Of a stretch of 36,040 bases of DNA, positions 1-36,040 are shown piece by piece. The position numbers and the translations under genes are program-made. The notes beneath the pieces are model-generated. The model was given only the letters and a program-made list of their open reading frames with translations. It did no database searches and was not told the origin of the DNA. This stretch comes from an uncultured Cyclobacteriaceae bacterium (GTDB lineage Bacteria > Bacteroidota > Bacteroidia > Cytophagales > Cyclobacteriaceae), in assembly GCA_905479015.1 (NCBI GenBank), contig CAJQKV010000036.1, positions 1 through 36,040 on the forward strand, written 5' to 3'. Positions within the stretch are counted from its first letter, which is position 1. Every line of letters begins with the position of its first letter.

Positions 1-1227
1 CCAAAAGGTAGTAATGGTGAGTTGAGGAGGGCCACTTGATTGAAATCCACAAGCCAATATTTGTTCATAAAAATATTTTGAAAGAATTAATTTTTCATTT
101 AAAGCAGCTCTGAAAGGAGCAATACCATGGATTTTCAGGGGTAACCACATCCTTAACCCTCTAAAGGGTCTGGTCAATTCGATGGATAAATCTGCAGGAG
201 ATACATTCATATCATTGGTTTCGAAATCTTGAAAATAAGCCGCGGTATCACTGAAAGTCTTTTTCATATCCGCTCCATTTTTGATCAAGATAACTCCAGA
301 GCCGTAAGGGAGGAACAGACTCTTGTGAGGGTCCAAGACTATTGAATCTGCAGCTTCAATACCCTTTAATAATTTTTTTCCTGTCGAAGTTAATAAAAAA
401 AACCCTCCATAAGCCGCATCAACATGGTACCAAATTTTATTTTTTAGAGCAATGGATCCAATGGCTTTAAGAGGGTCGACGGCACCTGTATCCGTAGTCC
501 CAGCTGACGCCACAATCATCCATGGGATACATCCATTAAGTTGGTCTTGCTTAATTTGCTTCTCTAATTGAGCGGGGATCATCCGATAGCCACTGTCAAG
601 TTCGATATAACGGAGGATGACCTCTCCTAAACCTGCCATTTTTAATGCTTTAGTCACACAGTGATGGGTTTGTTTGCCCAAATAAATTACACAATGGACA
701 TGATCTTTGGCTTTTAGTTGAGTGACTTCGCGCGCGGTAATTATGGCAGTTAAATTGGCAATGCTTCCACCTGAAGTTAGATTTCCACAAGCTGTTTTCG
801 GATAGCTAACTAAGGAGGAAAGCCATGAAATGACTTGGTTTTCCAAACGCACCGCACCAGGGTTTGCAAAAAAAACACCTGAATATAAATTGGTTATATC
901 AGACCAATAATCTGCCAAGGCGGAGGTATAAACACCACCACCAGGAACATAAGCCATATCAAAGCCTGAAGCGGCATTAATTCCATCATGATCTATTTGA
1001 TGCGAGGTAAGCCTAACGACTTGAGAAGGATCAGATCCTTCTTCGAGAAAATCCTCATCCCATAAAGTATTACTTTTATCTGGATTTGAGTAGGCCTTTC
1101 CATTAGGTAATTTTTCAAGAAATTTTTCAGTATGCTGGATGATGAGCGTCCTGATGTGTCGTCGTTCCTCCCTATTGGGATCTAGCTGTTTGGCAATTTT
1201 TTCTAAAGCGTCAAGGGATTTCATCAT
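1..1227 (-). CDS. PLP-dependent group II amino acid decarboxylase (3' end cut by window edge)
   Basis: The frame is open from the ATG at 1227 to the window edge, giving 409 codons without a stop; the family usually has 450-500, so the C-terminus lies outside. The PLP-binding lysine is in DPHKSLFLPYG (about residue 302). The aspartate that contacts the pyridine nitrogen is in HVDAAYGG (about residue 270), and the TSGGSIANL phosphate-binding segment lies upstream. These are hallmarks of the aromatic-L-amino-acid, tyrosine, glutamate and diaminobutyrate decarboxylase fold. The enzyme would remove CO2 from an amino acid in the cytoplasm to give an amine. The exact substrate cannot be read from the sequence; the overall look is nearest to aromatic amino acid decarboxylases. 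It starts 8 bases after the stop of the upstream VOC gene, so the two are probably co-transcribed. Confidence 0.9.
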   Translation of the reverse strand, partial: MMKSLDALEKIAKQLDPNREERRHIRTLIIQHTEKFLEKLPNGKAYSNPDKSNTLWDEDFLEEGSDPSQVVRLTSHQIDHDGINAASGFDMAYVPGGGVYTSALADYWSDITNLYSGVFFANPGAVRLENQVISWLSSLVSYPKTACGNLTSGGSIANLTAIITAREVTQLKAKDHVHCVIYLGKQTHHCVTKALKMAGLGEVILRYIELDSGYRMIPAQLEKQIKQDQLNGCIPWMIVASAGTTDTGAVDPLKAIGSIALKNKIWYHVDAAYGGFFLLTSTGKKLLKGIEAADSIVLDPHKSLFLPYGSGVILIKNGADMKKTFSDTAAYFQDFETNDMNVSPADLSIELTRPFRGLRMWLPLKIHGIAPFRAALNEKLILSKYFYEQILACGFQSSGPPQLTITTFW

Positions 1228-1235
1228 CAGAGGAA

Positions 1236-1643
1236 TTAAGAGGGAGGTTCAACAAGATCGATAAGATTGCCATATAAATCAGCAAATACGGCGACTTTAC
1301 CATGAGGGGTTATTTTTGCAGTTTTGATAATTTCGATGTTCTGTTTCTTGAGGTGATCATAATCACGATCAAAATCATCAGTGTGTAAAAATAAAATTAC
1401 GCGACCACCAGTCTGATCACCTATCCTAGCCTTTTGAGCATCATTTTTTGCCTTGGCAAAAAGCAAGGAACAATCTGAATGGCCCGGTGGGCGTACCCTG
1501 ACCCATCTCTTTGAAGTGGATAATTGGGTATCATCAATTAATGTAAAATTGAGTTTTTTTGTATAAAAGGCAATCGCTTCATCATAGTCTCTTACGAGAA
1601 GCGTAATTTGGGCAAAGAATTGGTTCATAAGCTTAAAGTTCAT
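1236..1643 (-). CDS. VOC / glyoxalase-bleomycin resistance family protein
   Basis: A 135-residue protein with the vicinal oxygen chelate layout of two beta-alpha-beta-beta-beta modules. The first module begins at QITLLVRDYDEAIAFYTKKL and the second at GRVILFLHTDDFDRDYDHL, ending in the typical DLYGNLIDLVEP strand. Family members are small metal-dependent or ligand-binding cytoplasmic proteins (glyoxalase I-like, dioxygenases, drug-binding proteins), and substrate cannot be assigned. An in-frame ATG at 1628 (residue 6) is the more natural start because the first VOC strand follows at once. The gene sits 8 bases upstream of the decarboxylase in the same orientation, which suggests an operon and possibly a shared amine or aldehyde substrate; that link is inference. 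Confidence 0.85.
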   Translation of the reverse strand: MNFKLMNQFFAQITLLVRDYDEAIAFYTKKLNFTLIDDTQLSTSKRWVRVRPPGHSDCSLLFAKAKNDAQKARIGDQTGGRVILFLHTDDFDRDYDHLKKQNIEIIKTAKITPHGKVAVFADLYGNLIDLVEPPS

Positions 1644-1909
1644 GATTTTTTGATAAATGGGTTACCATCAAATAATTTATATTGATTGAATAGGCCATCC
1701 AAGAAGCTTTAAGGAATCAAATTTAATTATTTCAATGGTCAAATTTGATTCATCTTCTCACAGTATTAGCTGCTACAAAAAAGAGATAGGAACCCTTCCG
1801 ATGGTTCCATTAACTCAAGTAAAAGGAGATTATTTGTTTCTTAAGTTGTAAAAAGAAGATTTAGGATCTAAATCTAGGGGTGATGAGTCCATTTTATGGA
1901 TCAAGCGCC

Positions 1910-2590
1910 TCAGCTGTCTTTGGGAGTTAAAAATTCTTCCCAGGTTAATTCTACTTTTTTTAAAGTCTCATTAAGTAAATACCACATGATGACCATAAGA
2001 ATGATCATCATAGGGAGTGCAATAATGGGTAAACTTAATAAGTTCATCAGTCCGAGCTCCTGATTAAAGGCTTCTGTACCTGGATCACTCACAACAATCC
2101 ATGTGGCTAAGCAAAAATTAAGAAAAGAGGAAATAAAAAATGTACCTCCTAAAAGGAGTGAACTAAATTGGAATCTTGTATTAAACCATTCGTTTTCAGA
2201 GGGCGTGAGTTTTTCTCTTAGCCCCTCAATGTTTAATGTTTCTTCAAAAAACAATTTAAGTAATGGATACTTTGTGTAAGTAGAGATAATTACAGCAACG
2301 CCAATGATACCAGGTATAAAGGCTTCTTTTACGGCCAGCCAACTGGCAGAAAAGTGAAATATACCTATGCCACCGGTAAGCAATACGCTAATGAGTCCCA
2401 AGACAGAAAAAAAGTTAATTTTCTTATTAAAATACAATTCTGAAAGTCCATAAAATATAGGAAAACTTAAGGCAATCAATAAACCATAAAATGAGCCTAG
2501 TGTACTTTCTGAACTGAACTTAGTCAATATAATCGTGGGGATGATGAGGTTACAGATCAGATTAAAAAAAGAGGAGCTTGATTTAGTCAT
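1910..2590 (-). CDS. VC0807-like multi-pass inner membrane protein
   Basis: A 226-residue, strongly hydrophobic protein with about six predicted transmembrane segments (roughly residues 8-28, 33-52, 58-75, 86-103, 143-165 and 182-205). Its pattern, with a basic loop before a helix that reads SVLGLISVLLTGGIG and a large loop containing EGLREKLTPSENEWFN, resembles the VC0807 family, distantly related to intracellular septation protein A. The function of this family is not established. It is flanked by 266 bases before the VOC gene and 199 bases after the next gene, so it is probably transcribed alone. The family call rests on recognition of the overall pattern, not on catalytic residues. Confidence 0.7.
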   Translation of the reverse strand: MTKSSSSFFNLICNLIIPTIILTKFSSESTLGSFYGLLIALSFPIFYGLSELYFNKKINFFSVLGLISVLLTGGIGIFHFSASWLAVKEAFIPGIIGVAVIISTYTKYPLLKLFFEETLNIEGLREKLTPSENEWFNTRFQFSSLLLGGTFFISSFLNFCLATWIVVSDPGTEAFNQELGLMNLLSLPIIALPMMIILMVIMWYLLNETLKKVELTWEEFLTPKDS

Positions 2591-2789
2591 TTTGTTATTT
2601 GATGCTAATTAATTCTATTAAATAATATTTCAGATAGCCCCTTATAAGTAACCAAGAGGTCTAAAATAATCATGATTTCAGGGCTTGATATAAAAAAAGC
2701 TATTAGGTAATTTAAAAGAAAAATGATAGGTATAATTTATCGTAATCATTAAACTTTGGGAGTCTGTCATTATTCAAACAATAGATTAA

Positions 2790-3533
2790 TTAGAGTGCAG
2801 ATCCAGGGCGTTCAAAATTTCGGATTTTTTTAAAAGTTAACATAGGGAATTTCTCAATTAAAGCATCAACTCCAATTTCTATGGCATAGGGTTTCCAATC
2901 GCTGTGATAACTGGATGGAACGATTTGCCTTAATGGGATACCTTGACTTAATAAGACATAAGCGACCATTTGAATATCTTCTAGTGAAACATCTTCTCCA
3001 AATCGAAGAACATTAGCGACCTCCTTTGAATTATTAGTATATTTATTATGTATTTCAAAGCCCAGTTGAGTTAATGTCATGGGTTGTTTAGCCCCATCCT
3101 TACGGTTGTAGTATTGAACAAGAACATCAGATCGCAATTGATTGGGTCGAAGTTTATTGATTATGCTGTTTTTATAATTGTCTAATAAATAATCAAAGAA
3201 AATCGAATCAGCAGGATTCATCAATATTTTCTGTTGTTTGGGCTTTGCTGTTCTCTTCTCCTGAATAGGAGTCATGGGTAAGGGAGTTTCCTCAAAAGCA
3301 ATATTGAGTGTATCAATTACTTCTTTTCCCTTTTCTTCCTCTTTTTTTTCTTTAATGACGAGCGTGTCATAGCGGGTGGGATTCGTTGGCAAATAAGTGG
3401 GTTCATTGTAGGCCACCAACGTTTCTTCGGTAGGCCGAGGGTCACCCATAAAATCGATACCAAATAGGACCGAAAAGCCTATAAAGACTATTAATAAATA
3501 AAGAAGTGACCGATCAGGAAATTTTTGATTCAT
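2790..3533 (-). CDS. Hypothetical membrane-anchored protein with a long charged linker
   Basis: A 247-residue protein I do not recognise. Residues 9-28 form one hydrophobic segment, an uncleaved anchor or signal. Residues 60-100 are a Lys/Glu/Pro-rich linker containing KEKKEEEKGKE, and residues 105-247 look like a compact mixed alpha-beta domain ending in FERPGSAL. The layout (anchor, charged linker, globular domain) recalls periplasmic proteins tethered to the inner membrane, but no motif supports a specific function. It lies 100 bases downstream of secDF on the same strand, beyond the secDF terminator, and so is probably separately expressed. Confidence 0.75.
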   Translation of the reverse strand: MNQKFPDRSLLYLLIVFIGFSVLFGIDFMGDPRPTEETLVAYNEPTYLPTNPTRYDTLVIKEKKEEEKGKEVIDTLNIAFEETPLPMTPIQEKRTAKPKQQKILMNPADSIFFDYLLDNYKNSIINKLRPNQLRSDVLVQYYNRKDGAKQPMTLTQLGFEIHNKYTNNSKEVANVLRFGEDVSLEDIQMVAYVLLSQGIPLRQIVPSSYHSDWKPYAIEIGVDALIEKFPMLTFKKIRNFERPGSAL

Positions 3534-3577
3534 TAAACTATTTACTACAAGATAAAATTACGCATTATATAATTAAT

Positions 3578-3616
3578 AGAAAAAAGTCAAGGTTTCCTGC
3601 ACCTTGACTTTTTTCT
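3578..3616 (-). terminator. Strong bidirectional intrinsic terminator after secDF
   Basis: A perfect inverted repeat with 16-bp arms (3578-3593 and 3601-3616; core GTCAAGGT / ACCTTGAC) and a 7-base loop, TTCCTGC. Runs of six A and six T flank the core, so it should work in both directions. It begins 17 bases after the secDF stop and ends the FKBP-to-secDF transcription unit. Confidence 0.92.
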
Positions 3617-3633
3617 ATGATCAGTTTATTATA

Positions 3634-6600
3634 TTAAGACTTACTCTTTAAAGTTAAATCTAAGGCTACTGGAGTAGCAATAAATAGCGATGAATATGTA
3701 CCAATAATTATACCTACTAAAAGCGCAAATGAGAAGCCTTTAAGCACTTCTCCACCAAATAAGAAAAGAATGATCACAACGATCAACGTAGTCAATGAAG
3801 TGATGAAAGTTCTACTGATGGTATTGCTTAAAGATTCATTAAACACTTGATAGATTTCAGAACCTGACTTGATGCCCAAATTTTCCCGGATTCTATCAAA
3901 GACCACTACCGTATCATTAATTGAATATCCAATAATGGTAAGTATGGCAGCAACAAAAACTTGATCTACCTCAAATGAAATGCCCAAGAGGTTTGCAATG
4001 GCAAAGGATGAGATGACGAATAAAGCATCATGTAAAAGGGCTACAATAGCACCAATACCAAACTGCCATTTCCTAAATCTCACCAAAATGTAAAGGAAAA
4101 TACAAATCAATGCAATCACTGCAGATTTATAAGATGAGTTTTTGATATCATCTGCGATAGTGGCACCTACTTTAGAAGAGCTACCTATTGAAAAATGGGT
4201 GGCATCGACCGCTGCATCATTGGCAATGTAGGTTTGACCTGTAGTAGCTTCTAGTCCTGCGATCAAGGTTGCTTTAACACGTTCATCCGCAAGGTCTGTA
4301 TCGTCATCCGTTAAATAGCTGGTCGTGATTTTGATAATCTTATCTGATCCAAAGGTCTTTACTTCAGTTCCTTGTCCATCAAAACTTTCAGTGAGCTGAG
4401 TCTTGAGCATGGACGTTTCCATCGCTTGATCAAAGGAGACAACATAAGACCTACCTCCTTTGAAATCTACCCCCATAGAAAGGCCATTAAAGATCATGGC
4501 AAGTACCCCTACGCTAATGAAAGTACCACTGAAAATATAAGCTATTTTTCTTTTGCTTAGAAAATCAAAATGAAAATGAGTTAAACTGTTCATCGATATT
4601 TTATTTGCAAAGCTGATGTTAGATTGATCTCCTTTTTTAGAAAACCATTCAATGACTACCCGCGTGATGAATACGGCAGAAAAGAAAGAGCAAATAATAC
4701 CAATGATCAGCGTAATGGCAAAACCTTTGACAGGTCCTTGTCCGAGCGTAAAAAGGATGAATCCCACAATCATGGTAGTGACGTTGGCGTCTATGATGGA
4801 AGAATAGGCTTTCTTATAACCTGAACTAATGGCCTGTTTTAATCCGGACCCTAATCGTAATTCTTCCTTGATTCTTTCAAAGATTAATACGTTTGCATCG
4901 ATAGACATACCGATGGTCAATACAATTCCTGCAACACCAGGCAAGGTCAATGAGGCATTTAATTGAGCCAAAATACCTAGAATGAAAAAGACATTCAAAA
5001 ACAAGGCAAGATTGGCAATTAATCCACCTTTTGAATAATAGAAAACCATAAATACAATTACAATGGCCAAACCAGCCAGCATTGAATTGATGCCCTGTGC
5101 ACGAGCGGATTTACCAAGCGTTGGTCCGATGACCACATCTTCGACAATCGTAGTGGGCGCAGGTAGGGCACCTGCCTTGAGAATATTTGCCAAATCTTGC
5201 GCTTCATCAATGGTAAAATTACCTGAGATGGAGGAATTTCCATTCGGGATTTCTCCTTGAACCGTGGGTGCCGAATAGACAAAATCGTCTAATACAATGG
5301 CAATTCTTTTCCCTATATTATTACCTGTGAGGCGTTTCCAAGCCTTCGCACCCATAGCATCCATTTGCATAGAAACGGCAGGTCTTGATCTTTCATCGAG
5401 ATCTTGCCGTGCATCTATAATAGACTCACCTGTCAGTGGAGCTTTACCATTTCTTGATTTTTTGATGGCATACAATTCAAGAAGTTCAACGGGATCGAGG
5501 GCATCTTGCGTATCAATTTTTTTGACAAGCCAAAGAAACTTAACTGTCGAGGGAATGACGGACTGGACGCTAGGATGCTGAAGAATTCTATTGATTCTAG
5601 AGGTATCCTTTATTTTGTAAACCAAACCATATTGCGCTTGAAGCAAGCTAAAAATGGGAGATACCTGATTATTTTTGATTGTATCTAAAGAAGCAAGGGC
5701 TGAGTCAGCCTCTTGGCTTAAAGCGGTGGCGGGATCAGCGGTATTACTTGCCGTAGTATCATCATTATCCGATAATAAGGTGGAAATATCCTCCAAAGCG
5801 GAAGGGTCAACGGCTTGTGCGTCGTCATCAGGCATCGAAGTAAAACCAATTTCTTTTACTGCAATATCGTTAATGCTTTGTAGGATAGGAGTTAATTCAT
5901 TGATTTCATAAACCTCCCAAAACTCTAATTTTGCGACGCCTTGGAGTAGCTTTCTCACACGCTCTGGATTATCCACACCAGGCAATTCTATTTGGATTCT
6001 TCCCGAACCTTGTAATTTTTGAATGTTAGGTTGAGAAGTTCCAAATCTATCAATTCGAGTTCTTAGTATATTGAATGACCGATCAATGGCACCATCGATT
6101 TCTGTACCAATGATTTCCAAAACCTCGTCATCTGTAGAATTCAAATTGATACGCCCTCTATTGGAGGCATTAGAAAAAATGTAAGCCAATGTTTTTTCAG
6201 ATTCTAATTGTTTATAGCGGGCATAAAATTCATCTAAAAAGTTGAGCTGTGTACCTCGAATATTTTTTTCAGCTGTATTGATGGCTTCTAAATAATTTGG
6301 ATCTTGGTTGTTATCACTCAATCCCTTGAGGATATCAACTGGAGAAACTTCGAGTGTTACGTGCATACCCCCTTGCAAATCAAGTCCAAGATTTAGTTCT
6401 GTTTCCTTGATGTCTTGATAGGTATAATCTTGACCCAAAAGCGAGTAAATGGGGGTATTCCAAACCGAATCTAAATACCGTTGTTTTTCTGTGAAATTCA
6501 CAGTCCCTGAAGGATCTGTAGCTTGGTCAGTGGCTTCTTGTTGGACGCCTTGAGCTACGAACGTAAAGGAGAGGTAGTAAATACACAAAAAAGAGATAAT

Positions 6601-6636
6601 AACTGTCAAAAAGACTATAAAACCTTTATTTTTCAT
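3634..6636 (-). CDS. secDF: SecDF, fused protein translocase subunit (SecD + SecF)
   Basis: A 1000-residue fusion of SecD and SecF, the RND-type proton-driven unit that helps the Sec channel pull proteins into the periplasm. The SecD half has an N-terminal helix (about 5-27), the D1 motif GLDLQGG (84-90), a large periplasmic P1 domain, then a six-helix bundle with SIDANVLIFERIKEE. The SecF half begins near residue 695 with another helix, carries GVDFKGG, and repeats the bundle with SINDTVVVFDRIREN. Both conserved acidic helices are intact, so it should be functional. Fused SecDF is usual in Bacteroidetes. A stretch of about 50 residues rich in Asp, Thr, Ser and Ala (residues 270-320) sits inside P1 and looks like a lineage-specific insertion. 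It follows the small membrane protein gene by 68 bases. Confidence 0.98.
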   Translation of the reverse strand: MKNKGFIVFLTVIISFLCIYYLSFTFVAQGVQQEATDQATDPSGTVNFTEKQRYLDSVWNTPIYSLLGQDYTYQDIKETELNLGLDLQGGMHVTLEVSPVDILKGLSDNNQDPNYLEAINTAEKNIRGTQLNFLDEFYARYKQLESEKTLAYIFSNASNRGRINLNSTDDEVLEIIGTEIDGAIDRSFNILRTRIDRFGTSQPNIQKLQGSGRIQIELPGVDNPERVRKLLQGVAKLEFWEVYEINELTPILQSINDIAVKEIGFTSMPDDDAQAVDPSALEDISTLLSDNDDTTASNTADPATALSQEADSALASLDTIKNNQVSPIFSLLQAQYGLVYKIKDTSRINRILQHPSVQSVIPSTVKFLWLVKKIDTQDALDPVELLELYAIKKSRNGKAPLTGESIIDARQDLDERSRPAVSMQMDAMGAKAWKRLTGNNIGKRIAIVLDDFVYSAPTVQGEIPNGNSSISGNFTIDEAQDLANILKAGALPAPTTIVEDVVIGPTLGKSARAQGINSMLAGLAIVIVFMVFYYSKGGLIANLALFLNVFFILGILAQLNASLTLPGVAGIVLTIGMSIDANVLIFERIKEELRLGSGLKQAISSGYKKAYSSIIDANVTTMIVGFILFTLGQGPVKGFAITLIIGIICSFFSAVFITRVVIEWFSKKGDQSNISFANKISMNSLTHFHFDFLSKRKIAYIFSGTFISVGVLAMIFNGLSMGVDFKGGRSYVVSFDQAMETSMLKTQLTESFDGQGTEVKTFGSDKIIKITTSYLTDDDTDLADERVKATLIAGLEATTGQTYIANDAAVDATHFSIGSSSKVGATIADDIKNSSYKSAVIALICIFLYILVRFRKWQFGIGAIVALLHDALFVISSFAIANLLGISFEVDQVFVAAILTIIGYSINDTVVVFDRIRENLGIKSGSEIYQVFNESLSNTISRTFITSLTTLIVVIILFLFGGEVLKGFSFALLVGIIIGTYSSLFIATPVALDLTLKSKS

Positions 6637-6704
6637 AATTGTTAAGTATTAAAAAAGTAATTGAAGAATTTAAATTTGAATAGGTGAGCGTTCTATAGGA
6701 TACC

Positions 6705-7070
6705 CTAAGGGGCATTAGGGGAAATAATACGCTGGACCAGGACCAGAAAATGTTTAGAAAGAAAAAGGTCAAATTGATTTAATAATAGACTTACACATTT
6801 GCGTTCTTCAAGGCCAAAAAAAAGATGAATAAAGTCATTAGAAAATTTAAAATTGAGGGCCGCTGTAGGGGATTGATTTGCTGTATATACTGAAATGGCC
6901 AGCGTACTTATATCATTGTCTTGATTGTCTGAAGACGCACAAGGGGCCATGACCCTTTGTTCCATCTGCGGGACAAAAGCCATAGAAGAGGTCAACGACA
7001 GAACCATCACCGCAACAATGACAGACTTATAGATCCATATGTTATATGCTGTTTTCACAATCGCGGACAA
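6705..7070 (-). CDS. Small hypothetical protein, probably exported or membrane-anchored
   Basis: 121 residues from a TTG start at 7070; an in-frame GTG at 7058 would give a start with MKTAYNIWIYKS and is equally credible. One hydrophobic segment (about residues 14-32) ends in SSMAFVPQ, consistent with a signal peptide or a single anchor. The rest has no motif I recognise and contains two cysteines. It begins 11 bases after the udk stop and precedes secDF by 68 bases, so it belongs to the same transcription unit. The function is unknown. Confidence 0.6.
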   Translation of the reverse strand: MSAIVKTAYNIWIYKSVIVAVMVLSLTSSMAFVPQMEQRVMAPCASSDNQDNDISTLAISVYTANQSPTAALNFKFSNDFIHLFFGLEERKCVSLLLNQFDLFLSKHFLVLVQRIISPNAP

Positions 7071-7081
7071 AGGTAAGAAAT

Positions 7082-7714
7082 TTATTGTCTAGATACTATT
7101 TTTAAATGTTGCTCGATCTCATCACAAATTAAAGGGAGGGATTTATCAAATCCATGTTGATTTGAAATGAGCAAGTTTGCCTGATTTTTCAAGGGTAAAA
7201 TATACTTTTTATAAGCGGGCAGGGCATGTTTTTCAAATTGATATATGACCTCATTTAAGGCATAACCTCTATGATGTGAATCCCGGGCTATTCTTCTTTT
7301 GAGCATCACATCCTCTGGAGCCTCTAAAAAAATTTTGAGATCTAATAATTTTGATAATTGGGGATAATAAAAGGTAAATAAACCTTCAACTAGAATCACA
7401 GGACAGGGTTGAATAGTCAGTGTTTTGGCTACAACTTCTTTTTGATTGAATTGATATTCCTTCAGTTCAATGGACTTCCCTGATATTAGTTTTATGAGGT
7501 CAGAATAAAGCCGTTGATGATCAATAGCCTCAGGGAGGTCAAAGTTTTCAACACCTTGTTCATCTTTGACTTGAGCGTCCAAAGGCAAATAATAATTATC
7601 TAAAGAAACCTGAGCTATTTGGTTTTTTGAAAAATGCTGAGTTAACTGATTGGCAAAGAAGGTCTTCCCCGAACCACTCCCACCAGAAATGCCTATGATC
7701 AGTTGAGGGATCAT
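7082..7714 (-). CDS. udk: Uridine kinase
   Basis: A 210-residue P-loop kinase that phosphorylates uridine (and usually cytidine) in pyrimidine salvage. The Walker A motif GGSGSGKT is at residues 11-18. The nucleoside-binding segment SLDNYYLP and the lid region with RRIARDSHHRGY follow the order of the uridine kinase/phosphoribulokinase family, and the length is typical. The ATG overlaps the rdgB stop (ATGA), which indicates translational coupling. Pairing a salvage kinase with a nucleotide-pool cleaning enzyme is sensible, although the two act on different bases. Confidence 0.95.
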   Translation of the reverse strand: MIPQLIIGISGGSGSGKTFFANQLTQHFSKNQIAQVSLDNYYLPLDAQVKDEQGVENFDLPEAIDHQRLYSDLIKLISGKSIELKEYQFNQKEVVAKTLTIQPCPVILVEGLFTFYYPQLSKLLDLKIFLEAPEDVMLKRRIARDSHHRGYALNEVIYQFEKHALPAYKKYILPLKNQANLLISNQHGFDKSLPLICDEIEQHLKIVSRQ

Positions 7715-8283
7715 CTTGATGTCAAATGTGCAAGTAATTTTTTAAGGGCGATACCTCTATGAGAGATTTCGTTTTTTTGAGATACGGACATTTGAGCAAA
7801 AGTTTCCTTAAAGCCATTGGGTTGAAAGATGGGATCATAACCAAATCCTTCGACACCCTCTTTTTCCAAGACTATTTTTCCATGAACGAGCCCTTCAAAA
7901 ACAAATTTCCTCCCGTTTTCATCAAAATAAGTCATGATGGTTTTAAATTGAGCTTTTCTGTCTTTTTGATCGATGAGATTGGCCAATAATAAATCGATAT
8001 TATCTACACTATGTCCGGTTCCAGCATACCGCGCAGAAAATACGCCAGGTTCGTTGTTGAGGGCAGAGACTTCCAAACCTGTATCATCCGAAAAACAAGC
8101 TTTTTGATATTTTTTAAAAATATATTCAGCCTTTATGAGCGAGTTTTCCTCTATAGTACTACCTGTTTCGGGGATTTCCTTTTCATTGAGATCACCTAAG
8201 CCCTGGAGCGTATATCTAGGTCCCAGTGCATTACGTATTTCACTTAATTTATGCGGATTGTATGTGGCAAAAATAAGTTCCAT
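7711..8283 (-). CDS. rdgB: RdgB/HAM1 non-canonical purine NTP pyrophosphatase
   Basis: A 190-residue protein beginning ELIFATYNPHKLSEI, the family signature (T/S-x-N-x-x-K) that binds the triphosphate. The second conserved block is CFSDDTGLEVSALNNEPGVFSARYAG, holding the metal-binding acidic residues, and the C-terminal block is EGFGYDPIF with SHRGIALKKL. It hydrolyses ITP, dITP and XTP to monophosphates to keep deaminated purines out of DNA. I chose the ATG at 8283 over a TTG one codon upstream because its A forms TGATG with the FKBP stop, a one-base overlap; the downstream end overlaps udk by four bases. Confidence 0.97.
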   Translation of the reverse strand: MELIFATYNPHKLSEIRNALGPRYTLQGLGDLNEKEIPETGSTIEENSLIKAEYIFKKYQKACFSDDTGLEVSALNNEPGVFSARYAGTGHSVDNIDLLLANLIDQKDRKAQFKTIMTYFDENGRKFVFEGLVHGKIVLEKEGVEGFGYDPIFQPNGFKETFAQMSVSQKNEISHRGIALKKLLAHLTSR

Positions 8284-8903
8284 CAACGGACATAAAGAGG
8301 GGAAATTTCATACCTGAGCACAGAATAGGGAGAGATGATGTTAGATGGATCACTTGAAGAGCCGAAGCCTAAGGCAGATGGCAACAATACCACAACTTGA
8401 CCCCCAGTTTTCATATTAACAAGGGCTGCCGAGATGGCTTCAAACAAACCATAACTTTGAAGCGATGCAAATAAAGAGGTATACTCTAGGGTCCAACCTG
8501 AAGAGGTATAGGTAAAAGTTAAAGGAGCAAAAATCGGATAAATGTAATACTCAGAAGAATCCGGAATAATGCTTGATTTAAAGACGATGCCATTTGCATC
8601 GTATGCGGTATAATTTATGGTAATGAGATCATTATAATTTATACTGTCGCCCTCTCCAACACTTTGGATCGCATACCTCGCTCCTGAAGCCGTTGTAAAA
8701 ACTGGATCAAGACCATTTTCCTTTATGTAGTTATCTATAGTGAGGCTGTCGGATTCCCATATTTCTTGATAATCAATGGTTTCAATAGCTTCATTTTCCT
8801 CACAAGAAATGAAGACTGAGATTAAAGAGATGATGGATAGCGTCAGTAGGGATTCAACCCATCGATAAGATTTGGCAGCGTTCATATTGTTAGATTTAGA
8901 CAT
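8283..8903 (-). CDS. FKBP-type peptidyl-prolyl isomerase-like lipoprotein
   Basis: A 206-residue protein with an N-terminal basic region, a hydrophobic stretch (about 18-33) and a lipobox-like VFISC cysteine at about residue 34 followed by EENEA, so it is probably lipidated and periplasmic. Residues 85-205 resemble an FKBP domain: VGEGDSINYNDLITINYTAY, then GIVFKSS, then GGQVVVLLPSALGFGS. In Bacteroidetes such lipoproteins assist folding of exported proteins. The usual IP-ANLAYG active-site block is altered here, so isomerase activity is not assured. An in-frame ATG at 8885 is an alternative start. First gene of the run ending in secDF, which fits a role in export. Confidence 0.85.
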   Translation of the reverse strand: MSKSNNMNAAKSYRWVESLLTLSIISLISVFISCEENEAIETIDYQEIWESDSLTIDNYIKENGLDPVFTTASGARYAIQSVGEGDSINYNDLITINYTAYDANGIVFKSSIIPDSSEYYIYPIFAPLTFTYTSSGWTLEYTSLFASLQSYGLFEAISAALVNMKTGGQVVVLLPSALGFGSSSDPSNIISPYSVLRYEISPLYVR

Positions 8904-9107
8904 GAATGAGTTAAAAATTATTGACTTTTATGTTATCGACACGTAATTTTTTGAGATGAATATTTTTCATTTCCACCTTCGGTTGGCAAATTAACGCAAC
9001 GTCTCTGATTAGATGATCCATTGTGTCATTTTTATTTAATTAAATGGCGTATTATAATGTGCATTTTAAGCGGTTGTCGTACAAGTATTTTTTTGAAAAA
9101 AGCACAT

Positions 9108-10145
9108 TTATGAAATTTGAGTTGATCCATATTTTTCTTTAAAATCAAGGGTCAACAATTCAAATTTTTCAACGGTTTCTTCTAGAGAAAGGTATGAAAT
9201 ACCTCCTGAAGCATTTTTATGACCTCCCCCTTCGAAGTGATCGCTTGCAAATTTATTTACGGCAAAATTCCCGGCAGATCGAAAAGATAATTTAACTTCT
9301 CCGGGACCTTCTTTGATAATGGTAGCCATGACAATTCCCTTGATGGATAGGGCATAGTTTACCAAACCCTCAGTATCTCCTTTTTCTAAATCGAACTGCT
9401 GAATATCTTTTTCTGAGATTGAGAAATACGCAATGTTTTTTTTCTGATCAACGATGAGCTTTTCAAGCAGTGAAAAACCAATAAATCTCAATCGGTTGAT
9501 GGTATTGGTGTCGTAAATGGAACGACTTACTTGATTAATATTTGCCCCCAAATCAATTAATTCTGCTACCGTTCGATGTACTTTAGAGGTAGTGTTGGCA
9601 TGCCGAAATGAGCCAGTATCAGTCATAATACCCGCATATAGACAGTTTGCTATATCTGCAGTGATGGCTTTTCTTCCGTCAACTGATAGGATAAAATCAT
9701 AAATTAATTCGGCAGTTGCTGCTGCAGAAGTATCCCAAAGTCGGTAGTCATCAAAATCCTCAGGATCTAGATGATGATCGATCATAACTTTTAATGCGGG
9801 CGACGAGGCCACCGCATCCGCGAGCCCTTTGATTCTTTTGAGACCTGAAAAGTCCAAACAAAATATCAAGGCACAGGATTGAATCATTTCAAGAATTAAA
9901 TCATCATCTGCTGAGTTGAACTCAAGAACCTGATCGTTGCCTGGGAGCCAAGAAATGAAATTAGGATAATCTGTGGGTGTGATTACCTGAACCTCATGAC
10001 CCCTTGCTTTCAGAAAATGAAAAAGCCCAAGAGAAGATCCGAGGGCATCAGCATCAGGACTTGCATGCGTCGTGATGATGATTTTATGGAAATCTTCTAA
10101 AATGGGAATTAAATCAGTAATTGGCTTCATCAATTTTAATTTCAT
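9108..10145 (-). CDS. nrnA: DHH/DHHA1 phosphoesterase, NrnA-type oligoribonuclease / pAp phosphatase
   Basis: The DHH block runs TTHASPDADALGSSLGL, then FCLDFSG, MIDHHLDPEDFDD and GIMTDTGSFRH, giving the metal-binding Asp and His residues. The C-terminal DHHA1 domain carries the RNA-binding GGGHKNASGG. NrnA degrades 2-5 nucleotide RNAs and removes the 3' phosphate from pAp. The open frame extends to a GTG at 10190, but that extension is hydrophobic and unlike the family. I prefer the ATG at 10145, with 10130 as an alternative. It diverges from ndk, with the intervening region holding the ndk promoter. Confidence 0.95.
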   Translation of the reverse strand: MKLKLMKPITDLIPILEDFHKIIITTHASPDADALGSSLGLFHFLKARGHEVQVITPTDYPNFISWLPGNDQVLEFNSADDDLILEMIQSCALIFCLDFSGLKRIKGLADAVASSPALKVMIDHHLDPEDFDDYRLWDTSAAATAELIYDFILSVDGRKAITADIANCLYAGIMTDTGSFRHANTTSKVHRTVAELIDLGANINQVSRSIYDTNTINRLRFIGFSLLEKLIVDQKKNIAYFSISEKDIQQFDLEKGDTEGLVNYALSIKGIVMATIIKEGPGEVKLSFRSAGNFAVNKFASDHFEGGGHKNASGGISYLSLEETVEKFELLTLDFKEKYGSTQIS

Positions 10146-10229
10146 CAATATAATAAAGTAGTAAAAATCATAAGAATTATGGGGAAACACAAAATTTTTA
10201 ATTTGAGTGGCCTAATTATTTAAAATACC

Positions 10230-10237
10230 TACTTTTG
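10230..10237 (+). promoter_or_regulatory. Candidate -7 element for ndk (TACTTTTG)
   Basis: An exact match to the Bacteroidetes -7 consensus TAnnTTTG, 36 bases before the ndk ATG. The nearest TTTG upstream (10202-10205) is 24 bases away, longer than the usual 19-21, so the -33 half is not convincing. Confidence 0.5.
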
Positions 10238-10273
10238 TCACTCTAAAAAATTTACACCTTTTATTAAGCTAAA

Positions 10274-10696
10274 ATGGGATCGACAAAGACCTTTACAATG
10301 ATTAAACCGGATGCCGTTGCTGCCGGTAATTCTGGGGCAATTATGAAGATAATTGAAGCTCATGGATTTGTAATTCATGCAATGAAATTGACGCAGCTCA
10401 CAGCTGCTCAGGCTGGGCAGTTTTATGAAATTCATAAAGAGAAACCTTTTTATAATGATTTGGTGGGCTACATGTCTGGAGGGCCCATTATTCCTATGAT
10501 ATTGGAGAAAGAGAATGCGGTAGAAGATTTCCGAGCACTCATAGGGGCTACTAACCCGGTTGAGGCAGCCGAGGGAACCATACGTAAGTTATTTGCTACC
10601 TCTATCTCGGCCAACGCGATACATGGGTCTGATTCTGATGAAAATGCTTTGATTGAAGGGGATTTCTTTTTTTCAAATTTAGAAAAAACGAAATAA
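10274..10696 (+). CDS. ndk: Nucleoside diphosphate kinase
   Basis: A 140-residue protein of normal family length. It begins [13 protein letters not shown], where the lysine contacts the phosphates, and ends with the signature [12 protein letters not shown]. The phosphohistidine is His117. It equalises the pools of nucleoside triphosphates by ping-pong phosphate transfer in the cytoplasm. Monocistronic between divergent nrnA and convergent scpA (40 bases between stops, without a clear terminator hairpin). Confidence 0.98.
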
Positions 10697-10736
10697 TTTA
10701 AAAAGTATGGCGTTTCGAGCGATGGGGCCCTAGCTT

Positions 10737-11516
10737 TTACAGGCTACTGATTCGGGACTCTACCCAAAAGTTATTAAAACCTTCACCAAGATGAAGCATT
10801 ATTTTTTTGAGCTGAAGTAATTCTAGGAGGGCTAAGAAGTTGAAAATTGCGAGTATTTTTTCCGGTTTTTCGGCCAACAATTCTTCAAAAGAGATACGCT
10901 GATTTTTGCTTACATAAAGCTTTTGAATCAAGACTTCTTTTTGACTTTCAATGGTGTAGGGATAAGGAATGACCTGGTGGATAGGTTTGTTTTTTTGTAG
11001 TTCATAGCTATTCAGAACTTTGTGAAATACTTTCATAAGCTTGTAAAGATCTAAATCCTGAACTTCGGCATCAACATTTACCAAAGCGGCAATTTTTTTA
11101 ATCTCTATCGCTAGATTGCCACGGTTTTCTCTTTGGAAACGTGTGGCTTCTAAGTTAGAGAGTTGCTCAATAACAGATTTGTATTTTTTATATTCCAAAA
11201 GGTGTTTCACCAATTCCTCTCGAGGATCAATTTCATTGCCTGATTCATCTAAAACAGGTCTGGGAATTAACATTTTTGCTTTGATGCGCATTAGGGTAGC
11301 GGCTACCAAAATAAATTCACTGGCCACTTCAACATTCATTTTTTTCATTTGATGCAGATAGTCAAGAAAATCATGGGTAATGGTTGCAATTGGAATATCG
11401 TAAATATCTAATTCATCACGTTCAATAAAAAAAAGCAGAAGATCAAAAGGCCCTTCGAAAAGAGGGAGTTTAATTTCAAATTTTGTGCGTGGATCGTTAA
11501 TTATGTAATCAGTCAT
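10737..11516 (-). CDS. scpA: Segregation and condensation protein A
   Basis: About 259 residues from the ATG at 11516; an upstream TTG at 11528 would add four. The N-terminal signature FEIKLPLFEGPFDLLLFFIERDELDIYDIPIATIT is clear (read as overlapping blocks PLFEGPFDLLL and DELDIYDIPI). The middle helical segment LMRIKAKMLIPRP follows, and a C-terminal winged-helix kleisin end comes last (about 200-259). ScpA is the kleisin that bridges the SMC heads and works with ScpB in chromosome compaction and segregation. scpB is not in the window. It diverges from dxs across 111 bases. Confidence 0.95.
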   Translation of the reverse strand: MTDYIINDPRTKFEIKLPLFEGPFDLLLFFIERDELDIYDIPIATITHDFLDYLHQMKKMNVEVASEFILVAATLMRIKAKMLIPRPVLDESGNEIDPREELVKHLLEYKKYKSVIEQLSNLEATRFQRENRGNLAIEIKKIAALVNVDAEVQDLDLYKLMKVFHKVLNSYELQKNKPIHQVIPYPYTIESQKEVLIQKLYVSKNQRISFEELLAEKPEKILAIFNFLALLELLQLKKIMLHLGEGFNNFWVESRISSL

Positions 11517-11559
11517 CAGCTTAAGCAAAGATGCATGATTCGGAGAACCAAAAAAAGAT

Positions 11560-11567
11560 TATTTTTG
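11560..11567 (+). promoter_or_regulatory. Candidate -7 element for dxs (TATTTTTG)
   Basis: An exact TAnnTTTG match in the scpA/dxs divergent region, 60 bases before the dxs ATG. No TTTG is found 19-21 bases upstream, so this is a tentative call. Confidence 0.4.
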
Positions 11568-11627
11568 TAAATAACCAAAGAGTTCGTTAGATTGTATTTG
11601 CGACTTTTTGTCATAAGATAATCAACC

Positions 11628-13535
11628 ATGCAAATTAAACAGGGTCCCCTTTTGTCAAACGTAGATCATCCTACAGATTTACGGAAATTAGAGACACAAC
11701 AGCTGCCTCAATTTAGTGAGGAATTGAGAAATTACATTGTTGATCATGTCGCTACCTATGGTGGACATTTTGGAGCCAGTTTGGGTGTGGTTGAACTGAC
11801 CGTAGCCCTACATTATGCGTTTAATACGCCAATAGATCAACTGGTATGGGATGTGGGACATCAGGCCTATGGGCACAAAATATTAACAGGAAGAAAATCT
11901 CATTTCCATTCTAATCGTGTCTATGGTGGGTTGTCTGGGTTCCCAAAGCGTGATGAAAGTGAATTTGATGCTTTCGGGGTAGGACATTCTTCTACAAGTA
12001 TATCCGCAGCGTTAGGGATGTCCATAGCTAATCAGAGAGAAGGAAAGGGCCGACAGCATATCGCGGTCATCGGGGATGGAGCCATGACTGGAGGGATGGC
12101 TTTTGAGGCCATGAACCATGCAGGCGTCTCTAACTCCAACCTCATTATTGTATTGAATGATAATTGCATGTCCATTGATCCCAATGTGGGGGCTTTGAAA
12201 GAGTATCTTACGGATATTAGTACTTCTCAGATTTACAATAAATTTCGTGATGAGGCATGGAAAATTTTAGGGAAAGTCAGTAAGTTTGGCCCCAATGCGC
12301 AGGAGCTCGTGGCCGGTGTAGAAAACAGCATAAAGACTTTTCTACTTAAACAAAGTAATCTATTTGAGTCTTTCAATCTCAGATATTTTGGACCGGTAGA
12401 TGGGCATGATGTGAACCATTTGGTGCATGTCTTCAATGATCTCAAACAGATCCCAGGCCCAAAAATTTTACATTGTATCACGAAGAAGGGTAAAGGGTAC
12501 GAGGCGGCAGAAAAGAATCAAACCAAATGGCACGCTCCGGGTACTTTTGATAAAATTTCGGGTGAGATTCATAAAACTTCTTCCTTGACCCCACAACCCC
12601 CCAAATATCAAGATGTATTTGGCCATACTTTAGTCGAATTGGCAGATGAGAATCCAAAAATCATGGGAATTACCCCTGCCATGCCTTCAGGATCCTCTAT
12701 GAATATTATGATGGAGGCATATCCTGAGCGGTCATTTGATGTGGGTATTGCCGAGCAGCACGCCGTTACCTTTTCTGCGGGTTTAGCCACACAAGGTTCG
12801 ATACCTTTTTGTAACATTTATTCAACATTCATGCAGCGGGCATATGATCAGGTGATTCACGATGTTTGTGTTCAAAATTTACATGTGGTATTTTGTCTAG
12901 ATCGAGCAGGGTTCGCTGGAGCAGATGGTCCTACGCATCACGGTGCCTATGATATTGCCTTCATGAGGTGCATACCTAACCTGATAGTTTCTGCACCCAT
13001 GGATGAATCTGAGCTTAGAAATTTGATGTATACTGCCATGCAGGAAGGGCGTCCTTTTTGTATCCGGTACCCAAGGGGTAAAGGTGTTTTAGTCGATTGG
13101 AAAACCCCTTTTGCTAAAATTGAAGTGGGAAAGGGTCGTAGGATAAAAGAGGGAAGAGATATCGCCCTACTCACTTTTGGTACGGTAGGAAATTATGCGC
13201 TGACGGCTCATAAAGAATTGGAGAAAATTGGCGTAACTGCCGCTTTGTACGATATGCGTTTCGTCAAACCCTTAGATACAGCTTTATTGCATGACGTATT
13301 TAAATCATACGAGCATGTGATCACCATTGAAGATGGTTGTCTTATGGGTGGGTTTGGAAGCGCCGTAGCTGAGTTTATGGTGGACCATGGTTATCAAGCA
13401 AAACTAGAGAGATTGGGAATTCCCGATCGAATGGTAGAGCATGGAACACAGCTAGAATTGCATAAAGAATGTGGATTTGATCCTCAAGGCATTTATCGAG
13501 CAGCGGTAAAAATATTGGAGATCGAAATTGCCTAA
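11628..13535 (+). CDS. dxs: 1-deoxy-D-xylulose-5-phosphate synthase
   Basis: A 635-residue TPP enzyme that condenses pyruvate with glyceraldehyde 3-phosphate, the first step of the MEP isoprenoid pathway. The thiamine diphosphate site is visible as GDGAMTGG (149-156) through NDN (177-179). An early HFGASLGVVELTVALHY block precedes WDVGHQAYGHK. The transketolase domain carries the catalytic-glutamate region GIAEQHAVTFSAGLA, with DRAGFAGADGPTHHG after it. Full length and intact. Convergent with kynureninase, with 20 bases between the stop codons. Confidence 0.98.
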   Translation: MQIKQGPLLSNVDHPTDLRKLETQQLPQFSEELRNYIVDHVATYGGHFGASLGVVELTVALHYAFNTPIDQLVWDVGHQAYGHKILTGRKSHFHSNRVYGGLSGFPKRDESEFDAFGVGHSSTSISAALGMSIANQREGKGRQHIAVIGDGAMTGGMAFEAMNHAGVSNSNLIIVLNDNCMSIDPNVGALKEYLTDISTSQIYNKFRDEAWKILGKVSKFGPNAQELVAGVENSIKTFLLKQSNLFESFNLRYFGPVDGHDVNHLVHVFNDLKQIPGPKILHCITKKGKGYEAAEKNQTKWHAPGTFDKISGEIHKTSSLTPQPPKYQDVFGHTLVELADENPKIMGITPAMPSGSSMNIMMEAYPERSFDVGIAEQHAVTFSAGLATQGSIPFCNIYSTFMQRAYDQVIHDVCVQNLHVVFCLDRAGFAGADGPTHHGAYDIAFMRCIPNLIVSAPMDESELRNLMYTAMQEGRPFCIRYPRGKGVLVDWKTPFAKIEVGKGRRIKEGRDIALLTFGTVGNYALTAHKELEKIGVTAALYDMRFVKPLDTALLHDVFKSYEHVITIEDGCLMGGFGSAVAEFMVDHGYQAKLERLGIPDRMVEHGTQLELHKECGFDPQGIYRAAVKILEIEIA

Positions 13536-13541
13536 AAATAT

Positions 13542-13559
13542 TTGAACGGATCCGTTCAA
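13542..13559. terminator. Perfect 18-bp palindrome between convergent dxs and kynU
   Basis: TTGAACGGATCCGTTCAA reads the same on both strands and covers the gap between the two stop codons, overlapping the kynureninase TGA. As RNA it could form a short hairpin of about 6-7 pairs with a tight loop. An A-run (CAAAAAC) follows on the plus strand and a T-run (TATTTTTAGG) follows on the minus strand, so it may end kynU transcription. A protein-binding site is the alternative. Confidence 0.5.
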
Positions 13560-14830
13560 TCAAAAACTTGCCCTAAAAGAGTTACAAACTTTTCAACTTC
13601 TTCAAAGGTGTTGTACAAAGGTACAGGAGCCACTCTAATCACATTCGGTTCACGCCAGTCCAGGACTACCCCATTTTTTGTAAGGTGATCGAAGGCAAAT
13701 CTTCCTTGATCGTAAAAATAGAGCGATAATTGACAACCTCGTTCTGATTCGTTTTTTGGAGTCAAAATATTAATATGCGGCTTGATAGCAGCATTATTTA
13801 CTAGCAAATATTCTAAATACCCCGTTAACAAAATACTTTTCTTGCGAAGTTCGTGAATATTGGCTTTTTCAAAAATATCCAAAGAAGCCAAATGAGCTAC
13901 AGAGGAAATAATATTAGCGTTGCTGAGCATCCAGCCGTCGATCCCAGGAATAGGATCAAAATCATTTTCCATTTTGAAACGAATGGTTTCATTTTGTCCC
14001 CACCAACCTGCTAATCTTGGGAAATCAGGATTATTGCCGTGTTTTTCATGTATAAATACTCCTGAAACATTCCCTGGTCCAGAGTTCAAATATTTGTAGC
14101 TGCACCAAGCCGCAAAATCAACTTGATCTTCATGGAGGGTCATGGGGATATTCCCCACGGCATGTGCGAGATCGAATCCGGCATAGGCACCGACTTTATG
14201 TGCCGCATGTGTAATAGATTTTAGGTCCAAAAATTGGCCACTATAATACTGAATACCCGGCAGCATCACCAAGGCCAGTGCGTCTCCGGTAGTTAAAATG
14301 GAACGGCAAATTTTTTCAGTAGAGAAATAACCATTTTCATCAGGGCTAATTTCGATGAGGTGGTCCTCTGGCGAGATGCCTTTTTGCTTCATATGAGAGG
14401 TGACTGCGAAATAATCTGAAGGAAAGGCCCCTTTTTCGATGATCATCTTTTTCCTAATCCCTTCGGGTTGATAAAAAGAAGCCAGTAGAAGATGCAAATT
14501 TGTGGTCAGGTTATTCATGGCGACCACTTCATGAGTTTTTGCTCCCACTAGATGGGCCATGGCTGTTTTGCCCTTATGATGATGCGAAACCCATGGATCT
14601 TCATCAAAATGTCCTTCAACCCCCTTTTCTGACCATTTTTTTAGTTCATGGTCAATTTTGGAGGACGTGATTTTAGGCTGTAATCCCAAAGAATTACCAC
14701 AGAAATAAATGACCTCTGTATTGTTTCGCTTGGGGATGTAAAATTCTTTTCGAAATTCTTTTAAAGGGTCTTGTTGATCAAGAATTGTTGCGTTTACAGG
14801 GTTCTTTTCAAAATGCCTTGCTGCGTTCAA
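13556..14830 (-). CDS. kynU: Kynureninase
   Basis: A 424-residue PLP enzyme that splits kynurenine to anthranilate and alanine, or 3-hydroxykynurenine to 3-hydroxyanthranilate. The N-terminal block VIYFCGNSLGLQPK is diagnostic. The PLP lysine is in CSYKYLNSGPG (Lys246), with Asp220 and His223 in AGFDLAHAVG. The C-terminal block ends in RVAPVPLYNTFEEVEKFV. The start is a TTG at 14830: an in-frame TAA lies 10-12 bases upstream and no earlier start exists, while the N-terminus matches normal length. The upstream zinc-ribbon gene is 13 bases away. No other kynurenine-pathway gene is in the window. Confidence 0.97.
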   Translation of the reverse strand: MNAARHFEKNPVNATILDQQDPLKEFRKEFYIPKRNNTEVIYFCGNSLGLQPKITSSKIDHELKKWSEKGVEGHFDEDPWVSHHHKGKTAMAHLVGAKTHEVVAMNNLTTNLHLLLASFYQPEGIRKKMIIEKGAFPSDYFAVTSHMKQKGISPEDHLIEISPDENGYFSTEKICRSILTTGDALALVMLPGIQYYSGQFLDLKSITHAAHKVGAYAGFDLAHAVGNIPMTLHEDQVDFAAWCSYKYLNSGPGNVSGVFIHEKHGNNPDFPRLAGWWGQNETIRFKMENDFDPIPGIDGWMLSNANIISSVAHLASLDIFEKANIHELRKKSILLTGYLEYLLVNNAAIKPHINILTPKNESERGCQLSLYFYDQGRFAFDHLTKNGVVLDWREPNVIRVAPVPLYNTFEEVEKFVTLLGQVFD

Positions 14831-14843
14831 GTGTTTACTTTAA

Positions 14844-15575
14844 TTAACCTGTGGGGGATGCTTTTGGATTAAGCTTTGCAATTCTGTGAGATTTCCTTGA
14901 TTTTTGACCGCAGTATCCACAACTTAGAAATTTTATCAATTCACCTTCTTCATTCAGGGTTGCGGGCTGTATAATCTCTTCTTTGGAGACCTTCAGCGTT
15001 TGGTAATTACATTTATCGCATTTTAAGGCATGAAGCCTACCATTGTATTTTTCAATTTTTGTAAATTTAGTTTTCTCATCAATCCAAACATCATAATCTA
15101 CTGAATAGGCATTTTCTTCCGCCTGCATGCCTTCATCTAAATAAACATCTTCTTCTTCTTCACTTAATAACTTCATGACATTACCCTCAGCTGAAATTCT
15201 TGGTGAATATCTTAATTTTTTCAGCCTCTTTTCAATGTAGAAAGGGAAATAAAATTTAAGCATATTTTGAACAATGACCCCTATGATGATGGTCATCATG
15301 GAGCTTAAGAAAAGTCGTACAAAAAACCAAATCCAAGTAGTAGGGTAGAATAAGGTATTGAGCAGGAGGGTTGCTCCGATGGCAAAAAGTAAAAATGAAA
15401 ACCACAAACGTTTGATTTCATTCTTGTTGATGTAATCGTATCGAGATTTTTTATCACTCGTGAATAAAAGTTTTAAGTAGTGGCTCAAAACGAGTGAAAG
15501 ACCAGCTGCAATCAATAAAATGGCAGTGTAATAACCATACTTGTTCCAGGTAGAGAGGATGTGATCAGGCATCAT
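14844..15575 (-). CDS. Membrane protein with C-terminal four-cysteine zinc ribbon (unknown function)
   Basis: 243 residues. Three transmembrane segments are visible (about 15-38, 55-76 and 80-105). An acidic region (LLSEEEEDVYLDEG) follows, then a cytoplasmic tail with two CxxC pairs, Cys186/Cys189 in LKCDKCNY and Cys219/Cys222 in SCGYCGQK, spaced as in a zinc ribbon. No enzymatic motif is seen. It precedes kynureninase by 13 bases and is probably co-transcribed with it, but I see no functional link. The ATG at 15575 is followed directly by a second Met. Confidence 0.75.
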   Translation of the reverse strand: MMPDHILSTWNKYGYYTAILLIAAGLSLVLSHYLKLLFTSDKKSRYDYINKNEIKRLWFSFLLFAIGATLLLNTLFYPTTWIWFFVRLFLSSMMTIIIGVIVQNMLKFYFPFYIEKRLKKLRYSPRISAEGNVMKLLSEEEEDVYLDEGMQAEENAYSVDYDVWIDEKTKFTKIEKYNGRLHALKCDKCNYQTLKVSKEEIIQPATLNEEGELIKFLSCGYCGQKSRKSHRIAKLNPKASPTG

Positions 15576-15741
15576 GGCAAATAATTAATTAAGGTGCTAA
15601 TATTCTTCCAAGCCTAAATTTATCAACTTATTTCAAAGAAAACATTCTAGTATTCAAGAAATAGTTGCTTGGGCAGGTATTTTTTAAAAATAAAAATTTT
15701 ATGAATTATTAGAAAGGTAGGCTTAAAGCTATTTAGAAACG

Positions 15742-15749
15742 TATTTTTG
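15742..15749 (+). promoter_or_regulatory. Candidate -7 element (TATTTTTG) for the dipeptidase gene
   Basis: An exact TAnnTTTG match 36 bases before the ATG at 15786. No good -33 element is seen. Confidence 0.4.
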
Positions 15750-15785
15750 GTTTGAATTACTCTAAAAAAGGATTAACTTTTCCTG

Positions 15786-17039
15786 ATGAAAATATGTTTT
15801 AAAATTGGGATCATTTTTATGACCCTTTTATTTGCTTGTTCTGGAGAGCATTCAAAAAAAATTCGAGACAATGACCCCCTAGAACTCCGTGAACGGGCGC
15901 ATCGATTAAGTCAAAAAATCATCATTACCGATGGACATATTGATTTACCCTATCGCATGGCTAAGAAAGGATTCATGTCGCGTAATTCGGTTGAAGATGT
16001 ATCTATTGAAACTGTGGGAGATTTTGATTATCCCAAAGCCAAAATTGGAGGACTAGACGCCCCTTTTATGTCGATATATGTTCCAGCAGCACTTCAAAAA
16101 TCAGGAGGGGCTAAAGCTTTTGCAGACTCTTTAATAGATATGGTAGGTAGATTACCGCACGCCTTCCCAAATTTATTTGCCTCGGCAGGGTCACCAAGTG
16201 AAGTAAAGGGAAATTTTGAAAAGGCCCTTATTTCACTTCCTTTGGGCATGGAAAATGGGGCGCCTATTGAATCAGATTTGGCCAATGTGAAATATTTTTT
16301 TGATCGAGGCATCAGGTACATTACCTTGACTCATTCTTTAGACAATGACATTTGTGATTCTTCGTATGATACCAGCGAAGATACTTGGGATGGATTGAGT
16401 CCATTTGGGGAACAAGTGGTACAGGAAATGAATAAATGGGGCATCATGATTGATGTTTCTCATATTTCAGATAAGGCATTTTATGATGTAATGAATTTGA
16501 CCCAAGCCCCTGTCATTGCGTCTCACAGTTCTTGTAGAAAGTTTACGCCAGGCTTCATGCGCAATATGAACGATGATATGATTAAACTTTTAGCAAAAAA
16601 AGGAGGCGTTATCCAAATCAATTTTGGTTCTTCATTTTTATCAAAAACCTCTCAGGATCAATTTTCCGAAATCAAGACCTATTTAGATGAATATAGAGCG
16701 ACTCAAGGCTTGTCAGAAAATGACTCAACTTATGTCGCCTATGCGGCTCAATATTTAATCGAAACGGATCCTTTTGAGGAAATCAAAACCGTTGCAGATC
16801 ACATTGATCATGTGGTAGCCATTGCTGGAATTGATTATGTGGGATTGGGTTCAGATTTTGACGGTGTTGGAAACTCCTTGCCTAAAGGACTGAAAGATGT
16901 TTCGATGTATCCTAACTTAATTTATGAGTTATTAATGCGAGGATATAGCGATGAGGATGTCGAAAAAATTTGCTCCCAAAATGTATTTCGTGTGTGGGAA
17001 GAAACCTTGAGTATTGCATCAAAAATTCAAACCCTTTAG
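15786..17039 (+). CDS. Membrane dipeptidase (peptidase M19, renal dipeptidase family), lipoprotein
   Basis: 417 residues. The N-terminus has a hydrophobic stretch and a lipobox LLFAC with the lipidated Cys18, so the enzyme should sit on a membrane facing the periplasm or outside. The binuclear zinc site of M19 enzymes is present: HID in TDGHIDLPYRM (His51, Asp53), the bridging Glu in PLGMENG, His in DVSHISDKAF and His in IASHSS. The late GLGSDFDGVG block provides the conserved Asp. The family cleaves dipeptides, including some with a D-residue. The C-terminus overlaps the convergent gene by four bases. Confidence 0.95.
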   Translation: MKICFKIGIIFMTLLFACSGEHSKKIRDNDPLELRERAHRLSQKIIITDGHIDLPYRMAKKGFMSRNSVEDVSIETVGDFDYPKAKIGGLDAPFMSIYVPAALQKSGGAKAFADSLIDMVGRLPHAFPNLFASAGSPSEVKGNFEKALISLPLGMENGAPIESDLANVKYFFDRGIRYITLTHSLDNDICDSSYDTSEDTWDGLSPFGEQVVQEMNKWGIMIDVSHISDKAFYDVMNLTQAPVIASHSSCRKFTPGFMRNMNDDMIKLLAKKGGVIQINFGSSFLSKTSQDQFSEIKTYLDEYRATQGLSENDSTYVAYAAQYLIETDPFEEIKTVADHIDHVVAIAGIDYVGLGSDFDGVGNSLPKGLKDVSMYPNLIYELLMRGYSDEDVEKICSQNVFRVWEETLSIASKIQTL

Positions 17040-17659
17040 TTTTTCTTCAGAGAACGGATAAAGGATGACCAAGCAAAAGGGTTTAAATAATTATTGGCCG
17101 CAGGCTGATATTGATACCGATTGTAATTCATTTGTTCATTCATGGCATTGCGGAAATTGGCATTGCCACTATTGACTTGATTGCGATACATTTCTCGCAT
17201 GACTTCACTGTTCATCCAGACATTGAGGTTACTTTGATCAAACTCATTAGGTAATCGTGTAGCCAAAATAGCTGCTTTAAAAGTAGCTTCCGAGGGGTAT
17301 GGAAAGATAGCTACATCTTCCAAGTAAAAGATATCTTCAGTTAGATAGACGACCAACTTCAAACTATTGGGGTCTTTATGAGAGGGAATGATATAGTAGG
17401 TTTTATCAAAGCCTACTGCAGAGAATATAATACTGTCCCCTTCCAAGACAGGCATTGAAAAAAAACCATAAGGATTGGTGGTCGTTCCACGTCCTCCTTG
17501 AGGGACATACACGTGAACGCCCGGGACAATAGATGCGCTATCATTTGCAAAGATGACTCCAGTAAATTGGATCACCTTTGGTGTAATTTCCCTAGTTTGA
17601 CCATAAGTCAAAGAAGAAAGGGCAAGACAGAGAACAACGAAGGCGCTTATTTTTTTCAA
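17036..17659 (-). CDS. Exported protein with a carboxypeptidase-regulatory-like domain
   Basis: 207 residues starting at TTG 17659. A signal peptide MKKISAFVVLCLALSSLTYGQ is clear. Residues 30-115 form a beta-sandwich of the CarboxypepD_reg-like type: FTGVIFANDSASIVPGVHVYV, then RGTTTNPYGFFSMPVLEGDSIIFSAVGF. This module is common at the N-terminus of TonB-dependent receptors and in stand-alone Bacteroidetes envelope proteins. Residues 125-207 are Asn-, Gln- and Tyr-rich with no known domain. The partner and substrate are unknown. It diverges from the ArsR-type gene across 79 bases. Confidence 0.8.
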   Translation of the reverse strand: MKKISAFVVLCLALSSLTYGQTREITPKVIQFTGVIFANDSASIVPGVHVYVPQGGRGTTTNPYGFFSMPVLEGDSIIFSAVGFDKTYYIIPSHKDPNSLKLVVYLTEDIFYLEDVAIFPYPSEATFKAAILATRLPNEFDQSNLNVWMNSEVMREMYRNQVNSGNANFRNAMNEQMNYNRYQYQPAANNYLNPFAWSSFIRSLKKN

Positions 17660-17738
17660 GAATGAAAAAGTAATAAATTCATACGAACTAAACGCAAAAA
17701 GTTGACTTTTGTGATAACTTAGTCAAAAAATATTAATC

Positions 17739-18122
17739 TTGAAGCTTAAAAAATTCAGTCTTTTAATAGGAACTCAGATATTTAAGTCCTTTTCGGAGGA
17801 GTCTAGGGTTCGAATTATTCAATTACTGCTCGAAGCAAAAAGCCTCACCATTTCGGATTTGGTCTCCATTCTAGACTTTACCCAGACAAAGACCTCAAGG
17901 CATGTCGCTTATTTAAAGAATGCGGGTCTGGTTAAGTCGCACAAATTAGATCAATGGGTAGTTTACAGTCTCAAAGAGGAAGTGATAGAAATCGTGAGTA
18001 AGATGATGGTCTTTCTTCAAAAAGATCCGCAATTATTGAGAGATCTTGAGCTCTATGCTATTATGGATTCCAATAGAGAATTGGCCACGCACAAGGCCAA
18101 GACTAAAGAATTGAGAGCGTGA
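17739..18122 (+). CDS. ArsR-type winged-helix transcriptional regulator without metal-binding cysteines
   Basis: 127 residues from a TTG start; an in-frame stop at 17715 and the lack of any nearby ATG leave no better choice. The winged helix is plain: FKSFSEESRVRIIQLLLEA, then LTISDLVSILDFTQTKTSRHVAYLKNAGLV as the helix-turn-helix, then the wing WVVYSL. There are no cysteines at all, so the classical arsenic or cadmium sensing sites are absent. The signal sensed is unknown. The TGA overlaps the GTG start of the HAD gene by four bases. Confidence 0.88.
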   Translation: MKLKKFSLLIGTQIFKSFSEESRVRIIQLLLEAKSLTISDLVSILDFTQTKTSRHVAYLKNAGLVKSHKLDQWVVYSLKEEVIEIVSKMMVFLQKDPQLLRDLELYAIMDSNRELATHKAKTKELRA

Positions 18123-18802
18123 CGAAATTATTTTTTGATTTAGATCATACTTTGTGGGATTACGAAACCAATGCGCGAGCCACTTTGGTTGAGATGTATC
18201 GTACTTTCAAGCTTGACCGGTTTTTCAGTGATGAAGCTCATTTTTTCCAAACATTTAAGCAACAGAATGAACAGTTATGGCATCGCTATAACGTGGGGGA
18301 AATAGATAAGCTCGAAATCCGAAATCATCGGTTTGGTTACATCATGAATGCCGTGAAAAACACAGATCTTAATTTAGCTCAAGAATTATCAAATCAATTC
18401 ATCATTGAATGTCCTCGAAAGAAGGCATTGATGCCCAATGCACGTGAAGTACTAGATAAACTCGTAAAAGATTTTGAATTAGGGATTATTACCAACGGTT
18501 TTGATGACACTCAGAATATCAAATTGAAATACAGTGAGATTGATCATTTCTTTAAGTGGGTGGTAACCTCTGAGTCTTCAGGTCATCGAAAGCCAGCCAA
18601 GGAGATTTTCGATTTTACACTTGATTACTGTGGAGGAGCCCTAGGGGATATGGTCATCATTGGGGATAACCTCCAAACAGATATATTAGGAGCTGACAAT
18701 ACAGGGTGGAAGTCTGTTTGGTACAATCCCCAAAAAGAATCCATAGCACCCTCGCAATTGCAAGTCCATGACTTGATCGAACTCCCCGCGCTCTTCCTGT
18801 AA
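18119..18802 (+). CDS. HAD-superfamily phosphatase, YjjG-type (pyrimidine 5'-nucleotidase-like)
   Basis: 227 residues starting at a GTG that overlaps the regulator's stop (GTGA). HAD motif I is FFDLDHTLWD with the nucleophile Asp7 and acid/base Asp9. Motif II is GIITNGF, the motif III lysine is in RKPAKEIF, and motif IV is IGDNLQTDILGADNTGW. The DLDHTLWD form and the size match the YjjG/YfnB group, which dephosphorylates nucleoside monophosphates including non-canonical pyrimidines. Substrate is inferred from the family. Coupling to the regulator suggests both respond to the same signal. Confidence 0.9.
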   Translation: MTKLFFDLDHTLWDYETNARATLVEMYRTFKLDRFFSDEAHFFQTFKQQNEQLWHRYNVGEIDKLEIRNHRFGYIMNAVKNTDLNLAQELSNQFIIECPRKKALMPNAREVLDKLVKDFELGIITNGFDDTQNIKLKYSEIDHFFKWVVTSESSGHRKPAKEIFDFTLDYCGGALGDMVIIGDNLQTDILGADNTGWKSVWYNPQKESIAPSQLQVHDLIELPALFL

Positions 18803-18818
18803 ACCGTTGGTGATTGCT

Positions 18819-18826
18819 TATATTTG
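18819..18826 (+). promoter_or_regulatory. Candidate -7 element (TATATTTG) for the P5C dehydrogenase gene
   Basis: An exact TAnnTTTG match 26 bases before the ATG at 18853, in the 50-base gap after the HAD gene. The region 19 bases upstream reads CCTG, a partial match to TTTG. Confidence 0.5.
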
Positions 18827-18852
18827 AAGTATATAAAGTAAATAAATAAACA

Positions 18853-20484
18853 ATGTCTTACGGAAATTTCAAAATACCCCAACCTATAAATGAACCTGTA
18901 CTTAATTACATTGAGGGCTCCTCTGAAAAACAGGCAGTTAAGGAAGCTTTAAAACAAGCAAAATCTCGGGAAATAGATGTGCCTATGTATATCGGATCTG
19001 AAGAAATCAGGACCGGAAAAAAAGTTAAAATGAGCCCTCCTCATGACCATCAATTCGTCTTAGGGCATTTTCACGAGGGGGATGCGAGTCATGTTCATGA
19101 CGCTATTGAAGCGGCATTGGCAGCTAAGGAATCTTGGGCCAAGATGAGTTGGGAGCATCGAGCTGCCATATTTCTCAAGGCAGCTGATTTAATAGCGGGG
19201 CCTTACCGGGCTAAAATTAATGCAGCAACCATGCTCGGCCAATCCAAAAATATTTACCAAGCCGAAATAGATGCTGCTTGTGAGTATATAGATTTCTTGA
19301 AGTTCAATGCGACTTATATGGAAGAAATTTATAGTCAGCAGCCCAAATCGTCGGCCGGTGTCTGGAACCGAATGGAGTATCGACCCCTTGAGGGATTTGT
19401 GTTTGCAGTAACACCATTCAACTTCACATCCATTGCTGGTAATTTATGTACTGCTCCAGCAATGATGGGAAATACCATTGTATGGAAACCTGCCTATACA
19501 CAGATTTATTCCGCTCAAGTCATCATGGAAGTCTTTCAAGCTGCAGGATTACCCGATGGAGTGATTAACATGATTTACGTCGATGGCCCCGTTGCAGGAG
19601 AAGTGGTATTCAACCATCCAGAATTTGCAGGATTGCATTTTACAGGAAGTACACAAGTATTTAAAAACCTTTGGAAAACCATTGGACAAAATATAGATAT
19701 CTATAACAGTTATCCACGAATTGTCGGCGAGACAGGAGGTAAGGATTTTATTATGGTCCATGCTTCAGCTGATGTGCAAGAGGTTTCAACAGCTATCGTC
19801 AGAGGAGCCTTTGAATATCAAGGTCAAAAATGCAGCGCAGCTTCACGCGTATACATTCCAGATAATCTATGGGAGGAGGTTCAAGAGCATTTAATCAGTA
19901 CTTTGAAGGGTATTAAAATGGGCTCTCCAGAAAACTTCACTCATTTTATCAACGCGGTGATTGATAAGAAATCCTTTGAAAAAATCACTCAATACATTGA
20001 TCGTGTGAAAGCATCTAGTGATGCTGAAATCATAGCGGGAGGTAATTATGACGATGCTAAGGGTTATTTTATTGAGCCAACTGTGATCTTATCCAAGAAT
20101 CCACGTTACGAGACGATGTGTGAAGAAATATTTGGACCTGTAGTTTCTGTCTATGTGTATCCTAAAGATGAATTTGAAGCTACCCTTACGCTCGTTGATC
20201 AAAGTTCAGCCTATGCTTTGACGGGAGCAATATTTAGCAAAGACAGATATGCTATTGAGCGGGCTTCAGATGTTTTACAGTATGCGGCTGGTAATTTTTA
20301 TATCAATGATAAGCCTACCGGAGCAGTAGTTGGGCAGCAGCCATTTGGGGGAGCGAGAGGCTCTGGAACCAATGACAAGGCGGGAGCCCAAATAAATTTA
20401 TTGAGATGGGTAAGTGCGCGCACGATAAAAGAAACATTTATGGGAGCGACTGATTATAATTATCCTTTTTTAGATTCTGAATAG
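18853..20484 (+). CDS. pruA: L-glutamate gamma-semialdehyde (1-pyrroline-5-carboxylate) dehydrogenase
   Basis: A 543-residue aldehyde dehydrogenase of the long ALDH4 type. It oxidises glutamate semialdehyde to glutamate with NAD+, the second step of proline breakdown. The catalytic Cys327 is in YQGQKCSAAS and the general-base Glu293 in IVGETGGKDF; the Rossmann GSTQVF is at 265-270. The N-terminal extension and PFNFTSIAGNL block fit ALDH4A1 and bacterial monofunctional PruA. The first-step enzyme, proline dehydrogenase, is not in the window. Confidence 0.96.
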   Translation: MSYGNFKIPQPINEPVLNYIEGSSEKQAVKEALKQAKSREIDVPMYIGSEEIRTGKKVKMSPPHDHQFVLGHFHEGDASHVHDAIEAALAAKESWAKMSWEHRAAIFLKAADLIAGPYRAKINAATMLGQSKNIYQAEIDAACEYIDFLKFNATYMEEIYSQQPKSSAGVWNRMEYRPLEGFVFAVTPFNFTSIAGNLCTAPAMMGNTIVWKPAYTQIYSAQVIMEVFQAAGLPDGVINMIYVDGPVAGEVVFNHPEFAGLHFTGSTQVFKNLWKTIGQNIDIYNSYPRIVGETGGKDFIMVHASADVQEVSTAIVRGAFEYQGQKCSAASRVYIPDNLWEEVQEHLISTLKGIKMGSPENFTHFINAVIDKKSFEKITQYIDRVKASSDAEIIAGGNYDDAKGYFIEPTVILSKNPRYETMCEEIFGPVVSVYVYPKDEFEATLTLVDQSSAYALTGAIFSKDRYAIERASDVLQYAAGNFYINDKPTGAVVGQQPFGGARGSGTNDKAGAQINLLRWVSARTIKETFMGATDYNYPFLDSE

Positions 20485-20642
20485 GTTAGTTCTGAATGAA
20501 CACAGAAGGGTTAGAGTTATAGCCTTATGAATATTTTGAGTTTTATTTTGTATTTAAATAGCGTAAAGGGTCTAATTTTTCTAAATACAAACAATGTTGT
20601 TACATGAGTATTTTTTGTAAATTGAACCCATAAACAAAGAAA

Positions 20643-20900
20643 ATGAAAAGAGTTGGGAGAAATGATGTTTGTCCTTGTGGAAGTGGCAAGAAGTACAAAA
20701 ATTGCCACGGAATCAAGGCGACGGTCAGTACACAGCGAAATAAAACTTTTTGGATGATTGGAGTATTGATTGCCCTTTTTATCTCCGCAATCTACGGGTT
20801 GTTCAATAAAAGTGAAGAGAGTGGAAGTACACGACCCGAGGGACAGGCCCCTGCAGGTAAAGTATGGTCAGCAGCACATGGTCATTGGCATGACTCCTAA
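20643..20900 (+). CDS. Tiny SEC-C motif protein with one membrane segment and a HGHWH tail
   Basis: 85 residues. The N-terminus is a complete SEC-C zinc-binding motif, [18 protein letters not shown], with Cys10, Cys12, Cys21 and His22. A transmembrane segment (about residues 36-54, [17 protein letters not shown]) follows, then a Pro/Gly-rich stretch ending [17 protein letters not shown] motifs occur at the C-terminus of SecA, where they bind SecB and ribosomes; here the motif is alone on a small membrane protein. I infer a cytoplasmic N-terminus and an outside His-rich tail that could bind a metal. Function is unknown. Confidence 0.85.
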
Positions 20901-20918
20901 TTACGCAAAGTTCATAGG

Positions 20919-20943
20919 AAAGTCAATACCGCAGACTTTTTTT
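20919..20943 (+). terminator. Probable intrinsic terminator after the SEC-C gene
   Basis: AAAGTC (20919-20924) pairs with GACTTT (20934-20939) across a 9-base loop and is followed directly by more T residues. The stem is short, so strength is uncertain. Confidence 0.5.
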
Positions 20944-21093
20944 GAAAAAGGAAGTATTTTTAAAATATAATCTGTGAATATCAGGATTTTCCATTTAAGC
21001 ATCCTTTTAAATTTTATAATTTCACCAAATCAGCAGGGACATTTTAGTGCTCTTTCTCTCCTGAGTGGTCCAATGAATCAGTAATAGAATAGT

Positions 21094-23691
21094 ATGAGAT
21101 CTTTTTTAATAACTTTCGTTAGTTTAATACCTGCTTTTTGTTTTTCGCAAATAGATCACTGGGAGAGCGTAGTCCTACCGGGAGATGACTGGCATTACAC
21201 GGTACCAAGTAGTCAACCGAGTGCTTTATGGAATCAGCTGGATTTTGACCATTCAAATTGGATTCAAGGGATGTCAGGATTTGGTTACGGAGATGATGAT
21301 GATGCTACTTTAGTTCCTGAAAATACGATCTCAGTTTACTTGAGAAAAACTTTTGAGATCATTGATCTTAATGCAATAGAAAGGTTACGATTAGATATTG
21401 ACTATGATGATGGATTTGTGGCGTATCTCAATGGCCAAGAAATCGCAAGAGATTTGGTTTCGGGAGTGACGCCTACTTTTGATCAGTTAAGCGATGGCCA
21501 TCATAACGCATTATTACCTGATGGTCAAAAACCAGAATATTTTGATGTCGATGTCGATTTTTTGGTAGAGGGAACCAATGTCATTGCCGTACAAGTACAC
21601 AATCAATCAAGTACCTCATCTGATATGACGGCTTTACCGGTATTATCATTGGGCATCAATAATACTGAATATACTTATCGAAGTACACCGAGTTGGTTTT
21701 TAGCGCCTATTTATGTGGATTTTCAATCATCTAATTTACCTATTGTAGTTATAGAAACGGTCAATAATCAATCGATTCCTTCAGAACCTAAAATTGCGGC
21801 AAACATGATTATTGTGGATAAGGGCGCAGATCTAAGAAACGATATTTCGGATGTAACCAACCTTGATTATTTAGATTTTAAAGGGGCCATAAAGATAGAA
21901 GTACGTGGTTCTTCCTCATCTCAATTACCTAAAAAGCAATATGCTTTGACTACTTATGATAGTCTGGGTCAGAAAGAGGACGTGAGTATATTAGGAATGC
22001 CCAAAGAGAATGATTGGATTTTAAATGGGATTGCCTACGACTCTTCGCTGATCAGAGATTATTTAAGTTATCAACTGTCTCATCAAATAGGTCAATATGC
22101 CTCGAGAGGTCAATATTGTGAAGTGATGCTGAATGGAAATTATGAAGGGATCTATCTTTTTCAAGAGAAATTAAAGGCCGATGATAATCGGATTAATATT
22201 AAGAAAATTCAACCAGAGGATCTTTCATTACCCAATCTTACAGGAGGTTATATCACCAAAACAGATAAAATTGAGGGTTCAGATTTGGAAGCTTGGAGCA
22301 TGCCCAATTATGGTGGATGGGGGAGTAGTTTTGTCCATGAATATCCAAAATCTACGGAGATCAAACCCTTGCAGCACGAATATATTAAAGGTGAGTTTGA
22401 GCGTCTTGCAAACACATCTAGCAATAAAAATAGTTCTGTTAAAGACGGCTATCCATCTGTGATAGACGTTCCTTCATTTATTGATTTCATGATTTTAAAT
22501 GAGTTTTCAGCCAATGTAGACGGTTATCAATTCAGTACATTCTTTCATAAAGACCGTAATGGAAAGTTACGTGCAGGACCGATTTGGGATTTCAATTTAA
22601 CCTATGGCAATGATCTCTTTATGTGGGGGTATGATCGAAGTTTCACCTACGGATGGCAGTTTGATGATGGGGGAAATATGGGTGCAAAATTTTGGAAAGA
22701 TTTATTTGATGATCCAGTTTATAGATGTTATTTAAATAAAAGATGGCAAGAACTTACTGATCCCGGGATGCCACTCAATACGCTGAAAGTAATGGACTTT
22801 ATCAATGAAACGGTACTTCACATTTCAGAAGCAGCAGACCGACAAGAAGCTTTATGGGGGACCACAGGCATATTTGATCAGCAAGTCAGCGAGCTGAAGA
22901 GCTTTATCAGTGATAGGAATACTTGGCTATCCGGTCAATTGACATCGACAGCATCCTGTGCATTGGTAACGCAGCCGGCACTTGTGATTACTAAAATCAA
23001 TTACCATCCCTTGGCTGAAGAGAATGAAGTTTCAAGTGATTATGAGTTCATTGAAATCACCAATGTGAGTGATGCATCTGCCGAACTTACTGGACTTTAT
23101 TTGGGAGAGTTGGGGCTTACCTATCAATTTCCAAAAGGCATATTCATGGGGGCCCATAGTACTTTATATTTAGCTAGTGAGACGAATTCTTTCGAAGAAC
23201 GTTATGGATTTACTCCCTTTGATGAATTTACCAGGAGCTTATCGAATCAAAGTGAAAAAGTTCAATTAATGGATGGCTATGGAAATATAATAGATGAGGT
23301 TTTGTATTCAGATGAGGCTCCTTGGCCTACTGAAGCAGATGGAGCAGGGGCTTATCTATCCTTAAAGGAGGTTGATCTAGACAATAATGAGGGGGCCAAT
23401 TGGGAAGGACAATTAATCTTACCCGTTTATGACAATATTTTGGGTAGCATCAATACCCTACAGCCTTTGGTGTCCGTCTTTCCTAATCCAGTTCAGGAGG
23501 TTTTACACATCACTGCTAGTGGGAGGATTAAAGTCGTTAATGTTTGGAATATTGAAGGTAAATGTGTCGGGCAATACAGGTTTGATGTTAACAAAGCTGT
23601 GATGATATTAAACAGTTATCAAGCGGGAATCTATTATCTCGAAATTTATACTGAACAAGGGAGATTCTTAAGAAAACTAATCAAAAATTAA
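21094..23691 (+). CDS. Secreted CotH-family protein with lamin-tail domain and type IX secretion signal
   Basis: 865 residues. A signal peptide ends near AFCFSQ (residue 19). Residues 25-185 are a galactose-binding-like beta domain (LRLDIDYDDGFVAYLNGQEIARD). Residues 210-600 are CotH-like, with EVRGSSSSQLPKKQYAL, then NGNYEGIYLFQEKLK and GPIWDFNLTYGN, the conserved Asp/Asn of the kinase-like fold. Residues 628-760 are a lamin-tail domain (EFIEITNVSD). The last 80 residues, from SVFPNPVQEVLHI, are a type A C-terminal domain that directs export by the type IX system. CotH proteins phosphorylate spore-coat proteins in Bacillus; the target here is unknown. Monocistronic, closed by a strong terminator. 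Confidence 0.92.
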   Translation: MRSFLITFVSLIPAFCFSQIDHWESVVLPGDDWHYTVPSSQPSALWNQLDFDHSNWIQGMSGFGYGDDDDATLVPENTISVYLRKTFEIIDLNAIERLRLDIDYDDGFVAYLNGQEIARDLVSGVTPTFDQLSDGHHNALLPDGQKPEYFDVDVDFLVEGTNVIAVQVHNQSSTSSDMTALPVLSLGINNTEYTYRSTPSWFLAPIYVDFQSSNLPIVVIETVNNQSIPSEPKIAANMIIVDKGADLRNDISDVTNLDYLDFKGAIKIEVRGSSSSQLPKKQYALTTYDSLGQKEDVSILGMPKENDWILNGIAYDSSLIRDYLSYQLSHQIGQYASRGQYCEVMLNGNYEGIYLFQEKLKADDNRINIKKIQPEDLSLPNLTGGYITKTDKIEGSDLEAWSMPNYGGWGSSFVHEYPKSTEIKPLQHEYIKGEFERLANTSSNKNSSVKDGYPSVIDVPSFIDFMILNEFSANVDGYQFSTFFHKDRNGKLRAGPIWDFNLTYGNDLFMWGYDRSFTYGWQFDDGGNMGAKFWKDLFDDPVYRCYLNKRWQELTDPGMPLNTLKVMDFINETVLHISEAADRQEALWGTTGIFDQQVSELKSFISDRNTWLSGQLTSTASCALVTQPALVITKINYHPLAEENEVSSDYEFIEITNVSDASAELTGLYLGELGLTYQFPKGIFMGAHSTLYLASETNSFEERYGFTPFDEFTRSLSNQSEKVQLMDGYGNIIDEVLYSDEAPWPTEADGAGAYLSLKEVDLDNNEGANWEGQLILPVYDNILGSINTLQPLVSVFPNPVQEVLHITASGRIKVVNVWNIEGKCVGQYRFDVNKAVMILNSYQAGIYYLEIYTEQGRFLRKLIKN

Positions 23692-23779
23692 GTGAATTTT
23701 TAGTTCAGAATCACATAATAATGACGCTTAAATTTAGAGGAAGTATTTATAAATAATTTGACGGATTCACACAACGGCA

Positions 23780-23818
23780 ATAAAAAACTCATACTACAGA
23801 GCAGTATGAGTTTTTTAT
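23780..23818 (+). terminator. Strong bidirectional intrinsic terminator after the CotH gene
   Basis: A perfect inverted repeat with 16-bp arms (23780-23795 and 23803-23818; core ACTCATACT / AGTATGAGT), a 7-base loop ACAGAGC and a run of six T. It lies 88 bases after the CotH stop. The long A/T flanks would let it act from both sides. Confidence 0.92.
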
Positions 23819-23962
23819 ATAATATCATTTTAACATGATATTAATTAGATAAAATGTCTAGTTATTATCATTTTCGGATAAATACTATAACTTTTTGTGT
23901 GTTTTACTAAAGAGTGATAAGACTTAAGTTAAACTTCAAGACTCTAATAAGCACTTATAGTC

Positions 23963-24175
23963 TTATTTTTCTCTCCTTTTGTTTGATCTTTTACCTGTTC
24001 TTGATGCTTTTTTCTTCCTTGGCATTTCTTTCGAAGCGAGAAATGATGTTCCTTCATTTAGCTCTAGGTCAGTTAAAACGGCAGTTTCGCTAAGGCTTAA
24101 TGAGGGATCATTAGGAGAGGCCTGAATCATTGAGAACATAAAAAGTGTTGTAAAAGCGGCTATAATTTTTTTCAT
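23963..24175 (-). CDS. Small exported protein with a very basic C-terminal tail
   Basis: 70 residues. A signal peptide MKKIIAAFTTLFMFSMIQAS is followed by an acidic, Ser/Thr/Leu-rich middle (about 21-50). The last 19 residues contain 11 Lys or Arg (EMPRKKKASRTGKRSNKRREK). No cysteines and no domain. A mature product of about 50 residues with opposite charges at its two ends could bind polyanions or associate with itself, but that is inference. It stands alone: no same-strand gene lies close on either side. Confidence 0.65.
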   Translation of the reverse strand: MKKIIAAFTTLFMFSMIQASPNDPSLSLSETAVLTDLELNEGTSFLASKEMPRKKKASRTGKRSNKRREK

Positions 24176-24419
24176 AGTTTCTGTTATTTAGTACAAAATT
24201 ATTTACTGAATTTTTTTTTATAGCCTAAATATAGTCAAAAAGGATTAATTTCTCTTATTTCCTTTATTTTTTATCCAAAATTATGATTGAGTACTTTTTT
24301 TGTAAATAAATTAAACACGTCGGTTCCATCGCTTAAAAGATACAATTAAGGACAACTTAAAAACTTTTAAGAGCACACAAATAAGCCCCCATAAAAAATT
24401 TTAAAGAGGCTTTTTTCCA

Positions 24420-25124
24420 TTATTGTGCGGGACTTGTGGCAGATAAAATTTGACCTAAAACGATGGTTTCCCATCCATCGGGCATGATTTCATCTAAGTT
24501 AGTTTCTGGCCAAGCACCCGTACCTTTCACATCATTAGCCAATACTTTGATGGCCGCCGCTCTTGTCGAAAATCCATTCCAGGTCATAACATTGGTAGTC
24601 TGGTTGGCATTGACAGGCAGGAATTTAGCTCCCACACCCCATCCTTTTAAACCCGTCTTGCTCATATTTTTTTTATGATAAGCCATCCATGCCTTCTCGC
24701 CTTTCAAATATCCCTCTAGATTATTGGCATGACCAAAGTTCATAATTATATATTCGAAGGCCTCTGTGGGAGCAATTTCCATTTGCCTTTGGTAGTAATA
24801 GATACCGGATGCTTCTCTCAAATCGCGATACAATATGTCTGGATCAACCCCTACGATGGCTTTGGTATTGGACCACCAATCGGTGCTTTCATTCATAGCA
24901 TCAATACTTGCAAAGCCATTAACAAAAATATAGTTGTAGCCCGTATTGGCCTCACCTATGGTTCCATCCAACTTGATGAGTGCCCAGTTGACCAGTTGGC
25001 CTTTGTTGACGGCATCTTGCGCAACTTTTGAGACATAATCTACTTCAATTTTCTCAAAGAGCGCTTGATTTTCAGGGGATATCCGAACGCCATTTAATTG
25101 GTAAACGGCTTGCGCTTGACTCAT
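24420..25124 (-). CDS. Tandem ferredoxin-like domain protein (paralogue 1), signal peptide broken by an in-frame stop
   Basis: 234 residues from the ATG at 25124, clearly paralogous to the next gene upstream. Shared residues include FEK..VDYVSKVA, a KGQLVNWALIK turn, YNYIFVNGFASIDAM and WW in the first half. The second half shares NNLEGYLKG, KKNMSKTGLKGWGVG and TW..FST. The two halves resemble each other, so I infer two tandem ferredoxin-like domains. Continuing upstream in frame gives MSQAQA preceded by CLVL, then a TAA at 25137-25139, then MKNILIFIGL from an ATG at 25169. A single T-to-A change (TTA to TAA) would explain this. As it stands the product starts after the hydrophobic core of the signal and would stay in the cytoplasm. 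It is probably a damaged gene, or there is a sequence error. Confidence 0.7.
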   Translation of the reverse strand: MSQAQAVYQLNGVRISPENQALFEKIEVDYVSKVAQDAVNKGQLVNWALIKLDGTIGEANTGYNYIFVNGFASIDAMNESTDWWSNTKAIVGVDPDILYRDLREASGIYYYQRQMEIAPTEAFEYIIMNFGHANNLEGYLKGEKAWMAYHKKNMSKTGLKGWGVGAKFLPVNANQTTNVMTWNGFSTRAAAIKVLANDVKGTGAWPETNLDEIMPDGWETIVLGQILSATSPAQ

Positions 25125-25230
25125 TAAAACTAGGCATTACAATCCTATAAATATTAAAATATTTTTCATGATTTTTGGTTTATTAAGGTTTAAAAAAAAG
25201 TTTGAAAATTTAATGGTTTATCAACCTATT

Positions 25231-25995
25231 TTATTGTGAAGAGTTTGCGATCATCTGAAAAATAGGCATCATCATAAAACCATCGGGATTGTAATCCGTC
25301 ATTTTAGATTTTTTCAATAAATCTGCAGGCATCTCATAACCTATTCGATACTTCATCAATTCTTCTAAAGTATTGAACATGTCCCATGTAGATACTTTGG
25401 CCCAATTGGTACCCAATGGAGCTAGTTTTCTACCAACGCCCCAATTGACCATACCCATGCGTTCCATATTTTTTTCGAAATAGGGCTTCCACAACGTTAA
25501 ATTTTCTTGGATGAAGCCCTCTACATTTTCTGGACGAGCAAAATTGAATTGAATAAAACCTCCTAGGCCTTTGGCAATACTGCCTTCATCTAGATAGATA
25601 TGTCTTGAATCAGCCGTCCAGGTATGGGTTGCACTCAGGGCACTGACAAGGGCTTGTTCTTCTGTACTAAGTACATCAGCGGCATGATTCCACCAGTTAT
25701 TTTTTTCACTAAGCATTGCCTCAATACTGGCATTTGACTGAACGAATACATAGTTATATCTTTCCTCATCGTCAATATTGTCCATGGCCACATGTTTCAG
25801 AAATGCCCAAAAGGTGATATCTCCTTTTTCAGCAGCTTGCTTGGCCACTTTTTGCATGTACATAGATTGAACTTTTTCAAAGTCGTCGGTATTGCCTTCT
25901 ATTCTTACAAAATGCATTGAGTACACACCATACTCTTGTGCTTGAATCATGTAGGTACTCAAGACGAGTACCATTGATATAAATAATTTTCTCAT
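25231..25995 (-). CDS. Exported tandem ferredoxin-like domain protein (paralogue 2)
   Basis: 254 residues. A signal peptide MRKLFISMVLVLSTYMIQAQ is clear. The mature protein has two similar halves: (1) YGVYSMHFVRIEGNTDDFEK, AAEKGDITFWAFLKH, YNYVFVQSNAS and NNWW; (2) FIQFNFARPENVEGFIQEN, PYFEKNMERMGMVNWGVG and VSTWDMFNT. This beta - helix - beta(W) - beta pattern fits the dimeric alpha-beta barrel (antibiotic-monooxygenase-like) superfamily, repeated twice. No catalytic residues can be named. It heads a two-gene group with paralogue 1, 61 bases before that gene's original start. A -7 element lies just upstream. Confidence 0.85.
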   Translation of the reverse strand: MRKLFISMVLVLSTYMIQAQEYGVYSMHFVRIEGNTDDFEKVQSMYMQKVAKQAAEKGDITFWAFLKHVAMDNIDDEERYNYVFVQSNASIEAMLSEKNNWWNHAADVLSTEEQALVSALSATHTWTADSRHIYLDEGSIAKGLGGFIQFNFARPENVEGFIQENLTLWKPYFEKNMERMGMVNWGVGRKLAPLGTNWAKVSTWDMFNTLEELMKYRIGYEMPADLLKKSKMTDYNPDGFMMMPIFQMIANSSQ

Positions 25996-26438
25996 TTTTA
26001 TGTTGGTTTAAAGATTTTAAATATCAAATATATAGAAAAGTGCTTTAATGGTTAAATATTTTAGATGATTGTATGTTGAGGCATAGGTGTTCATACCCGT
26101 AGAAGTACCCTAGCAAATACCTTCTTCTTTTACCAATTGTTCATACAGTCATCTCTTATGCCCAAGAAGGTAAAAAACATCCATATTATCCTTCCTTAGT
26201 CCATGGGAACATGGCCCTCTAAAGTCATCTTAAAGAAGAGTTATCTTTAGCTTTAAATATAACATGAGATCTGATTTATTTATCAATATTTTTTACTTGT
26301 CTCTGAGCTATTGTAATTAATCATTCTATTGGGAGTTGCCTTTTTCTTAAGCTAGACCCTATTATTTCACATTCAGATTTTATTTATTATCTTGTCAAAT
26401 TCATCTTATGAAGGAATTATCAGTTTAATTTGCTGCTA
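25996..26438. other. Non-coding divergent region of about 440 bases
   Basis: Separates paralogue 2 (minus) from the J-domain-like gene (plus). It holds the -7 element described separately and a weak palindrome CCATG-GGAA-CATGG near 26203. Two competing short pairings occur: ACCTTCTT (26119-26126) with AAGAAGGT (26164-26171), and TTTTACC with GGTAAAA. I find no open reading frame with protein-like composition and no RNA gene I can name. Confidence 0.5.
26025..26032 (-). promoter_or_regulatory. Candidate -7 element (TATATTTG) for paralogue 2
   Basis: CAAATATA on the plus strand reads TATATTTG on the minus strand, an exact TAnnTTTG match 30 bases before the ATG at 25995. No TTTG is found at the expected -33 distance. 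Confidence 0.45.
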
Positions 26439-27479
26439 ATGAAAGCGAAGTATAAAACCCTTGGGCTTAAGAAAGGAGCTTCTCAGGAAGAGATTCAAGA
26501 AGCTTATCAGCGGTTAAGTAAAGAGTTGGATCCTGTTGCCAACAATAATGAGACCTTTTTTGTAGAGAAGTTTGCTAAAGTGAAGGCAGCTTACTCAGCT
26601 TTATTGACTAAGAAAGATCACGATGAGGATGAAATACCGGTAAAGGAACTGAATTGGTTTCTTAAACTCTTCACCATCGGCGATAAGTTTAGTTTTCGAG
26701 ATTTCTTTGATCGGGCAAAAAAAATGACGGTTGAGTTTATTGCCATCTTTTTTGGTGTGTTTTTATCATTGGCGGTGGATCAAAAAAGAGAGGACAGTAA
26801 TCACCGTGCTGACAATATCAACAACATGAAGAAATTGAAAGTTGAATTACAGGATATTCTCGTTTACACAGATGAATATATTGAAGGCGTGGCATGGTTT
26901 AATGATCTTTTTCAGCGGCAATATGACCGTTGGGATGAGAACAGTGATTCTGTCTTTTTGGATGTAATGGGAGAAGGGGATGAAGCTTTTGCATTTGCGC
27001 CACTGAGTTATTATGAGCAAGCCATGCCCTATGATCCCCCTAAAGTGACATATGAGTCGGTACAGCTTGATGGGACGTTTCGATTTCTTGATGATACTTT
27101 GGAGCATAAACTGACTCAAATTTATTCTGGAAGCACATTATTTTATATCAAGGAAAATGCCTACGCGAGAGATCAAGCAATTGTTGATGGTTTTGTGGAA
27201 CGAATATCTGATCGTTGGGTAGAGGAGTTAGGTGACGTTAAAACTCAGTATAATTATTTTTGGAAGGATAATAGAGAATATATTCAAAAGGATTATTATA
27301 TGAATCACAATGTTTTTCGAAGACTTGGAAATTTTAATCAAATCACAGCTCAGCTAGATGAACATAAGGCAGGTGTGGAAGGAGCTATCGCTTTATTAGA
27401 TTCAATTTTGACATATAAGCAGAAAGAGATTGAAATTATTTATTGGGTGGTTGATTTTGATTTTTTGCAAAAGAAGTAA
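26439..27479 (+). CDS. Degenerate J-domain fused to a membrane-anchored domain (DUF6090-like)
   Basis: 346 residues from the ATG at 26439; an upstream TTG at 26430 would add three. Residues 1-58 look like a DnaJ J-domain (KYKTLGLKKGASQEEIQEAY, then RLSKELDPVANN). The essential HPD tripeptide aligns to DPV, so it should not stimulate an Hsp70. A single membrane segment (about 92-110, VEFIAIFFGVFLSLAVDQ) follows. Its EFIAIFFGV...DQKRED form is typical of a Bacteroidetes membrane family I associate with DUF6090. The C-terminal 235 residues are charged, helical and probably periplasmic. I infer the J-like part acts as a cytoplasmic interaction module. It interrupts the cluster of paralogues and lies on the opposite strand. 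Confidence 0.75.
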   Translation: MKAKYKTLGLKKGASQEEIQEAYQRLSKELDPVANNNETFFVEKFAKVKAAYSALLTKKDHDEDEIPVKELNWFLKLFTIGDKFSFRDFFDRAKKMTVEFIAIFFGVFLSLAVDQKREDSNHRADNINNMKKLKVELQDILVYTDEYIEGVAWFNDLFQRQYDRWDENSDSVFLDVMGEGDEAFAFAPLSYYEQAMPYDPPKVTYESVQLDGTFRFLDDTLEHKLTQIYSGSTLFYIKENAYARDQAIVDGFVERISDRWVEELGDVKTQYNYFWKDNREYIQKDYYMNHNVFRRLGNFNQITAQLDEHKAGVEGAIALLDSILTYKQKEIEIIYWVVDFDFLQKK

Positions 27480-27620
27480 CATTTTTTTTGTGAGGGGTGT
27501 GATATTTTTTTATCTAAGGGGTGAGTAACCTTTGAACTAAGGACGCCCAGTTGAAATAAATCAGATAAGTTCTTGACTTAAAGCTTCAGTACCATTTTAT
27601 TAGTTAAATTTCTTTTAAAG

Positions 27621-28364
27621 TCACCTAACAGACATTACTTTTCGAAGAACGGCGCGATCGCGAAGGGCCCTGATATCCATCATGGATTGATAATTCTTAT
27701 CTGCATCGACGGCAGGCATTGATGATGCTTTGATGTAATCCGAATATTTGGCATACCAATCCACGGTCAGGTAATTCCAATACAAGTCAGTACCATACTT
27801 GTCTATTCTTTTTTGTAAAGTCCAACCTGTCCTAAATTTTTCATCAGGCATGGTAGACGTGGATAAGTCAATTTCCATATTTTCAAAAGTCTTGAATTTA
27901 CCTTCCTTGACTTTCATGAAATTTACCACCATAAATTCATCAGGGATACTATTGGTATTTGAAATACTTTTAATGGTGGTAATGATATAATCCCCAATAA
28001 TATCTCGACTTTTAATATTCTCCTCATAGAAGTTTTCAAGATCCCCATCGGTCATATCAGGAAAAACTTTTTGCATATTAACGCCCGAGTAAAGACTGTC
28101 CATCTTAGATAGATCCACCAAGGTGACAATGACATGCGTAAAAGGTGTTTGGCGAGAATTGACGACTTGCCATAAATCCCAACCATTGATGATTCCATCT
28201 TCAATGCGTTGCTTGTGGAGGCGTGCAAATTTTTGTGTTAGATTTTCACGATAATTACTTCCTTCTTTGGCTTTGATGAAAGTGAGTCTGAGGTAAGCAT
28301 CATTTTCTTGACCAAATAAATTTAGGCAGAAGCAGATGGATAAAGTAAGTATTAAATATTTCAT
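27621..28364 (-). CDS. Exported tandem ferredoxin-like domain protein (paralogue 3)
   Basis: 247 residues. The signal peptide MKYLILTLSICFCLNLFGQ is clear. Two repeats are unusually easy to see: the first has LRLTFIKAKEGSNYREN, then IINGWDLWQVV and FTHVIVTLVDL; the second has MVVNFMKVKEGKFKTFE, then RTGWTLQKRID and YWNYLTVDWY. Both read strand (F-x-K-x-K-E-G), helix, strand with GW-x-L, strand, as in dimeric alpha-beta barrel domains. Function unknown. It stands alone: 223 bases with a terminator separate it from the next group upstream. Confidence 0.85.
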   Translation of the reverse strand: MKYLILTLSICFCLNLFGQENDAYLRLTFIKAKEGSNYRENLTQKFARLHKQRIEDGIINGWDLWQVVNSRQTPFTHVIVTLVDLSKMDSLYSGVNMQKVFPDMTDGDLENFYEENIKSRDIIGDYIITTIKSISNTNSIPDEFMVVNFMKVKEGKFKTFENMEIDLSTSTMPDEKFRTGWTLQKRIDKYGTDLYWNYLTVDWYAKYSDYIKASSMPAVDADKNYQSMMDIRALRDRAVLRKVMSVR

Positions 28365-28453
28365 TGAAGGGATCTTTTGGTATCAATATATTACATCTTT
28401 TGGGATCGATCAAAGATTTTAGCAAAAATTGAATGTATGTCGAAATAAAAGTT

Positions 28454-28483
28454 TTAAAAATGAATCCTTAATACAAGGATTCA
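28454..28483 (-). terminator. Intrinsic terminator after paralogue 4
   Basis: TGAATCCTT (28461-28469) and AAGGATTCA (28475-28483) form a perfect 9-bp stem with a 5-base loop. On the minus strand it is followed directly by TTTTT. It lies about 105 bases after the stop of the gene ending at 28588. Confidence 0.75.
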
Positions 28484-28587
28484 AGAAGGCTCTTCAAAGA
28501 TTTATTTGGGAGTAATGTCTGATCCTTTTTTTATATATTGACTGATTTGAAACTGAATCCTTGAGTTCAATCAGATGCTGAGACCCA

Positions 28588-29310
28588 TTATTTTTGGAGT
28601 ACCCTTATCTCATCGTATCTGCCGTTGGTATAGGTTTCAAGTACCTCTGCGATGTCTCTTCTCCAGCTACCCATGCCATTGATTTCTTCATAACTGGCAG
28701 CAAAATTTTCAGGTAGGCCATTGCTCTTTTCAAATCGCGTAAATGATTTAAAAGGATAGACCAATGAGATATCCTCACCATTTTCAGAGCGGAAAGGGCT
28801 GACATATACCCGACGTACTATGGATGCATTTGTGGCGACCAATACTTCTTTGATTTTGGTGATGGCCTCCAGTACTTTTGCCATACTATTGGCCTTACTG
28901 TTCAATTTGAAGGTTCTGATCAAAAGATAATCTGAACTGCCGAATTCTGTTGGAGTATAACTGGCCTCCCAGTGAAGTTGTGCATGCTTAATCTTTTCAT
29001 CCGTGATGTAGCTTTGGATATTTTTACCCCAATCTGCCATGTGTGCGGCATCAGGTTGTTGGTCTAAATCGGCATAGGTCATAGGCCCATCTAACCAAAC
29101 AAATTTTCCGGAATTGGGTCCCGTCAAGATACTGTAAAGACTGGCTGTGCTTTTGCCTCCCGTATGATATTTTGCATTATGTAATTTTACACCTGAGATT
29201 AATTTACCCTCTAATTTTTTATTAGGAGTCAGGATTATATTTTCATAGATCATGGTTTCCTGAGCCATCAAAGAGGTTGTAAACATTAAAAATAGAATTA
29301 AAAGTCTCAT
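28588..29310 (-). CDS. Exported tandem ferredoxin-like domain protein (paralogue 4, divergent)
   Basis: 240 residues. The signal peptide MRLLILFLMFTTSLMAQ is clear. The first half (about 18-110) contains ENIILTPNKKLEGKLISGVK and a W-rich segment with MADWGK; the second half contains SDYLLIRTFKLNSKANSMAK and SLVYPFKSFTRFEK. The size, signal and double alpha-beta pattern match the other family members, but sequence identity is low and the assignment is an inference. It follows paralogue 5 by 32 bases, so the two are co-transcribed, and it ends at the hairpin at 28454-28483. Confidence 0.8.
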   Translation of the reverse strand: MRLLILFLMFTTSLMAQETMIYENIILTPNKKLEGKLISGVKLHNAKYHTGGKSTASLYSILTGPNSGKFVWLDGPMTYADLDQQPDAAHMADWGKNIQSYITDEKIKHAQLHWEASYTPTEFGSSDYLLIRTFKLNSKANSMAKVLEAITKIKEVLVATNASIVRRVYVSPFRSENGEDISLVYPFKSFTRFEKSNGLPENFAASYEEINGMGSWRRDIAEVLETYTNGRYDEIRVLQK

Positions 29311-29342
29311 AACGTGGTTGTTTTAGTTGATAAAAATTTAAA

Positions 29343-30023
29343 TTAATTCCAGCTTTTGGCCAGTTTTCTTGTCATGGTTTTGATTTGTTTTATTTCTCCA
29401 CGGTCTTTTAAGTATTTCTCCCAAGCCATGGACTCTTCTTTGGTGGTAGGATTTGATCCTAACAGCTCCTTTAGATTGGCTCTTTCTACAAGGGTATAAT
29501 GGGTAATACCATCTTCCCTTCCGCTAATCACGGCTCCAATGGCCCTGTAATTATTTGGCTTGGTGTTTGCCCATAGCTCTAACGCGGCTGCATTTCGCTT
29601 AGTTGGGTTTTCGACATGATCAAGTATCAGATATTCAATATTGTCTTTATTCGGCGAACCCGTTGAAACATCACCCCTTCCGGCATAGCGGCCTCTAGGT
29701 TCCATATGGTTTCTTATTTTCTCCAACATAAGTGAAAAATCAGCATTTCTTGTAAAGTTACTGGTCTCATTTATATCATCAATAGTTCCTATCACTTGAA
29801 AGGTATGGGTCACGTCCGAACTTCCATTGAACATCATTTTGTAGAGATTGTAAGTGATACCGGTGGGGATATTTGCCGGTTTTGAAAAATAATCGTCTAA
29901 AATCTGAATGATGGTAGATTCATTTTCGTTGGGCACATGCCAATCATAATCCATCCAGGCGGGTTCTTGTGCTTGGGCACTAAAAAGACAGAGTGTCGTA
30001 AAAAAAGTAATAAGTAATTTCAT
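29343..30023 (-). CDS. Exported tandem ferredoxin-like domain protein (paralogue 5, divergent)
   Basis: 226 residues. The signal peptide MKLLITFFTTLCLFSAQAQ is clear. The mature protein has two comparable parts: the first contains DYFSKPANIPTGITYNLYKM and THTFQVIGTIDDI, and the second contains NIEYLILDHVENPTKRNAAA and THYTLVERANLKELL. Both show a strand, helix, strand, THxx-strand order also seen in paralogue 3 (FTHVIVTLVDL). Family membership is inferred from layout, size and location. It is the first gene of the pair with paralogue 4, and lies 69 bases downstream of the gamma-glutamylcyclotransferase-like gene. Confidence 0.8.
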   Translation of the reverse strand: MKLLITFFTTLCLFSAQAQEPAWMDYDWHVPNENESTIIQILDDYFSKPANIPTGITYNLYKMMFNGSSDVTHTFQVIGTIDDINETSNFTRNADFSLMLEKIRNHMEPRGRYAGRGDVSTGSPNKDNIEYLILDHVENPTKRNAAALELWANTKPNNYRAIGAVISGREDGITHYTLVERANLKELLGSNPTTKEESMAWEKYLKDRGEIKQIKTMTRKLAKSWN

Positions 30024-30074
30024 GATTTATGTTAGTTTAACTTGTTGAGGCAAAATAACTTAATTTTTTGATAT

Positions 30075-30104
30075 ACCAAAACCTAATAAACATTAGGTTT
30101 TGGT
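30075..30104 (-). terminator. Perfect hairpin across the stop codon of the GGCT-like gene
   Basis: Thirteen-base arms, ACCAAAACCTAAT (30075-30087) and ATTAGGTTTTGGT (30092-30104), with a 4-base loop. The TAA of the gene (30093-30095) lies inside the right arm. No T-run follows at once on the minus strand (TATATC, with a run of six A 10-15 bases after the hairpin), so it may be a weak terminator or an RNA-stability element at the gene boundary. Confidence 0.5.
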
Positions 30105-30464
30105 TTGGTCTGTGTAGACTTTGAGGTAAGGAGGCTGACGATCTACATTTCTGAAATAGATCCAGGCGATAGCTCCATTACTCATAGCAATCTTTTTGCG
30201 TTGGTATACCCTTGGGTATTCTTCCAAAGCATCTATTTTCATCAGGATGCTGACGTCTATTTCAAATAGATCAACCACGATTTGATGCCCTTCTCCATTG
30301 AAGGGAAGTAGACAAGGATAATCAATGACCACAAGTCTGTATTTTTCGAGGGTGGTAACAGTTCCTAGGTAGGTGGCAGTTTGCAAATAGGAGGCGTAAT
30401 TGCCGTATCCTTTTCTTAAGGTCCCATAGACGGCCAGTAGGTATTTTTTTTCGCTTCTTGGCAT
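30093..30464 (-). CDS. Gamma-glutamylcyclotransferase / AIG2-like protein
   Basis: 123 residues. The N-terminal LLAVYGTLRKGYGNY is the phosphate- or substrate-binding YGTLR loop of the GGCT fold. The later block IDALEEYPRVYQRKKI holds the catalytic glutamate followed by the conserved Tyr-x-R. The family releases 5-oxoproline from gamma-glutamyl compounds or acts on gamma-glutamylamines; the true substrate cannot be told. Compact, intact and cytoplasmic (no signal peptide). It lies upstream of the paralogue 5/4 pair, with a hairpin between. Confidence 0.9.
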   Translation of the reverse strand: MPRSEKKYLLAVYGTLRKGYGNYASYLQTATYLGTVTTLEKYRLVVIDYPCLLPFNGEGHQIVVDLFEIDVSILMKIDALEEYPRVYQRKKIAMSNGAIAWIYFRNVDRQPPYLKVYTDQTKT

Positions 30465-30642
30465 AAAAAATTAATGATATTAGTGCTATCTCCCCTTAGG
30501 TAAAAGGGTTATGCTGCCTTTATTTCACCGATCAATGAATTTGTTTTTTTAAAGGAGGGACAAAAGTCATTTTTTTGTTCTAAATTATTTCTTTTATACT
30601 AGAAATTTATCATTGATAATTGTTTTAAATAAAAATATTACT

Positions 30643-31497
30643 ATGCGAATTTTGTCTGCACTAATGCTCTTGAGCTTTCAATTAACGGCCCAAGAATTGC
30701 CTGCCCGTTGGGATGAACTAACGGCGACGGATTGGCCGGTGGCACTTGAAAAATCCAATAAAACCTGTATTTTGCCTATTGGTATACTAGAAAAACATGG
30801 GCCACACGCACCGATAGGTTCTGACCTGATTCACGTCCGTGAATGGTCGGCAAGGGCTACAAAAAAAGAATATGCCGTGGTTTTTCCAGATTATTTTTAT
30901 GGTCAAGTAAATGAAGCCAAGCAGCAATACGGCACCTTTTCATTGCCCAGTAAGTTGGTATGGGAATTGTTGGATGCCACTTGCGAGGAAATTGCCAGGA
31001 ATGGATTTGATAAGATTGTCATTGTCAATGGGCATGGAGGAAATCCGCAACTCATCAGGTATTTCATTCAATCACAATTAGAGCGTAAGCGAGATTATGC
31101 AATATACTTTTTCGACCCTACATTGCCAGCTGAGGTGATGGCCAAGGCGGGGAAAATACGTAAATCTGACCCAAAAGGTGATCAGCATGGGGGCGAAAAT
31201 GAAACATCTTCCTTGCTGTACTTGCGGCCTGATTTGGTTAAGATGGAGACCGCCACCAACGAATCAGGAACAGATCAAAAAAGATTGGACTTAAATCCTG
31301 ATTTATACACGGCCATTTGGTGGTATGCAAGTTATCCTAATCATTATGCCGGGGAAGGTGCCAAGGCGTCTAGAGAACTAGGTGAAGTCATTACAGAAGC
31401 TAAAATCACAGCTTTAGCCAAAGCCATAAAATCGGTCAAGGCAGATACTCAAACCCTTCAATTGCAAAATGAGTATTTTGATCGCGTGAAGCAGTAG
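30643..31497 (+). CDS. Exported creatininase-family amidohydrolase
   Basis: 284 residues from the ATG at 30643; the open frame reaches a TTG at 30613, but only the ATG gives a proper signal peptide, MRILSALMLLSFQLTAQ. The creatininase metal site is present: Glu, His and Asp in GILEKHGPHAPIGSD, then NGHGGNPQL, and His/Glu in QHGGENETSS. Family members open cyclic amides or act on formamides such as those of riboflavin and mycofactocin biosynthesis. A signal peptide makes a periplasmic role likely. The stop is three bases from that of the convergent GreA-like gene. Confidence 0.9.
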   Translation: MRILSALMLLSFQLTAQELPARWDELTATDWPVALEKSNKTCILPIGILEKHGPHAPIGSDLIHVREWSARATKKEYAVVFPDYFYGQVNEAKQQYGTFSLPSKLVWELLDATCEEIARNGFDKIVIVNGHGGNPQLIRYFIQSQLERKRDYAIYFFDPTLPAEVMAKAGKIRKSDPKGDQHGGENETSSLLYLRPDLVKMETATNESGTDQKRLDLNPDLYTAIWWYASYPNHYAGEGAKASRELGEVITEAKITALAKAIKSVKADTQTLQLQNEYFDRVKQ

Positions 31498-31500
31498 TTG

Positions 31501-31959
31501 TTAAGCGATCTTTTCAATGAGGAATTTTTGACCTCTGAAATTATAGGTGTCACCGACCGTCTTTCCCAGCATGGCTTGTCCGATTGGGGATAAAGTCGAA
31601 AGAGCAAAAACTTTTACATCGGCTATGTTGAGGGCCCCAAAATTAGCAGAGAAATAATAAAAATTATTCGACTCTTTGACCAAGGCTCCCAGGCTTACTT
31701 TATTGATGGGTTTCCCTAAGTCGATCAAGTCCAAAGCTTTTTTTAACTTATAGGCTTCCATGAGTTGAACGCCTAATTTTTCTTTTTCGAGCATAATCAT
31801 GGAACGTCCCGTTTCATACTTGTCACCTGCCGAGCTTTTGGTGTCTTGATTGGAAGCTTCTTGAAGGGCTACCAATTCTGATTTTAAACTATCAATTTTT
31901 GTTAAAGCGAGATGTAAGCATTTTTGATGGACCTTTAATTTTAGCGCGGCTCCGTCCAT
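31501..31959 (-). CDS. GreA/GreB-type transcript cleavage factor-like protein
   Basis: 152 residues from the ATG at 31959 (a GTG one codon upstream is possible). Residues 1-75 form a coiled coil (KIDSLKSELVALQEA, then YETGRSMIMLEKEKL). The C-terminal FKBP-like domain ends STLSPIGQAMLGKTVGDTYNF, the classical GreA 'SPIGxALLGKxxGD' motif. GreA and GreB enter the secondary channel of RNA polymerase and stimulate RNA cleavage. The coiled-coil tip carries GDKYETGRS rather than the usual DLxENAEY, so cleavage activity may be lost or altered. It begins 5 bases after the ALDH stop. Confidence 0.85.
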   Translation of the reverse strand: MDGAALKLKVHQKCLHLALTKIDSLKSELVALQEASNQDTKSSAGDKYETGRSMIMLEKEKLGVQLMEAYKLKKALDLIDLGKPINKVSLGALVKESNNFYYFSANFGALNIADVKVFALSTLSPIGQAMLGKTVGDTYNFRGQKFLIEKIA

Positions 31960-31964
31960 CACAA

Positions 31965-33503
31965 TTAAAAGTCAAATTTAATTCCTTGTGCCAAGGGAAG
32001 TTCTTTTGAATAATTAATCGTATTGGTTTGCCTTCGCATGTAGGCTTTCCAAGCATCAGAACCTGACTCTCTTCCTCCACCTGTTTCTTTTTCACCACCA
32101 AATGCGCCTCCTATTTCTGCACCCGAAGTACCAATGTTTACATTGGCGATCCCACAATCTGAACCTGCATGAGACAAGAAAATTTCAGATTCACGCAAGT
32201 TGTTGGTCATGATCGCGGACGATAGGCCTTGAGGCACATTATTTTGAATTTGAATGGCCTCATCTAGATTTTTATATTTAGTCAAATACAAGATAGGGGC
32301 AAAGGTTTCTTCACGGACCATTTGATGATGTGACGCCATCTCATAAATACAGGGTTTTACATAGCAGCCTGATTCATAGCCAGTACCGGTCAATACACCG
32401 CCTTCTACCACAACTTTTCCACCTTCAGCGGCGATCTTCACGCGTGCGGTTTCATAAGCTTTTACCGCATCTTGATCGATGAGTGGGCCCATGTGGTATT
32501 GTTCATCAAGGGGATTGCCAATGGCAATTTGTTGATAAGCATGTGTCAATTTAGATTTCATAGCTTCAAATTGACTCTCATGGATGAGTAGTCTTCGGGT
32601 GGAGGTACATCGTTGTCCTGCAGTACCGACGGCACCAAAAACAGCACCAGGAATGGCGATTTCAAGGTCCGCATTTTCGGTTATGATCATGGCATTATTA
32701 CCCCCCAGTTCTAAAATCGATTTCCCCAATCGAGCGCCCACGGCAGCGGCTACAGATTTCCCCATTCGGGTGGACCCTGTGGCTGAAACCAATGCGATGC
32801 GAGGATCTTCAGCCATGGTTTTGCCTATGGTGGCGTCGCCGATGACCAAGCCACAGATACCTGCGGGAACTTCATTGGCTTCGAATATTTTTTGTACTAT
32901 TTTTTGACAAGCAATGGCCGTTAAAGGCACTTTTTCTGAGGGCTTCCAAACGCAAACATCTCCACAAACCCAGGCCAGCATGCTGTTCCAGGCCCAAACG
33001 GCTACCGGAAAATTAAAGGCTGAAATAATGCCTACGACACCTAAAGGATGCCACTGTTCATACATTCTGTGTGCGGGTCGTTCGGAATGAATGGTCAAGC
33101 CATAGAGTTGGCGAGACAATCCCACGGCAAAGTCGCAGATGTCTATCATTTCTTGTACCTCACCTAAACCCTCTTGAAGTGATTTACCCATTTCATAAGA
33201 GACCAATTTACCCAGAGCTTCTTTTTGTTCTCTTAAGGCATTCCCAATTTGACGAACGATTTCACCACGTTGAGGGGCAGGGATCAGTCTCCATATTGAA
33301 AAAGCATCTTGAGCGGCTGTGACCACTTGATTGTACTCTGTTTCGGTAGCTAAATTGACCTTACCGATGACGGCTGCATCTACAGGCGAAACAGAGTTGA
33401 TAGAAGCGCCTTGCGTTGGAATCCATTGTGCGCCTATGGCCGCTCCGTAATTTTCTTTTTCAATTTGCAGTTCCGAGAGAAAGGAGGTGTCGATAAGGGT
33501 CAT
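31965..33503 (-). CDS. ALDH7-type aldehyde dehydrogenase (alpha-aminoadipate semialdehyde dehydrogenase-like)
   Basis: 512 residues. The catalytic Cys299 is in GTAGQRCTSTRR and Glu265 in LELGGNN; SAFNFPVAVWAWN is at 161-173. GQRCTSTRRL and LELGGNN are characteristic of ALDH7A1 (antiquitin) and bacterial piperideine-6-carboxylate dehydrogenases such as AmaB. The reaction would oxidise the lysine-derived semialdehyde to 2-aminoadipate with NAD+, so lysine catabolism is the likely role. No other lysine-degradation gene is in the window. Co-transcribed with the GreA-like gene. Confidence 0.92.
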   Translation of the reverse strand: MTLIDTSFLSELQIEKENYGAAIGAQWIPTQGASINSVSPVDAAVIGKVNLATETEYNQVVTAAQDAFSIWRLIPAPQRGEIVRQIGNALREQKEALGKLVSYEMGKSLQEGLGEVQEMIDICDFAVGLSRQLYGLTIHSERPAHRMYEQWHPLGVVGIISAFNFPVAVWAWNSMLAWVCGDVCVWKPSEKVPLTAIACQKIVQKIFEANEVPAGICGLVIGDATIGKTMAEDPRIALVSATGSTRMGKSVAAAVGARLGKSILELGGNNAMIITENADLEIAIPGAVFGAVGTAGQRCTSTRRLLIHESQFEAMKSKLTHAYQQIAIGNPLDEQYHMGPLIDQDAVKAYETARVKIAAEGGKVVVEGGVLTGTGYESGCYVKPCIYEMASHHQMVREETFAPILYLTKYKNLDEAIQIQNNVPQGLSSAIMTNNLRESEIFLSHAGSDCGIANVNIGTSGAEIGGAFGGEKETGGGRESGSDAWKAYMRRQTNTINYSKELPLAQGIKFDF

Positions 33504-33553
33504 ATTTTTGGGGTTTAAGATATGTTTACAAATTAAAGGAATCTCTCGTCTAG

Positions 33554-33598
33554 AACATAAAAAATCCGTTTCTAAATTAGAAACGGATTTAGTTTTTT
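33554..33598 (-). terminator. Bidirectional intrinsic terminator after the DegP-type protease gene
   Basis: AAATCCGTTTCT (33562-33573) pairs perfectly with AGAAACGGATTT (33579-33590) around a 5-base loop. On the minus strand a T-rich tail follows (TTTTATG), and on the plus strand TAGTTTTTTAG follows. It lies 20 bases after the protease stop. Confidence 0.85.
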
Positions 33599-33609
33599 AG
33601 AGAAGTGAG

Positions 33610-35097
33610 TTACCAAGCAATGCCGTAATACACTTTTTCGCCATCAGGATCATATCCTGTGATCAGGATGCCATCTCCTTTAACGGTATCCAAATAGATC
33701 TTCAATTCTTCTGTATTTTTGATTACTCTTTTATCAATCATGGTGATGATAAAGCCCGGTTGAATCCCGGCGTTTTCCCATTTTCCCGGACCAATATCTT
33801 TTAATCTGACGCCCCCTCTGAGATTAAGTTCTTCAAGTTCTTGTTCAGATAAATCTTCAAAGGAAGCACCCTCTAAGGTCAGACGATTAACTGCTTTGAC
33901 CACCTCCATAGTGCCTAAGCTATTTTGTAATACTACCTGTACTTCTCGGGTCTTTTGGTCGCGAATGTACTTAATTACTACTTCATCTCCTGGACGATTC
34001 AATGCGACTTGCTCTTGCAATTCTGAAGTGTTGCTTACAGGTTTCTCATTGACAGCGATGATGACATCTCCGGATTCTAGTCCCGCGAGGTCTGCCGCAG
34101 ACTGGGTTCCAACTGAAGCAATATATACGCCCCGATTGACCCCTAATTTTTCTTCCTCGGCCAATTTAGCATTCACATCGCCAATCCTGATCCCCAATAA
34201 GGCGCGTTGTACCGTTCCATATTCTACCAAATCAACATATACTTTTTTGACTAAACTCACGGGTACCGCGAAGGAATAGCCCGCATAAGATCCCGTTGGA
34301 GACATGATCGCCGTATTGATGCCCACTAGTTCACCCTTTAAGTTAACCAGGGCACCCCCACTATTCCCGGGATTCACGGCCGCATCGGTTTGAATAAAGG
34401 ATTCGATACTTAAGTCATTGGCATTTTTTCTAAGGATATCAATATTTCTGGCCTTTGCGCTGACAATGCCTGCTGTGACGGTGCTATTAAAGGTATATGG
34501 ATTGCCTACAGCAAGTACCCACTCTCCGATATTGATGAGGTCCGAGTTGCCCCACTGCATGGCTATGAGTTCGGTTTGATCAATTTTTATAACCGCCAAA
34601 TCGGTCGTTGGATCGATGCCCACCACGGATGCCTTGAAGGTACGGTTGTCATTTAATAAAACATCAATTTCTTCAGCGCCATCGATCACATGATTATTGG
34701 TAACAATATATCCATCTGAAGAAACAATGACACCCGATCCTGAACCGGAGCGTTGTCTCCTTTCTCTGGGCACCTCATCATCCAAATAATCCTTAAAAAA
34801 ATGATACAATGGATTTTGTTCCATATTATAGTCCGCTGCGACTTTAGTACTTATATGAACGACCGCAGGTGTTGACTTTCTGGCAGCCGTCACAAAATTG
34901 AGACCTTCTGGGACTACAAAAGCTGTTGTATCAAGTTGATAACTGGTTAAGGCAGCAGGACGATCTATTTTTCCCTGAGCAGCAGGAATTACGATAGGGT
35001 TTGGATTAGGCTGTATGAGCATAAAACCACCGAGTGCCAAAAATCCTCCCATGAAGGACGAAGCTACCATTGCGAATAATAAATTCTTTTTACCCAT
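33610..35097 (-). CDS. DegP/Do-type periplasmic serine protease with two PDZ domains
   Basis: 495 residues from the ATG at 35097; an upstream TTG at 35118 gives seven more. The N-terminus has a hydrophobic anchor or signal (about 5-26). The trypsin-like triad is intact: His136 in VTNNHVIDG, Asp166 in DPTTDLAVIK and Ser246 in NPGNSGGALVN. PDZ1 follows at about 290-385 (RGVYIASVGTQSAADLAGLESGD) and a second PDZ lies near 410-490 (LKDIGPGKWENAGIQPGFIITMID). It degrades or holds misfolded exported proteins. Its upstream neighbour is a small heat-shock protein, so this corner is stress related. Confidence 0.96.
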   Translation of the reverse strand: MGKKNLLFAMVASSFMGGFLALGGFMLIQPNPNPIVIPAAQGKIDRPAALTSYQLDTTAFVVPEGLNFVTAARKSTPAVVHISTKVAADYNMEQNPLYHFFKDYLDDEVPRERRQRSGSGSGVIVSSDGYIVTNNHVIDGAEEIDVLLNDNRTFKASVVGIDPTTDLAVIKIDQTELIAMQWGNSDLINIGEWVLAVGNPYTFNSTVTAGIVSAKARNIDILRKNANDLSIESFIQTDAAVNPGNSGGALVNLKGELVGINTAIMSPTGSYAGYSFAVPVSLVKKVYVDLVEYGTVQRALLGIRIGDVNAKLAEEEKLGVNRGVYIASVGTQSAADLAGLESGDVIIAVNEKPVSNTSELQEQVALNRPGDEVVIKYIRDQKTREVQVVLQNSLGTMEVVKAVNRLTLEGASFEDLSEQELEELNLRGGVRLKDIGPGKWENAGIQPGFIITMIDKRVIKNTEELKIYLDTVKGDGILITGYDPDGEKVYYGIAW

Positions 35098-35263
35098 ATT
35101 TTTAAAGAATAATTTCAAATTTAAAAGGAATAATTACATATTATTACCCTTCAACGCAAAAAATGAGCAGAACGATCCATTCCTTAACATGATTTAACAA
35201 AAAAAACAATAAATAGGATCAGGACAAGTCCGAAAACTTGTGATGATCCTATGTGAGATTACT

Positions 35264-35695
35264 TTAGTTGATTGCGATCGTTTTCTTGACCATTTTCTTG
35301 ATATCCTTAGGTATTTGAATGGTTAAGATACCATGGGTATGATGCGCTTCAATTTTATCTCTATTGATGGCCTCGGGCAAGGTAAATGCTCTGCTGAAGG
35401 TGCCAAAATGACTCTCAATGCTATTGAATTTTTTACCTCCTTCGTTCTTTTCAATTTTACGTTCGCCGCTTACGACAATTTGATCTTTTTCAATAGCTAT
35501 ATCAATTTGATCTTTGGGTATTCCGGGCAGTTGTAGCTGGATCTCAAATGATTGGTCGGTCTCTGCGATATCTACTGTAGGCGTAAATTTTTTAACCATA
35601 CGACCACCAGAAAATTCATCATTAAAAAACTGATCAATAAAATGATTGAAAGAAGTAGGTCTGTAAACTTCTGAATTGTATTTTAATATTTCCAT
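35264..35695 (-). CDS. Small heat-shock protein, Hsp20/alpha-crystallin family
   Basis: 143 residues from the ATG at 35695; the ATG at 35722 would add nine residues that do not resemble other family members, while MEILKYNSE does. The alpha-crystallin domain spans about 38-143, from FTPTVDIAETDQSFEIQLQL through DQIVVSGERK. The signature AHHTHGILTIQIPKD is near the end, and the C-terminal tail KKMVKKTIAIN carries an I-x-I. It is an ATP-independent holdase that binds unfolding proteins. It is preceded by the operator array at 35785-35856 and is probably repressed in unstressed cells. Confidence 0.95.
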   Translation of the reverse strand: MEILKYNSEVYRPTSFNHFIDQFFNDEFSGGRMVKKFTPTVDIAETDQSFEIQLQLPGIPKDQIDIAIEKDQIVVSGERKIEKNEGGKKFNSIESHFGTFSRAFTLPEAINRDKIEAHHTHGILTIQIPKDIKKMVKKTIAIN

Positions 35696-35784
35696 TTTTA
35701 TAATATTTATTGTGTTTAACATTTTGAATATTCCTCTTCAGAATTTATGCCATTCTATTTTTTTTAACCAACAGCTGTATTATT

Positions 35785-35856
35785 ATGACATAGTGTCACT
35801 ATAAGTTGATTTTATATCCATAAATATGACATTATGTCATATTTATGGATATAAAA
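35785..35856. promoter_or_regulatory. Two-site operator upstream of the small heat-shock gene
   Basis: The core TGACA-N3-TGTCA occurs twice, at 35786-35798 and 35827-35839, with centres 41 bases apart (nearly four helical turns), so both lie on one face of DNA. The second copy is the middle of a perfect 47-base palindrome (35810-35856, 23-base arms around one T). It is not CIRCE or HAIR. The sites lie about 90-145 bases upstream of the ATG at 35695, on the heat-shock gene's side. The binding protein is unknown. Confidence 0.7.
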
Positions 35857-35897
35857 ATAGAATTGAAATGACTAGAAAAATTTTTTAAGGCAAAGGC

Positions 35898-35928
35898 TTT
35901 GCATAATTGGATACTCACAATACATTTG
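35898..35928 (+). promoter_or_regulatory. Bacteroidetes-type promoter for tRNA-Asn (TTTG-N19-TACATTTG)
   Basis: A -33 element TTTG (35898-35901), a 19-base spacer and a -7 element TACATTTG (35921-35928) match the Bacteroidetes consensus exactly. The expected transcription start is near 35935, about 45 bases before the tRNA. Confidence 0.8.
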
Positions 35929-35980
35929 CAGTCCTTTCAAAGATCGCATGAATGATGTGATGTGCATGGTAGGAAATCAT

Positions 35981-36040
35981 TCCTCCTTAGCTCAGTTGGT
36001 TAGAGCATCTGACTGTTAATCAGAGGGTCCTTGGTTCGAG
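35981..36040 (+). tRNA. tRNA-Asn (anticodon GTT), 3' end cut by window edge
   Basis: The acceptor strand TCCTCCT is followed by TA and a D arm GCTC-AGTTGGTTA-GAGC. The anticodon stem TCTGA/TCAGA encloses the loop CTGTTAA with anticodon GTT at 36015-36017. The variable loop GGGTC and the 5' half of the T arm (CTTGG-TTCGAG) follow. The 3' acceptor strand is outside the window. Confidence 0.95.

Follow-up and report, generated by a model that had tools for sequence, protein, structure and literature searches.

The closest described relative in structure of the proteins considered here is 2pgc, the marine metagenome protein JCVI_PEP_1096685590403, which was released in 2007 and, as recorded in PMC2557142, was solved by JCSG from a target among the Global Ocean Sampling novel families. 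It has the same fold as the predicted models of P2 and P4 (see below), shares a marine origin with the source of P1 to P5, and aligns with about 205 residues of P2 and of P4, spanning both domains, but at only 9 to 14% identity in the structural alignment; 2pgc is absent from the sequence-profile hits at E values up to 10, and homology to its family was not found at that level. No function for 2pgc turned up among the literature matches listed, most of which look like crystallographic methods work or unrelated uses of the identifier string. The putative monooxygenases 3mcs (FN1347) and 3f44 also match P2 and P4 structurally across both domains, but their sequence similarity is weak and their own function is putative. 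Chlorite dismutase and HemQ, which have a conserved proximal His in the second domain, match the P2 and P4 models along their length (TM-scores of about 0.4 to 0.6); at the thresholds used, there is no Pfam match to them for P1 to P5 or the members of their types.

Other described families come near the locus in sequence or in position. Members of the SnoaL-like (PF12680) and ABM (PF03992) families are seen as neighbors or as a fusion, whereas P1 to P5 themselves fall below the ABM cut-off (best E values of 0.066 in 1 of 24 P3-type and 0.025 in 1 of 38 P4-type members, and no match at E 0.1 among 19 P1/P2-type or 18 P5-type members). The second domain of 2 of the 18 P5-type members matches Pfam DUF6854 (PF21614; best E of 4.9e-4), but below the cut-off (20.8 versus 27 bits), and P5 itself has no match; a literature search for DUF6854 found no paper naming it. 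Among the literature matches listed, none describes a protein family of the present kind.

Layout and export of the cluster

The window (the whole stretch of DNA that was analyzed, 36,040 nucleotides from an uncultured Cyclobacteriaceae bacterium) carries five minus-strand genes within positions 24420-30023, with products of 226 to 254 residues in the open reading frame list. They fall into three groups along the cluster (P2 with P1, P3 alone, and P5 with P4), P5 lying 32 bases upstream of P4.

24420..25124, minus strand: P1, exported tandem alpha-beta-barrel type (P2-like group), 234 aa; open reading frame list
25125..25169, minus strand: P1 signal-peptide remnant with a single in-frame TAA; frame upstream of the listed start
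25231..25995, minus strand: P2, exported tandem alpha-beta-barrel protein, 254 aa; AlphaFold and Foldseek
26430..27479, plus strand: DnaJ-domain protein between P2 and P3; open reading frame list, Pfam
27621..28364, minus strand: P3, exported, clearest internal repeat of the five, 247 aa; profile comparisons
28461..28483, minus strand: terminator-like hairpin of 10 pairs with a T-rich tail, following P4; hairpin scan, weak
28588..29310, minus strand: P4, exported tandem alpha-beta-barrel protein, 240 aa; AlphaFold, Foldseek, conservation
29343..30023, minus strand: P5, exported, internally repeated, 226 aa; profile comparisons

The hairpin after P4 is weak evidence, because shuffled sequence yields at least as many (4 sites observed versus 4.8 expected from shuffles). 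The DnaJ-domain protein has a hydrophobic, membrane-like segment (judged by eye), and at a second locus in the genus a relative of it that lacks the DnaJ domain adjoins P1/P2-type genes.

Signal peptides, judged by eye, are present in four of the five proteins, P2 to P5. The frame of P1 that opens at the ATG at 25169 is interrupted by a single TAA within the signal peptide, which is why the listed P1 reading frame lacks a signal peptide; the first-pass annotation had described four clear signal peptides and one broken one, and this is what we see. Across six genomes of the genus, the P1 gene is intact in two and broken in four. Among 96 full-length members at the loci used, a hydrophobic stretch followed by Gln was found in 89 with a loose pattern and in 59 with a stricter one (counts for which no background was computed), and a lipobox-like motif was found in 1. 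The pattern of signal peptide and Gln agrees with the Bacteroidetes Q-rule as set out in PMC5837995. P2 to P5 carry the features of Sec-exported Bacteroidota proteins (i.e., a signal peptide, then Gln, and no lipobox), and these signal peptides and pattern counts support the earlier claim of export.

P1 to P5 all score below the curated Pfam cut-offs and have no NCBIfam match at E 1; the protein family to which they belong is large and little annotated. Several subthreshold Pfam hits were dismissed as chance. Three of 24 P3-type members matched fructosamine kinase (best E of 1.6e-4; P3 itself, 0.0091), P2 matched GP88 (0.14), and 1 of 38 P4-type members matched NIPSNAP (0.016).

Fold, internal repeats, and links between the types

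The AlphaFold models of P2 (pLDDT 83.6, pTM 0.80) and P4 (pLDDT 91.2, pTM 0.85) each comprise two tandem beta-alpha-beta-beta-alpha-beta domains, and Foldseek gives 2pgc as the best PDB match of both, with moderate TM-scores (0.50 to 0.58 by query length). Listed for both models are 3mcs, 3f44, 3dtz, chlorite dismutase, coproheme decarboxylase, the monooxygenase PenE, and an anthrone-oxidase-like protein; the P4 model also matches ovorubin (9uaj), a pigmented apple-snail egg protein, at rank 27 (E of 7.6e-6). A tandem dimeric alpha-beta barrel is predicted by the models of P2 and P4, and the same fold as P2 would follow by homology for P1, which is 30% identical to P2, and for P3. For P5, the profile halves indicate an internal repeat at 95.6% probability, and both halves of the P5-type profile match 3mcs (E of 0.0071). 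The first-pass annotation had proposed tandem ferredoxin-like folds of this type, with a fold not shared between the proteins as the outcome that would speak against it; prediction for P2 and P4 and homology for P1 and P3 favor the proposal, and the two modeled proteins have the fold in common.

Comparison of N-half with C-half profiles gave scores of 46.8 (P1/P2 type), 100.5 (P3 type), 31.7 (P4 type), and 47.9 (P5 type); in 25 column-shuffled runs per type, the highest scores were 16.5, 15.8, 14.7, and 14.3, respectively. The repeat had been said to be plainest in P3, and the P3 type indeed has the highest score. Together, the reading frames, signal peptides, repeats, and P2 and P4 models confirm a cluster of five exported proteins, each with an internal repeat.

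How closely are the types related? Apparent cross-group homology of whole proteins (83 to 99%, with the P1/P2-P5 pair left out) proved to lie mostly in the signal peptides, except for P1/P2-P3, where hhalign gives 99.2% with the signal peptides removed. After trimming, the P3-P4 link stands at 60.8% and the P1/P2-P4, P3-P5, P4-P5, and P1/P2-P5 links at 0.6 to 9.7%, although for the P4 and P5 types the trimmed comparisons also drew on more rows. When half-domains were compared, with shuffles and reversed sequences as controls, some pairs again showed weak links: P3-type N versus P4-type C (32.3) and P4-type C versus P5-type N (23.4) both score above all 25 shuffles. Of the 24 cross-group half comparisons, 10 were each equaled by at least 1 of 25 shuffles, all four P1/P2-P4 comparisons among them, and one reversed self-comparison scored 28.4, exceeding most cross-group half scores. 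Homology of the P1 to P3 group, P4, and P5 to one another is, to judge from the trimmed sequences, weakly indicated.

Conservation, distribution, and neighbors

The conserved positions of the P4 group are H44, N45, H49, H90, and D93; each of the three His is kept in 36 of 38 proteins and D93 in 30, and because near-identical orthologues from the genus are included, such conservation counts are not independent. The P4 group has no second-domain His conserved at 70% or more. The His set is missing in both P4-type proteins of a Marinoscillum genome (L141, below), and its first part, HNxx[FY]H, is missing in all five other P4-type proteins of the cluster's own genome. The P1/P2 and P3 groups have no His among their conserved columns, and the P1 to P3 groups have conserved Trp (W63 and W185 in 19/19; W62 and W181 in 24/24). 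P5 has one conserved His per half, H73 and H175, the second-domain His being kept in 17 of 18 members of its group. These differences make different ligand pockets among P1 to P5 plausible. (Alignment A1 has 19 rows, with near-identical and weakly matching loci excluded; A2 has 24 rows out of a longer list; A6 excludes the fragments L106 and L135; and A8 additionally excludes L125 and L136, which contain unknown bases.)

P1 to P5 are coding and under purifying selection in intact copies. Ka/Ks against relatives in the genus is 0.04 to 0.18, with Ks saturated (>2) for P1 to P3 versus L105, two rows being comparisons with fragments of broken genes, and the row for P1 versus L106 dropped because it had matched the P2 paralogue. 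In the comparisons with L103 and L104, the Ka/Ks of P4 is lower than that of the other four genes. Among the six genus genomes, P5 is present at the cluster locus in three and P4 is broken in one. A mosaic block is shared with one relative.

The cluster's own genome (2.9 Mb) holds 15 full-length members, and the earlier idea of a lineage-specific expansion stands as to expansion but not as to strict lineage specificity: P3 has relatives in 64 of the 196 genomes sampled from the family, and across the phylum the P4 type is found in 22 of 395 genomes, with the P5 type narrow (2 of 395). A Marinoscillum single-cell genome (L141) has seven contiguous members of all four types, which means that such clusters exist outside the genus, and pairs of P4-type and P2-type genes occur in L107 and L119. 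Among P4-type loci outside the genus, 33 of 36 have one member alone in the DNA examined; the 40 loci scanned were found with a single 9-residue motif and are therefore biased to members that keep it. Plasmid records gave no match for P4, and phage records gave none for P2.

The neighbors of members vary widely in most genomes. Three recurrent groupings beside P4-type genes elsewhere were set aside as a guide to function, since they look mostly like synteny inherited among close relatives: a thioredoxin group (L110, L118, L137, and L131), an MsrB-like protein with a flavin oxidoreductase (five Lutibacter loci), and a glutathione-peroxidase-like group (L132, L133, and L134).

SnoaL-like genes lie 27 bp after a pair in L119 and shortly before P4-type genes in L124 (19 bp) and L270 (31 bp); in L258 one lies 124 bp from a member, between two members and with another reading frame. 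A SnoaL_2+ABM fusion, both domains above the Pfam cut-off, lies 2.1 kb upstream of the L141 run. The SnoaL-like neighbors carry lipoprotein-like N termini. Against a background of 686 other genes, adjacency among the seven non-seed hits (three of which score below the Pfam cut-off) was 2/7 within 50 bp (p 0.005), 3/7 within 150 bp (p 0.014), 3/7 within 500 bp (p 0.14), and 4/7 within 1000 bp (p 0.09). Cases counted required a Pfam match at E 0.01, and three L261 candidates that had none were dropped. Counts from an iterated SnoaL model were not used, because the model had drifted to peptidases and to the signal peptides of lipoproteins.

Possible roles outside the cytoplasm

Our preferred reading, to which we give roughly even credence, is that P1 to P5 are Sec-exported pocket proteins of two fused ferredoxin-like domains that bind or modify small molecules outside the cytoplasm. 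In this model, the Sec pathway would carry the proteins out of the cytoplasm, the two fused domains of each would form an intramolecular (pseudo-dimeric) alpha-beta barrel, and small organic molecules would be bound, and by some members modified, in the periplasm or outside the cell, with chemistry in the manner of cofactor-poor ABM-type oxygenases. The fold often holds small molecules, and we consider their binding or modification the most likely role because the barrel offers a pocket. The His/His/His/Asp set of P4 lies at one end of the first domain, where it could bind a metal or take part in catalysis. P4 would be the likeliest enzyme of the five, given that relatives across the phylum keep this set and that its Ka/Ks is lowest in the two comparisons noted above; the other four would be diverged partners that take different ligands, and the exported SnoaL-like lipoproteins are possible partners of P1 to P5. 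The genes, their repeat, the predicted fold of P2 and P4, the number of paralogues, and the recurrence of the cluster are what the analysis shows; the pocket, the class of ligand, any catalysis or partnership, and where the proteins end up are what we infer here.

Could the proteins instead be noncatalytic carriers, holding hydrophobic or pigment-like molecules in a lipocalin-like manner and expanded for different ligands? We regard this as possible if doubtful: the prominence of conserved aromatic residues in the P1 to P3 groups, the ovorubin match, and the absence of the first part of the His set from the five P4-type paralogues in the same genome all fit, but the polar His set is present in P4 and in 36 of the 38 aligned proteins of its type, and the ovorubin match is a likeness of fold only. 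Exported heme enzymes or heme-binding proteins of the chlorite dismutase or coproheme decarboxylase kind seem to us very improbable, even though both appear among the matches of the two models, periplasmic chlorite dismutases exist, and the P5 group keeps its second-domain His; the Pfam result speaks against them, as does the lack of a comparably conserved second-domain His in the P1/P2, P3, and P4 groups, and enzymes of the chlorite dismutase kind are unlikely for P1 to P4.

We give little credence to a part in biological conflict or surface variation, with proteins serving as shields, decoys, or immunity-like factors whose numbers change fast. The birth and death of P1, P4, and P5 in the genus and the block held in common with one relative would suit such a role, but intact copies are under purifying selection, the P4 type occurs widely in the phylum, mostly as a single member at the loci seen, and neither P4 in plasmid records nor P2 in phage records gave a match. 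Quite unlikely, too, is that P4 and P5 are unrelated to P1 to P3, making three exported families alike in size and fold by convergence. Most cross-group profile scores do shrink with the signal peptides removed (and row sets enlarged), and shuffles do reach many of the half comparisons; against this, the P2 and P4 models have their best structural match in common, two half scores exceed every shuffle, and the four types occur together again in L141.

A bolder form of the preferred reading, which we offer tentatively and think rather unlikely as a whole, is that marine Bacteroidota possess an extracytoplasmic small-molecule tailoring system of fused-barrel ABM-like proteins and SnoaL-like lipoproteins, exported, clustered, and numbering about 15 in a small genome, with both folds familiar from intracellular aromatic polyketide tailoring and P4 as a new metal- or His-dependent dimeric alpha-beta barrel enzyme. 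PMC10877868 counts a clade UBA4465 among the clades whose SusC-like expression is high during phytoplankton blooms; two genomes that carry the cluster locus are named UBA4465, and we infer that this is the same group as the bloom clade. Fifteen copies, purifying selection, and recurrent clustering go with five genes that have no annotation above the Pfam cut-off. Processing or trapping of small molecules outside the cell by these proteins, if it occurs, would add a neglected layer to marine surface chemistry and give 2pgc a biological context.

Layout of the locus

Contig C36, which the window spans completely, belongs to a genome of 2.93 Mb, and the same locus is found in two MAGs titled Flammeovirgaceae bacterium UBA4465, in one titled Flammeovirgaceae bacterium and in one uncultured Cyclobacteriaceae bacterium (loci L103 to L106). 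Six genomes of the genus, the window's own included, were compared. In one study of blooms, Cyclobacteriaceae UBA4465 is named among the MAGs with high SusC-like expression (PMC10877868).

Genes of the cluster
24420-25124, minus strand: P1, open reading frame
25231-25995, minus strand: P2, open reading frame
26430-27479, plus strand: DnaJ-domain gene with a hydrophobic segment, separating P2 from P3
27621-28364, minus strand: P3, open reading frame
28588-29310, minus strand: P4, open reading frame
29343-30023, minus strand: P5, open reading frame

The gap between P5 and P4 is 32 bases, and that from P2 to the P1 frame is 61. P2 to P5 have N-terminal signal peptides, each ending ahead of a Gln; a Q-rule of Bacteroidetes is described in PMC5837995. 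The P1 frame holds a single in-frame TAA in its signal-peptide region (25125-25169). None of the five proteins reached a Pfam cut-off, and NCBIfam gave nothing for any of them at E up to 1.

Adjoining the cluster is the gene of a CotH-type protein (21094-23691) that carries both a lamin tail domain and, at its C-terminus, a sorting domain. Downstream of P1 lie small exported-looking proteins with Lys/Arg-rich tails (window 23963-24175; L104:8746-9347; L105:10902-11620), a tandem pair in both L104 and L105. The DnaJ-domain protein has a relative, 28% identical and DnaJ-less, that adjoins P1/P2-type genes elsewhere in the genus (L023:928-1815); in all, two loci of the genus pair such a gene with P1/P2-type genes. 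The contig end cuts a tRNA at 35981-36040 (Rfam, 41.6 bits), where ARAGORN reports none.

Predicted repeated fold and likely relationships among the groups

The AlphaFold models of P2 (pLDDT 83.6, pTM 0.80; 17-sequence alignment) and P4 (pLDDT 91.2, pTM 0.85; 38 sequences) both consist of a beta-alpha-beta-beta-alpha-beta unit occurring twice. For both, the best Foldseek match in the PDB was 2pgc, a marine-metagenome protein (E 2.4e-8 for P2, 6.7e-9 for P4) named among structures from novel ocean families (PMC2557142). The TM-scores to 2pgc, normalised by query length, are 0.50-0.58, and therefore indicate a fold in common and no close kinship. Among the 50 matches listed for each of the two proteins are, in both cases, the putative monooxygenases 3mcs and 3f44, 3dtz, and chlorite dismutase and coproheme decarboxylase chains. 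The P5-type profile, which also has the internal repeat, matched 3mcs across both halves (E 0.0071), and two of the 18 P5-type members matched Pfam DUF6854 under its cut-off.

The repeat recurs in every group: comparison of a group's own N and C halves gave probabilities of 94.7% (P1/P2), 99.0% (P3), 75.9% (P4) and 95.6% (P5), each above 25 of 25 shuffles. P1 and P2 are 30% identical, and the P1/P2 and P3 profiles matched at 99.2% after signal-peptide removal. Whole-protein profiles linked all pairs compared; with signal peptides trimmed and row sets enlarged, most cross-group links of this kind were gone. At the level of halves, the P3-type N half scored 32.3 against the P4-type C half (shuffle maximum 16.8) and the P4-type C half 23.4 against the P5-type N half (shuffle maximum 16.0); 10 of the 24 cross-group comparisons, including all four of P1/P2 against P4 types, were matched or surpassed by a shuffle at least once. 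Reversed templates for 28 pairs reached at most 16.8, which 18 of the 28 forward scores exceeded; one reversed self-comparison scored 28.4. P1 to P3 likely share ancestry with P4 and P5, though their links in sequence are weak.

Copy number, clusters and breakage

Group profiles find 15 full-length members (genes of any of the four types) in the window's own genome, P1 counted: three of P1/P2 type, P1 and P2 being two of them, two of P3 type besides two partial copies, six of P4 type and four of P5 type. Two of the P4-type genes are in tandem on contig C35 (L249:5972-7689), about 2.7 kb from the gene of a DUF1330 protein (L249:10370-10657), DUF1330 being a single-domain barrel family. Among 196 family genomes, its own included, single-protein searches found relatives of P2 in 20, P3 in 64, P4 in 22 and P5 in six, the last all of the genus. 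In 395 phylum genomes, likewise including its own, the P4-type profile matched in 22 and the P5-type profile in two; since scoring was limited to 6-7 candidates in each genome, these counts may be too low. Scanning named genomes with a sequence pattern turned up 40 P4-type loci, 38 under Bacteroidota names and two titled Chlorobiota.

Clusters recur beyond the genus. Uncultured Marinoscillum AG-343-C10 (L141; a single-cell genome, judged by its name) has a one-strand run of seven members at 7678-13122 with gaps of 20-105 bases, in the order P5, P4, P5, P4, P1/P2, P3 and P1/P2 type. The second P5-type protein of the run shares 34% identity with P5, and one of the P1/P2-type proteins falls with the P1 group in the tree, though support for this is modest (85/84) and the branches are long. 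L107 and L119 each have a P4-type gene with a P2-type gene behind it; of the 36 non-genus loci, the remaining 33 show a lone member in the DNA examined, which is short for some.

P1 to P5 are coding, with Ka/Ks of 0.04-0.18 against genus relatives, similar to neighbouring aldehyde dehydrogenase (0.06-0.09) and CotH (0.12-0.16) genes. P1 is intact in L104 and L105 and broken, in differing ways, in the other four of the six genus genomes (the window, L103, the G167 copy and L106); P4 is broken in one of six (G041). P5 is at this locus in three of six, and in L105 its first ATG falls within the protein. From creatininase through P5 to P4 (31307 to 28604), the window is 88% identical to L105:2-2704, as against 66-73% outside this block, from P3 on; this mosaic suggests that the P5-P4 block passed from one species to another. 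In G041, what by eye is the same transposase-like gene pair lies near members at two loci (L106:0-1006 and L259:11433-12763), a possible agent of rearrangement.

Neighbours, conserved residues and possible function

Genes for SnoaL-like proteins whose N-termini are lipoprotein-like stand 27 bp past the P4-type/P2-type pair of L119, 19 bp ahead of a P4-type gene in L124, and 31 bp ahead of one in L270, there 45 bp past an ORF with a weak likeness (14.4 bits) to P4-type proteins in their second half. In L258 one lies, with another ORF, between P1/P2-type and P3-type genes, and on contig C10 of the window's genome (L254) one adjoins a P3-type fragment. A lipoprotein-like SnoaL_2 and ABM fusion, both domains above Pfam cut-off, lies upstream of the run of seven in L141, at a distance of 2.1 kb (L141:4809-5597). 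With three seeds excluded, seven SnoaL-like matches were compared with 686 other genes: two of seven against 11 of 686 lay within 50 bp of a member (p 0.005), three against 56 within 150 bp (p 0.014), three of seven within 500 bp (p 0.14) and four of seven within 1000 bp (p 0.09). The association of SnoaL-like genes with member genes is suggestive only. The L119 SnoaL-like gene is followed by one with a copper amine oxidase N2 domain, which the contig end cuts (L119:6738-7226). In the Marinoscillum genome (L261:1-13001) a P3-type gene lies amid several SnoaL-like or lipoprotein genes, only two of which match SnoaL_2, both under cut-off.

Each group conserves its own residues: W63 and W185 (19/19) and N81 (18/19) in P1/P2; W62 and W181 (24/24) in P3; H73 (18/18) and H175 (17/18), one His per half, in P5; and in P4 H44, H49 and H90 (36/38 each), N45 (33/38), D93 (30/38), and W94 and W216 (38/38). 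The two exceptions to the P4 His set are the L141 proteins. The HNxx[FY]H part is absent from all five other P4-type proteins of the window's genome, so that within the genus P4 is its sole keeper among those examined. In the P4 model the first helix has H44 near its end and H49 just past it, and the helix before the fourth strand begins with H90 and D93; in this topology the two pairs should lie at the same end of the domain, and a metal site there would be a guess.

What might these proteins do? Heme enzymes or heme-binding proteins of the chlorite dismutase or coproheme decarboxylase kind are a very improbable answer, as the family profile is unmatched at the thresholds used and its His is missing from P1 to P4. 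Non-catalytic carriers of small molecules would be a rather more plausible, still unlikely, reading, and one that holds above all for P1 to P3. We favor, at roughly even chances, extracytoplasmic fused-barrel proteins that bind or alter small molecules. For this reading the coding frames, the repeat, the predicted fold of two proteins, the number of paralogues and the recurrence of clusters are shown, and the pocket, the ligand, catalysis, the final location and the partnership with SnoaL-like proteins are inferred. P4, in particular, is probably an enzyme.
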